The notes under the pieces: model-generated
Databases searched by the model: none
Seen by the model: the letters and a program-made list of their open reading frames with translations, nothing else
Told to the model about the DNA's origin: nothing
Translations under genes and position numbers: made by a program
From: Polytrichum commune
Taxonomy: Eukaryota; Streptophyta; Polytrichopsida; Polytrichales; Polytrichaceae
Length of the DNA: 64,000 nucleotides
Direction of reading: 5' to 3'
Assembly: GCA_950295325.1 (NCBI GenBank)
Contig: OX485807.1
Coordinates: 47,088,440 to 47,152,439 of the forward strand
In this document: positions 1-64,000 of the stretch, one piece after another
Layout: the number at the start of each line of letters is the position of its first letter
How positions within the stretch are numbered: position 1 is the stretch's first letter

Positions 1-480
1 GTGCAGGGGTGTATGCCACCTCAACTTACGAAACATCTATAAGTCATTGACGTTACCAAAGTAGTCATTAATATGACACGTCATTATTACTGTCATTGTT
101 GCTCCTATGAAATTTCCCTATTTTCCACATCATTCTATAGCCCTAAATGCCACGTCAGAAAAGAATGTTAATACAAAGTTATAGTGCATCCTCGTCGGTG
201 AATGACTACAAAAGAATGACTTATGAATAACTAGGTCATGATCCCATATCCACGTCATACACGAGTGGATGGAGTGGATGATATATGGTGGACAGAAAAT
301 GACTATGTGTGAGGTCTTCAACAGAGTTCGTCGTTGAGTCAGTTGAATGACTTCAAAATGACAACCATGCTACACACGTCACCACAGGTGAACCAGATAT
401 GCGCCGTAGTCGTTTAACAAGTGGTTTAGGACAAGTAGTCATTGATACCATGGTCGGAATGGACAAGGATTCTTCTAGTG
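1..480. other. Non-coding flank, nothing recognised
   Basis: No open frame of convincing length or composition is present. This stretch has no counterpart before the second copy of the segmental duplication, so the duplicated block begins close to 481. Confidence 0.5.
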
Positions 481-945
481 CTTGCATTTGAGTTTGTATG
501 AGGTAATATCATCATGAAACATGATACCATTATTATCATTATTATTTTTTTATCATTAATGATATTGATGATATTGATGATATTATTATTATGTTATTGA
601 TTCTTCAAAATGAATATGTAAAGGATAATTTTCACTGCCCCTCCCCCAAGTACATGTCAGTATTCGAATTAAAAACTTATAAATAGTCTCAATATCCAAA
701 TTTCAATAAACATAAATTCTAAAATACAAATAATAAATTCTAAATAAATATACCAATTTATGTGGCTTTTGTTTTCCGCTACCTAGTAAATCATCTATTG
801 TCGTCAATAGTTGAGTGGAGCATTTTGGAGCCTTCAATATATGATTAAAAGACTTGGAACATGCCGTCATTCCTCATAAAGCCTCAAAAAGCAAATGCCA
901 TAACCATAAGCAAGATAATTTGTTTGGTTTGTTGCCAAGTGGCAA

Positions 946-1346
946 GTACACCTTGACCTCCCTAGTATCACGCATGTGGCAACCACTATGCATGTGATAA
1001 TAAGGAGGTTTGTAGTATTAACTTGGAAGCATGAAACCAGAGAATTAGTGTAGCATGTGACAATACATAATGACACAAAATCAACATTGCAGTAAGAACA
1101 ATAATGACAATAAAGACAATAATGACAACATGGTGCGTGTGAGCGTGTGGTGTGAATTCTTGGGTGGATTAATTGAATGTCAAAACCCATAATATATGCG
1201 AGGAATTGCGACAACATGGAGGGAGATCTAAACTAAGCACATCTATTCCCTAGGGTTTCGGGATAAAAGAGGGAAGTGACATCATGTATGGTCATATTAT
1301 GGAAGGTGACATTGTGGAGGGTGATATTAAGGAGGTTAGGGTGTAC
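946..1346. mobile_element. MITE-like element, copy a
   Basis: About 400 bp bounded by imperfect inverted ends (GTACACCTTGACCTCC at the left, its near-complement GGAGGTTAGGGTGTAC at the right). Related copies lie at 56355-56737 (the duplicate) and at 37403-37890 in an SDR intron, so this is a dispersed family. No coding capacity. The exact ends and target duplication were not resolved, so the superfamily is unknown. Confidence 0.55.
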
Positions 1347-2325
1347 ACTCTAACAAGAAGATTGTGCATCTAGAAAATTGTACAAGTGTCATGGTGAAAA
1401 TGCACTTGTGTTGCGCAAATTGCGCATAGGCTACTTCAAGTAGCTGCTATAATTTTCCCTACGAGACTACTTCAAGTAGATGCTATGATTCTCCCTACGA
1501 GACTACTAGGGCCGTAAAGGAGGAGGCTGTAACGACTCAGTGCAGTCTACTAGGACAAGCGGAGGACTAGCAGTTACTTACACTGAAGGTTCGGCCTGCG
1601 AGAAAATGGGTGTGGAGTTTCCTTTTTCATGTAAAATGGTCACTATTTCAAGTCAAGGTTCGGGATATTTTTGAGCTCAACCAGCTAAAATCCGTCCCTT
1701 CACAACTTTTACCGGTTCTTTCAGGATTTGACCGGTTGCAAACTTGTTACCATTAACTTGGACCGGCCAATATCCTATATTCGTTTTCAAGTGCCGGCTG
1801 ATTTCCTCTTCATTGTAATGACAGCCGGCCAGAAACTTGGGCATTGATAAGTAAGCCAGTTTTCCAATGTAGCAAAATTATATTTACAAACAACATACAC
1901 CATTCAACAACAACGTCCAAAGAACATACCAACATACAACAATAATATGTAATGATATCAACATCCAACAATAATGATCAACAATTTATTCATAGCAGGA
2001 GTTGAACCTGAAATAACCCATCAACCGGTTGATGGCCGTGGATTTACTCTTCTATCATACCTAGGTTTGAAAACCTCATATTAGATTTGAGGCCACAACA
2101 TGATAAAAGAGTAACCTAACATATCATACTATATACAAAAATGAAAATTCATCAACTGTTAGAGTCAAAATCAGCAGTTTCATCTTCACGTTCAAGAGGA
2201 AAACGTCATGAAAGGAATCTCTGTGGATGTGAAAACAACCATCTAAACTTTGTAGAGTTCCTCCATAAAGCAATGGCTTCCATTTGTACGTTATCAAGAT
2301 CACCACGAAGATCTTCCATGGACAC

Positions 2326-2395
2326 AGATAGATAGATAGAAACTCCGGTCCCTGGGGCAGGGGCCGGCGTGAATAAAGTGTCCGTTCGTAAAAAT
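2326..2395. mobile_element. 70-bp insertion with 10-bp target duplication
   Basis: The 10-mer CCATGGACAC occurs on both sides (2316-2325 and 2396-2405). In the second copy of the segmental duplication the same locus has a single CCATGGACAC and no insert. The insert contains a GATA microsatellite run and a GC-rich core. It has no recognisable terminal inverted repeat, so the mechanism is unclear. Confidence 0.6.
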
Positions 2396-2841
2396 CCATG
2401 GACACACTCATAATACATTCTAAACGCTAGCCGTCAACAATGAAATGCAATAATGAAGCAAAAGCTTCGCTTGTCCGCCATTCACCAAATCATTACAAGC
2501 CTACAACAAACACATAACCTAAACCTTAGAACCAAATGATATCTGGCCCTAGATGAATCAAACCAGATGAAATCCGCCTATTTCACGATTCATCCGGAAA
2601 AAAATCCTCCTGCTCAAAATGGTTGCCGGTTATAATCTGTTTTTTTTAATTTTAAAAACATCGGTTTCACATCCTCCACTTTCCCAATTCAACTGGACTT
2701 TTCATAAAACCAACCGGCCACCATTACACTAAATACCGGTTCTCCCTAGACATTGTTTCAAGTTTGCCTTCATGAATTGGACTACAGCTCATGAGTTGCC
2801 ATTTCCAATTGCATAACATTATTAAGCAGTTCATGTGGGCT

Positions 2842-2914
2842 CCGAGGATATAACCATGGGATGCCGTAGCTTTGGATTTGCACTAGTTGTGGCATCCCAT
2901 GGTTATGCTCTCGG
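2842..2914 (+). ncRNA. Fold-back, microRNA-precursor-like hairpin
   Basis: Arms 2842-2865 and 2891-2914 are complementary over 24 nt with one mismatch and two G:U wobbles, around a loop of about 25 nt. The right arm includes GGCATCCCATGGTTATGC. The hairpin is kept intact in the duplicate. The arm length suits a plant microRNA duplex, but I do not recognise the sequence as a known miRNA and expression cannot be judged. It could equally be a fossil inverted repeat. Confidence 0.3.
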
Positions 2915-3061
2915 GCTTTAGATGAACGAACGCACATTGTTTAATAATGTTATGTGCCAATCCGCTTCTCACAAAGTGTATAAAATTGTCCACTTTTCCC
3001 TGTGGACGTGGAATCGAAATTCAAACAATATTGTTAGAAGATTACTACTATCAACACACGT

Positions 3062-3187
3062 AGTTTCATTGATGACTTGGAGTCGGCGATGGTTTATGGC
3101 CTTTGTGATGAACAACAAAGCAGTCAAGCATTAAAGTTTCAAGCACCGTTTATGGAATGTTCTGTACACATACATTTCAGTTTTTAG
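3062..3187 (+). pseudogene. C-terminal coding remnant, family unknown
   Basis: A frame ending at TAG 3185-3187 reads SFIDDLESAMVYGLCDEQQ and continues to a hydrophobic end. A diverged relative at 55697-55813 reads YFIDDTKSELAYALSDELQ and ends at a similar place. Conservation is at the protein level (FIDD, SDE/CDE, KFQxPF), so both look like the last exon of one decayed gene family. I do not recognise the family. The upstream exons are not visible here. Confidence 0.4.
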
Positions 3188-3189
3188 AT

Positions 3190-4950
3190 GTTCTATACAC
3201 AAACGCTTCAAATTTTACACGTTGTGTAGATGTATATTTTTATGCACCACATTTGACCTGAAGAGGAGGTCAAATTTAGTGTGCATGCAAGAAAGAGAAG
3301 AAAAAATGTCACTTGTGGTTAGTTGCCATAATGACTCCCAAGTATTTGGGCACCACAATTCTTGGATGCTTGAGAATGGAAGGTGGTTGTGTGCACAAAT
3401 ATAAATGAGCAATCAATCTTCTTCAAGAGGACTTCTCCTTTGGACTAGCTAGTGCAATCATAATTTTGCACTTTAGCCATGTGGCCGGAGAATACAAGTT
3501 CACTTTTGTCATGACATAGATCCCTTGTTTTTAGTTTAATATCTTTGTCATGGGAGAGCGGTACTAGTGCAGCAGTGCTAATGACTAAGGGACTCAATAA
3601 ATTGGAACCTTGTCCTACTAGCAACAGCCATAGAAGAATTTAGAAACCATGTTAATTATATCTTATAAGAAGACTTGCTTGTGTCTCCAACCCCTTCTCA
3701 GTTGCAAGGATTGCCTTCATTTGATCTACCAAGTCTTGGGGCAATGAGTATCAATGAGTCAAGAAACCATCATCAAGTTTGTATCTCCTCTCGATTATTG
3801 AGTTGAACACGTTGATAAAACTAGAGTATGGTGTCATCAAAGTGAGGGTTAAGCATTAATTTCAATATCAAGTTGTGAAAATTGACAATTTTTGCAATCT
3901 CAAATTTCATTTGGTGACTAAGCCTACGTTTGTGTGTCCAAGAAAAATTAAATCCAATTGCAAATTGCAATATAATTTTCAATACTCCCTCTCTATATTA
4001 TCAATTTGTGAATCCATATGTCTCAGTTTGTGCAACCACAAGAAAGATAGTGGTTGGATGTTTTGGAGCCAAAGCATGATAAAGTCAACAAGAAAAGTGG
4101 TATGCATTTCCACTGTGATACAATTTTCATATATAGTACGGGAAGCAAGCTCAAATCTATGCAAGGGCAAACCCCTAACCACTAATAAAATGGAAATAGA
4201 ATATTGGTAGGGCTATATGATTGATTGCACACTTTACCACACACAACAAAAGCCAACCCAACGATTTTTTCCCCAGAAGTGACCCTTTTGTCAAAGCTGC
4301 TAGTATGAAAGGCAACTGCTTGGAATAAAGCCTTAACAAAATTGTCGTGTAGCACGACGGAATGTCATTTCGAGACCATGGAGCCCTCCAATGGGGTTGA
4401 ACCAAACATAGTACAAAATGTGTGCCTCATTAGTATTATGGAGATACGTATAAAATAGATCCTAAACTAGGTGATGGATTTGAGCTAAAACGTGCTTCAT
4501 TTCAAAATTTATTATGATTGGCGTGTATAGTTCAAGTATTTGGTAAGATCATATTGTATGTTAATGCGCCCCTAATTTTGAAGCAAAATATATTTTCTTA
4601 AGGTGGTACTTCACCTCACTTTCCGAAAACGGACAATTATGGAAGTATATTCTACAAACTTAAGGATCTACTTCTATCATTTATGAATGTAAATCGTGTA
4701 GTTTGCAAATAAGTATATGAAAACATCATGACCCACCTTATTAGTAATTTTAATATGAATCAATATTATTGTTTTGAGTTATATAACTAGGAAATGTGGC
4801 TACTTGCGCCTCTAAACTGATAGGGTACAACTTCGGTTCACTTTACCATGCTTTGGCCCTTTGATGTTTTGTTAGTAGACATGTTAGTATATAGAATCGA
4901 AGATACTCATTTGCTTGAGATAAAGGAGGAGGCCCTAGATATTACATTTT
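3190..4950. other. AT-rich intergenic DNA
   Basis: No gene, structural RNA or clear mobile element is recognised. Open frames are short and lie on both strands without coding character. The same sequence is present in the second duplication copy (about 58500-60260). Confidence 0.5.
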
Positions 4951-5579
4951 ATAATGTATCTTTCATTTTGACTTGAAACCCCAACACTTTTAAATGGTTG
5001 TTTCACCCCTATTTTTTTTTCATTTGAGTTCAAACATAGTAATATCACAAAACATGATATTTTATTAGTTTTATGTGAATGATTCCTCAAAATGCCCCCC
5101 CCTCAAAAATACATGTCAATATTCAAATAAACAACTTATAAACGGTCTCAATTTTCAAACTTGAATCACTACATAATTGAAAATACAAATCATAAATTCT
5201 CATAAATATACCAAGTCATCATTGATGGGTGGAGCATTGCAGAGCAGCCCATAATATGCATTACTATGTAACAATGCAACCATTACTTTGTAACATCACT
5301 AGTAGGAAGGGGGGTCCCTTTGACATGTGGCCCATGACATGAAAAACTTTCATGTTGGAGTTTTGAGCTCCGTGACATATTTCTTGCATGTGTGGGAGTT
5401 ATGTCACTTTCATGTCATGCAAAAGGTCCATGAAGGAATGTTCTATCTTTATTGAATTTTATAGATCTTCTAGGTAGATCTAGACCTAGATGTGAGTCAT
5501 CTTCTTCATTAATTATTAAGGTAGGAGAGAGGCAATTAGCACATACAAGTGTATCTTTCATTCATCCAACATTAAAGCA

Positions 5580-5990
5580 TTGTAATAATAGATTATAAAT
5601 AATAACTCTATATATTTCACAATAAATAGTAGATAATATATTATAAACATTAAATTAATATTAATAGACCATAAATAGTAAATAAGATACTTTAAAGAGT
5701 AACTAATAAACATTAAACATTATAAATAGATAATAATAATAGATGGTAAATAGTAAATGATATACTATAAAAGTAATTATAATAGAAGACCGTAGATAAT
5801 ATATAATAATATATAAACACTAAAGAATAGATAGTATATAGTAAATAATGGCAGAAAATAATACATGGTAGGCAATAAAAAATAAATAGTAGATAGTAAA
5901 TATTAAACAATAAATATTAGACAATAAATATCAAACAGTAAATATTAGACAGTAGATAGTAAAGGAAGGTAGTAAATTATATACAATAAA
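5580..5990. repeat. AT-rich degenerate repeat within the CACTA element
   Basis: A long run built almost only of A, T and AATAGTA/ATAGATA-like words. It is open on the minus strand only because of its composition. No gene is supported. Confidence 0.6.
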
Positions 5991-5995
5991 TAGGA

Positions 5996-6102
5996 TGTCG
6001 TGTAAACTAAGATCGTTAAATACAACAGATCGAGTGTCGTTGTCAACATCAATTAGCAAAATAAAATAGCAAACTAAAATACTAAACAACCACCTCTTCA
6101 AG
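5996..6102. repeat. 107-bp direct repeat, copy 1 (outside left LTR)
   Basis: Starts TGTCGTGTAAACTAAGATCG and ends CTCTTCAAG. Nearly identical to 6539-6645, on the other side of the 0.43-kb LTR and in the same orientation. In minus-strand sense each copy has TG...CA ends (about 105 bp), like a very short LTR. Its origin is unresolved. Confidence 0.75.
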
Positions 6103-6103
6103 A

Positions 6104-6536
6104 TGAGAGTTTCTCTCTCCAAGCTTAAGAAACTAAAATGTCTCCTTACAAAGCTTAAGAAACTCTAAAATTCACACACAAGAGTCAAGCTATCTCTCAC
6201 TCCACGAAGGGAGAATCCAAGAGTGCAAGTGGTGGAGAAAGAATGCAAAGGCTTTACTCATAATCTACTACACTATAGCCATGAGAAAGCAACAACAAGC
6301 TCTCTCTCTCTCTCAAAACACACTCACAAGACTTGACTTGACAACAATGGCAAGTCAAGAGGCCTTCCTCTCCATACAACCCCAATCCTATGTGGAGTTC
6401 ATCCATGGAGTGGATGAACAACTAACTAGGACTCCCAATGGAGTCCATTACTCATCCCAACACACATGGACTCCTAATGGAGTCCATTTACTCCTAAATT
6501 GACGTAACTTAGCCCCCGATGTCACCTCACGTGACA
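6104..6536 (-). repeat. Gypsy 3' LTR (left copy)
   Basis: 433 bp, nearly identical to 33763-34165 except for a 28-bp internal tandem duplication (around 6137-6165). In minus-strand sense it begins TGTCACGTGAGG and ends ...CTCTCA. The open frame 6281-6502, also found in the right copy, is LTR sequence and not a gene. The outer end is disturbed: the last bases of the right LTR (to TTGACA) are missing here and the sequence runs straight into the 107-bp repeat. Confidence 0.75.
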
Positions 6537-6538
6537 GC

Positions 6539-6645
6539 TGTCGTGTAAACTAAGATCGTTAAACACAACAGATCGAGTGTCGTTGTCAACATCAATTAGC
6601 AAAATAAAATAGCAAACTAAAATACTAAACAACCACCTCTTCAAG
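6539..6645. repeat. 107-bp direct repeat, copy 2 (inside left LTR)
   Basis: Same sequence as 5996-6102, differing at about one base. It lies between the 3' LTR and the end of pol. On the minus strand it is preceded by a purine-rich GTGGGGGC tract (about 6646-6655) that could have served as a polypurine tract. Confidence 0.7.
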
Positions 6646-6968
6646 TGCCCCCACTAGCAGATAAGGAGCCCCTCCAATCGGCTAGGAACAAACACACTCA
6701 TCGGTAGAGTTGTTGAACATGATGAAGTTGTTGCTACATTTATACATATTTAATTGGGTAGTAGTAATCGAAGGAATTAAACTCGTGATTGACAAGTAAT
6801 CCAAGAACTGTAGGCTAGGTGCAATGTGAGCCCCATCCTTAATCGCCTTCAACAATTAATGTTGAATTCTTGGATAACTCTTTCAATGTGGTCTTAATCC
6901 CATAAAATTTCCAACCAACTAAATAAAAACTTCACCACTAAAACATGTGGTAAACATCCACAAAATTC

Positions 6969-9900
6969 TCAATCATGACCATTAACGGCCACAGAATGAG
7001 AGGCTTTCCGACAACGAGGACAAACCTAATTGCCAGAATGAAGAGTAAAAAGGGGAGGTGTCAAACATGCCATGTGCCATCCACATTGACATTGGTCGCA
7101 CAATAACATTGTTGCAGCTCCTTTCTTCTCTCCACAAACATAACAAGGCAGACCCTGTGGTACAACCGCCAACTCGGGATGCACAGAGCCGTCGATGGGA
7201 AGGTGACATGGAGCACAATTCTTTGAATGCTCACGACATTCCCGTCCATCCTTGCCTTCAAGCAATAATATACCACTTGGCAAGACATCTTTTACCCGCA
7301 AAATCGTGCGCCCAGCCTTGACATTCAATGTCGTAGGCGCCTCCCGTTGCAAGTAAATATAATCCCCCTTGGAAAATCTACGAACCTGAGGTCGATAAGC
7401 TCCACTGCGGATCCGGGCATACCGTAATGTATCACGATGTTGAGCAATATTTAAGTTCTCCATAGCCATAGGCATGGCCTTTTGAAAGAACGCTGCTCGG
7501 TCATGAAGACATTGAGCCCAAACATCTGGATCATCCAAGTTTACCACGGGAGCCAATTTCTCTCGCACCGAGCTAGGTAAAATTGGTTCCCATCCATACA
7601 AGAGTTGGTAAGGACTATAGGATGCCGAAGATGCTTGGCTGCTGAAACGATAACCCATTGCTATCCATGGTAACATCAAGTCCCAATCGCGATGGTTGCC
7701 ATGAAGCAATCCATACTTCCGCAAACCGCGCTTAACCGTCTGAACAACTCGTTCAGCTAAGCCATCTGCCTCAGGGTGATCTCTGGAAGTTGTCCGATGA
7801 TCAATCAAAGCCTTGGTACACAAAGCTTCGAAAGATCCAAGAAATTCTCTCCCTTGATCCGTCAACACCTCTGTAGGTGCTCCAAACCGTGCCAAAACTC
7901 GATCAAGAAATGCCATAGCCGCCAATTCTGAGGAATTTTGGGGAAGAGCCACGAGTTCAATCCACTTACTAAAATGCTCCACCATCACAAGCACATACTT
8001 GGAGCCACGTGGAGTGATAGTAGGCGGTCCGGCAAAATCCAAAGACCAACGATATCCCAAGCCCATAATAGGTAAAGGCTGAAGTTGAGGTGACAAAGTA
8101 TTAAAACTTGACTTGACCCGGTCACATACTTCACACCTAGAAACATAAGTGGCAACCTGTTGATACATACCAGTCCACCAATATTGGTTGCGCAACATAG
8201 AGTGTGTCCTTCGCACTCCAAAATGTCCAAGTTCCTCGTGCACTTGGAGCACTAAAAAAACTCTTTGATCTGGCCTTGGAACGATGGGCCTTATTCCGTT
8301 CGGCCACACACGAAATAACAAGCCGTTTGCCCAACGAAACCTTGTTATTCGATGGCTAACTCTATCTCGCTCCATAGCAGATAGTCCAAGAGGAAATATC
8401 CCTTGTTGAAGTTTGTGCAAGACCGCCTGGTCGTCCCACACATCACTAACAACGAGAGATTTATCAACCTCCTCATTTTGTTCTTCCACAAGGATCTCAG
8501 CAGCCAATCCCGATATCATTGTGAGATATGTGGCAGCATGCCAACCCGGCACTGCCTCACGATCATAATCTCCATGCCACCTGGCTCCAGTTAAATCCTC
8601 ATCTGAAGGACTTGGATTGCGAGACAATCCGTCTGCATCCAAGTTGGCAATTTCTGCTCGGTGAACAACTTCAAAATCATATTCCTGAAGTAACAATGCC
8701 CATCTAGCAAGTTTCCCGGTGAGCTTATCTGATTCCATAAGCCATTTTAAAGGCTGATGATCAGTCACCAAAGTAAACTTTTGCCCATACAAATAAAGTC
8801 GAAAATGTGCAATGGCCCAAACGGCCGCCAAGGCCTCGCCTTCATAAGAAGAATAATTAGATTCAGCACTATTATTGCTTCTAGATGCATAAGCCACCAC
8901 ATATTCCTTTCCCTCTTCATCTTTCTGTGTCAATACCGCTCCCAATCTCACTTCACTCCAATCCGTGTGCAATTGAAAAGCTCTAGATACATCCGGGCGT
9001 CGAAGCACTGGCGCTGAACCGAGCCTCTGCTTCAATGTATCAAATGCCTGTTGTTGTTCCCGACTCCAAATCCATGGTTGGTCTTTCCCCGTGAGAATGG
9101 TAAGAGGTTTGGCAATCAAACTAAAGTTTTTGACAAACCTCCTATAATAATTTGCCAATCCTAGAAATGCACGAAGCCGTGGTACATCACTAGATGCGGG
9201 AATTTTGTGCAAAGCATCCACCTTCGCCTGCTGCACACCAAGACCGCCAAGAACAATCATGTGGCCTAAATAGGGCAATTGATCATGGAAAAACTTACAT
9301 TTTCCATGATGTAAACGGAGTCCCCACCGTTGAAATCGTTCAAATACCGCTTGCAAATGTCTCACATGATCCTGTGGACTATTACTAAAGATGACAACAT
9401 CATCAATGTAACATCTAGCAAACGGCAAACCAGCCAATAACTGGTCCATCACCCGTTGAAATTCAGCTGGTGCATTCTTGAGACCAAATGGCAGAAATTT
9501 CCAATGATAAAGTTGATCATTGCCATCTTTATCAATTCCCCAAAATGCAGTCTTCACCCGATCACCCAACAACAAAGGTAATTGGTGATAACCAGACCTC
9601 AAATCCAGAGTGCTGAAGATTCTAGAAAATTCCAGTGCATCAAACAACTCCTCCGGCATCGGCATTGGATATCGATCCGACTTGGTCTTGCAGTTGACTG
9701 GACGATAATCACCACACATCCGTTTTTCCGTCCAGTTGCCAAAGATATCCTTCTTTGACGGCATAACCGTGGCACAAGCATACTCTCCATTGGAGAGTTC
9801 AATCAATTCCGCTGCCAATAACTCTTGACGTCGAGTTTGAACACCCAACCTTTCAGAGGTACTAAGTCTGTACGGCCGTCTGAAAATAGGGTGGTTGTCC

Positions 9901-10112
9901 TCGAGTTGAATACGAACATGTTTACCTTTATATTCTTCAAGATCATGAAGACTAAAGGCAAAACAATTACGGTAAGAGTGAATAAATGCCCGTACCTTTC
10001 GTGCTTCGGCACCAGTAAGCTTTGGCCCCACTTCAATTGGCCAATCGTCAAACTCCGTGGTTTCCTTCTTCATAGAAGGATTGCCACTTGGTGCCAGCAC
10101 AACCTGTGATTG
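6969..10112 (-). CDS. pol: Gypsy Pol: reverse transcriptase, RNase H, integrase, PHD finger
   Basis: In frame with the upstream gag-methyltransferase frame and separated from it only by TAG 10113-10115. The first AUG is about ten codons in, so expression by readthrough is more natural than independent initiation. RT has CGDYRPVN, the LPFGLKNAP motif and the catalytic YIDD at about residue 231 of the 1024-aa open part. RNase H follows (TDWS..GAVL, then TDHQPLKWL). Integrase has an HHCC zinc domain (H..H..CEVCD) and a D,D(35)E core (LDFAG, LTDQGREF, then the ADGLAERV Glu). The C-terminus is a PHD-type finger cut by TAG at 7026-7028; the frame continues past it to TGA 6969-6971. No chromodomain is seen. 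Confidence 0.9.
7011..7145 (-). CDS. PHD finger at the C-terminus of Pol (interrupted by a stop)
   Basis: Reads CYVC-x11-CDQC-x4-H-x2-C followed by LTPPL, the standard C4HC3 layout and the CLxPPL signature of histone-reading PHD fingers. The last zinc pair, CPRC, lies just after an in-frame TAG (7026-7028), at the place where PHD fingers usually carry Trp; TGG to TAG would explain it. Known PHD fingers of this type read histone H3 tails. In an integrase such a module could steer insertion, which is inference. Confidence 0.75.
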
Positions 10113-10115
10113 CTA
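10107..10115 (-). promoter_or_regulatory. Candidate stop-codon readthrough site (UAG CAA UCA)
   Basis: The gag-methyltransferase frame ends in TAG directly followed by CAATCA. This fits the CARYYA hexamer that promotes UAG readthrough in tobamovirus-type signals. Upstream and downstream frames are the same, so readthrough would give a Gag-Pol fusion. A simple CAG-to-TAG mutation is the alternative. Confidence 0.55.
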
Positions 10116-11423
10116 GTCCGTGGAGAGGGCAACACCTTTGCCCCCATCATCTGCACTTGAATCCAAATGCGTATCATCTCCACTACAATCAGTTTGTGTA
10201 GCTAAATAGCTACCCACATATGAAGTATCACCAAGAAATAGAAGTGGAAACATTTTATGGACCTCCAACTTCCCAAACTCTTGGGCCAAAGCCGACAAAA
10301 CACGTTGGGCTCGAAGATCTTCCGCAACATGAAGTTTCAAAGGAAATAATCCCTCGGTGTCATTGACCTCAATGTGATCCTTGGATTGCGGCTCCATTGC
10401 CCCCTGACCATTGTTCTCTGCCCTCAGAGTAAGCAATTGGTCATCCATACATTGTTGAGCAGCAAGACAAATTCCAATTATCCACACAATGCTATTAAGA
10501 TCCATAGCTTGCCCCAATAGGAAACGTCTCTGACCTTCCTGAAGCCCATGAGCAGCCGTGGTACCTGTAAGAAAACCCATGGCGCGTTGCCGCTCATCTG
10601 CCGTAGGTTCCTCATAAGTTTGGGATTTTGAATCCCAAACCATGCCAGGTCCACGAGATCGAAATGCAAAAGACTGTGGATATGTCACAAAAGTAGGTAG
10701 TGCACCTCTCGGAATGCCCACCTTGTTAATTAATGCAAATGGCAAGGTGTCATCCTTGGTAACTGCCAAGGAAACACGATGATCATCTAAAATATCATCC
10801 ACCTTGCGATCCATAAGGCGGGGAATGCGGGCAATCGCCGCTGAAAGCACCCGAGGTGATACCAAGTTGGTCCAAAACCAACGAGGCCGATGAGCAAAGG
10901 ATCCCAAAGATGCAGCATCCAGAAATGTTGGAGTACCCAGAATTTAGTTAATGTACTCACCATTCTTCACCACTTTGTGCCGGGTATCACCCAATAATGG
11001 TACATTTTCGAAAATGTACCCTGGCGGAGTTGATTGGTGGGTAAACCACCATTGCGTCAATCGCATCAAATCCGCAAACAAACTAGACCTAGGATCATCC
11101 AATCCCTGGCCAGTTCCTGCCCGCGAATGGCCTTGACAAGGCCATCCTGCAATAATCAAATCCACGTGGCCCAACCTTCTCAAATCCTCATCACTAATCA
11201 TAGTGACATCTTGAGGAAGTTGACCACAACATCCATGAATGGCAGAGGCTGACAATTGTGCGGGGTATCTCAACAACAATTGTTGGATGTGATGTCGGAC
11301 GGCTCTGTTGGCTGCATACCCATTGTCCACATGAATATATCGCCAAACTGTAATTCCAGCTTCCAACACTGCCGCCAAACCTGTGCCAATGCCTCCAAAG
11401 ATCTCCACAAGGACAATACCTTC
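10116..11423 (-). pseudogene. Cytosine-C5 DNA methyltransferase domain (one internal stop)
   Basis: Motif I is EIFGGIGTGLAAVLEAG (SAM binding). Motif IV is GWPCQGHSRAG, with catalytic Cys near residue 968 of the upstream frame. Motif VI is FENVP with Glu near 1011. Downstream of TAA 10944-10946 come RPRWFWTNL (motif VIII-like), a target-recognition stretch, an ER-MGF block (motif IX-like) and RRFLLGQAMDLNSIVWII (motif X). Motif order is canonical, so this is a complete DNA methyltransferase gene broken by one stop. PCQ resembles bacterial/DNMT1-type enzymes more than the PCN of DNMT3/DRM. About 100 acidic residues follow motif X. C5 methyltransferases in retrotransposons have, from memory, been reported in dinoflagellates and charophyte algae. 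Confidence 0.88.
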
Positions 11424-14073
11424 AGGTGATGGTTGCCAACGAATGGGTTGAGCAAAAGAAAATGAGGATGAAGTTGGAGGTGCCTCTCCAAGCTCCAAAT
11501 CCGCTACAATGTGTCGACAATGGTCGGATAACTCCTTAGGAGTTCGCCATGGTCGAGGTGGATCCTTGAAATGTCGAGCAGGAATTTGAAAAGATGATAA
11601 AAATTGTTGTTCTGCCGCATTACAAGTGTAGTCCATTGTTTCCTCCAATAAAACTGCAGCACAAGACAAATCGGCAACTGAACCGCTGCAACCAAACATT
11701 GCCTCTGCAACCATAGTCATAGCAGTGGCTGCAAATGTGACGGGAATAAATACCTTCCTGCTATCTCCAGTGGACCATCCCGGTCTAATCCATGCCTCTT
11801 CCGTCCAATTATCCAAACCAAAGCCAAGTGGGTAAAGAGCTTGCTGACCAACAAGTATATCATAGTTGGTAGCATTAGTAACAACACACTTCATTGACAA
11901 ATGGGTGTAAGTAGGCCCTGCCCCCACATGAAAAATCAAGCGTAGAGGTGCCTTGGTGTAACCTGTTGCACGTTCAGTGCCCCCTACTGAAGTCACAATA
12001 GTGAATGGATAAGGATCCAAGCTTGCTGGCGTCAATCCAAGACTGTCAGCAAGTCCTTTGCCAATCATAACCGGTTGAGCACCGGAATCCATCATAACTC
12101 TCAGTGGTGTAGCACAGATAGTGAGCATATCCGTGCGTGAAACGACAAACAAAGATTTGTCGTTCATCAGCCGTACAACTCCAGGTTGCAAATTATGCCG
12201 TTTGCGAGCAGGCCTTGCAAAAATGTCTGCAAGATATGCCGCTCCCGACGCATAATTCGAAAATGATGTATCCACTGCTGAAATTGATGCTGGAGGAATA
12301 TCAGTTTGCTTACCAAAAGCAATGATCGCCGCATCCGCAAGACTCGCTCGCAAATTGGCTAAGTCCTCCACCTCCTCAGCCACAGGTACGTCAACCACAG
12401 CTTGGGATACTTGAAGGGATGGCAAATCCGCCTTATCTTCTAACATTCTCCCAGCTAAATGAAAAACTGCAGCAGGCTTGAAATCCGAAGCCATAAATTC
12501 CGAACCCGAGAAAATTGGCATATGGAGAATTTTATATGCCAATGCCTGCGTAACATCCTTCGAGATGGAATCTCCATCTCTCAAAGGTACAGGGTTTTTA
12601 GCCCCAACAACAGTGGTGTCTACCAATCCAAATGAAAGAGGTAAACGTACTTGACCAATTTGATCAGCTGGTCCGGTATGGCGAGGATGTAGCACCTCGT
12701 TGCTACCACCACTCGTGGAAGCCACCGCATCTGCCAATGTTTGTGAGCGAGTAGAAGCCGCCGCCACCACCTCTCCAGCTGCTCCAAACATATACATGTC
12801 CGAACCCGAGGTGCCACCACCCACATGCGGCTCAGAAATTTGAGCAAAAGATGCAGAAGATTTGAGCTTTTGCTCAAGCTCTGCCACCTTAGCCTCAAGA
12901 CTCTTCTCCCTTGGAGACTTTCCAGTGACATAACTGGCAGGCCGCATCTCAGGATGAAGTTGGAAACAATGATCCACATTATGATTAGTGCCACCACAAT
13001 GGTTACATTTCAATTGTCTCTTCTTAGAATTGTCCCCTGCTTTTACTGGTTCCATCTTTTGTTTTAATTTTCCCAAAGGCTGAGTTTTCTTCTTCTTAGG
13101 ACAATTGGGATCATTCTTCGAATGACCAGCTTCTCCACAACCCCAACAATGCAAAATCTTTTGCTCCTTGACGGGTTGAGTCTCAGCTAAACTACTAGTA
13201 GCTGTGACAATTCTTCTTGGTTTCGGACTCTCTGTCATCCAAGATACCATATCCGTGGCATCATGTTGGCAAAGAGCCCGATCACATCTCTCAACCACGT
13301 CAAACGCTTGTGCAAGCGTAGCTCGGCCCTCGTAGTCGAGGATAATCCGAGGTGATGCCAACTCAAGTAGCCGCTTGTCAATCTTAGACAAAAAGATTTT
13401 AACAAGCTGACTCTCAGCAAAAACACCTCCCGACTCCACAGCAAATCGCGCGAGTCGCGTATACATGGTCCGTGGAGTATCATCCTTCTCTTGGCGGAAA
13501 TCCTGGATGCGCTGCATCTGGTCTTGCCGAAACCCACCATACTCCACTTCCAAATGTGTGACAAATTCAATAAGGGGATTAAACGGAGGTGGTGGACCAA
13601 CAATCGTCAATGCTGCCTGTGTAGCACGTGCCACCCGTGAAAGGGTTGCCGTGCTACTGCTAGCCACCATTGGCCCAAGTGCCAGTTCCGTGTCCTTAGA
13701 CTCCGCCGGCGATTCCTCCTCCTTTAAGGTGGGTGGAGCTAAGGTAGCAACCGCCCCATCCTTAAGGGCTGAAATGAGCTCAACCCGAGCCTCCCAATAC
13801 TGCTCCACCTCCCGAAGTTGTCGCTGATGACCCTCTGTCCAGCATTCATAAGTTTGGAGTGCCTCATACTCCAAATGTTGAGGCAGAAGTTCAAAGGCAT
13901 ACCAATCATTGAAATTGGAAGACCTTTGGCGTTTCTCCTTAATCCAGGTACGAAACCGGAGTTTCCAATCGGACAAGGAAATGCCCCCAGCTCGACCTGA
14001 AAACCGATCACGCACTGAATTGTGGCGATCGTCCTCCATTTCGTCGAACGTGCCGACACTCCAAATCCGAAGC
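10116..14073 (-). CDS. gag: Gag-protease-cytosine methyltransferase frame (main part)
   Basis: Continuous with the gag start at 32499 once the 18.3-kb insertion and one CTAC are removed. Numbered from Met at 14039: a Gag-like helical region (to about 280), two CCHC zinc knuckles (CWGCGEAGHSKNDPNC about 298-313, CNHCGGTNHNVDHC about 345-358), a retropepsin-like protease with MMDSGAQPVMIG (catalytic Asp about 651), and a C5-cytosine methyltransferase from about 873. One TAA at 10944-10946 cuts the methyltransferase; the frame is otherwise open to TAG 10113-10115. Having protease and methyltransferase upstream of the stop, with RT downstream, is an uncommon layout. Confidence 0.88.
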
Positions 14074-14077
14074 CTAC

Positions 14078-14105
14078 AACACTATATTCGTTATTTGGAG
14101 ACTTT
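14078..14105 (+). repeat. Left terminal inverted repeat of the 18.3-kb transposon
   Basis: Begins AACACTATATTCGTTA and continues to GGAGACTTT. Complementary to 32335-32362 with one mismatch. Confidence 0.9.
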
Positions 14106-14387
14106 TTGTTAATTTTGAGACTATTTAAGGACGTGGCTTTCACATTTATAGGAATGAAAACACTAAAAATATGCTATGTTCCCAATTTTGGAAACAAATA
14201 AGAGACTCAAATGCATGGAACTACACATTAACAATAAGAAAATGGGATATATGAAAACATTTGCATATGGAAAATCAATATCATATTTATTGAATAGGGG
14301 TTGAAGTACAAAATGCAAGTGGAATATCCAATATTAGGCGAAAGTCCTAGAAACATAATTCCACAACTACATGTATGTTAATATAGC

Positions 14388-15284
14388 CTATACGTTCGGA
14401 TCATGATTACGACTCACTACTTTTGCTTTTGCAATACTATTATTAGCATTTACGGCCGTTTCACGTTCCTTTGCTTTCATGGCCTCCATGGCTCTAAAGA
14501 TCTCGGGTCCGCGGCTGTAACCTTGTTTATTTGTTGACCCCGAATATGCGCCATTTGCCCATATTTGCCGACCCCCTTCCGAATAAGTGGAATACGAATG
14601 CGTTTGGGAAACCGAACGTCTTGCACTCTTCCGTAGGGCCAAACAACGATCAGACTCGCAAGAAGCTGTCTTCAGTGTTCGCCTATCCAATGACGAAGTC
14701 GATGATGCCCGGCCCACATTCGTGTACATTGGGGTCTGAACAATGACCATAAATATATATAATGAAGTGGGTTAGTATAAGTGGTTACAAGTTACGGATG
14801 GAAGTCCGAAAAACCCAAGAAGTTGAAATGCACTAATACACGGAAATCATCAAGGAAAAACTTGAGAATGCCAATAGTTGGGCACCTTCGCCTTTGGGGC
14901 GCTGGTTAGAGCTTTTGGGACATCGACGGGTGTAGATACAAGCCCGAGAGGGACGTTCGCAAACGCCGGGACATCAATTTGGGGTTCATCCATGCAAAGG
15001 CGTCTGGTCGACCGTGGGTTACGGACGTGCTTCTCACTGCGGAGGGGAGATGGAGATGGACTTGGAGAGTAATTGAGTTTTGCAACCTTTGCAGGAGGGC
15101 TATCCACGACTCCGTCTTCAAACCCGGAGTCTTTGGAGTAATCAACAGCAGAGGCAGCATCGACGGCCGAATATTGGAATAGTGAAGGCATTGCAACGTC
15201 GCTCATACCAAGGGAAAGGGAGCCGGTGTCTGCCTGAGATGCAGACATGCCATTGACGACACTTTTGGGTGCTTGGTGAGGCAA
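14388..15284 (-). CDS. Two probable exons, product unrecognised
   Basis: Two open stretches join in phase 0: 15284-14886 (after acceptor TTAG) and 14735-14388 (after acceptor TTCAG), with a donor AAG/GTGCCC at 14885. The first is Ser/Pro/Ala-rich with an acidic, disordered look; the second is Ser/Arg/Lys-rich and ends at 14388-14390. They lie downstream of the HAD domain on the same strand, so they may be 3' exons of an alternative transcript or a small separate gene of the transposon. No domain recognised. Confidence 0.4.
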
Positions 15285-15376
15285 CTAAGACACAAAAATA
15301 CATTACAAAGATAAGGGGAGAAATGTTAGATATTTACATGGAGAGTCCAAGTACAAACCCAAAATCATCAAAGTTT

Positions 15377-16144
15377 TCATATTAATTTATTGAGTCTAGC
15401 GTAGCCGTACAATCTCCTAAATTCCTCATCTTGTGGGCCTAGAGGCCTATTGCCAATTGGGTTGGAGAGCACAAAATCCGGGACACTTCCGGGGTGATAG
15501 GCAAGCCTCCTAATGTAGGGTCCTAGTTCACTCTCTAGAAAGTTGTCATTTCTATCGCTTTCCCAAGGATCCGGGAATATGCAATTGCCCGGGGGATTGA
15601 GAATACTCTTTGCCGGGCTGTCGTCAATGAGGAGTGTGTTATCCGGGGTGGGCCAACAACCGTGGGGAACCCCCTCCAACATAGGGACGCCCACCCAGAG
15701 GTTCTTCCTCAGGACCTTTAAGAATTGAGGCCCATGACCTCCTCCAACCTTGGGTACAATATTGCCACTACGGTCATAGAGGTCATCGCAGTGTTCTTGA
15801 CCGAGAAGCAAGCATGGCATTGCGAGTTCTCGGAAAAGGAAACCGACGATGGCCTTCGTGTTGTCCATGAGCATAGAGCTCCAAATGATGACATGGGCGA
15901 AGCCAAGGACCTCACGAAGGAAGCTCCTCAAACCGGGGCGGGCACGTACAACCTTCTTATTTATGAGAGTATCGAAATGTCCGCCGTAATCCATGTCTTG
16001 TGGACTACGGAAGGGCCCCTTGGACGCACTATTCGAGATATGTTTGGATTGACAAAGCACCCCATTGAGGTCAAATATTATGAACGGTTTCATCATGGGC
16101 GCGCTTGGTTTTCCCGCGGGGTTGCGACATATCTCCGACGGACC
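15377..16144 (-). CDS. Last exon: FCP1/NIF-type HAD phosphatase-like domain
   Basis: Starts at acceptor CACAG/GGT. Motif I reads FIIFDLNGVLC: the nucleophilic Asp is kept, but the second Asp of the usual DLDGT/DLDET is Asn. VVRARPGLRSFLREV and VIIWSSM match the NIF core, and LLIDDSPAKS is the metal-binding motif IV. NIF/FCP1 enzymes dephosphorylate the RNA polymerase II tail. The Asn change suggests reduced or altered catalysis. A host-gene capture by the transposon is the simplest explanation. Confidence 0.75.
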   Translation of the reverse strand, partial: GPSEICRNPAGKPSAPMMKPFIIFDLNGVLCQSKHISNSASKGPFRSPQDMDYGGHFDTLINKKVVRARPGLRSFLREVLGFAHVIIWSSMLMDNTKAIVGFLFRELAMPCLLLGQEHCDDLYDRSGNIVPKVGGGHGPQFLKVLRKNLWVGVPMLEGVPHGCWPTPDNTLLIDDSPAKSILNPPGNCIFPDPWESDRNDNFLESELGPYIRRLAYHPGSVPDFVLSNPIGNRPLGPQDEEFRRLYGYARLNKLI

Positions 16145-19100
16145 CTGTGATGGAACATTCTATCTAGGTAAATGGTACTACTCAAGAAAACCAATTGACA
16201 AGCATGGATAAACTCAACACAAATTATAAGGCCAAAAATAATCCGAACCATCCAGTTGAAAAATTGGTATTAATGTAATTGGTGATATACATTTGGTGAA
16301 TAATATACATTGTCGCAAAAAATATCTGTTGAAGTTAATGGAATCTATGCTAACAAAATTGTATCCACCCGCCGGGCGAAGTCGAGGATTGAACTCGATA
16401 ATATACACACGCCACGAAGGAGGCAGACAAGGAAGTTTTGGACGCGCGTCCGTAACGTGGGAGGCATGCTCAAAGGTTGATTACCTCTTCAAGGGCGAGG
16501 TCCGCGCCAGCAGTGCCTCCCTCACCTGGCCCCGTCATGGGCACAGGATCCGGACGCGCGTCCGCAAAATTGTCCAGATCTTCGACCACCAACAAGGTGT
16601 CTCCAGCCGCTTGCGACCCTTGAGTATCCACGTAAGGCTGATCCTCCTCTGTGGAGTCTTGGCTGCCCCGCATATGTACATCTTCATCGCCGATGGGGGC
16701 ATTGCCTTCATTGACATCTGTCTCGGCGGCACCCGCCATGTCACGTGCCGGTATCTCCTCCACTCCTGTAGGATGAGAGGAGGGCTCCTCTGGAGTGGCG
16801 ACAACAAGGGGAGAGGGCGGGACAATCAACGCGGGGGCTGGATAAGCATGCTCGGGTATATACACCGCATGGCTACTAGACGGAGGCCGCATGAGAGTGG
16901 GGGGCATAGACATGACGGCATCGGGAGCTGTATAGACTACAGGGGGTCTTGCCTGCAAGCTCTGCATCAGGCTCATAAATTGTTGACTTTGGGCCAAGAA
17001 CTGTTGATTTTGGGCCATGAGATCGGCGTGCCTTCGAGCAGACTCCAACCTAGCTTGCTCCATCTCAGCTTGGATGGCGGCCATCTTTTTGGCGTGCTCC
17101 TCGTTAGCTTCTCGAAGCCGTTGGTCAAGCTCTTCCTTCATTCGCCTCTCCATCTTCTCGTCCAATTCGGACACTGACATCGGCTCTTTCTTCACCTTGC
17201 CAGGTTCCGTAGGCAAGGCAGAGATGGCATTGTGAATCCTAATCTCATCCTCGTCTTCATCGGAGAGCTCCAAGACCGCGCCTTCAGGGTATTCGTTGTA
17301 TGGCGTCTTGTTCCTCTTTCGTCGACTCTCACGATATAGAGAGATATCAGGCCTCAATATCAACTCCAGCACATCCCTCCCCTCCATAGGGGGTAGATCT
17401 GAATGTTGAGATCCCCCTCCAGATGAAGCGGTGCATCCGCCTTCTGCCGCAAGGTCCACATCCTTCTCGGCCATAACTCCTGGAGCACGAGATGGACCCG
17501 CAGTTGAGGGAAATCCAACTCGAGAGGTGGGAGTCCCAAAAGGTGAGAGAACAGGGGTATGAGGGACCCTTATCGGAGTGAAGTTCACGCGTGCCTCCTG
17601 CGCATCCGTGTCGTCTGTTCCCAGCAGGAAAGCACTTGGATTAATTGGGTCGCGAACAAGGCCGTGTAAAGGCTCCTGTGTGGAGGGTTGCGCTCTTGGG
17701 GAACTGGGATCTTGGTCCTCTTCAGGGTCTGTCTCCATTCCGGGCATTGCCTCTTCTCTAGAAGAAAGAGGCACAACAAGATGGGGTGTAAGGACGTCCA
17801 TGATGTCCTGGATATCCATTTTGGAGGCCATTACCCTGTGAGTATGGGCGTCATCGTAGTCGGAATCTTGCACAAAAGAATTCACCTGCAAGCCAAGCAT
17901 CTGGACCATAACAAGAAAATTAGATAAGAACAATAGTGGTGATTGCATATAAATGAGGCTAGATGTCAACACGTTATACGGACGCGCATCCGTAAAACCA
18001 CCACTCAAAAGTTGGACAATTTTACGGACGCACGGTCGTAAAATTCACATGCACTTGATACTGGGTTTTTACGGACGCGCGTCCGTAAAATAACTATGCA
18101 AAAGATAGGTGGGTTGAAAGACAAACAAATACTCACCAGTGCTGCATACATAAACTTCGTGCCTCCGAAGACGTTGTAAACTGTCTCACTCATGACAGTT
18201 AAAGCCTTCAAGACCCCTATATAAAAGTCCATCCGGAGCTCGAATGCCGGATAGATTGCATGCATTGTCTCCTCAACAAGCTCCTTGGGATGTGGTGGCG
18301 GCAACGAATAGACTTTCCTGAACACCTCGTGTGGTTTAATGGGCAATCGCCCAGTTGGGGAAGACTTGCGTGTTAAGAAATAAAGCTGCACAGCTCCCAC
18401 TTGCTTCACCCCCCTTGCCTCTTGAATGAAAGTGATCCCTTCTGTCTTCGCTGGGATGTAGGTGCTGTGGTACATATCGTATTCGAGGTCCATCGTTGAT
18501 GTGTACAGATGGACAATGGATGTGGACCTCTCTTGTTCTACAATCCATAACCACACATGAGGCTCGAAGAGGGCAGGCGAGCGATAGCTCTTGAAGGCTT
18601 TTAAGAAGGGCTCGTAGAAGGGTGCTCCCGCAACGTCTTGCTTCCATGCTCCGGGAATTGCACGAAAATAAAAAATGGCGAAAGGGCAACCCCTGGGGTC
18701 ATCTCTCACAGAGGCTCTTGAAGCATGGGTGTCCCATGCGCCGAACTTCATGCCCTTTGCGACCGTGCAGAATCTTGCAAACCCTCCAAATTTCGCGTTC
18801 TTTTTCCTATCGAGAAAGTGAACATACAACCCTGCCTCCCTCTCGTCGATGGATCCCTTCTTTTCGTTCCTTCTGGATCGTTGGGCAAGGAAGGATGATG
18901 CCCCTCTTATCAAAGCTCGCATTGAGACGCCATTGATGTGGTATTCACCCTTCAGCTTCCTCCAATTCTCCCACACGATCTCACCATCACTATTAATGAG
19001 GTTGTGGGTGGGTAACAATTTGCTAATCTCCCTTACAGCCATGGTCTTCTTCTTTCTGTAATCGCACCATTCCTTAATGTGGTACGTGGATGGCTTCATG

Positions 19101-20878
19101 TGCTTCGGCCGCTTCAGAAAGATTTTGGGATAGGGCAGAGTTCTTCTAGGAGTTTCTAGAAGAATGTGTTCTGCTGCCCTGTACAGCTCCGAGTCCATCA
19201 ATCCTTGGAGGGGACGAAAGAACTCTCGCAGGATTGGTGGTACCTTAACTTTTGAGTCGCTCTTGTAGGTGTTCTCCGTATCTGGATTGACAAGGTCGCC
19301 GTTGTTGTGGGCATCGAAAAGTCGCAACCATATTGACCACGTCTCTTCTGTTGCAGTGATGAGCTTGAGTTCGCCTTTTAATTCATGCACTGTTTTCATG
19401 CCGCTTGTCTTCATGTCTATACTCGAGAACTTTGTCAATATGGCATTGCTGAATGTCTGCAAGAGGCGCGAATTGCAAGAAATCAGAACATTGAATTCAG
19501 TACAAATTAAATTCAAATATTTGAAGCAGTGGGAGGAGAAGGGCCACATTTACGGACGCACGTCCGTAAATCTATTTGAGTAACATACCTGCCATTTTGG
19601 GTTCTTCACGACAGCATTATCTCTTTCTTTTGGGGGACATTCGTGCTCCACCCACAAGGTCCTCCCAGCCACGATGTTGGCTGCCCATGAAGCCTCGAAC
19701 TGCCTCACTTTATTCTCCTGGTTCATGAAGGCAGATATTGCTATGAGTTGGTTCGAGTCCTTGGAATGCACGACGAATGCCTTCCAATATCGGATTGTCT
19801 CCTTTAATGGGCTTTTCCACTCGTCGTCTTCAAGGAGAGCTTTTGCAGCCATTACACTATGTTGGCCGTCGACAATGTAGAACTCTCCATTCTTGAGAAT
19901 CGGCCAATTTTTTTCGTTGACTTCAACGATAGGATCCTTTGGTGTCACACAAATGGTTTGCCTGTCAAACTTGGGGTTGTTCATGATGTTGTTCATTTGC
20001 TACCATACACCGCTTTCTTCTTTTGCTCTGGTATTCATACTTTCGGTGCCCTTGTGGCATTTGTAGACGTCTACTTCGAAAGTAAAATACCTGCCAAGGG
20101 GCCAGCATCCCTTCGTCTTCTCATCGAACTCTTGGAATATTTTTGTTGAGAGTTCGGCGTCAGGGCGTTGACCCTTTTTGAGGAGTGGAGCGACAGTCAG
20201 TGTAGAGCTGACATCCGGACCCTCTGTTAGTCCAGAGTCCATCTGCGAGTGAGAGCGTTTACTCGCCTGTCTGCTCCCTCTTGATGCACCACTCTGCGAG
20301 GGCCTTGAGGATTCCGGCACTGGTTTAGGCACACGCTTAGGTCGTTCAGGAACGACTTGTTTTTTCTTATCTTTCCCCTTTCTGGCCTCTAGCAAGGCTC
20401 CATTTACTCTTGTTACATTGTTCAAGAGTCGTCCAAGCCGCTTACCCGTCCAAGGTGCATTGCATGCATAGTCTTGGAACTCCGTCTGGAGATTGAAGCA
20501 AGCCGCATCTGTACTAGCATTCTCACACTCATTTTTGTTGAAGGGGTGGTAGGATTCGTGCAAAATGAAAGTGACCCGATCTTCTTTCTTCTCAAGGTCT
20601 ATTACTACATAATCCCCTTGTGCCACTGCACACTCTACTGTCCACGATTTAAGCTTTATCCACTTCTCAGCTTCATCTATGTCCGTCTTCATTTGATATG
20701 CAAATCTAAGCACAAATATTTCTTTCTCGTCCTTTTCTACCAATACTGTCCAATTATCCACAATTTCATCTTGTGGCTTGTAATGGTCGTTGGGACTTAT
20801 GTCTTTGATGGCTTCTGGTAGCGGAGGAATGAGAGCTTCTGCGAACATCTCAATTGCATGTCTCTTTTTAGATGCCAT
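15377..20878 (-). CDS. Transposon accessory gene: ParB-like, methylase-like, coiled coil, HAD/NIF
   Basis: Four coding exons join in phase 0 with GT-AG introns: 20878-19589, 19456-18137, 17900-16485, 16144-15380, stop TGA 15379-15377 (about 1597 codons). The ATG follows directly on acceptor TTTGCAG, so upstream exons would be untranslated. Order: an unknown N-terminal domain (to about 180), a basic Lys/Arg/Ser tract, a ParB/sulfiredoxin-like motif (about 333-345), a region ending in FGGTKFMYAAL (about 856-870), a charged coiled coil (about 1150-1230) and an FCP1/NIF HAD domain (about 1360-1597). One in-frame TAG (20000-20002, codon 293) breaks this copy. ParB-methylase fusions are common in bacteria and phages, which makes the pairing credible. 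The whole architecture is unfamiliar to me. Confidence 0.6.
16440..18090. repeat. Scattered CpG palindromes (16440, 16551, 17977, 18021, 18067)
   Basis: Copies of ACGGACGCGCGTCCGT and near-copies at 16440-16451, 16551-16564, 17977-17995, 18021-18042 and 18067-18090 (the last a perfect 24-bp palindrome). Four lie in introns. The one at 16551-16564 is inside the coding exon and is translated as part of ADARPD. Confidence 0.85.
16485..17900 (-). CDS. Exon: disordered linker with charged coiled coil
   Basis: Opens with MLGLQVNSFVQDSDYDDAH, which continues the methylase-like fold from the previous exon (position of the motif that follows FGGT in N4/N6 methylases). Then Pro/Ser/acidic low complexity, an EEELD/KMERRMKEEL-type coiled coil with Gln-rich repeats (MAQNQQFLAQSQQF), and a Pro-rich tail. 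Donor GAG/GTAATC at 16484. The long coiled coil suggests oligomerisation. Confidence 0.6.
18137..19456 (-). CDS. Exon: degenerate DNA-methylase-like region
   Basis: 440 codons, acceptor TTGCAG/ACA, donor CTG/GTGAGT. It ends in VYNVFGGTKFMYAAL, which with the next exon resembles the FxGxG (SAM-binding) block of N4-cytosine/N6-adenine methylases and the acidic residue after it. No clear DPPY-type catalytic motif is seen, so it may be inactive or very divergent. The rest (PFAIFYFRAIPGAW, LFEPHVWLWIVEQ) is compact and hydrophobic, like an enzyme core. Weak, motif-level assignment. Confidence 0.4.
19549..19570. repeat. Palindrome in intron between ParB-like and methylase-like exons
   Basis: A 22-bp copy with one central mismatch (GCACG in place of GCGCG). 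It sits 18 bases inside the 132-bp intron 19588-19457. Confidence 0.85.
19589..20878 (-). pseudogene. First coding exon: unknown N-terminal domain and ParB-like domain, one stop
   Basis: The N-terminal part (MASKKRHAIEMFAEAL onward) is unrecognised. A basic low-complexity stretch (KGKDKKKQ, RGSRQASKRS) could be a nuclear-localisation or DNA-binding tail. After TAG 20000-20002 (followed by CAA ATG) the frame continues into a ParB/sulfiredoxin-like block: PILKNGEFYIVDGQHSVMAA, comparable to the DGQHR/DGxHR signature of ParB-type nucleases. The segment ends WQ/GTATGTT. Splicing around the TAG was tried from a GTATTT donor at 20092 and gave no open frame, so a nonsense mutation is preferred. Confidence 0.5.
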
Positions 20879-20931
20879 CTGCAAATGATAAGATAGATAA
20901 GTTAGAATTCTTGGCAAAAGATATAGATCAT

Positions 20932-20957
20932 ACTTTACGAACGCGCGTTCGTAAAGT
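20932..20957. repeat. 26-bp perfect palindrome in the 5' intron
   Basis: Core TTTACGAACGCGCGTTCG with flanking symmetry. It is a variant of the family in which G:C to A:T changes on both arms preserve the symmetry (compensatory changes). Confidence 0.85.
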
Positions 20958-21057
20958 TTTCCAAATTGTCTCAATTATATTTTTGGATCCAAATGAAAAG
21001 ATACATTTCTTCCAAATACGCATAACGCGTATATTATATACTCAAATATCTCTATAA

Positions 21058-21715
21058 GTTACGGACGCGCGTCCGTAAACTTCGCAAAGATAGTATGGTG
21101 GTAAATATCAATGTATTCAAGTTACGGTTAATATTTTTTTGAGAGTCTTGTTTCACACCTACATTTTTTGAGAGTCTTGTTTCTCACCTACATATATTTT
21201 TGAGAGTCTTGTTTCTCACCTACACAAAGATCCACAAAGTTTACGGACGCGCGTCCGTAAACTTTGAGTATTATAAAGGCTATTTTAATATGCCTAATAT
21301 TACAATATTTGGCTTCGTTTGCGTAATATATTGTTTGAGAGGCTTGTCTCTCACCTACCCAAAGATCCACAAAGTTTACGGACGCGCGTCCGTAAACTTT
21401 GAGTATTATAAAGGTTATTTTAATATGCCTAATATTACAATATTTGGCTTCGTTTGCGTAATATGCGGTTTGAGAGTCTTGTTTCTCACCTACACAAAGA
21501 TCCACAAAGTTTACGGACGCGCGTCCGTAAACTTTGAGTATTATAAAGGCTATTTTAATATGCCTAATATTACAATATTTGGCTTCGTTTGCGTAATATG
21601 TTGTTTGAGAGGCTTGTCTCTCACCTACACAAAGATCCACAAAGTTTACGGACGCGCGTCCGTAAACTTTGAGGATTATAAAGGCTATTGTAATGTTTGC
21701 GTATTCCAATGTTTT
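21058..21715. repeat. 135-bp tandem array, each unit with a 32-bp perfect palindrome
   Basis: Perfect 32-bp palindromes centred on ACGGACGCGCGTCCGT lie at 21235-21266, 21370-21401, 21505-21536 and 21640-21671, exactly 135 bp apart, with a shorter copy near 21058-21084. Partial GAGAGTCTTGTTTCTCACC units precede them. All lie in the candidate 5' intron (22030-20879). Open frames on both strands here are by-products of the repeat. Confidence 0.95.
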
Positions 21716-22030
21716 CATTAATGCTCCGTGTTTTTCGGGACTTTACCTTGTCGTCCAATATGGTTTTGCCCTCCAAATAAGAATGCAATTTTACTTCACT
21801 GCAATAGCAAACACTGCACTGCAGATTGACAACATAAGGCACTTTCAGAACACTGACATGTCCATAACTAAATGATTCTTAGAATGTAGCCATAGACAAA
21901 GTACTAAACAAATTCAGAATTCCTTGAAACTGGAATCTCACATTCTGTCATGCTAACCTTAAGCCCTAAACCACAACAACCCAAAATTGCAATCATACAA
22001 AATGCAATTGCAATGTTCTAAAAAACTTAC

Positions 22031-22495
22031 CTTTCTAGAGTGTTTGCTCCTAAACCACAACTAGCTGCTCCTGCTGCAGCTAATACCAACTGCAAATGAA
22101 CAATAAAATTGAGGTCAGAAACCTCTAGTAATTCAATGTGCACATGCATGATTCAACATTGAGAACTACTCAAAAAAGTTGCTCATAAATCAGATTCATG
22201 CAACACAAGTGAAAGGAAACTATTGATTTGTATGCAAAAAATATAATGAACTACATGGTGAAGCTACAACTGAAACCCTAATGAGCAACATCTGAAACAC
22301 TAATTACCCTTGCAACAACTGAGATCAACAACTGAAAACAACCTAATGAGCAGTAGCAAGCAACAATGAGCATCCTAATGATCTAATGAGCAGCAAGCAA
22401 GCAAGTAGCAAGCAAAACTTACTAATGAGCTAATGAGCTAATAAGCAAATGAGCAGCAAACAAGGAGAACTTACTCTAGCTCTGACGCGCGTCAG
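22031..22495 (-). other. Candidate untranslated 5' exons of the accessory gene
   Basis: A 59-nt exon 22089-22031 is flanked by acceptor TTTGCAG and donor AAG/GTAAGTTTTT. Further upstream a donor AGA/GTAAGTTC at 22474 ends an exon that contains the palindrome CTGACGCGCGTCAG (22482-22495). Inferred from splice-site consensus only; no start site can be fixed. Confidence 0.35.
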
Positions 22496-22499
22496 CAAT

Positions 22500-25400
22500 T
22501 GACCAATAAGAATGAGTTTTGCATTGTGAGGAAAGAGAAGCAAGACCAGCAAGGGAAGCAAGAGAAGAGAGAGAAGAAAGTGAAGATAAGGGTAAGAAGC
22601 AAGAGAAACAAGAGAAGAAAGTGAAGAGAAGCAAAAGAAGCAAAAGAAGATGAGCAGATGAGCAAGAGAAGATGAGAAGTTGAGCAAGAGAAGATGAGCA
22701 AGAGAAGAAGAGTAGATGAGCAAGAGAAGATGAGCAAATGAGCAAGAGAAGCAATAGCAGATGAGCAAGAGAAACAAGAGAAACAAGAGAAACAAGATAA
22801 ACAAGAGTTGCAAGAGAAGGAAGCAAAAGCACGAAGAGGAGGGCAAAAGGGAGCTGGTGTACTTTGAAACCCTATAACCCTAAAGCAAGAGAAGCAAGAG
22901 CAACAATAGAAGGAACGGAAGGAAGAGATGATAGAGAAGGAAGGAAAAGCACGAAGAGCGAGGGCGAAAGGGTGCTGGAGTACTTGGAACCCTAAAACAA
23001 TGGCGTGCCTCCACGTGTCCCTACCCCAAACGTCGCGCCCAATCGCCGGCCTATACCCTTACGTGGCATCACCCTACTGGTCTATATTTGGTATTGAAAT
23101 AGGGGTTTAATTTATACTTAGTTTGGTGATTTTATTATCATATTATGTCATAATAACATCTTATGTTTATGCTAAGGCAAGTTAAAAGTCACACTAAATG
23201 TCACTCTAAATATAAAATGAGCCATCTCGTTGCCTCTTCTCTTCACTTTTGATAATGAGTGAAATATTCATACGAGCTCTAGAAAGTATTCATTATTTTA
23301 GGAAATTATATTAGGGTGTGAGGTTGAGTAAATTATTATGTCATTGTCAACAATTAAATGACATCAATAATAATAATAATATCATTTTGGAACTCCAAAC
23401 AATGAGAGAAACTAACTACAATTTCTAGTGTGGCCTCTATGGAGAGTGGGGGAGCACCTTTCATTAAAACCTAGAATCACGTGCGTTCACTGCATACTCT
23501 AAAAACCCCCTAATATATACAAGTGATTTTTTGTGAAATGAAGTAATACACATACAATTGCAACAATAAATATACAAGCAACAATATGTATACACAAAAA
23601 AACATCCATTCATATATATTAGTCATTACTCGGGGGGGCAGTGTGTTAAAAAAATAAGGATATAGGGGGGTATTACTTTCAATTCTCTTATTTTTTTCAC
23701 ATGCTATCATTATATAAATTTCTACTTTGGGTTAATAGAAAAATGGCTTGCATTACTTATAATTCCAAATTACCAATTATTCCATACCCTATACTACTTT
23801 AAAGATGTCCAGTGCCATTTTTGATACCCTATATTACTCTTAAGTCCATTTATAATTTTTTGCCCCCATGTTTTTAAAATACCCTATCATTTGTTTGCAC
23901 GTATATTGCTACTCCAACCAATGACTGCCCCCCCCCCCCCGAGAGTCATTAACATAAGTATACAAATGCAATTATTGTCTCGAAGTCTACCATGGAATGA
24001 TCAATAAGATCATATGTCCACTTGTTGTTAGCCCCTTTTGATACCAACATAAACCAATCTCCACGTTTGATGGACGGTCCATCAAGTCAAATGGATCCCT
24101 ATACTCCACCCAACGATTACCAAACTTCCTCCGCATCCTATAAACTCTCCCAACAAACCAAACCTTATGAAAACTTATCCAATATGAACACTTATGATAT
24201 ATAGTATAGTAACAATACCATACAAGTACAATTATTCTATACTTTTTAAAGGCCTTCCATATATGTACGTAACTATAAATTATAACATGTATACCATATG
24301 TATATGCAATACGGCAAGGTCCAAATCAATACCCCTCCTGTGCACTCACGTATAACTCGTACATGTTTAGTACAGTGCACCCCCCGAGCTATGGAGGGGA
24401 CTCTATATTTCGAGAATAGTAATAATATTCAATAAAAGGATGTCTTGTTGATTAACTTCAGTATAAGAATTCTTTTTCTTCTCAAAGGTGGGATTCAAAT
24501 GCAATTGGGGCAATATACCAATTGGCCACAAATTCTCATGAAACTTTGCCAAGAAATACTTGTGAATCCCTCAATTATCGCAATAAGTTGTGAAACGCAA
24601 TTAACAAAACCGAAACATCGAGATATGGGGAGAATTCATATGCTTGTAATACCTTAAACAACATTACGGATTAATTCAATCCCTCCACACATAGGTCTAA
24701 GCTTGTATTAAAACAAAATGCATGGGTATGTGTTGAATGTACATCCCTCTTGTACATTAAACAACCTTTCGGATCCATCCAATCCTTCCACACATAGGCC
24801 TCAGCTTGTATTATCGCTTATAAGTAGTAGCAAACTTGTTTATATTTGGAGTTTTCTTTCGGTGGTGAGTTGTGTTTAGGACTCGATTATAGAATACCAA
24901 TATACGATCTTCAAAACCTTTCATCAAAAGTATATGTTTAAAGCAAATGGTTTAAAGCCAAAGAAAGATTTAAAAAAATGAAAGGTAAGGTTACCCCTAA
25001 ATTTGCTTCACATTTGAAATGTTTATGGTTTTATTTTACAAAATTTAAAGGTAGTCATATAGTTTTGAATTACTTCCACTTAAGGCTACACATGTATTGG
25101 GAGTTATTCAGTTAACCATGCGTACCGTATGTCGTTGTGTTTGTTCAGGGGTGGGCGGTTATAGGGTATAGGGTATAGGGTATAGGGTATAGTGTGTAGG
25201 GTTTAGGGTTTAGGGTTTAGGATTTAGGGTACCACGTATGAACTAATGAGAGTATCCCCCTTCTGTCACCAACTTAAAATTGCTTGCCTTTATAATATTT
25301 GGATACCCTACCCTCCCCTTCTCTCCATTATGCTTTGTTGGGCTCATAATGTTACTTAGAACAACAACTGCTATTGTTTGAGTCAATATTGTAGATAATG

Positions 25401-26440
25401 TACATGGGGTACTAAAAATTGTTTTTTGTCTCACGTATAGTACATTAAGAATGCTAGTATTATTTTTTTTGAAATAAATGTTGATGTATTGAAGGGGGCC
25501 CTAAAGTTAAGAGAGGAAATTGAGAATATTGATTTTAAAGCAACCCATAGTGCCTATGACAATAGATGTGCTATTGTCATGGCATCTAGGCGCTCAAAGT
25601 TTGTGTACGTATTAGTATAATTATGTATAGGTGTGTAAAAGTGGGTAAATTAAACGGGTTGGATGGTAGGGTGGTGGCAAATGTAATTACTAGTTTAAAT
25701 GCTAGATGAGAGGAGATAACATGATATTGGAGTGAATATCATTACATCGTATGCAAAACAATAAAATAGATGCTAGTTTAATTTTGAATGACACGTATTT
25801 TTATACTCCATGTACTATTGTTGTTGTTGTGGTTGATGTTTCACACGACACTATAATTTTCTGTCTCCTAGTTCTACAATGACCTCTCAATATTAGGTAC
25901 TTCAATATTATAAACCACCCCTCAACAATGTTCAATGCTCATATATTATTAGCCTATTTTCTTTGTTGTCCACCATAAATACGTAGATGCCTTTTGCTTT
26001 GTCATTATGTGGACTCATCGTCTATGCATGTTGTCCACTATGAATACACATTCCATTGTAAGGCTGGCACACGGAATGTAGTAATTTTAGGTTTTTATTT
26101 ATAGGACGTAGATGGTGGCTAGTATCCTATGTTGGAAAACGGATCCAAGGGAAACGATCAGTACTTAAGGGGACACCCCTCCACCAAGGGACTCTTTTTG
26201 CATCTCAGATGTGGGTTGCGCTGCTTGGACCCTTGTAGTGTTCTGGATGTTTATTTCGTGCAGGTACAGATCCTATTGCAATGGACCTTTTATACCCTAA
26301 ACACTAAATTCCAAGCCATAAACCCATTAGTGGAGCCAATTTTATGTGGATTGCACTGTCTGGATCCTTATAGTGATTGATTTTTGTTTATGGCAAGTAT
26401 CGTTCCTGGTGAAATGGTCCTATTATGGCGCCGCAAATCA
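22500..26440. other. Transposon centre, non-coding, divergent promoter region
   Basis: Between the two divergent genes. 22500-22990 is an AG-rich low-complexity stretch (GAGAAGCAAGAG-type words) that opens Leu/Ser-rich frames on the minus strand but is not coding. The rest is AT-rich with a 13-C run near 23930 and no gene seen. Unlike the gene regions, it has no copy of the CGCG palindrome. Confidence 0.6.
25151..25230 (+). repeat. Short telomere-like repeat tract
   Basis: About five TATAGGG units followed by three TTTAGGG units, the latter being the plant telomere unit. It is interstitial, in the non-coding centre of the transposon, so not a chromosome end. Confidence 0.85.
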
Positions 26441-26860
26441 CGGAGGTTTACGGACGTGCGTCCGTAAACCTTAAACCTCTTGCTTGGTTGGATATCTATT
26501 TCTGTGAGAATTGCACTTGAGCTATTTCATGTACATTGAGGTTTACGGACGCGCGTCCGTAAACCTTAAACCTCTTGCTTGATTGGATATGTATTTCTGT
26601 GAGAATTATACTTGAGTTATTTCATTTACATTGAGGTTTACGGACGCGCGTCCGTAAACCTTAAACCTCTTGCTTGATTGGATATCTATTGTTGTGAGAA
26701 TTATACTTCAGCTATTTCATGTACATTAAGGTTTACGGACGCGCGTCCGTAAACCTTTAACCTCTTGCTTGATTGGATATCTATTGCAGTGAGAATTATA
26801 CTTGACCTATTTCATCTACATTGAGGTTTACGGACGCGCGTCTGTAAACTTTTGCACCTT
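26430..26860. repeat. 95-bp tandem array, each unit with a 28-bp palindrome
   Basis: Palindromes at 26444-26471, 26539-26566, 26634-26661, 26729-26756 and 26824-26851, exactly 95 bp apart. The three middle ones are perfect over 28 bp and the outer ones carry one CpG-to-TpG/CpA change. The spacer sequence is unrelated to the 135-bp array on the left; only the palindrome is shared. It lies upstream of the plus-strand gene. Confidence 0.95.
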
Positions 26861-27006
26861 TTTGTTCCATTGTTCGGTATTGCACCTGAGCTGACATCAT
26901 GACCACTTGCCATGTATAGTATACCAACGAGACTGTATTGTCATGAAAATTTTCTGACTCACATCCAGTAACCTAAACCTATTTGTGCTAGTAATGAGGT
27001 ACAGAG

Positions 27007-27490
27007 AGGTTTACGGACGCGCATCCGTAAACCTGCAAACCTTTGGTTCCATACTTTTCACTATGTGCCATGTAGAATATTACATTGAGACTGTACGGTC
27101 AATGGAGGTATAAGATCCCTAAACCCTAAGCTTACATCACCCTATGTGTCATAGTATAATATTTTGACATTCATAATACACAGTAGGAACCTGACACCTG
27201 GACATCTTGGTTTCCTAAACCTCTGTGTGTCTTGCACAACACTGACTTTTGACATTCGGATGTTTGCGGACGCACGTCCGTATACCTATGTTGTATAGTT
27301 TGCGAAAACATTTGCGCATGATATTGACCTCTTTGACCACGAAGAGATTTACGGGTGCGCGCCCATAAAACTGTCATGTTTTTGTTGTCTGGACCTTTCC
27401 GCCGACTATGAACAAATAAAGACATATGTATGCGCGTGCTTGCACTGATAATGTTGTTACATGGAGATATACGTACGCGCGTTCGTATAC
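27007..27490. repeat. Four further palindromes upstream of the plus-strand gene
   Basis: 27007-27034, 27265-27282, 27348-27370 and 27468-27490. They grow less exact towards the gene: GCATCC and GCACG variants, then GGGTGCGCGCCC, then GTACGCGCGTTC. Dyad symmetry and the central CGCG are mostly kept. Confidence 0.75.
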
Positions 27491-28994
27491 CAATGTGTCT
27501 TTGTTTCCAGGCCATGAAATCCACTATTGTTGACATTGTGTTTCATTGACAATAAGCGTTAGGACTATCCATGACATTTATTGAATGGGATATTTTGACA
27601 TACTCTTCATGTGGGTCACTTGTAGTGGCCATGGATTCCAACGTCCGAGATAGTGCATTCGAGTTCTCTTCGGAAGCGTCAAGCTATGCTAGCGAATTTG
27701 AAGGTGTTATGGAACATGAAACTACAATTGGTGTCGCCAATGCAGAGGATGATTTCATACCAACATGTGAGGGTTATTCGCGGGAACAATGGATTGATCT
27801 TGATGTTGTCATAGTCAATGGATACGGCGTCCCCGTGGCCAATGGTGTTTGTAGGAACTCAAATCCTATGGACTGTATTGATGCAAATCCCCTTGGGGAG
27901 GAAGATGTTGGGGTGTGCATTTTGAACTCCTTACATCCATTGGAAGTACCTCCTGGTTGGAGATTCTCTCTTCGTCGATGGCCGTTGCGAAGTGTTCTTC
28001 ACGATGGTGTCAGCTTGTGGAATCATGCACGTCGTTTTGAGGAAATACAAAAGACTTTGTTCGCCACAATGCGTCCTAGACAAGGTCGGCGTAAATATGA
28101 TTCCGTTCGCGTGCCCCGTGAACCCACGCAACGTCGTCGAGATCTAACATTGGGAGACACATCTATTAGGTCCGTAGCAACAAAGGATTGTTGTGCAAAA
28201 ATGTGTTGCCAACTATTTCCCCGTGACAAAATCAAATCTTTGAGACAAGAGATGTGGCTTGCGGACTTTCGGATGCGATCTGCAAAGAAACTTGAAGTCC
28301 ATCGCAACATGCACTTTGATGCCGAAGGTCGTAAGGTTGTGACCTTGGAAAATATAGAGGTATGCTGCACGGCATGGTACATTATACATGCAGTTTCAAA
28401 GGCAGATTTTTATAGGTTCCGGAACTACTCGCTGCAAGGACGGCGTTCTCGGTTCCATGGCAACTCTGGTACAAAGAAGCCCAGGGAGGCAACACTCCAA
28501 GCAGCTGCAACACTATCAACCATCATTATGCCATTAGCAGATGCGATGCCACACAAAACACGGACTCTGCCGTCGGGGGAAAAGGTTGTCCAGATGGTTT
28601 TGCCTACAGGGACAAAATGGAAGAACATACTTATGGATGTTAATGAGGTTGGCGAAAAGGCTGGATGTGGGCCGATTTCGTTGTCAAAATTGAGTGTGAT
28701 CAAGAATCAACAATTTGCAGAGTACATTACGAAGAGGCCTGGGGATAAGTTTGCCAGGTGTTCTGCTTGTGAAAAATACAAGGGCCTTCGAGATGCACAT
28801 CCCATAGGGACTGAGTCGCACAATAGACATCAACGGAAATACATTGAGCATGTCAACAACCAAGAGGCACACTGTCAAGACTACTACAAGAATCGCGCAT
28901 TATCGATAATGAGGCCGAATGAGGTTTTGACAATCATTCATGACAAAATGGACCATGCGAAGACTGCGTGCCCTTGTTGTCGCAACCCTTGCTA

Positions 28995-29950
28995 GGTCCC
29001 TTAATAATCTTGCCAATTTTCAATTCTAGCAAAGGTTACGAGTCGCTAACCCTTCGCATTCCGCCATGCTAATGGATAGCTCCTCTTACCCCGGACCAAT
29101 AGTTCATAGGAGGGAACCAACCCTCCTACTTTGCTTTCGGGACTCACCCCTTAATCGGTAACCCATTTCCCCAATGTGGACTTCCATTCATGGAAGTCCA
29201 ATCCTATGTTGATCATCGCATTGCCGGAGCAACACTACAACAACCCGAACCATACTAGGCAACTATGGCCTCACAATAGGCCAAAGCCCATGGAGGCCTT
29301 GCCGTTCGGCCTCGGGTGGGTGAGGCCACACCACCTCACCCATATAAGCCTCTAGGACTTCACGCGGGGCCCCTACCCCACCGTCAACCAACCTCTTGTC
29401 TCTCTACCAAGAGTTGGGGCCAAGTGGACATTTTCCTTTAGCTGCTGGGCCTAGAACCCCCCAGCAGCTTCAGACCATCATAACTTCCTTGTATGATGTC
29501 TGATCATAACCACCAACCACTCCATCCTCATCTACGCTTCACGTAGATGCCGATGGACTCCTCACTTGCTCCATTCGAGCAAGTCTTGAGGAAGTTATGC
29601 CTGTTTGAACCTTGGCAGTCCCGGGAATCCCTCCCAGGCACTGCTGTACCAGGGCGCTGTCCCGGGACAGCGCCCCACTCAAATGGCCATAACTCCTAGC
29701 TCACACCTCCGATTGAGGTGTTCTTGAGCATTCTAGAATCACCACGCCATGAGCTACGCATAGCTCATGGCCTTGCCCTTGTGCCTCCTAGTCTTCGTGG
29801 GTGGGAGGCGTTCCCAACGCCCGGGGCCCTCACCCACACTAGGATCACTTGGGCCCTCTCACCAACGGCGCCACAAGTCCCGGGTGTCACTCCGGGGTCC
29901 CCCTTGTGCCCATGGTGTTTCGGGCACTCCTCATGGAGAGGTGCGCGACA
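28995..29950. mobile_element. 956-bp insertion in the transposase-like gene
   Basis: Flanked by CTTGCTA (28988-28994) and CTTGTTA (29951-29957), a 7-bp near-duplication with one difference; strictly only CTTG is identical. The coding frame resumes directly after it with the expected family sequence (ARKIKATDGYFKLPISVTG). Contents are GC-rich with several short hairpins (for example ACTTCCAT/ATGGAAGT), a TATA-like CATATAAGC and no open frame of interest. It could be a solo LTR or a non-autonomous element; the class is not resolved. Confidence 0.65.
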
Positions 29951-30065
29951 CTTGTTATGCACGGAAAATAAAGGCTACAGATGGATATTTCAAGCTCCCA
30001 ATATCTGTCACAGGTTCGTTGGTTTTCACATTTTTTTTGCGAACCCACATACTCATCGTTAAGAG

Positions 30066-30085
30066 TTACGGATGTACATCCGTAA
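30066..30085. repeat. 20-bp perfect palindrome inside the transposase intron
   Basis: TTACGGATGTACATCCGTAA, the family pattern with GTAC replacing the central CGCG. It lies within intron 30014-30182, so it is spliced out like most left-hand copies. Confidence 0.85.
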
Positions 30086-31705
30086 GTGTTTGTTCATTTT
30101 CTTGGCCTTCTTGCGGAAAAATTGAATTTCCTTATTATAAATGATATTGGAATGTACTTCTCATTTGTATGTCTTAATTCAGGTATGATCGCACATGGCC
30201 ATGTGGACGTCAAGTATGCACATTATGGCTTGGATTTCTATCCAGGCGACGCCAATCATACCGTAGGGTCTTTTGCAAAACTTCTACGAGATCTTGAGAG
30301 TCCGCCAACATCATCCTCTCGCGCTCTTTTTGTTGGATGTGGAACAACACCGATTTATGAGGCTGTGCTAGAGGGGAAAGAAGTATGTCTATCGTCACTG
30401 CAAGAACCGCCTGAACAAACCGTTCTTGCTAAACCTTTGCCTCCAACTCTACATGTGCAACTGGACAATTGTGCCAAAGACAACAAATGTCGATACGTGT
30501 TTTGTTTTTGGTCATTGCTCGTAGCCAAGGGCATTTTCAAAGAAGTGTTTGTGTCTTTTTTGATGGTTGGCCACACGCATGATGACATTGACGCTTCATT
30601 TGGACGTTGGAGTATGAAGTTGCACGAGGAGGATTTTCCGACGATTCCTCTTCTCATGAAATCATACATGGATTTGGATAATGTGCCAGTCATCCCGCAT
30701 TTGATTGAAGAAGTGCCCGATTTCAAAGCGTTTATCGAACCATTCATTCTTAAGGGAGGTGACCGTTTAGTGGGCCATACCAAGGCTCAACAATTCCGAT
30801 TCTATATGCGTGATGATGGTTTGCCGGCCATGCAATTCAAAGTTTTGTGCACTTCCCCGGATTGGGGTCCAGAGGAAGGGATACTCGTATGGCGCCAAAA
30901 CGAAGAAGGCAAATGTATGCTACCTGATGGGGAGCCGAAGCCTTGCAAACCCAACCCCATGAGGAATGGACCAGAAATCATCAAAGGTATATCCGGATTC
31001 ATCCAATATTGGAAAGAATTGTGCGAGGAAGACATCACAAGGCGTGTTCGGGATACCCACGAACCATTGATTACGTACTGGGATCGCATTCGCTCAGCAT
31101 TGCTAGCACCCGATGTCGAAACACATTCATGTTTGACACAAGGTTTTTGGCCACAAAGCCGAGTGACAATCGTGGAATCTGAGGCCATGTTCTTCGACAA
31201 TGGGGACATCCGTGAAGAGTTCGCAGCGGACGACCATTATGTTGGCCCAGCTCGTAATCGTCCGGCTCCATCATTTCGTGTGGCTGTTGATTGCTACGAA
31301 GGGTATATGATCCTCGTACGTCCTGGAGATGAGGAGCACCCTAAACCGATTTGGTTGGTAAAAGCATTGTCATCACCAAATTTTGTTCCAACTAGCCCAA
31401 ATTTTCATCAAATTGAGGTGGAATATTGCCGTCCCAGCACCAAAGATCAAAATGTGCTCCGCACATATTTAGGGTGGGACACCAAAAAAGGTTTCAAATG
31501 GACAATGGACTCAGCATACGAACCAATATGGATAAACACAGATACCATACTTTGTGCTTGGAAACCACGCAAAGGTTCCAAATCAGAGACAATGACCATC
31601 CCCCAAAAACATATAGATTTTGCCAAAGACAACTTGGCACGTATTGCTGCTGCAGAAAACGATGTCGAGAATGGAAATGAAGCTGAAGATGAAGATGGAG
31701 AATGA

Positions 31706-32334
31706 TATTGACGTAGGGTTGGACCACAATTATTTGAAATGTGTCTTGGTTTTTCATGAAATATATGACATTGGGGTCGAATACTATATTAGACACATTT
31801 TATAGCAATTTTATAGATTACAATTATATATCATGATTGTATTGATTTACGGATGTGGAATCCAACTTCACATGCGCTATCAAATGTTTTTTATATGTTT
31901 GTGTTTACGGATGTGGAGTCCAAACTATATAATTATATTGCAGATGCTAATTTGCAATTTCTTATACACACTGTCAAATTATTTTAATATTGTTGCGTTT
32001 GGGATGTGCCGTTCAATTCACCCACAATTGGCTAAGATGTTATGTTTGGGATACGCATCCAAGAGTCCCTAGATATAAAATCAGATGGCTATTTATAGAT
32101 TCATTAATTTTGTTCAATACAAAATCAAAAATACAAAATAATTGTGAATTTGTGACATTGGAATATTGTGTTGGCGTAGTTTTGATTATCCCCCAAATAA
32201 TTACTATATTTAGAAACATATATATTCATCACATATGGATCTTTCGAACATTATGTTGCCATTGTTCCCCATGTTCCCTACGTTCACAATATTCGCATCC
32301 GAAACTACGGGTCCAATTTATTTTGAGACTTTCC
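31706..32334. other. 3' flank of the transposase-like gene
   Basis: AT-rich non-coding DNA with half-palindromes such as TTTACGGATGTGGAATCC near 31847 and 31901. No gene seen. Confidence 0.5.
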
Positions 32335-32362
32335 AAAGTCTCCAATTAACGAATATAGTGTT
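32335..32362 (-). repeat. Right terminal inverted repeat of the 18.3-kb transposon
   Basis: Complement of the left end; 27 of 28 bases match. Followed by the target duplication CTAC (32363-32366). Confidence 0.9.
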
Positions 32363-32499
32363 CTACTAGTAGTGTCCAACGCCGAAATAGGCTCAAAAGC
32401 CTCGTTGGTATCTACCTCTGGCTCAAGATTTGTGGTATGCACGTCCTCCAAGTAATCTGGTGATGGAGATCGATAATATCGGCTTCTAGTTTGCACCAT
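32363..32499 (-). CDS. gag: Gypsy gag N-terminal fragment
   Basis: Starts MVQTRSRYYRSPSPDYLEDV; MVQTRS-type openings are common in gypsy Gag. It runs about 44 codons to the insertion site of the 18.3-kb transposon and is in frame with the main gag part at 14073 when the insert and one target copy are removed. This identifies 32499 as the likely Gag start, so the internal Met at 14039 is not the true start. Confidence 0.75.
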
Positions 32500-33753
32500 A
32501 AAATAATCACTTGAGTACCTGCAACTATCTACAAGGTAATGGCAACCTGCACCTGTTGCGGGCTATCTAAATGGCAATCCCTTGCCAAATGCCAAGTGTT
32601 TATGCCCCCAGAATTCCAAAATTGTGCAAAGGTTTGAGATTGGTAATTAAAATGAAAAATCAGCGTTGAAAAGGCTCATTTCCAAGGTGATTATGGACTC
32701 CAATCAACAAAATAAGTGCACCAATGGACTCCTAGGAAGATTTCACACAAATTAGGCTCAAATTTCACTCCGTTCGGAGTTAATTTGCTCCCAAAAACAA
32801 AAATCAGCGTTGAAATTAATAATTTCAGCAATGATTTTGAATTCCAATCAACAATCCAATTACACCATTGGATTCCTTGGCAAATTTCACACAAGATAGG
32901 CTCAAATTTCACTCCAATCGGAGCTAGTATGCCCCCAAATTTGAACCTCAAAGTTTGTGAGAATTGGATGCCAAGTTTGAAAGGTGAAAGTAAAAATGTG
33001 AAAATATACTAAAATAAAATAAAAATATTTGTTTCAATTAAACAAAACAAAAACAAAAAACAAAAAACAAAAAATTAACTTAATTAACTTAAATGAATTA
33101 ATTTAATTAATTTAATTAAACTCAACCTAACTTAATTAACTTAAACTAATGAACCTAACCTAATTAAGCTAACCTAATTTAATTAACTAACTTAATTAAC
33201 TTAAAATAATTAACTGACTTAACTAAATTAACTAACTTAATTAACTAACTTAGTTAACTTAGGTAACTAACTTACTTGAAGGGGGGCCAGGCTGGCGCCG
33301 CCCGCCACCTGGGCCTGGCTGTCGCCCGCCCGCCCCCGGCCCGGGATCTGCCGCCCCCGAGATTCAGAATTGGAGCTCCAAGAGCTCCAAGAGCTCCAAG
33401 AGGGTCCGGTGAGCTCCGGATCCGTCCGGAGCTCAACCAAAATTAAAACTAAATCGGATTTTGATTGTGATTTATGTTTGTATTTAAATTAAACTTTGCT
33501 TCACAATTTGCAAGCAAGAAAATGTGACTTGAGAATCTTGAAACTAAATGGAATCTCAAGATTCAACTATCAACAATTGAAGAAAATACAAGAGACAACA
33601 AAAGAAAAATGGGAAGATTTCTCTCAAAATCTTCTTGAGGGTTGCAAGCAATGACGAACTAAGCTTTCAAACACTTGTATCACTTATTTGCTCCATTACT
33701 GGGCCATTCTAGTTCAGAAATACAACCAAAAATGAAAAATTTGAGCCCATTGT
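32500..33753 (-). other. Gypsy 5' leader with internal repeats
   Basis: Between Gag start and the 5' LTR. It contains an imperfect tandem pair of about 146 bp (32650-32797 and 32799-32943, sharing AAATCAGCGTTGAAA and GGCTCAAATTTCACTCC), an AT microsatellite-like stretch of TTAACTTAATTAAC words (33040-33270), a short GC-rich block (33275-33370) and four GAGCTCCAA units (about 33372-33403). A primer-binding site next to the LTR was not recognised. Confidence 0.6.
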
Positions 33754-33762
33754 TGTCAAGTA

Positions 33763-34165
33763 TGAGAGTTTCTCTCTCCAAGCTTAAGAAACTCTAAAAT
33801 TCACACACAAGAGTCAAGCTATCTCTCACTCCACGAAGGGAGAATCCAAGAGTGCAAGTGGTGGAGAAAGAATGCAAAGGCTTTACTCATAATCTACTAC
33901 ACCATAGCCATGAGAAAGCAACAACAAGCTCTCTCTCTCTCTCAAAACACACTCACAAGACTTGACTTGACAACAATGGCAAGTCAAGAGGCCTTCCTCT
34001 CCATACAACCCCAATCCTATGTGGAGTTCATCCATGGAGTGGATGAACAACTAACTAGGACTCCCAATGGAGTCCATTACTCATCCCAACACACATGGAC
34101 TCCTAATGGAGTCCATTTACTCCTAAATTGACGTAACTTAGCCCCCGATGTCACCTCACGTGACA
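33763..34165 (-). repeat. Gypsy 5' LTR (right copy)
   Basis: Matches 6104-6536 apart from the 28-bp duplication in that copy. The minus-strand start TGTCACGTGAGG is at 34165. The inner end may extend to 33754, giving TGTCA...TGACA termini. It contains two dyads of the form GGACTCC...GGAGTCC. Confidence 0.8.
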
Positions 34166-34232
34166 GAGGTAGTAGAGAGAAAATAGTGGCCTTAGTCTAG
34201 AAAGGTTTGAAGCACTCCATATATATCATGTG

Positions 34233-34420
34233 TGATGTGATGACTTAGTGGCTAAGGCACATGTGTTGGTGTCATAAGGTGCAAGGTTTGAATCCCTTGG
34301 CGGCCACCCTTGACCTTGCCATGTGAGTGTTAGGGAGCCTATTCTTGTAGGTGAGTTATTGGTTGAAGGATATACCTACCTGGGAGGGTTTAGAAGGCGC
34401 AAATCTACCAACCGTATATG
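34233..34420 (+). mobile_element. tRNA-derived SINE-like sequence
   Basis: TTAGTGGCTAAGGC resembles a polymerase III A box, and GGTTTGAATCCC, about 45 bp on, a B box. This is the layout of tRNA-derived SINEs. The 3' part is unrelated to tRNA. It lies in CACTA-element DNA to the right of the gypsy LTR. The ends are not resolved. Confidence 0.45.
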
Positions 34421-34687
34421 ATTTTTAATGATATATATTTATGTATATTAAATTATATTAAATTACCTCTGAACTTTACACATAATCATAATTTACCGCC
34501 GCAATAAAAATTACTTGCTAAAATCACGACATGGTTCTGACATCCGGTTTGTGTTAGATAATAGGACTGGTTCAGGATGATAGTATGTCCACAGTGGTTG
34601 CAACCTTCATGACATGTGTCGTGGTTGCAGCAAAGTGTTGATTTATTGTCGTTGTTGTGTGGAAAAAGACCCCCCTTCCTACTAGTG

Positions 34688-37010
34688 CATGCCCGGAAGG
34701 TGTCGATGGAGTTTCCTTTTCATATAAGGTAGACAGGCGGGGCCTCAAAAGGTCAATTTCTTGAGTACCAATCCACTATTCACTGTGGACGTGGAATGTG
34801 AAATTACAGAAAAAAACTGGAGTTCGAACAGGACCTCCACTTATATATAACGAGGCAATTCCTAACTCTAAGAGTCCAAGTAATACTGCACCAGAGCACT
34901 TGTGTGGCGCCAACAGTATCCTGCACTTCAACACTGAACATCGAAATCCAAGCTTCAAGATCGAACAGAGAAACAGTGACAATTGCGAGTGATTAAATAG
35001 CTCTGCTAGCAATGGCCGACAAATTAGCTGCAACCAACAGGTTTACATAAATCTCCTCGATCAATTCTCCTCCTTGAATTTGTAAACCCCACATGGAAGC
35101 TCGAGTACAAGGAGTGTTCTTGATTTTCGTCATCTATGCTGTATTAAGGTTCTCATTAGGTTTCCATGTGACAACATTGAGCTGAGTCTCCTCCCAACGT
35201 AATACTGATGGAGGTTAAATCGAACCCACTTTCAAACAACTTCAATATGTACAATCTGTACAAGCAATGTATTCCATTTTCACCATGTATGGTAAATCGA
35301 TGTTTTCTTCTTGATTTCCACGTGCCAACAATGAGTTGATTCTGATCCTCCATGCTGATGGATGTTGTCTTTAGTTTTCACTGTGCACAATTCAGTATTG
35401 TTGTCTTTGTGATGTCCATGTCATGACGTTATTCAGCCGAGTGACGAGGTTGGATGGGGCAAGGAATATGTCATGCAAGGTGATAGAGTTAAACTTTACG
35501 GATGCTTGTTTGTAGATAGATTGAACTTCAAAAACAAGTGAGACTCGGTTGAAGCATTGTCACTGAACATTATTAGAATGGAATGGTTGAGGCACTGTCA
35601 TTGAATATCATTAGAATGTTGTGGTGGAAACGTTGAGTTTAATGATGCGGTGACGTGAACATCCAGGTGGTGGACGAAGGAAACGGTGGCTGTGGTGACA
35701 GGAGGCAACAAAGGCATCGGGTATGTGATCGTGCGAGAGCTCGCCAAGCATGGCCTCATGGTTGTGCTCACTGCCCGAGATTCTGGCAGGGGAATTGCTG
35801 CATTGGAGGCGTTAAAGAGCGAGGGGCTCAAGAATGTGTATTTCCATCCTTTGGAGGTTTCGAGCTCGACATCCGCAGAGACGCTCGCAGCCTGGCTCAA
35901 GGATGAGTTTGGTGGAATTGACATCCTTGTGAGTGTTTCTAGGCCTCTCAAATGGTCATTGAACTCCATCTGTGACACTTGTTGATTGAAGGTTCCAAGT
36001 TCTTGAGTGTTTTGGTACCACAAGGGCAAAAAGCTAAGTTGAGCATTATTGCAACCTTACAGATGGGGCGCCTGGCTTAACGATGCATTTGGTAGTATTG
36101 ATAACCTTGTGCATAAGATATGTGGGTGTTTTCATGCTCTCCACCTTCTACATAACGAAACTTCTGTTGCATTAGCAAATCTACGATGAAGCATTGGCAA
36201 AAATCAGATTCAGAAATTGTTGACTCCTTGGATAAATACATAGGTCCTCTTGATTGTGTACGCTATTGAGCGTGAAGTAGCGAATCAAATTTGAAGATGT
36301 GGTCCGATCTCTTGTAAACATGTGTCTTTATGGTGTGTGTTCCTTGATCCTCACCAAACCACACACCAATCGAATATAGGTGTTCAATCAAGAAAAGTAA
36401 CCAAATGACACCCGCATACCTTTAATTCAGGTTTCTCAAAATCTCATCGATCTCCAGATCTGTAAAATTTTGGAGTCAGCAACGGTTCCGAGTTTTTGAC
36501 TGTTTTGGTGATGCAAGGATGTAGTGAACCCGAGCGTTAATATTGCAATATCAATGGTGTCAACGAGCAGGTAAACAATGCAGGAGTGAACCTGCTCTCA
36601 CACGAGTATGAGAAAGGTTTGACAATGCTCAATACAAACTACTTTGGGGTGAAGAATGTCATCAAAGCATTGTTCCCTCTGCTGAGACCTAATTCTCCTG
36701 CTGGAGCACGTATTGTGAATGTTTCGTCAGCTCTCGGACAACTGGAGGTATGGATGCCCTGCCATCTTTGAATATGGGTCTCACTATGATGACATTTTTA
36801 ATTCATGTGAAATTAGTACATGTTTGTTGCATGTGCCAAACAATTTATTCGAGTCCTTCACTACAAGCATATGAGCCTTGGACAATCAACCTACGTCACT
36901 AAAAACTTGTCCTATGTCATTAGAAAATTTGCATATTTAACACAATAACATATTTGTATTGTTCTTTCATCGACGTAAGACGATTGCCTAGAACTCATGT
37001 GCTCGTAGTG
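34688..37010. repeat. Segmental duplication copy 1, right arm
   Basis: Resumes the match to copy 2 (from 61735 to the window end) after the CACTA insertion, covering the first three SDR exons and their introns. Sequence after about 36960 has no partner in the window because copy 2 runs off the end. Confidence 0.9.
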
Positions 37011-38401
37011 CTCCTCCTTTGAATACAATGTGTGGTCCTATTGTGGGGATTTCTAACTCCACCAACAGTTTTGATAGTTGAATTGGACCAGAAGTGTCTC
37101 ATCCGAGTATTGAATTCGAATCATGAAGATTGTCATTTCAAGTTTGAGGATCAGGGTTGACATGCGAAAGTTGTAAAAGGTCAAAATGAAAATTCATTCT
37201 ATGCCTAAATATGATCATGTAGGTCCTCCCAATACGTTAACTATTGAACCCTAATATGGTATCTATAGTTAGAACACATAGTCTGATCTTACGATGACAC
37301 ACGTCTTTTTGGTGTGCATGATTAACTACAAGCTTCTCCATACACCACTCAACTATCAAGGTATTATCGAATTAACAAGAGTAACCATAGAAGGCCCACA
37401 TATACACACTCTAACTCCGTAGTATCACACCTGTGGCAACCAAAGTGCACATGATACTACGGAGTTTTGTAGTGTGAACATGGATGCGTGATACTATGGA
37501 ATTAGTGTAGCATGTGACATTATGGAGTAACAAAAAGGAGATGTGAGGACAATTTGAATTCGTTCTCCCGTCACCTATGCTAGTGTGGTCCACTCCACTT
37601 GGCCTTCCCGGACAATGTGGCAAACGCATGCACCAACATTCAACAAGTGACATAAGAAGAAGAAGAGGAAGAAGAAGAAAAAGACACTCCACATGTTGAC
37701 ACATGACACAATTCGAGGGTGCGGGTTGCCTTCTCGGGTGGTTTGCATTAATGACAAATTTCATGATATAAGGGAGAGAAATGTGACAATGAGTGAGATA
37801 TTGACCTACAAACATCCGTTCCCTAGGGTTTCGGGATATTAGAGAGCGAGTGACAGTTTGGAGGTTGATGTTACGGAGTTTAGGGTGTACCTCAATTAAG
37901 TAAGACATATGGAAGAATATTTATTAACAGGATCTTTGGCTTCCACAGAACCTACAAAGCACGGACTTGAGGGCGAAACTGGCGGACGTTCCAAACCTCA
38001 CGGAGGAGATGATCGACTCGCTAGCGACGAGGTACCTGAAAGACTTGAAGGCAGGCGGGCATGGCAGTGAAGGATGGCCATGGACTGTCGGAGGTTCTCA
38101 GAGTTACAAGGAATCCAAGATCTTCTTAAACGCATACACACGAATGTTGGCCCGAGACATCATGGACAGCCAAGTGCAACAGCCGGCCCTTGAGAGTTCA
38201 AGAGTTTTTGTGAATGCCGCAACTCCCCGCTTGACATACACTGACCTGGCACGAGACTATATTGAAGAACAAGGCATTGATTTGTCGACAGTGAACACTC
38301 CTGAGCAAGGGGCCGACACCATCGTGTAGCTGGCTTTGTTACCAAGGGAAGGTTACCCAATGGGTAGATTTCTGTCTAGGCGCAAAGAAGTGTCCTTTTG
38401 A
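35012..38401 (+). pseudogene. Short-chain dehydrogenase/reductase, copy 1 (one in-frame stop)
   Basis: Exons 35012-35040 (MADKLAATN), 35667-35928, 36571-36747 and 37949-38401 join through GT-AG introns. The protein starts RWWTKETVAVVTGGNKGIG (TGxxxGIG nucleotide-binding loop), has VNNAGV after exon 3 begins, and SYKESK as the YxxxK active site, with an upstream Ser expected nearby. It belongs to the plant carbonyl-reductase/neomenthol-dehydrogenase-like SDRs, NADPH-dependent and cytosolic; the substrate cannot be told. TAG 38327-38329 stands where the family has Trp (IVWLALL), so about 24 residues are lost. The Tyr/Lys pair lies upstream of the stop, but this C-terminus shapes the substrate pocket, so it is probably a pseudogene. 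Confidence 0.82.
37403..37890. mobile_element. MITE-like element in SDR intron 3, copy c
   Basis: Related to 946-1346 and 56355-56737 (shared TAGTATCAC, GTGGCAACCA, AATTAGTGTAGCATGTGACA). Inverted ends TACACACTCTAACTCCGTA and its near-complement ending GTGTAC. Whether SDR copy 2 has it is unknown because the window ends first. Confidence 0.55.
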
Positions 38402-41400
38402 AAATCTAAGGTAGAAATACCATAACCTGTGAAAATAAGGTGATTCGCATTGAAGATCTAGTCTGACAATCATGAGATGATTATCCAAGATAGACGAGAA
38501 GGATCCATGAAGAATGCAAGTTGTTTCATATTGTTTTGCCTTGTGCAAAACATTCCACAATTTTTCAAAGTGGAAAGTTTGTCCAACCCCCTACTCGTTT
38601 ACTAGATTCTCTCTACACCGAACACGGTACTCCACATTTCCATACATAACATCGTCTAAATCGGTTACCTCATGAGTACATTAACACTTGACTCCCATTG
38701 GCTACATTAAGTGTGCACGCATGGAAGTTGCCGCCGAGTCATGATCCGTTTCAAAATTGGCACTTCACCATTATGACAGTGGTCAAGTGCACGGCTAGAG
38801 GGTGGTTAACCGCTTATGGTATTTCTACCTTATGTGGTATGAGGGGTGGTGAGAGGCCAAAGTGACATTCTTGAGCCTTAACCCTTTTTATATATCCCTA
38901 GCTTTTTATGTATTCTCAATATCAATTATGAAGTGAGATTTGCTTCTATGAAACATTCATGAAGCAAAGAATTTAACACAAAGTTGAAGAACATCACTGT
39001 ATGGTTGGACTCTCCTATGTAAGGTCATGAGGTTTGTGTCAGCATTTTTAAAGCAAAAACTTAAGGAAAACTTCATAAAACGAAGATAACATTAGTTTTC
39101 ATGGATATTTTCATGGATACAAATACTTTCAAATATTATTAGTTTCAAATAATTCCAAGACAAGGCTTATACACTATATGATCATCATATTTATATTGTG
39201 TTTCACTTTTTTAGTAAAAAAAAATTAGATTATGAAATAAATCAAAAGAATAAAACACATCCATTTGTGCATAGCTTAAAATACATTACTTATAAACTTA
39301 ATGAAAAGTGCGACACATACACCTCACCCTTGGACCAAACACATGAAAATAAATTGAAACTAAGTGACACAACACTTGCTTCACCATAGAAGTAATAATA
39401 TTGAAGTAGATGGTTCCAAAAAAAATAACGACATACTTGTGTCATCTTATATTGAAATATCAATATATAATATAACAAACATTTTTCTTTCCAAACTATA
39501 TATATCTATATAATAAAATACAAATCTGAACTAAAATAATTTTAACCATCCAAAGAGTCTAAACCTAAACCTAGAGAAAACATATTTTTTCGTACATCTG
39601 GATGTACCAATGCATATTCTTCAAACTCTGTTGCTTCAAGTATACTAGCATTTACTTCAAGTTCTTCATCATGATTGTGTCCAAAACTTCGTTCAACATA
39701 TTTGTATTTAACAAGATCTTGTGTATAGGCATCAATAACAATTTTTTGAACAATTTCTTCTTTGGACCATGCTTTAGAACATGTCGTACAAATTTTTTGG
39801 TTTTTTGAGCTTAAATGAATTTTATGTGTGAATAGCCATTACTTTGAACCATAAAAGATAAACTACTTAGTGTGAAAAATGGCTATTTGTCTTGAGATAG
39901 GAGAAATTAGGCCACGTGAAGTCGATGGCCTGGTTTGAAGAGACAAGGTGGGTTGTAACTACTTCTTGTAGGTTGAGAAGAGGAGGGGAAGTCATTCATT
40001 AGGTGTGTCTTGTAGGCGAGAGGCTGAGAGCTTGAGAGAGATTTTTCTTGAGCCTTCTGACGTGTGTGTGGATTTTTGGTGAACTTAATTTTAAATCCTA
40101 TATTGCAAGCACATGCGTGGGATGCGCATCTGCTAGGGGCAATTGTCTGGTGTTGTTGCTATCGTAATTATATTAGTTCCAGGGAGATTTTACTAGAATT
40201 GTAACTCAGCAATTGTCTGATTTTGGAGCACAGTCTGAATGCCAGAAGTTTTGAGGTGTGAGTTTTAATAATATGTTGAATTCAGAGTTACCTGCTATAG
40301 GTAGTAGTCTTTATATGATGTATCAGTCGATGTTTATTTTCCTGGCAAGACTATTTACTGAAATGGCAATTACCTGTATTGACGAGGCTATGGTCTTAAT
40401 CTGGAATCTGAGTGTAGTAAGCTCGCAGAGGCTAATTAATTGAACGAATCACCTAGTTATGTGCAGAGCAGGGAATCATGAAATCATTATCTGTTTAAAC
40501 AAGACCTTGTAGTCTGATTGAATTCTACGCAATCAATGAGTTTAATTCAAGTTCAGAAATAAATATCTTAAGTTAAGAAGTCTAACCTTAGGCCATGGTC
40601 TTGAGAGCCTAGTTGTAAAGCCCACTGGAATATACCTTTGCGGTAATCTCAGATTGAATAACTTAATCGTCTGAGAGGGTTCCCAGTCGAGTCTATAGTC
40701 TGACCTGTAATCGATTGTAACTAATGTTGCATTTTATTTATTTTGGGGCTATGTGACTTCTGTATCGGTAAGCAATGTTAATATCATGAAGTCAATAACC
40801 TTTGCACAGATGTTCATTGAATATGATTCATTGAGTATGAGTTCGTTGTTGGATTACATGCAAATTGACAATTGAATGGCAGGATAACCTAAATGTATTC
40901 AGACATATTGCAAGCATATTTGAGTGCATAATATATCCAAAAGACTACGTCTCTTCATTGATATACTTACACCCTTCTAACTTGCCTTTAAGATTAATCA
41001 CACCACGATTTCATTGACTATAATAGGATTGCACTTTCCAAGTCAATTTGAGTAACGTGAGTATTGTCGTTGTAATATGGGAAAGAGTTAGAGAGTTGTG
41101 GCACCGGATTTCCGGGCACAATTAAATTGAGTAAGGAATAAGTTTATTGTTTTCAATGTGTAAATGGAGAAACTGTTCTTACTCTTGAATGGAAGCTGAA
41201 GCGCCACCGTGTTGAGACTATGGACTACGAAAGGTTATCCAGTGGCGGAGAAGACAAAAGGACGTGCCGATTATCATACCGGTAAACTTTGATTGTGAAT
41301 TGTAACCTTAAGGGAGTTAAGGCTAATTTGAAATTTCAATAACTTTAATCAGTGAATTGCTCAACCTTCATTGCGGTAATGAAATGGAATTGCAAATTGA

Positions 41401-41979
41401 ATATTTTGGAATCTAAAGAGATGGAATTGAAACTATAAACAAATGGTATGAGATCATGAGTGATGCGAGGATATGTTAACGCGCATATGTGGTGATGGCT
41501 TATTGACGCATTGACCGAGCATATGATTACTTTGATGCCAATCAGGTAAAAAGGCAATTGTCGGACTGTATAATTAAACTTGGATCTAATCAAAGAAGAC
41601 TGTTATCCTGAAAGGATTACCGCACTGACTTTTCAAGTTACATTAAATGGGATTAATGAAGGAAAGACAATTGACTACACCGAAGTGCCCTTGGCTCCGG
41701 TAAAGAGACAAAATGGGATACTATTGCAAGATTATGGACTATGGTTGTGCCTATGATTCTGCACCGCACTTGGTCCAAATAAAATGAACTCACTGCCAGT
41801 CTATTGCCTGGGAAAATAGAGTGAGGTGTGAAACTGTCACTTTTGCATGCACTGTTGTGAAGTGATCTTTTAGATGTTTTTATCCCCTGCCCGTAAACCA
41901 ATTGTCATACTTAACTTGAAATGAAGTGTTATAACCTTGTGTTTTCCCTAACAAAACTTATCTAAGACACCTAGATGAA
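38402..41979. other. Intergenic DNA, no gene recognised
   Basis: AT-rich, with short unconvincing frames. Stretches around 40000-41600 are T-rich and intron-like, but no exon could be supported. Confidence 0.5.
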
Positions 41980-42282
41980 CTAAAAGTCACCTTTTAAGTC
42001 TTCCCTTATTGTTTCCCTGGGTTTGTTTGTAACCAAAAAGCTAACTACAGAACACCATAGTTTGTTCTCCATCCACAGATAAGTAGAAATCTTTAGGAAC
42101 ACATGCTTGCCATCGCGTGTGAGAAACCATCCATAATCCTTCAAAGCATTCGAAGGATTCAAATGTTTATTCGGGGGGCCCTGGAAGGCCCACCCCCTTG
42201 TCCCGCATGATATCACCTCCAACCTTACTTCATTCAAGCACACATAAACCATTTTAAAAACATAAAAATATCCTCTAAACAC
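41980..42282 (-). CDS. Open frame of coding character, unrecognised
   Basis: 100 codons reading MFRGYFYVFKMVYVCLNEVR and onward. From about residue 17 the composition is protein-like (Trp, Gly, Pro well spread) and may be one exon of a larger gene or a mobile-element fragment. No motif identified and no partner exon found; the evidence is weak. Confidence 0.25.
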   Translation of the reverse strand: MFRGYFYVFKMVYVCLNEVRLEVISCGTRGWAFQGPPNKHLNPSNALKDYGWFLTRDGKHVFLKISTYLWMENKLWCSVVSFLVTNKPRETIREDLKGDF

Positions 42283-42329
42283 ATTACGTTTTAAGCAATC
42301 ACAACAACAATTGATTTTCTCACTAAGAA

Positions 42330-43100
42330 TAAAGCATGTGTCTCACCTTTAAGCACCAGCTTAAGGAGAAATTCAGATTCCTCAAGGAGGGTGAGGCATG
42401 TGCCCCACCCCAAAAAAAAAAATTCAAAATATATAATTTTTTTTCATAAGGGTATGACATGTGCCTTACCTCTAAGCACAAGCTTAAGGAGAAATTCAGA
42501 TTTTCCAAGCAGGGTGAGGCATGTATCTCACAAACAAAAAAACAAATTCAAAACATAGAATTTTATTTCATAAGTGTCAGGCATATGTGTCACTTCTAAG
42601 CACAAGCTTAAGAAGAAATTCAGATTTCTCAAGGAGGGTGAGGGATGTGTCTCACCCCAAGAAAAGAAATTCAAAAAACTTAGAATTTTGTTTTATAAGG
42701 GTGAGGCATGTGCCTCACATCTAAACATAACCTTAGGAAGAAATTCATATATAAAAAATGGTGAACCATGTACCCCACCTAAAAAAAAATTCAGAACATA
42801 GAATTTTGTTTCATAAGGGTATGCCATGTGCCTTACCTCTAAGCACAAGCTTAAGGAGAAATTCAGATTTTTCAAGCAGGGTGAGGCATGTGTCTCACCC
42901 CAAAAAAACAAATTTAAAATATAGAATTTTGTTTCATAAGGGTGAGGCATATGCGTCACCTCTAACCACAAGCTTAAGAAGAAATTCATATTTCTCAAGG
43001 AGGGTGAGGAATGTGTCTCATCCAAACAAAAAAATTCATAAAACTCATAATTTTGTTTCATAAGGGTAAGGCATGTGCCTCATCCCTAAAAAAACAAATT
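42330..43100. repeat. Array of ~61-bp units with a GTGAGGCATRTGCCTCAC dyad
   Basis: About 12-13 diverged units. Dyad centres are near 42398, 42460, 42520, 42584, 42648, 42710, 42770, 42828, 42890, 42952, 43012 and 43072. Between dyads run AAGCACAAGCTTAAGGAGAA and AAAATTCAAAA-type words. Frames on both strands come from the repeat. Confidence 0.85.
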
Positions 43101-44102
43101 CAAAACATTTGCCTCAACTTGAAAGGAATAGAAGTGATACAATATTTTGTAATCAAGATTGAAGAAAATAAAATTCAGCAATACGGATGAGTAATACCGA
43201 TTTTGAAGGGTTATATAAGGGTAAACATCATATATTCCAGAGTTTGAAAAATAAAATGAGGCATTTATTACGAAAATCTCATAGTATGAACTACATGTAC
43301 TAAGTATACTATAATCTTTTGTAATAATTAATAAATTGTGTTCTTTTGAAAAATGAAATCAGATATAGATCTTAATCCCAAAAAATTGAAGAGTTAAACA
43401 ATCATATGAATGGAGTGGTGAATTGAAGTACATTCTGAATAAAGTTGAAAATAAGCGTAAAATATATAAATTACCATGGTATTTGAATATTGAATAAGAG
43501 TTGGTGTTGAAGCGCCTATATAAGTTGAAAGTAGAGTCGAATATCAGTTGAGCTGCAAATGAAGACATTAGAGTTATTGGAGAGTGAATTGAACACAATA
43601 AGATGATAGAGAGCTGAAGGATCAAAATTTGCAGTAATAGGTTAAACGGTGTAGTACTAGAAAAACTTCTGAACTTTTGAGGAATAATAATTAGAAGACG
43701 GAGTGAAGAGGTACCATCAGAGAGAAACAAGAAGGTGTTGGAGTAAAAGTTGTAGGAGTAAGAGGCGTCAAAGTAGATCCGTGTTGGAGAAGAGCGGCGG
43801 TGGAAAAGAGCGGCGGCTAAAAAACTTGACCTAACCCTAAGCGGTGTTTTAGGGTTTAGGGTAAGCTTTTATTTTTTAATTTTATATGTGTGGACAAACT
43901 TTGTATTGGTCTATCATGCACAAATTTAAGAAGTTACACTTGAATTTTTTTGGGTGGGCCGGTGGCATTATTCTACTCATACGTACTCATTATTTAGTTT
44001 TGTGGAAATAAAATAGAATTTATATAAATATGTAATCTAATATATATATTATAATATAACTTCAAAATATAATTTATAATAATATATATTATAAAAAACA
44101 AG
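43101..44102. other. Spacer between the two dyad arrays
   Basis: Mostly AT-rich. A short stretch at 43820-43870 contains AACCCTAA and TTTAGGGTTTAGGG words. No gene seen. Confidence 0.5.
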
Positions 44103-44455
44103 ATTTAAAGGGGTGAGGCATATGCCACACCTTGTGGAGCCGTAATTAGTTTTTATTCAAGTTTTAAGGGGGTGGGGCATATGCCTCACCTTGTGAAGCA
44201 GTAATTAGTTTTTGTTCAAGTTTTAAGGGGGTGGGGCATATGCCTCACTTTGTGAAGCAATAATTAGTTTTTTTTTTCAAGTTTTAAGGGGGTGTGGCAT
44301 ATGCCTCACCTTGTAAAGCAATAATTAGTTTTTTTCCAAGTTTTAAGGGGGTGTGGCATATGCCTCACCTTGTGAAGCCGTAATTGGTTTTCTCAAGATT
44401 TATAGGGGTGAGGCATATGCCACACCTTGTGGAGCCGTAACTGGTTTTTATTTTA
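44103..44455. repeat. Second array of ~59-bp units with the same dyad
   Basis: Six units. Each carries GTGGGGCATATGCCTCACC or a close variant, followed by TTGTGAAGCAGTAATTAG and a T-rich spacer. The shared dyad links it to the array at 42330-43100, suggesting both are subterminal repeats of one element or products of one amplification. Confidence 0.85.
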
Positions 44456-47137
44456 TAATTATACATAACTCCCATAAAATGAATTCCTCATCTTATTGTA
44501 GGATGAAGTCTTTTTACAAAAATCATCAAATTATAATTTGATTAATGACCAAGAACATTGATCTAAATGTACCCATATCTATAAAAAAAAAATTTATAGC
44601 CAATACAATTATAATATGGTCGTATTTTCATTGAAATCTATGCGTTTGCAATAATTTGTTCATGTGCACTTTTACATATTGAATTGCACTTTCAACGAAA
44701 CCGGTGTTTTGTACAAACTATCGCATGGACCATAAAAAGTTTACCATTGCACCTTTATGGGTTAAGTGGTCTAGTAACTAGTTCATCCCAATTCATCCCA
44801 ATTCAAATACACTAGAATAATTTGGGGTCAATAACCCGGCTTTAGGGGTTCATTGGCTAAGCATAGTAACCCACATGCTCTAAAATAATAATCGGTGTTT
44901 TCACCCTCCCCTTGGTGGGTATCACAAAAAAAATTCTCTTTTATCCTATGTGACCATGTTTGTGGAGAAGAATATTGTGCAAGTGCATGAAATTTTGGTG
45001 ACAAGACCTAGGACACAACATAATGTATAGGAACATGCGCTATAAAGGCACAATTCACTTTGTGAGCTCCAAAGTCATCGAAACAATAAAAAGAGAAATT
45101 TCGACTTTGAGATTGAACATACTTCCTGTAGGGTGGACTCTTCATACCATGTACGAACTAACATGAGTGTAAAAAGGGGTATTATTTGATGCATTAATAT
45201 ACATTTTTTATATAAGAGAGAGGCAATGTTTTTTCTCTATGATCCAATTTAGTCAACTATGCAAGGTTCAACTCTTCTAATCCCAAGCTATCACTGGCTG
45301 AAACAAAATCATTTCTTAAGAAGCCGCCCTGTACAACCCAACAACTGTCTATTAGTAGAGAGTAAACTGTAAACATATCTTTACCAAGAAATACAGGCCC
45401 AAGACCCACTTTATTCCGCCACCGATTTGAGCAATTTTTTACACCAACACGAGCACCCTTGCGACCATCTTCACCACCTTGCACTAGGCCCGAAACCAAT
45501 ACACCTCATTAAACCACGTGTGGAATCGAGGCTTCCGGGTTGTGCTCGGCACCAATGATCGGGGAGAACTGGCAATTAGTTACAGATGAACCGGTTGAGT
45601 TTGAGAAATGACCAGTTGAAGTTGGAGACTGCAAGAGAATCACCGATCATTTTGGAGCAATTTATGGAATATACCTCAAATTAATATAGAAACACTGAAG
45701 GATGTCAACACATCACCGGTTGGAGTTGCAAACACTAGGATCTCAACCGATTATGCCCCAAAAATCTCCCGGATCACTGCTCGGCACTCTTAGCTCGGGC
45801 GGCTGTGAGCCCAATTATGTGCCCACATTTGAATTTAACCTTAGGAATGTCAAAATCTTAGAGTTTGCATATGTTTTGAGTTAGTGGAAAAGTCAAAAGG
45901 ATTAAAATCTTAAAGTTTAGATGGAGTAGCGTTAAGGTTGCAAAAACTAGGAAGTATTAATAGAAAAAACTAAAAAAGAATTAGAGGAAGTAATCTAGGG
46001 CCAAGCCACAACTTAGGGGCCAAGGAGGCTAGGGAGGAAGTGTCTCTTTGATTAAAGGGGACCTATGGTGATAAGGTGAGGCTGCTGGATTTCTGGGACT
46101 CTCGGGAGGGGTCCCTGGTAGGCTCGAGAGGGGCTCCCTAAATACCCCCGACGAGCGTTGCAGCTGTCAGGCTCGGAGGCCAGGTTCGGTGGGGTTCATT
46201 TTTCTGGCCCTCCCCGTTTTGGCCCCTTGGGGATTTTTTTTGGTTTTTTTGTTGCTAAATTTGGGTCCTGCGGCCCCAAATTACTCTAGGAAGCCCCCTA
46301 TGAGATTAAGTAAGGCCCCACCCAATTAAAAAAATAGGGGGCAAGTTTTACCCCAACCCTGCCACCCCCTCCCGAACCTAGCCTCCCAGCCACGCTCGAT
46401 GGGGGTTTTTAGGCAGATCCGGCTCGAGAGGGGTCCTCATTCAAGGGGAGAAAAAAAAAAAAAAGGGAGGCGACCGGGGAGGCGGACCTACTAGATTAGA
46501 CAGGATGATGTTGAGAGGCGGAGGAAGGAGTCGCGCTCATGAGAAGTGTGGGCCAAAGGCTAAAGATTGACACGCGCTGCCCACGCTCTGGATGATGCTG
46601 CAGGATCATGGAACAGAGGCCAGAGGAGGAAGGAATGGAGAGGAGAACTTCAGCTTACCGTGCTCTTGTCCGTACTCCTGCTCTCGGACACTGTCATCAA
46701 GGGGAAAAGCAAGGTATCCCGAGGCCAACGTGGATCGGCATTTTCGGAGGCGACAGACTTCACAACGATGATAATGAACCGGAGCCACCAATCTGGTAAA
46801 AAGGATATACGAGCCTCACCAAGGGAGAGCAGCAGCAATGGAGCAGTGACGGTGATATTTTGAGGGCTCATCTGGCAACCAGATGAAGTAAGGATTGGCC
46901 AGACAAGCTGCTGGAGAGCGTGAGGAGGCGGAATGATGGATTGGGTGGATGAGGCATTGCAGGGGGTTCATCAAGCACCGAAGGAGGAAGCTGCACTCGA
47001 ATTGATACAAGAGGTGGGCGGACCAGGAGCTGTGTGGATGCAGGTGTGTGAGTAGGCGAGCGAGTAAGGTTGATGGTTCGCCAAGAATTTTTCGGTGAGG
47101 AAGGAGACGAAGCTAGGAGGAGAATCAGAATGCAGCT
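44456..47137. other. Intergenic DNA, no gene recognised
   Basis: AT-rich to about 45.5 kb, then more GC-rich with a poly-A run near 46450. Several short frames overlap on both strands at 46.6-47.0 kb without recognisable domains. This GC-rich segment is the copia target region and continues at 54320. Confidence 0.5.
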
Positions 47138-47142
47138 GTAAC

Positions 47143-47334
47143 TATTGGAAGGTAGTGTTAGGTTGCATCGGTGACATTGTCCCATATGGGTTGTCACGGC
47201 TGGTCCTAACCTACACATATAAATAAAGGCATAAGGGGAGGAGCTAATTACTCTCTCCATTGTATGCAATCCTTGTGTGTTGTGTTCTACCTTTCTACGC
47301 TGATGTCTTTGCTTTCTCCTCTCATTTCCCAATA
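47143..47334 (+). repeat. Copia 5' LTR
   Basis: TATTGG...CCAATA ends. A TATA box (ATATAAATAAA, 47216-47226) gives a likely start about 30 bp downstream. Upstream is a nested dyad: GTTAGG (47157), GTGACA (47171), CCCATATGGG (47181-47190), TGTCAC (47192), CCTAAC (47205). Confidence 0.93.
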
Positions 47335-47348
47335 GGTTATGGGCCCAC
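47335..47348 (+). promoter_or_regulatory. Copia primer-binding site (half-tRNA type)
   Basis: GGTTATGGGCCCAC follows the LTR directly. It is complementary to the anticodon stem-loop region of initiator Met-tRNA (GUGGGCCCAUAACC in plants), not its 3' end. It closely resembles the site of Drosophila copia, where a cleaved tRNA half is the primer. Confidence 0.85.
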
Positions 47349-47579
47349 TTTGCTTTAGAGCTTAGAGATTAGCTTAGGAGGAGGTAGGAGAGAGTCGGAT
47401 CTGATCGGAGGCGATTTGAAGGTGTTTCAAGCTTTTGGTGGAGTTTTGGAGTTTTTGGAGCATTTTTGGAGCGCCTTGGAGCATTCTTGGACACTTGGAC
47501 CAGCGTGGAGGATACCTTAGGTTGAGGTTCATTGTATCTTGAGTGTTTATGTGAGATCGATTCGCATTTTGAGGGTTTG

Positions 47580-49955
47580 AGGTGATTAGAGTTCCAAAAG
47601 GCTTTGTTGTGGCTTTTTGATGGTTATGTAGTTATTAAGCTTAGTTTTGGAGTGGAAAGGTGCTGACTTGAGAGATCCATCCATTCTATGCTTACTTTGA
47701 GGTGTTTTGAGTTCCAAAAGGCTTAGTTGTGGCTTTTTGATGGTTATGTAGTTATTAAGCTTAGTTTTGGAGTGGAAAGGTGCTGACTTGAGAGATCCAT
47801 CCATTCTATGCTTACTTTGAGGTGTTTTGAGTTCCAAAAGGCTTAGGTGTGGCTTTTTGATGGTTATATAGTTATTAAGCTTAGTTTTGGAGTGGAAAGG
47901 TGCTGACTTGAGAGATCCATCCATTCTATGCTTACTTTGAGGTGTTTTGAGTTCCAAAAGGCTTAGTTGTGGTTTTTTGATGGTTATGTAATTATTAAGC
48001 TTAGTTTTGGAGTGGAAAGGTGCTGACTTGATAGATCCATCCATTCTATGCTTACTTTGAGGTGTTTTGAGTTCCAAAAGGCTTAGGTGTGGCTTTTTGA
48101 TGGTTATATAGTTATTAAGCTTAGTTTTGGAGTGGAAAGGTGCTGACTTGAGAGATCCATCCATTCTATGCTTACTTTGAGGTGTTTTGAGTTCCAAAAG
48201 GCTTAGATGTGGCTTTTTTGATGGTTATGTAGTTATTAAGCTTAGTTTTGGAGTGGAAAGGTGCTGACTTGAGAGATCCATCCATTCTATGCTTACTTTG
48301 AGGTGTTTTGAGTTCCAAAAGGCTTAGTTGTGGCTTTTTGATGGTTATGTAGTTATTAAGCTTAGTTTTGGAGTGGAAAGGTGCTGACTTGAGAGATCCA
48401 TCCATTCTATGCTTACTTTGAGGTGTTTTGAATTCCAAAAGGCTTAGTTGTGGGTTTTTTGATGGTTATATAGTTATTTGGCTTAGTTTTGGAGTGGAAA
48501 GGTGCTGACTTGAGAGATCCATCCATTCTATGCTTACTTTGAGGTGTTTTGAGTTCCAAAAGGCTTAGTTGTGGCTTTTTGATGGTTATATAGTTATTAA
48601 GCTTAGTTTTGGAGTGGAAAGGTGCTGACTTGAGAGATCCATCCATTCTATGCTTACTTTGAGGTGTTTTGAGTTCCAAAAGGCTTAGTTGTGGCTTTTT
48701 GATGGTTATATAGTTATTAAGCTTAGTTTTGGAGTGGAAAGGTGCTGACTTGAGAGATCCATCCATTCTATGCTTACTTTGAGGTGTTTTGAGTTCCAAA
48801 AGGCTTAGTTGTGGCTTTTTGATGGTTATGTAGTTATTAAGCTTAGTTTTGGAGTGGAAAGGTGCTGACTTGAGAGATCCATCCATTCTATGCTTACTTT
48901 GAGGTGTTTTGAGTTCCAAAAGGCTTAGGTGTGGCTTTTTGATGGTTATATAGTTATTAAGCTTAGTTTTGGAGTGGAAAGGTGCTGACTTGAGAGATCC
49001 ATCCATTCTATGCTTACTTTGAGGTGTTTTGAGTTCCAAAAGGCTTAGTTGTGGTTTTTTGATGGTTATGTAATTATTAAGCTTAGTTTTGGAGTGGAAA
49101 GGTGCTGACTTGATAGATCCATCCATTCTATGCTTACTTTGAGGTGTTTTGAGTTCCAAAAGGCTTAGGTGTGGCTTTTTGATGGTTATATAGTTATTAA
49201 GCTTAGTTTTGGAGTGGAAAGGTGCTGACTTGAGAGATCCATCCATTCTATGCTTACTTTGAGGTGTTTTGAGTTCCAAAAGGCTTAGATGTGGCTTTTT
49301 TGATGGTTATGTAGTTATTAAGCTTAGTTTTGGAGTGGAAAGGTGCTGACTTGAGAGATCCATCCATTCTATGCTTACTTTGAGGTGTTTTGAGTTCCAA
49401 AAGGCTTAGTTGTGGCTTTTTGATGGTTATGTAGTTATTAAGCTTAGTTTTGGAGTGGAAAGGTGCTGACTTGAGAGATCCATCCATTCTATGCTTACTT
49501 TGAGGTGTTTTGAATTCCAAAAGGCTTAGTTGTGGGTTTTTTGATGGTTATATAGTTATTTGGCTTAGTTTTGGAGTGGAAAGGTGCTGACTTGAGAGAT
49601 CCATCCATTCTATGCTTACTTTGAGGTGTTTTGAGTTCCAAAAGGCTTAGTTGTGGCTTTTTGATGGTTATATAGTTATTAAGCTTAGTTTTGGAGTGGA
49701 AAGGTGCTGACTTGAGAGATCCATCCATTCTATGCTTACTTTGAGGTGTTTTGAGTTCCAAAAGGCTTAGTTGTGGCTTTTTGATGGTTATATAGTTATT
49801 AAGCTTAGTTTTGGAGTGGAAAGGTGCTGACTTGAGAGATCCATCCATTCTATGCTTACTTTGAGGTGTTTTGAGTTCCAAAAGGCTTAGTTGTGGCTTT
49901 TTGATGGTTATATAGTTATTTGGCTTAGCTTTGGAGTGGAAAGGTGCTGAGTTGA
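47580..49955 (+). repeat. 120-bp tandem array in the copia leader
   Basis: About 20 head-to-tail units of 120-121 bp between the primer-binding site and gag; the last is partial. Variants recur at a distance of 1082 bp (nine units), for example TGATAGATCC at 48030 and 49112 and a TTATTTGGC variant at 48476 and 49558. So 47581-48662 and 48663-49744 are two copies of a nine-unit block. 120 is divisible by three, which keeps a spurious minus-strand frame open. Confidence 0.97.
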
Positions 49956-50070
49956 GTGTGTGAGAACCTTGAATTAATTCCAAAGTTTAAAATCATTTTC
50001 TAAATTTCCTTGAGGGTTTCTAAGCCCTTGTACTACATTGAGTGAGTGGGAGCTTGCATTCGGTTTGAAA

Positions 50071-53000
50071 ATGGCTTCTAGGGAAAACGATGGACTTATA
50101 TCGGTTGACAAGTTCGGTGGCGAGAACTTCAACCTCTATAAGTTCAAATTGGAGATGGCCATGTCCACCAAAGATCTTTGGGAGATCGTGGATGGTTCGG
50201 AGTTGCCACCGCCTTCTACGGCGAGCGACGAAGTCAAGAAGGCGTACGAGCGACGATGCAAGAAAGCCTTCGCCATCATTGCCATGAGTTTGGTGGACAA
50301 GGAGTTGGCGCACATCAAAGGATGCAAGGGACCCGCGGAAGCGTGGAAGACCTTGTGCAACATCCACGAAACCAAAAGCTTGTCCAACATCTTGTTCATA
50401 AGGCGCAAGTTCTTCACCATCAAGATGGACGAGGGCGACGACATCCTCACGCACATCAACAAGGTAAAATCTCTTGCGGACCAACTCACGTGCTTGGAGG
50501 TGCCTATGAAGGACAAGGACGTGGTCATGACCTTGCTCGATAGCCTACCGCCCTCGTTCGAGCATTTGATCACCGCATTGGAGACGCGCCCCATTTCGGA
50601 GCTCAAGTTGGACTTCATCACCGCACGTTTCATGCACGAGGTGTCCAAGAGGAAGGAGAAGGAGCCTCAAGGCGACGATGCGGCCATGTTGTCCCGCCAA
50701 CATCGAGCGTTCGACAACAACGAGAGGCGCGGCGACGGCCCGAGGTGCTACAATTGTGGTAAGTTGGGCCACATTGCTCGTAATTGTCGAATGAAACACA
50801 AGGCGAACGCAAACATGGCAAGGTCGAGTGATGATTTTGCATTTGTAGCGAGAGATGGGACGTCTAAAACGTCCGCCACTAGATGGATCGTGGATTCGGG
50901 GGCCTCGCAACACATGACACCACATAAGCATTTTTTTGACACTTACGAACCCGTCACGGGTCGCAAAGTGTTTATGGGTGATAACGGCATGGTAGATGCC
51001 GTAGGCAAAGGCTCCATACTAGTGGAAACCCGCGTGAAAGGCCGTGTGCGGAGCATTAGAATGCACGACGTGCTTCATGTGCCGAAAATGCATTCCAACT
51101 TGCTTTCGGTGAGCAAGCTCATTTCGAGGGGTTTGAAAGTGCATTTCAACTCGTTGGGATGCGTGGTGAGGGCGAGCAACGGCGAGATGTTGGCCGTGGC
51201 GTCGTTGGAGTCCAATTTGTACCAATTGGACACCAACGTGTTGAATGGGGCCGAAACGGGCTCTTTGGCGCATTCCGAGGCCAACTCGCATCCTTTGGAG
51301 CTTTGGCACAAGAGGTTGGGGCATCTCAACGCCAATAGCGTGAAAATGCTCCAAAGCATGGTGAGCGGGATGGACGTGGGAGCGGCGCAAGGTGACGTGC
51401 ATTCCTTCGCATGCGAAGGATGTGTGGAGGGCAAACAAGCGAGGCGACCATTCCCCACGGACGGAGGCACCCGCGCCACCAAGATCTTGGAGCTCGTGCA
51501 TTCCGACGTGTGCGGGCCGATGAAAACGGCGTCCATTGGAGGCGCAAGGTATTTTCTCACCTTCATTGACGATTTCTCACGCAAGATTTGGGTGTACGTG
51601 CTCAAGTCCAAGAAGGAGGTGTTGGCAAGGTTCAAAGAATGGAAAACCTTGGTGGAGAGGCAATCGGAGCACGTAGTGAAGGTTCTTAGGTCGGATAACG
51701 GGGGGGAATACATTTCAAAGGCATTTGATGATTTCTTGAGCAAACATGGCATTGCACGGCAAACCTCCTCACCTTACACGCCGCAACAAAACGGCGTGGC
51801 GGAGCGAGCCAACCGGACCATCGTGGAGATGGCACGGTCCATGATTCATGCCCAACGCCTCGGCCACGAATTTTGGGCGGAGGCGGTGTGCAATGCGGCG
51901 TACGTACGCAACCGGTGTCCGACCAAGGCGGTTGAAGGAATGACACCCGAGGAGGCGTGGAGCGGGAGGATGCCGCACGTGTCGCACATGCGGGTGTTCG
52001 GATGTGTGGCTTACGCGAAGGTGCCGGATCAAAGGCGAACGAAGTTGGATGCGAAGGGCGTCAAGTGTTTGTTCCTCGGATATTGCGAAGGCACCAAGGC
52101 GTATCGGCTCATGTGCTTGGAGACGAAGAAAATCATCAAGAGTCCGGACGTGGTGTTTTTCGAGGACAAAACGCATTTGGAGGATTGTCCAAGTGGGAGA
52201 GTTGATGAAGTACCGACGGTGAAGGTGGACATATCTCCCAAATCCGAAGCGGAGGAGTTGGAGGCGAGCGGCGACGTTTCGGAGCCGGACGAGGAGGAGC
52301 CGAACATTGAGGACGAGTCGGAGGCCGAAGTACCGGCCGCGAAATCCACTCGTAGCGCGGAGGCATCGAAACTTAACGCCGGTAAGAGAACCGCAACCAA
52401 ACCACCTCCACCACCGCAAGATGGCAATGAGACCATAGGCAATTCTAGGTATCCGGATAGGCCACGCAAACCTCTTGGGGAATGGTGGAAGAACCACATT
52501 CCGCAACCCGAAGACGATGAGCACGCAAACATAGCAATGGTTGGGGAACCTAGAAACTTGAGAGAAGCATTTGAATCGAGTGATGCGAGCGAGTGGGAGT
52601 CGGCTATGCAAGAGGAGTACGAATCTCTCATAGCCAACGCCACGTGGGAGTTGGTTCCATTGCCGAAGGGCCGCAAGGCCGTGAAATGCAAGTGGGTGTT
52701 TCGCACGAAGAAGGATGCCAACGGTACGGTAGTTCGGTTCAAAGCGAGGTTGGTGGCCAAGGGGTGCTCGCAAGTGGAAGGTGTGGATTTCAGCGAGACT
52801 TTCGCACCCGTGGCCAAATTCAACACCATTAGGGTCATCCTCGCAATGGCGGCGGCCATGGGCTTGGAGATACATCAAATGGACGTCAAGACCGCATTCT
52901 TGAACGGCGAATTGCACGTGGTCATCTACATGGAGCAACCGGAGGGGTTTGTCCAAAAAGGCCGAGAGCACCTCGTATGCAAGTTGGGGAAATCGCTCTA

Positions 53001-54135
53001 CGGATTGAAGCAATCCGGACGAGCGTGGTACGAGTGCATTCACATATTCTTTGTGAACAAAGGCTTTACGAGGAGCCATGCGGACCACTCGTTGTACGTA
53101 TTACAAACTTGCCACTACATTGTGATCGTAATCATATATGTAGACGACCTCATCATCTTGGCAAGCAACGTGGACGTGATCAACGAGTTGAAATCTAGCC
53201 TCGAGAAGGAGTTCGAGATGAGCGACCTCGGCGAGTTGCATTTTTTCCTCGGAGTCCATTTCGAGCGGGATAGGAGGACGCGCACCATCACCATGCATCA
53301 ACGAAGCTACATCGAAACCATTTTGGAGCGATTCGGCATGAGTGATTGCAAGCCCATCTCAACCCCGCTCGACACCAAGACCTCATTGGCGAAGCTTTCG
53401 GAGGAGGAATACGAGAAGCATTCACACGAAATGAAGGACATTCCGTACCAAAGGGCGGTCGGGTCGTTGATGTACGCAATGGTGGCCACGAGACCGGACC
53501 TCGCATTCGCGGTAAGCGTGGTAAGTCGGTTTATGTCGCAACCGGGTCCGATGCATTGGATGGCCGTGAAACGAATCATGAGATACTTGAAAGGCACCAT
53601 TGATATGAGGTTGCGCATCGGAGGACAACACATAAACCTTAAAGGTTATTCGGACGCGGATTGGGCCGGCGATGTGGAAAACCGAAGGTCTACCTCCGGA
53701 TACGTTTTCTTCGTTGGAGACGGGGCCGTGACGTGGAATAGCAAACGACAACTAACGGTGGCTCAATCCACAATGGAGGCGGAGTACATGGCCATGAACC
53801 GATGCACGAGGGAGGCCATTTGGCTAAGGCAACTAATGGAGGATGTAGGTTGTGCACAAGAGGAGGCGACGACCATGATGTGCGACAACCAAGGTTCTAT
53901 GGCATTAGCAAAGAACCCAACCAACCATGATAGGTCAAAACATATAGATGTGCAACATCATTTTATTAGAGAGAAAATTGAAAACAATGTTGTAGAGCTA
54001 GAATATTGTCCAACGCAATATATGGTAGCGGATATTCTTACAAAGGCTTTAGCGAGGGATAGGCATGAGATGTTAAGTGAAATAATGGGGTTGGAGTACA
54101 ATGCCACCTCGCAAAGTGGGAGTATTGGAAGGTAG
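50071..54135 (+). CDS. gag-pol: Copia Gag-Pol polyprotein
   Basis: 1354 aa from ATG 50071. Gag of the UBN2 type (FGGENFNLYKFKLEMAM), zinc knuckle CYNCGKLGHIARNC (about 225), retropepsin DSGASQH (about 273), integrase with GAG-pre-integrase HKRLGHL (about 410) and the catalytic D, D, E (HSDVCGP about 477, RSDNGGEY about 540, the GVAERAN Glu about 574), RT with MDVKTAFLNG and YVDD (about 1022), RNase H with SDADWAG (about 1192), EAEY and DN. Integrase before RT is the Ty1/copia order. No stop or frameshift. The last codons lie inside the 3' LTR (stop 54133-54135). No separate gag stop is seen, so the Gag:Pol ratio must be set another way. Confidence 0.97.
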   Translation: MASRENDGLISVDKFGGENFNLYKFKLEMAMSTKDLWEIVDGSELPPPSTASDEVKKAYERRCKKAFAIIAMSLVDKELAHIKGCKGPAEAWKTLCNIHETKSLSNILFIRRKFFTIKMDEGDDILTHINKVKSLADQLTCLEVPMKDKDVVMTLLDSLPPSFEHLITALETRPISELKLDFITARFMHEVSKRKEKEPQGDDAAMLSRQHRAFDNNERRGDGPRCYNCGKLGHIARNCRMKHKANANMARSSDDFAFVARDGTSKTSATRWIVDSGASQHMTPHKHFFDTYEPVTGRKVFMGDNGMVDAVGKGSILVETRVKGRVRSIRMHDVLHVPKMHSNLLSVSKLISRGLKVHFNSLGCVVRASNGEMLAVASLESNLYQLDTNVLNGAETGSLAHSEANSHPLELWHKRLGHLNANSVKMLQSMVSGMDVGAAQGDVHSFACEGCVEGKQARRPFPTDGGTRATKILELVHSDVCGPMKTASIGGARYFLTFIDDFSRKIWVYVLKSKKEVLARFKEWKTLVERQSEHVVKVLRSDNGGEYISKAFDDFLSKHGIARQTSSPYTPQQNGVAERANRTIVEMARSMIHAQRLGHEFWAEAVCNAAYVRNRCPTKAVEGMTPEEAWSGRMPHVSHMRVFGCVAYAKVPDQRRTKLDAKGVKCLFLGYCEGTKAYRLMCLETKKIIKSPDVVFFEDKTHLEDCPSGRVDEVPTVKVDISPKSEAEELEASGDVSEPDEEEPNIEDESEAEVPAAKSTRSAEASKLNAGKRTATKPPPPPQDGNETIGNSRYPDRPRKPLGEWWKNHIPQPEDDEHANIAMVGEPRNLREAFESSDASEWESAMQEEYESLIANATWELVPLPKGRKAVKCKWVFRTKKDANGTVVRFKARLVAKGCSQVEGVDFSETFAPVAKFNTIRVILAMAAAMGLEIHQMDVKTAFLNGELHVVIYMEQPEGFVQKGREHLVCKLGKSLYGLKQSGRAWYECIHIFFVNKGFTRSHADHSLYVLQTCHYIVIVIIYVDDLIILASNVDVINELKSSLEKEFEMSDLGELHFFLGVHFERDRRTRTITMHQRSYIETILERFGMSDCKPISTPLDTKTSLAKLSEEEYEKHSHEMKDIPYQRAVGSLMYAMVATRPDLAFAVSVVSRFMSQPGPMHWMAVKRIMRYLKGTIDMRLRIGGQHINLKGYSDADWAGDVENRRSTSGYVFFVGDGAVTWNSKRQLTVAQSTMEAEYMAMNRCTREAIWLRQLMEDVGCAQEEATTMMCDNQGSMALAKNPTNHDRSKHIDVQHHFIREKIENNVVELEYCPTQYMVADILTKALARDRHEMLSEIMGLEYNATSQSGSIGR
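54112..54122 (+). promoter_or_regulatory. Copia polypurine tract
   Basis: CAAAGTGGGAG directly before the 3' LTR, the expected plus-strand primer. It also encodes part of the Pol C-terminus. Confidence 0.85.
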
Positions 54136-54314
54136 TGTTAGGTTGCATCGGTGACATTGTCCCATATGGGTTGTCACGGCTGGTCCTAACCTACACATAT
54201 AAATAAAGGCATAAGGGGAGGAGCTAATTACTCTCTCCATTGTATGCAATCCTTGTGTGTTGTGTTCTACCTTTCTACGCTGATGTCTTTGCTTTCTCCT
54301 CTCATTTCCCAATA
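54123..54314 (+). repeat. Copia 3' LTR
   Basis: Same 192-bp sequence as the 5' LTR, no difference seen on reading. Followed by target copy GTAAC. Confidence 0.93.
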
Positions 54315-54319
54315 GTAAC

Positions 54320-55365
54320 AAGGGAGGGGCAACGAAGCGGGCTAATTGGCAATCAGCCACACACCACATTGGAACCCCACCAACCGCCTCCTGCTACTTG
54401 GACAACCTGCATTCGGTTCGCATCTCGAATTTCACTTCAGCCTTCCAATCGGTGCGGAGGGTTGTGTTGTCGCTCTCTGGAGGTCAGCAGCAGAGTCGCC
54501 AATTCCATTCGAGGAAGCGAGGAGCCTTGCCGAAGTCGCAGGCGAGGGAGGAGATGCAGGTGGGCAGATTTGATTGCCTGCAACGCAAGCTGCTGGGCGG
54601 AAGTTGAGCTTGCGGGCAAGTTACATGGTCGGAGTGAATTCAATAGGGCAAGCTGCATAGGAGAGGGAGGGGTTGAGCTGGGAGCTCACCTCTACTGCGG
54701 TTGACTCACCCACCAAGGGCGAAGCCTGGAGGGAGGTGCCTAGGTCGTGGCATCAATTACTAGCTGGTTGCTTAATTAGCAAGACAATCTAGGTAGGTTT
54801 TGCCCGAATTCTCCGCTTGCGAAGGAGGGGGAATTTAGGCTAGGATGTGGTGAGAATTTGATTGGTTCAACGGTGTCAACAATGTTTGGGTTCCAAGTAT
54901 TTATGAATGTTTGAGGTCCAAAACATAATAAAGGGGAGGTGTCAAGTACACCAATTCATTATTGAAGTGGACAGAGGTTACACACTCTTGTAAGCATTTG
55001 ATAAACCTCTGACAGGGGGATCCTTCACCCAGACCACGACGTAATTAAGGGTGGGGGTGATCCTGGCTCACAACGGCCATGACCTCCGAGCCAAGAATAG
55101 GATGAGTCGAGGTTCTTTTTTTCTTTTTTTCTTTTCTTTTTAGGATAGAAGGCCGACGACCAACGCCAAAGCACAGGAGGCAGTTGACCACCTGACAAGT
55201 TTTCCGTCAAGTAGAGAGGAGACTTCACATCCGGGAATCAAACCGCCAACCTCTTCCTTGAGATTTGGGTATCTCTCCACCATCATCCGGAAGTTTAGGG
55301 TCATCCTGGACCTAGGGTGAGTTAAGTAAACATCGACATGGTCACTGGGGCATTCACTTTAATCA
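54320..55365. other. Copia target region, no clear gene
   Basis: GC-rich DNA continuing from 46.5-47.1 kb. At 55030-55300 the minus strand carries GGTTTGATTCCCGG (B-box-like) downstream of TGGTGGAGAGATACC, and an A-rich tract, so a SINE fragment is possible. No gene supported. Confidence 0.4.
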
Positions 55366-55813
55366 GTGATCACAAACACCTCAAAAAAAAGTAAGCGAGT
55401 GACACACACCCCAATTCCTTTACCCTTTTCTTTCTTTCATTCTTTCTTTTTTGCGTACACTTGCAGTATTGTCACGATGAACAAGGAGATCTGGCAAATA
55501 GTTACAAGTGAGTTGGTTCATTTTCCAAAGTTGTTGATTCAGAAACAAACTTTATGCAATGCAACAAATTGTATGTCAAGAGTTGTCCACTTATTATGCT
55601 TGCATCCCTTAAACGGATACATAATCTCATATTCACCCAACAAATGTCCTCAATGAGAGACCCTCTTACTCATAACGATGAGCAATGACAAAATTTGCTT
55701 ATTTCATTGATGACACAAAGTCAGAGTTGGCTTATGCTCTTTCTGATGAACTTCAAAGTGCTCACTTGTTCAAGTTCCAACTACCATTTGGGGCATGTGT
55801 AATACATGTATAA
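55366..55813 (+). pseudogene. Decayed gene fragment related to 3062-3187
   Basis: 55477-55656 reads MNKEIWQIVTSELVHFPKLL and onward to a stop. After a frame break, 55697-55813 reads YFIDDTKSELAYALSDELQ to a stop. The second part is homologous to the remnant in the duplication. The family is unknown. It lies just before duplication copy 2 and may mark an older duplication of the same locus. Confidence 0.35.
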
Positions 55814-56354
55814 TTCAACTTTTTAGAATGATTAAATTACATATTATAATAAATCTTTGATTTGACTTGGAACTCCAATGCTTTTAGATGGTCACTTTAC
55901 CTTGAGTGTCTTGCATTTGAGTTTGTATGAGGTAATATCATCATGAAACATGATATCATTATTATCATTTTTTTTATCATTAATGATATTGATGATATTA
56001 TTATTATGTTATTGATTCTTCAAAATGAATATGTAAAGGATAATTTTCACTGCCCCTCCCCTAGGTACATGTCAATATTCGAATTAAAAACTTATAAACA
56101 ATCTCAATATCCAAATTTCAATAGACATAAATTCTAAAATACAAATAATAAATTCTAAATAAATATACCAATTTATGTGGCTTTTGTTTTCCGCTACCTA
56201 GTAAATCATCTATTGTCGTCAATAGTTGAGTGGAGCATTTTGGAGCCTTCAATATATGATTAAAAGACTTGGAACATGCTGTCATTCCTCATAAAGCCTC
56301 AAAAAGCAAGTGCCATAAGCAAGATAATTTGTTTGGTTTGTTGCCAAGTGGCAA

Positions 56355-56737
56355 GTACACCTTGACCTCCCTAGTATCACGCATGTGGCAACCACTATGC
56401 ATGTGATAATAAGGAGGTCTGTAGTATTAACTTGGAAGCATGAAACCAGAGAATTAGTGTAGCATGTGACAATACAAAATGACACAAAATCAACATTGCA
56501 GTAATAATAATAATGACAACATGGTGCGTGTGAGCGTGTGGTGTGAATTCTTGGGTGGATTAATTGAATGCCAAAACCCATAATATATGGGAGGGATTGC
56601 GACAACATGGAGGGAGATCTAAACTAAGCACATCTGTTCCCTAGGGTTTCGGGATAAAAGAGGGAAGTGACATCATGTATGGTCATATTATGGAAGGTGA
56701 CATTGTGGAGGGTGATATTAAGGAGGTTAGGGTGTAC
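56355..56737. mobile_element. MITE-like element, copy b
   Basis: Duplicate of 946-1346 with a short internal deletion in an ATAATGACAATAA microsatellite. Same inverted ends. Confidence 0.55.
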
Positions 56738-58152
56738 ACTCCAACAAGAAGATTGTGCGTCTAGAAAATTGTACAAGTGTCATGGTGAAAATGCACTTGT
56801 GTTGCGCAAATTGCGCAAAGGCTACTTCAAGTAGCTGCTATAATTTTCCCTACGAGACTACTTCAAGTAGATGCTATGATTCTCCCTACGAGACTACTAG
56901 GGCCGTAAAGGAGGAGGCTGTAACGACACAGTGCAGTCTACTAGGACAAGCGTAGGACTAGCAGTTACTTACACTGAAGGTTCGGCCTGCGAGAAAATGG
57001 GTGTGGAGTTTCCTTTTTCATGTAAAATAGTCACTATTTCAAGTCAAGGTTCGGGAGATTTTTGAGCTCAACCAGCTAAAATCCGTCCCTTCACAACTTT
57101 TACCGGTTCTCTCAGGATTTGACCAGTTGCAAACTTGTTGCCATTAACTTGGACCGGCCAATATCCTATATTCGTTTCCAAGTGCCGGCTGATTTCCTCT
57201 TCATTGTAATGACAGCCGGCCAGAAACTTGGGCATTGATAAGTAAGCCGGTTTTCCAATGTAGCAAAATTATATCTACAAACAACATACACCATTCAACA
57301 ACAACGTTTAAAGAACATACCAACATACAACAATAATATGTAATGATATCAACATCCAACAACAATGATCAACAATTTATTCATAGCAGGAGTTGAACCT
57401 GAAATAACCCATCAACCGGTTGATGGCCGTGGATTTACTCTTCTATCATACCTAGGTTTGAAAACCTCATATTAGATTTGAGGCCACAACATGATAAAAG
57501 AGTAACCTAACATATCATACTATATACAAAAATGAAAATTCATCAACTGTTAGAGTCAAAATCAACAGTATCATCTTCACGTTCAAGAGGAAAACGTCCT
57601 GAAAGGAATCTTTGTGGATGTGAAAACAACCATCTAAACTTTGTAGAGTTCCTCCATTAAGCTATGGCTTCCATTTGTACGTTATCAAGATCACCACGAA
57701 GATCTTCCATGGACACACTCATAATAAATGCTAAACACTAGCCGTCAACAATGAAATGCAATAATGAAGCAAAAGCTTCGCTTGTCCGCCATTCACCAAA
57801 ACACTACAAGCCTACAACAAACACATAACCTAAACCTTAGAACCAAATGATATCTGGCCCTAGATGAATCAAACCAGATGAAATCCGCCTATTTCACGAT
57901 TCATCCGGGTAAAAATCCTCCTCCTCAAAATGGTTGCCGGTTATAATCTGTTTTTTTTAATTTTAAAAACATCGGTTTCACATCCTCCACTTTCCCAATT
58001 CAACTGGACTTTTCATAAAACCAACCGGCCACCATTACACTAAATACCGGTTCTCCCTAGACATTGTTTCAAGTTTGCCTTCATGAATTGGACTACAGCT
58101 CATGAGTTGCCATTTCCAATTGCATAACATTATTAAGCAGTTCATGTGGGCT

Positions 58153-58225
58153 CCGAGGATATAACCATGGGATGCCGTAGCTTTGGATTTGCACTAGTTG
58201 TGGCATCCCATGGTTATGCTCTCGG
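58153..58225 (+). ncRNA. Fold-back hairpin, duplicate of 2842-2914
   Basis: Both arms and loop match copy 1; flanking bases differ by one substitution. The stem is unchanged. Confidence 0.3.
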
Positions 58226-58372
58226 CCTTTAGATGAACGAACGCACATTGTTTAATAATGTTATGTGCCAATCCGCTTCTCACAAAGTGTATAAAACTGT
58301 CCACTTTTCCCTGTGGACGTGGAATCGAAATTCAAACAATATTGTTAGAAGATTACTACTATCAACACACGT

Positions 58373-58498
58373 AGTTTCATTGATGACTTGGAGTCGGCGA
58401 TGGTTTATGGCCTTTGTGATGAACAACAAAGCAGTCAAGCATTAAAGTTTCAAGCACCGTTTATGGAATGTTCTGTACACATACATTTCAGTTTTTAG
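58373..58498 (+). pseudogene. C-terminal coding remnant, duplicate of 3062-3187
   Basis: Same frame and stop as copy 1 (FIDDLESAMVYGLCDEQQ). Origin as described for copy 1. Confidence 0.4.
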
Positions 58499-60430
58499 AT
58501 GTTCTATACACAAACGCTTCAAATTTTACACGTTGTGTAGATGTATATTTTTATGCACCACATTTGACCTGAAGAGGAGGTCAAATTTAGTGTGCATGCA
58601 AGAAAGAGAAGAAAAAGTGTCACTTGTGGTTAGTTGCCATAATGACTCCCAAGTATTTGGGCACCACAATTCTTGGATGCTTGAGAATGGAAGGTGGTTG
58701 TGTGCACAAATATAAATGAGCAATGAATCTTCTTCAAGAGGACTTCTCCTTTGGACTAGTGCAATCATAATTTTCCACTTTAGCCATGTGGCCGGAGAAT
58801 ACAAGTACACTTTTCTGATGACATACATCCCTTGTTTTTAGTTGAATATCTTTGTCATGGGAGAGTGGTACTAGTGCTAATGACTAAGGCACTCAATAAA
58901 TTGGAACCTTGTCCTACTAGCAACAACCATAGAAGAATTTAGAAACCATGTTAATTATATCTTATAAGAAGACTTGCTTGTGTCTCCAACCCCTTCTCAG
59001 TTGCAAGGATTGCCTTCATTTGATCTACCAAGTCTTGGGCAATGAGTATCAATGAGTCAAGAAACCATCATCAAGTTTATATCTCCTCTCGATTATTGAG
59101 TTGAACATGTTGATAAAACTAGAGTATGGTGTCATCAAAGTGAGGGTTAAGCATTAATTATAACATCAAGTTGTGAAAATTGACAATTTTGTGCAATCTC
59201 AAATTTCACGTGGTAACTAAGCCTATGTTTGTATGTCCAAGAAAAATTAATTCACATTGCAAATTGCAATATAATATTCCATACTCCCTCTCTATATTAT
59301 CAATTTGTGAATCCATATGTCTCAGTTTGTGCAACCACAAGAAAGATAGTGGTTGGATGTTTTGGAGCCAAAGCATGGTTAAGTCAACAAGAAAAGTGGT
59401 ATGCACTTCCATTGTGATACAATTTTCATATATAGTACGGGAATCAAGCTCAAATCTATGCAAGGGCAAACCCCTAACCACAAATAAAATGGAAATAGAA
59501 TATTGGCAGGGCTATATGATTGATTGCACACTTTACCGCACACAACAAAAGCCAACCCAACATTTTTTTTCCCATAAGTGATTGTTTTGTCAAAGCTGCC
59601 AGTATGAAAGGCAATTGATTGGAATAGAGCCTTAATAAAATTGTCGTGTAGCATGACGGAATGTCATTTCGAGACCATGGAGCCCTCCAATGGAGTTGAA
59701 CCAAACATAGTACAAAATGTGTGCCTCGTTAGTATTATGGAGATACGTATAAAATAGATCCTAAACTAGGTGATGGATTTGAGCTAAAACGTGCTTCATT
59801 TCAAAATTTGTTATGATTGGCGTGTATAGTTCAGGTGTTTGGTAAGATCATATTGTATGGTAATGCGCCCCTAATTTTGAAGCAAAATATTTTTTCTTAA
59901 GGTGGTACGTCACCCTCGCTTTCCAAAAACGGACAATTATGAAAGTATATTCTACAAACTTAAGGATCTACTTCTATCATTTATGAATGTAAATCTTGTA
60001 GTTTGCAAATAAGTATATGAAAACATCATGACCCACCTTATTAGTAATTTTAATATGAATCAATATTATTGTTTTGAGTTATAAAACTAGAAAATGTGGC
60101 TACTTGCGCCTCTACACTGATAGGGTACAACTTCGGTTCACTTTACCATGCTTTGGCCCTTTGAAGTTTTGTTAGTAGACATGTAAGTATACATAATCGA
60201 AGATACTCATTTGCTTGAGATAAAGGAGGAGGCCCTAGATCTTACATTTCAAAATGTATCTTTCATTTTGACTTGAAACCCCAACACTTTTAAATGGTCG
60301 TTTCACCCCTAATTTTTTTGCATTTGAGTTCAAACATAGTAATATCACAAAACATGATATTTTATTATTTTCATGGGAATGATTCCTCAAAGTGCCCCCC
60401 CCCCCAAGAAGTACATGTCACTATTCAAAT

Positions 60431-60838
60431 CACGGGTAGATCACTCCATTGTCAAGTTGAACACCACGTGCGACCAAAAAAAATCTTCTTTTGGTAAGTT
60501 GCACCACCAAAATGGGTCAAAATTTTATCAATTTTTTTTCATGAGTAGATATACACAGTACCTATGACACAATCAAAAGTGGTAACTAAATTTGATGATT
60601 TTTTTTTCCATAAAACATACCATTTCTAACTAGAATGACACAGAATTGAACTAAAACAATTACTAAAAAAATAAAGATGACTAAAAATTTCAAAATAGTA
60701 TTCAAAAGATACTATCAATGGTTATGTATATGTAGAAAAAATATCATAAATTTTAAAACTATATATGGCATGTAATATAGGGGTAGCAAACTTTGTCCGC
60801 ACGTGGTGTCAACTTGACAATGAAGTGACCTCCCCGTG
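60431..60838. mobile_element. hAT-like MITE, absent from copy 1
   Basis: 408 bp with ~42-bp imperfect inverted ends beginning CACGGGTAGATCACTCCATT at the left and CACGGGGAGGTCACTTCATT (complement) at the right. The 8-bp flanks ATTCAAAT/ATTCAAAG are a duplication differing at the last base. The paralogous site near 5140 has one ATTCAAA and no insert. An 8-bp duplication fits hAT elements. No coding capacity. Confidence 0.85.
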
Positions 60839-60981
60839 ATTCAAAGAAACAACTTATAAACGGTCTCAATTTTCAAACTTGAATCACTACACAATTGAAA
60901 ATATAAATCATAAATTCTCATAAATATACCAAGTCATCATTGATGGGTGGAGCATTGCGGAGCAGCCCATAATATGCATTA

Positions 60982-61699
60982 AGGTAGAAGGTGCTTAAAC
61001 CAACACTTTAAGCTATTGCACATACATATGGCTATGTGGTTGATATATAAAATATATATTCATATTAGCCTTTGGGCTAAACATAGGTATCAAGAAGAAA
61101 AAACATTTTTAGTCTCAATTGAATATTTGATGAATATTCAAAGTCAAAACTACTAGCTTCCTTATACCAATCCATAGGCCCCGTGTATGGCAACCTCGCA
61201 TATGATGAGGACCCCCACCTTCATTGCCTAGAACCAACACAACATAGCTGGGTACTAGACCCAAACTACATCAAAGCCCAAGTAGTAATGGTATGCAAAG
61301 CCACACGGCTACCTCCATGATTCCTCCCGGTTCGCTTGCAAAACCATCACCTTGCATGCCGGGAACCGACCCCCTTTGCATCCCGGGAAATGACCCTTTT
61401 GTGCTTTGTGGGCCTACCTCCTTGGCGTTGTGAATAGAATGACTATAATAGGCATTGACAAGCCACCCTAATCCCACCTTGAACCAACCCGAGATAGAGT
61501 GGAGCCCGTTACATACCCTACATGAAGGTCATGGAGGCCGCTATGAGGTGGCACCACTAATGGCACCTAAAACCGTCACTCCGTGGGCCCAGACACTCCT
61601 ACACCGCCGGGTACGGTTCATGGTTGTAGAGTGTTGGCAATTGGGGGCGGCTTACAAGTGTTGGTTTTGGATGGGATGTTGGTTTTAGCACCCTCTACT
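60982..61699. mobile_element. PIF/Harbinger-like element, absent from copy 1
   Basis: 718 bp, inverted ends AGGTAGAAGGTGCTTAAACC and (complement) AGTAGAGGGTGCTAAAACC. TTA lies on both sides (60979-60981, 61700-61702). The paralogous site near 5260 has a single TTA and no insert. A TTA duplication fits PIF/Harbinger. No transposase is present. Confidence 0.75.
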
Positions 61700-62056
61700 T
61701 TACTATATAGCCATGCAACCATTACTCTGTAACATGCCCGGAAGGTGTCCATGGAGTTTCCTTTTCATAGAAGGTGCACAGGCGGGGCCTCAAAAGGTCA
61801 ATTTTTTGAGTACCAATCCACTATTCACTGTGGACGTGGAATGTGAAATTACAGAAAAAAACTGGAGTTCGAACAGGACCTCCACTTATATATAACGAGG
61901 CAATTCCTAACTCTAAGAGTCCAAGTAATACTGCACCAGAGCACTTGTGTGGCGCCAACAGTATCCTGCACTTCAACACTGAACATCGAAATCCAAGCTT
62001 CAAGATCGAACAGAGAAACAGTGACAATTGCGAGTGATTAAATAGCTCTGCTAGCA

Positions 62057-63798
62057 ATGGCCGACAAATTAGCTGCAACCAACAGGTTTACATAAATCTC
62101 CTCGATCGATTCTCCTCCTTGAATTTGTAAACCCCACATGGAAGCTCGAGTACAAGGAGTGTTCTTGATTTTCGTCATCTATGCTGTATTAAGGTTCTCA
62201 TTAGGTTTCCATGTGACAACATTGAGCTGAGTCTCCTCCCAACGTAATACTGATGGAGGTTAAATCGAACCCACTTTCAAACAACTTCAATATGTACAAT
62301 CTGTACAAGCAATGTATTCCATTTTCACCATGTATGGTAAATCGATGTTTTCTTCTTGATTTCCACGTGCCAACAATGAGTTGATTCTGATCCTCCATGC
62401 TGATGGATGTTGTCTTTAGTTTTCACTGTGCACAATTCAGTATTGTTGTCTTTGTGATGTCCATGTCATGACGTTATTCAACCGAGTGACGAGGTTGGAT
62501 GGGGCAAGGAATATGTCATGCAAGGTGTTAGAGTTAAACCTTACAGATGCTTGTCTGTAGGTAGATTCAACTTGAAAAACGAGTGAGATTCGGTTGAAGC
62601 ATTGTCACTGAACATTATTAGAATGGAATGGTTGAGGCACTGTCATTGAATATCATTAGAATGTTGTGGTGGAAACGTTGAGTTTAATGATGCGGTGACG
62701 TGAACATCCAGGTGGTGGACGAAGGAAACGGTGGCTGTGGTGACAGGAGCCAACAAAGGTATTGGGTATGTGATCGTGCAAGAGCTCGCCAAGCATGGCC
62801 TCACGGTTGTGCTCACTGCCCGAGATTCTGGCAGGGGAATTGCTGCATTGGAGACATTAAAGAGCGAGGGGCTCAAGAATGTGTATTTCCATCCTTTGGA
62901 GGTTTCGAGCTCGACATCCGCAGAGATGCTCGCAGCCTGGCTCAAGGATGAGTTTGGTGGAATTGACATCCTTGTGAGTGTTTCTAGGCCTCTCAAATGG
63001 TCATTCAACTCCATCTGTGACACTTGTTGATTGAAGGTTCCAAGTTCTTGAGTGTTTTGGTACCACAAGGGCAAAAAGCTAAGTTGAGCATTATTGCAAC
63101 CTTAAAGATGGGGAGCCTGGCTTAATGATGCATTTGGTAGTATTGATAACCTAAGGCTTGTAAATAAGGTATGTGGGTGTTTTCATGCTCTCCACCTTCT
63201 ACATAACAAAACTTCTGTTGCATTAGCAAATCTACGATGAAGCATTGGCAAAAATCAGATTCAGAAATTGTTGATTCCTTGGATAAATACATAGGTCCTC
63301 TTGATTTTGTACGCTAATGAGCATGAAGTAGCGAATCAAATTTGAAGACGTGGTCTGATCTCTTGTAAACATGTGTCTTTATGGTGTGTGTTCCTTGATC
63401 CTTACCAAACCACACACCAATCGAATATAGGTGTTCAATCAAGAAAGGTAACCAAATGACACCCGCATACCTTTAATTCAGGCTTCTCAAAATCTCATCG
63501 ATCTCCAGATCTGTAAAATTTTGGAGTCAGCAAGGGTTCCGAGTTTTTGACTGTTTTGGTGATGCAAGGATGAAGTGAACCCGAGCGTTAATATTGCAAT
63601 ATCAATGGTGTCAACGAGCAGGTAAACAATGCAGGAGTGAACCTGCTCTCACACGAGTATGAGAAAGGTTTGACAATGCTCAATACAAACTACTTTGGGG
63701 TGAAGAATGTCATCAAAGCATTGTTCCCTCTGCTGAGACCTAATTCTCCTGCTGGAGCACGTATTGTGAATGTTTCGTCACAACTCGGACTACTGGAG
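62057..63798 (+). CDS. Short-chain dehydrogenase/reductase, copy 2 (3' end beyond window)
   Basis: Exons 62057-62085, 62712-62973 and 63622-63798 match copy 1 in size and splice sites; the last exon with the YxxxK site lies past the window. It has TGANKGIG, the more usual form of the loop (copy 1 has TGGNKGIG), and no stop in the visible exons. It may be the functional paralogue. Same likely role: NADPH-dependent carbonyl reductase-like SDR. Confidence 0.8.
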
Positions 63799-64000
63799 GT
63801 ATGGATGCCCTACCATCTTTGAATATGGGTCTCACTATGATGACACTTTTAATTCATGTGAAATTAGTACATGTTTGTTGCATGTGCCAAACGATTTATT
63901 CGAGTCCTTCCACTACAAGCATATGAGCCTTGGACAATCAACCTACGTCACTAAAAACTTGTCCTATGTCATTAGAAAGTTTGCATATTAACACAATGGC

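Follow-up and report, generated by a model that had tools for sequence, protein, structure and literature searches.

To our knowledge, the molecular detail of how transposons recognize themselves and escape silencing is known for few systems. Mutator-type elements have a TSD of about 9 bp, and CACTA (En/Spm) elements have a 3-bp TSD, ends starting with CACTA, and subterminal repeats that are bound by an accessory protein. ParB proteins carry the CTP-binding motif GxxR and bind palindromic parS sites through an HTH; VirB is a ParB relative, and ParB and methylase domains co-occur in polyvalent proteins. The polyvalent proteins of phages and plasmids are described as multidomain proteins of mobile elements (PMC5512222), and VirB is described as offsetting H-NS silencing (PMC10653881). 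A close parallel to the present locus is the VANDAL/VANC system of Arabidopsis, in which an anti-silencing accessory protein binds the motif and removes DNA methylation. The account in PMC5735166 describes a short, element-specific motif that is dense in noncoding DNA, is found within accessory-gene introns as well as upstream of the transposase gene, spreads by tandem repeats, and differs by family alongside a variable accessory protein; the VANC21 motif is YAGTATTAY, in the same orientation. The element analyzed here shares these features, with family-specific noncoding motif arrays upstream of its transposase gene and in introns, but its motif is a CpG-rich palindrome of 16 to 24 bp, its transposase carries DUF7869, and its accessory protein looks ParB-like.

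The window, meaning the whole 64,000-nucleotide stretch that we analyzed, contains an 18.3-kb DNA transposon with a DUF7869 transposase domain, hereafter family A (Table 1, which also corrects the limits implied by the original prediction). The element is inserted into an LTR retrotransposon, within its gag ORF, and sequence reading shows the gag frame to be open when the flanks are rejoined with a single TSD. A second family A copy (contig C7) has the 4-bp TSD TAGT and a likewise open empty-site frame, so that two copies have TIRs with 4-bp TSDs and open frames at both empty sites. The element end CGAATATAGTGTT is found at the predicted position in 27 of 30 fetched copies. The terminus contains CACTA, but the AACACTA ends and the 4-bp TSD rule out membership in CACTA; the sites, moreover, are internal and not subterminal. 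The TSD likewise differs from that of VANDAL and Mutator elements. In Pfam, transposase exon 2 matches DUF7869 alone (PF25273; 137.7 bits against a curated cutoff of 26) and exon 1 matches nothing, with no Mutator transposase domain found in either. DUF7869 is absent from the papers covered by our full-text literature search, a statement limited to those papers, and there are no transposase relatives among the viral contigs searched.

Table 1. Features of the family A element and its palindromes (window coordinates)
Feature	Position	Strand	Evidence or remark
DUF7869 DNA transposon (family A)	14078..32362	.	TIR AACACTATATTCGTTA, 4-bp TSD CTAC
NIF/FCP1-like phosphatase exon, open frame	15377..16159	-	PF03031 E 4.4e-13; 60% identity in family B
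Palindrome within intron 3 of gene 1 (acceptor provisional)	16438..16453	.	2 mismatches; exon 3 ends at 16485
Accessory gene (gene 1) exon 3, low-complexity	16485..17900	-	open frame; 33% identity to family B over 315 columns
Palindrome in open exon-3 frame, sole coding one of 20	16550..16565	.	site scan
Three palindromes, gene-1 intron 2 (17901-18137)	17978..18086	.	site scan
Exon 2 of accessory gene, with a possible methyltransferase-like part (degenerate Rossmann)	18138..19456	-	sequence inspection; 55 homologues
Palindrome, 132-nt gene-1 intron 1 (19457-19588)	19552..19567	.	site scan
Accessory gene exon 1, ParB-like DGQHS motif (about 19.88 kb)	19589..20878	-	one in-frame stop in window copy
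Variant palindrome ACGAACGCGCGTTCGT (family-B sequence), upstream of gene 1	20937..20952	.	
Upstream of gene 1: single site plus four 32-bp palindromes in an array of period 135	21061..21663	.	
Array of five sites (period 95) and three single sites, plus degenerate one at 27349, upstream of transposase ORF	26450..27486	.	
Transposase exon 1, first part, interrupted by solo LTR	27631..28977	+	76% identity to family B
Solo LTR within transposase exon, window copy	28978..29950	.	TSD CTTGT
Variant palindrome TTACGGATGTACATCCGTAA, transposase intron (30014-30182)	30066..30085	.	
Transposase exon 2, DUF7869	30183..31705	+	PF25273 E 4.5e-40; 84% identity to family B, first 335 of 507 residues

Scanning the window for the 16-mer ACGGACGCGCGTCCGT with at most 3 mismatches identifies 20 sites between 16438 and 27486, against a mean of 0.01 in 100 dinucleotide shuffles of the window. 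All 20 are within the element, and the remaining 45.7 kb has none. Four copies are perfect 32-bp palindromes and three more are perfect over 28 to 30 bp, in agreement with the original prediction of about twenty palindromes up to 32 bp long. That prediction also placed them in introns and flanks, which holds for 19 of the sites but not for the one at 16550 within an open coding frame (1/20 coding; binomial P = 1.3e-4). Introns were said to hold single copies, as is the case for gene-1 intron 1 and the transposase intron but not for gene-1 intron 2, which has three. The copy near 20932, described as changed on both arms yet perfect, is indeed so. Both predicted arrays are real and exactly spaced (21192-21694, period 135, 3.7 copies, 95% match; 26443-26849, period 95, 4.3 copies, 92% match), although their units are not fully identical. 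The center and termini, said to be free of palindromes, are less clean: the central gap measures 4.8 kb (21663-26450) and is interrupted at 22479 by a degenerate copy with 6 mismatches in 20 bases, and degenerate copies lie nearer the ends at 14792 (5 mismatches) and 30066 (4 mismatches).

In its own genome, ACGGACGCGCGTCCGT has 1097 exact copies, whereas the reversed control has none. Fifty of these copies were listed, in seven clusters on one contig, and all 15 places fetched from them, in three element copies, belong to this element family; these 15 are among the listed sites outside the cluster at 31.28 Mb (C1). A scored transposase copy lies within 24 kb of four of the seven listed clusters. 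Of 30 fetched copies, which were the best-scoring ones and include the window's own, 29 have the 20-bp transposase-intron palindrome unaltered and the remaining one differs by a single base. Within these samples, the palindromes are thus tied to the element rather than spread genome-wide and are present in its other copies, as predicted. No copy of an extended 18-mer was found on viral contigs.

The same genome also holds a diverged element, family B, represented by one locus with 26 sites in a similar layout. All of them are the shifted palindrome ACGAACG-NN-CGTTCGT, whose middle two bases are free, and none is of the family A type. The family A element has 11 A-type sites and 1 B-type site, compared with 0 and 26 at the family B locus (Fisher P = 1e-8, with sites not independent because those of family B include tandem copies). 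In family B, coding sites number 0 of 24 in L071 (P = 3.7e-5), and L028 has one site, at about 3966, in an open frame at a place comparable to 16550 in family A. The transposase intron of family B has no palindrome. The sites examined belong to this element family and shun coding sequence; they concentrate in introns and in the regions upstream of the two divergent genes, and their sequence varies by family. A host transcription-factor or chromatin-protein site captured by the element is the explanation that we find least credible: host factors often target CpG palindromes, but a shared host factor does not account for two families with different palindromes in one genome.

The two families offer a natural swap experiment, in which the transposase is little changed and both the accessory protein and the palindromes are changed. 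Identity between families A and B is 76 to 84% in the transposase and 60% in the phosphatase, compared with 39% and 53% in two parts of accessory exon 1, 53% in exon 2, and 33% in exon 3. A changed motif in a related element, together with a partner gene that has changed far more than the transposase, suggests that the palindromes are docking sites for the element's own regulator. The original prediction had proposed a binding site for an element-encoded protein by analogy with VANDAL and VANC; the element-specific noncoding sites, the family-specific motif, and the greater divergence of the accessory protein agree with it, and binding itself is what we infer from them. We give about an even chance to the specific reading that the palindromes are family-specific docking sites for an element-encoded protein that would keep the element expressed, the likeliest candidate being the ParB-like gene-1 product.

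The ParB-like character of this protein, raised in the original prediction, has weak but consistent support. A Foldseek search of the PDB with a fern-like accessory protein returns ParB at ranks 1 to 3 (E 0.068 to 0.57, probability 0.97 to 0.85, none below 0.001), and the accessory gene has a ParB-like PHROG match at E 0.096. The predicted model of the moss-like protein is poor (pLDDT 47). Moss-like and fern-like accessory proteins have no significant sequence-level homology, and we link them by an in-register DGQHS/GGSHS motif, by where their genes lie, and by the fold found for the fern-like protein. Like ParB-parS and VirB, the element places a ParB-like domain next to palindromic sites, but its host is a eukaryote and the GxxR arginine is absent, with G-Q/S/N-H-S instead in the window, P0132, P0203, and the fern-like proteins. 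In the model searched with Foldseek, the ParB-like part is followed by helices, none matched to an HTH, and no DNA-binding domain was found in the accessory protein, so that calling the sites parS-like in the strict sense is not upheld. The homologue P0132 is a single 863-amino-acid ORF that reads through the position of intron 1. Exon 2 has no Pfam match. A DPPY-like motif marks N4/N6 DNA methyltransferases, and the fern-like ORFs contain ADIPYGF; with weak matches to UPF0020 (E 0.13) and CcrM (E 1.8), methyltransferase homology is suggestive only. The accessory protein also resembles polyvalent proteins in being multidomain and borne by a mobile element (PMC5512222), but it is too distant in sequence for a family match and belongs to a eukaryotic transposon.

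Palindromes of differing sequence are present in 9 of 12 other DUF7869 contigs (strict scan; shuffle means 0 to 0.05); the strict scan found none in L007, L012, and L018, the first of which has both genes. In four of the five fern-like contigs holding both genes (L002, L004, L005, and L006), the transposase and a ParB-like gene are divergent and have an array between them. Faster divergence of the accessory protein was not seen among the three fern-like loci compared (71 to 78% versus 73 to 80%). What alone stays constant across lineages is the presence of palindromes upstream of the transposase match (L001 to L006 and L008 to L010), consistent with binding by the transposase itself, in autoregulation of the divergent promoters or assembly of a transposition complex. 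We nevertheless regard transposase binding as unlikely, since the motif differs between families whose transposases are 76 to 84% identical and the sites with at most 3 mismatches come no nearer to the TIRs than 2.36 kb on the left side and 4.9 kb on the right, a position that rules out subterminal transposase sites.

The palindromes might instead function in RNA, forming hairpins within introns and leaders that serve as splicing or small-RNA signals. Many copies are intronic, the center of the family B palindrome is free at two bases as a loop would permit, and permutation across 59 distinct copies shows an excess of paired changes at arm positions 4, 5, 10, 12, 13, 14, and 18. However, the permutation overstates covariation because the copies share ancestry, birth by inverted duplication also yields paired flank changes, and many sites lie upstream of genes in both directions, and we consider a role in RNA quite improbable.

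The remaining alternative is that the palindromes have no function and are passively carried, having spread by hairpin-mediated or tandem duplication. Comparison with one close copy and two older ones gave no convincing sign that the sites change more slowly than their surroundings. Against the close copy, 14 of 551 site bases and 162 of 8493 surrounding bases are changed, and against the older copies, where the sites are slightly slower, 22 of 208 and 523 of 3525 (overlapping loci are counted repeatedly in both comparisons). The predicted preservation of the palindrome itself is thus only partly borne out, as sites change about as fast as their neighbors against the close copy. Passive spread would also fit the tandem arrays and the palindromes of palindromes in L002 and L004. 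The dissimilarity of the two array units, which share little beyond the palindrome (no cross-match over 60 bp), the avoidance of coding DNA, the set-wise difference between families A and B, and the recurrence of palindromes in other lineages make an absence of function very improbable.

If the palindromes are docking sites for the accessory protein, it would bind them as a dimer, and the bound protein, by analogy with VANC and VANDAL, would keep the element's genes expressed, either as an activator or by working against silencing; the regulator is possibly anti-silencing. New sites would probably arise by tandem and inverted duplication. A more speculative and rather doubtful extension is that, in a lineage of eukaryotic DNA transposons, a ParB-derived, partition-like module serves as a self-recognition and anti-silencing system. 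A ParB-like protein that evolves fast would load onto the CpG palindromes scattered through the element and perhaps spread along it, and protein and palindrome would have undergone repeated joint change in mosses, in ferns, and possibly in algae. If these readings are confirmed, the combination of an element-specific motif and a fast-evolving reader would have at least two origins, with unrelated proteins, and plant transposons would have put a bacterial partition fold to new use.

In the window, all 20 sites of the CpG-rich palindrome lie within the DUF7869 transposon. The original prediction, about 20 copies in transposon introns and flanks, is borne out by 20 sites with at most 3 mismatches, against 0.01 expected. 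Only 1 of the 20 is coding, though coding sequence makes up 7721 of 17312 bases. The genome-wide count suggested there gave 1097 exact copies of the 16-mer and none of the reversed pattern. Fifty of these were listed, in seven clusters on contig C1; 15 listed sites that were fetched came from only three element copies, aligning to the window element at 76-98% identity, and four of the seven clusters are at most 24 kb away from a transposase copy among the 85 scored. Another locus (L074), which may belong to the same element copy as a transposase (93% identical to the window's) about 9-11 kb downstream, carries one exact site and two variants; its noncoding sequence matches the element at 77-82% identity.

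The window belongs to contig C5 of a 408-Mb genome in 64 contigs and contains nested insertions, a CACTA-like element enclosing an LTR retrotransposon that in turn encloses the DUF7869 element. When the flanks of the latter are joined, the gag frame is open; the insertion site of another copy, on contig C7 (TSD TAGT), likewise gives an open frame. The retrotransposon carries its own DNA methyltransferase. The flanks of the outer element (477-5263 and 34688-36946) are 96-97% identical to a second window stretch (55905-60981 and 61733-63997), a duplication that displays the near-empty site. Outside the DUF7869 element, minisatellites at 42334-43107 and 44099-44452 have a unit built on a different near-palindrome, GGTGAGGCATGTGCCTCACC, and may represent a further element that has a palindrome array of its own; a 120-bp unit forms an array of 19.8 copies (97% match) at 47576-49956.

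Features of the window, of the family-B locus L071 and of fern-like contigs (L002, L006, L007)
Feature	Position	Strand	Details
CACTA-like outer element	5297-34687		TSD CAT
LTR retrotransposon inside outer element	LTRs 6104-6536 and 33763-34165		
LTR-retrotransposon ORF with C5 cytosine methylase domain	10944-14081	-	PF00145, E 1.8e-11; protease-like match
DUF7869 element in gag of LTR retrotransposon	14078-32362		TIR AACACTATATTCGTTA, TSD CTAC
NIF/FCP1-like phosphatase exon of accessory locus	15377-16159	-	PF03031; family-B counterpart 60% identical
Site array	L071:455-1587		
Sites upstream of accessory gene	L071:5076-5772		
Sites in 116-nt intron 1 of accessory gene	L071:7126 and 7183		
Sites after accessory exon 2	L071:8582 and 8680		
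ADIPYGF methyltransferase-like segment	L002:1813-2277, L006:2-475, L007:1642-2103	-	accessory strand

The plus-strand transposase, interrupted in the window by a 973-bp solo LTR, has its best-scoring named relatives in the mosses Ceratodon and Physcomitrium (47-48%), which makes a bryophyte host probable. The minus-strand accessory gene, with intron borders placed by inspection as in the transposase, runs from exon 1 with a ParB-like motif through a conserved exon 2 and a low-complexity exon 3 to the phosphatase exon, whose product could act on RNA polymerase II. Exon 1 has one in-frame stop in the window and one at a different place in the L069 copy; an 863-aa homologue (P0132) reads unbroken across intron 1.

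At L028 and L071 (C7), a family-A copy is inserted in a diverged DUF7869 element, family B, with a palindrome of its own. L071 has 22 exact ACGAACG-NN-CGTTCGT sites and two with the outer base changed, none of the 24 coding, in arrays separated by a site-free stretch. The L028 flank has four exact sites and one with the outer base changed; the site near 3966 falls within an open frame, a place comparable to family A's coding exception. A-type sites are absent from the family-B sequence at both loci. The family-B transposase intron has no palindrome, and family-B sites are absent from the transposase-side 10 kb (L072) and the far 4 kb (L073). Transposases of the two families are 76% and, over 335 of 507 residues, 84% identical. 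For the accessory proteins, identity is 39% and 53% within exon 1, 53% for exon 2 and 33% for exon 3. In this single comparison the motif thus follows the accessory gene rather than the transposase.

When the transposase alignment was used to scan contigs of prokaryote genomes, 12 loci emerged; they are probably plant or protist DNA contaminating metagenome bins. L002-L009 come from a bin of Trichormus, a symbiont of the fern Azolla. We left out L011 (length and repeats as in L010) and added L018. Strict palindromes (arms of at least 11, spacer of at most 4) occur in 9 of these 12 loci, against shuffle means of 0-0.05, and are absent from L007, L012 and L018, with one mismatched palindrome in L012. 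L008 has a single palindrome, and no more than one of 20 shuffles of that locus did as well; L005 and L010 have two each, one of each pair outside the array that precedes the transposase. Motifs differ: L001 has TTTAGCTCGA-S-TCGAGCTAAA, L003 has CAGAATCCGATGCAGTGCATCGGATTCTG, L010 has CCTCGGATGCTGCATCCGAGG, and most fern-like loci have GTCGATGC-n-GCATCGAC. In five fern-like contigs the transposase is accompanied by a divergent ORF bearing GGSHSAEARRQL, with the array between them in four (L002, L004, L005 and L006); L007 is the fifth. L002, L005 and L006 share a GTCGAT half-site, and their accessory proteins are not clearly faster-diverging than their transposases (71-78% versus 73-80%).

The GGSHSAEARRQL ORF has a relative in Ceratopteris richardii (P0198). 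An AlphaFold model of the fern-like protein (pLDDT 64.8) has ParB structures at Foldseek ranks 1-3, with E values of 0.068, 0.092 and 0.57, none below 0.001. The moss-like accessory model is poor (pLDDT 47.3), and direct sequence comparison of moss-like with fern-like accessory proteins is not significant. The ADIPYGF segment lies at lower coordinates than the ParB-like ORF, and accessory exon 2 in the window may be its degenerate counterpart.

In the VANDAL study (PMC5735166), VANC21 binds YAGTATTAY, a motif dense in noncoding VANDAL21 sequence; it forms tandem repeats upstream of VANA and also occurs in VANC and VANB introns, and VANC6 has motifs other than those of VANC21. Layout and motif turnover closely resemble those of the DUF7869 element, whereas the proteins are unlike. 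We therefore set the odds for five readings by this likeness. Binding by the transposase is unlikely. That the palindromes act as an RNA hairpin is more doubtful. Among 59 distinct 36-mers (window and L026-L070, including second-family sites flanking L028), copies of which share ancestry, changes paired between the two arms are commoner than under permutation at positions 4, 5, 10, 12, 13, 14 and 18; they are not at the innermost three, and positions 1 and 3 show mostly single changes to TG or CA. We give a slightly smaller chance to palindromes without function. With overlapping loci counted repeatedly, sites change no more slowly than noncoding DNA in one close copy (14/551 versus 162/8493 bases), and the difference is small in two older copies (22/208 versus 523/3525). 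Binding by a host factor is the least probable. To docking by the accessory protein we give an even chance, by analogy with VANC: the protein would dock on the palindromes, and the element would thereby stay expressed.
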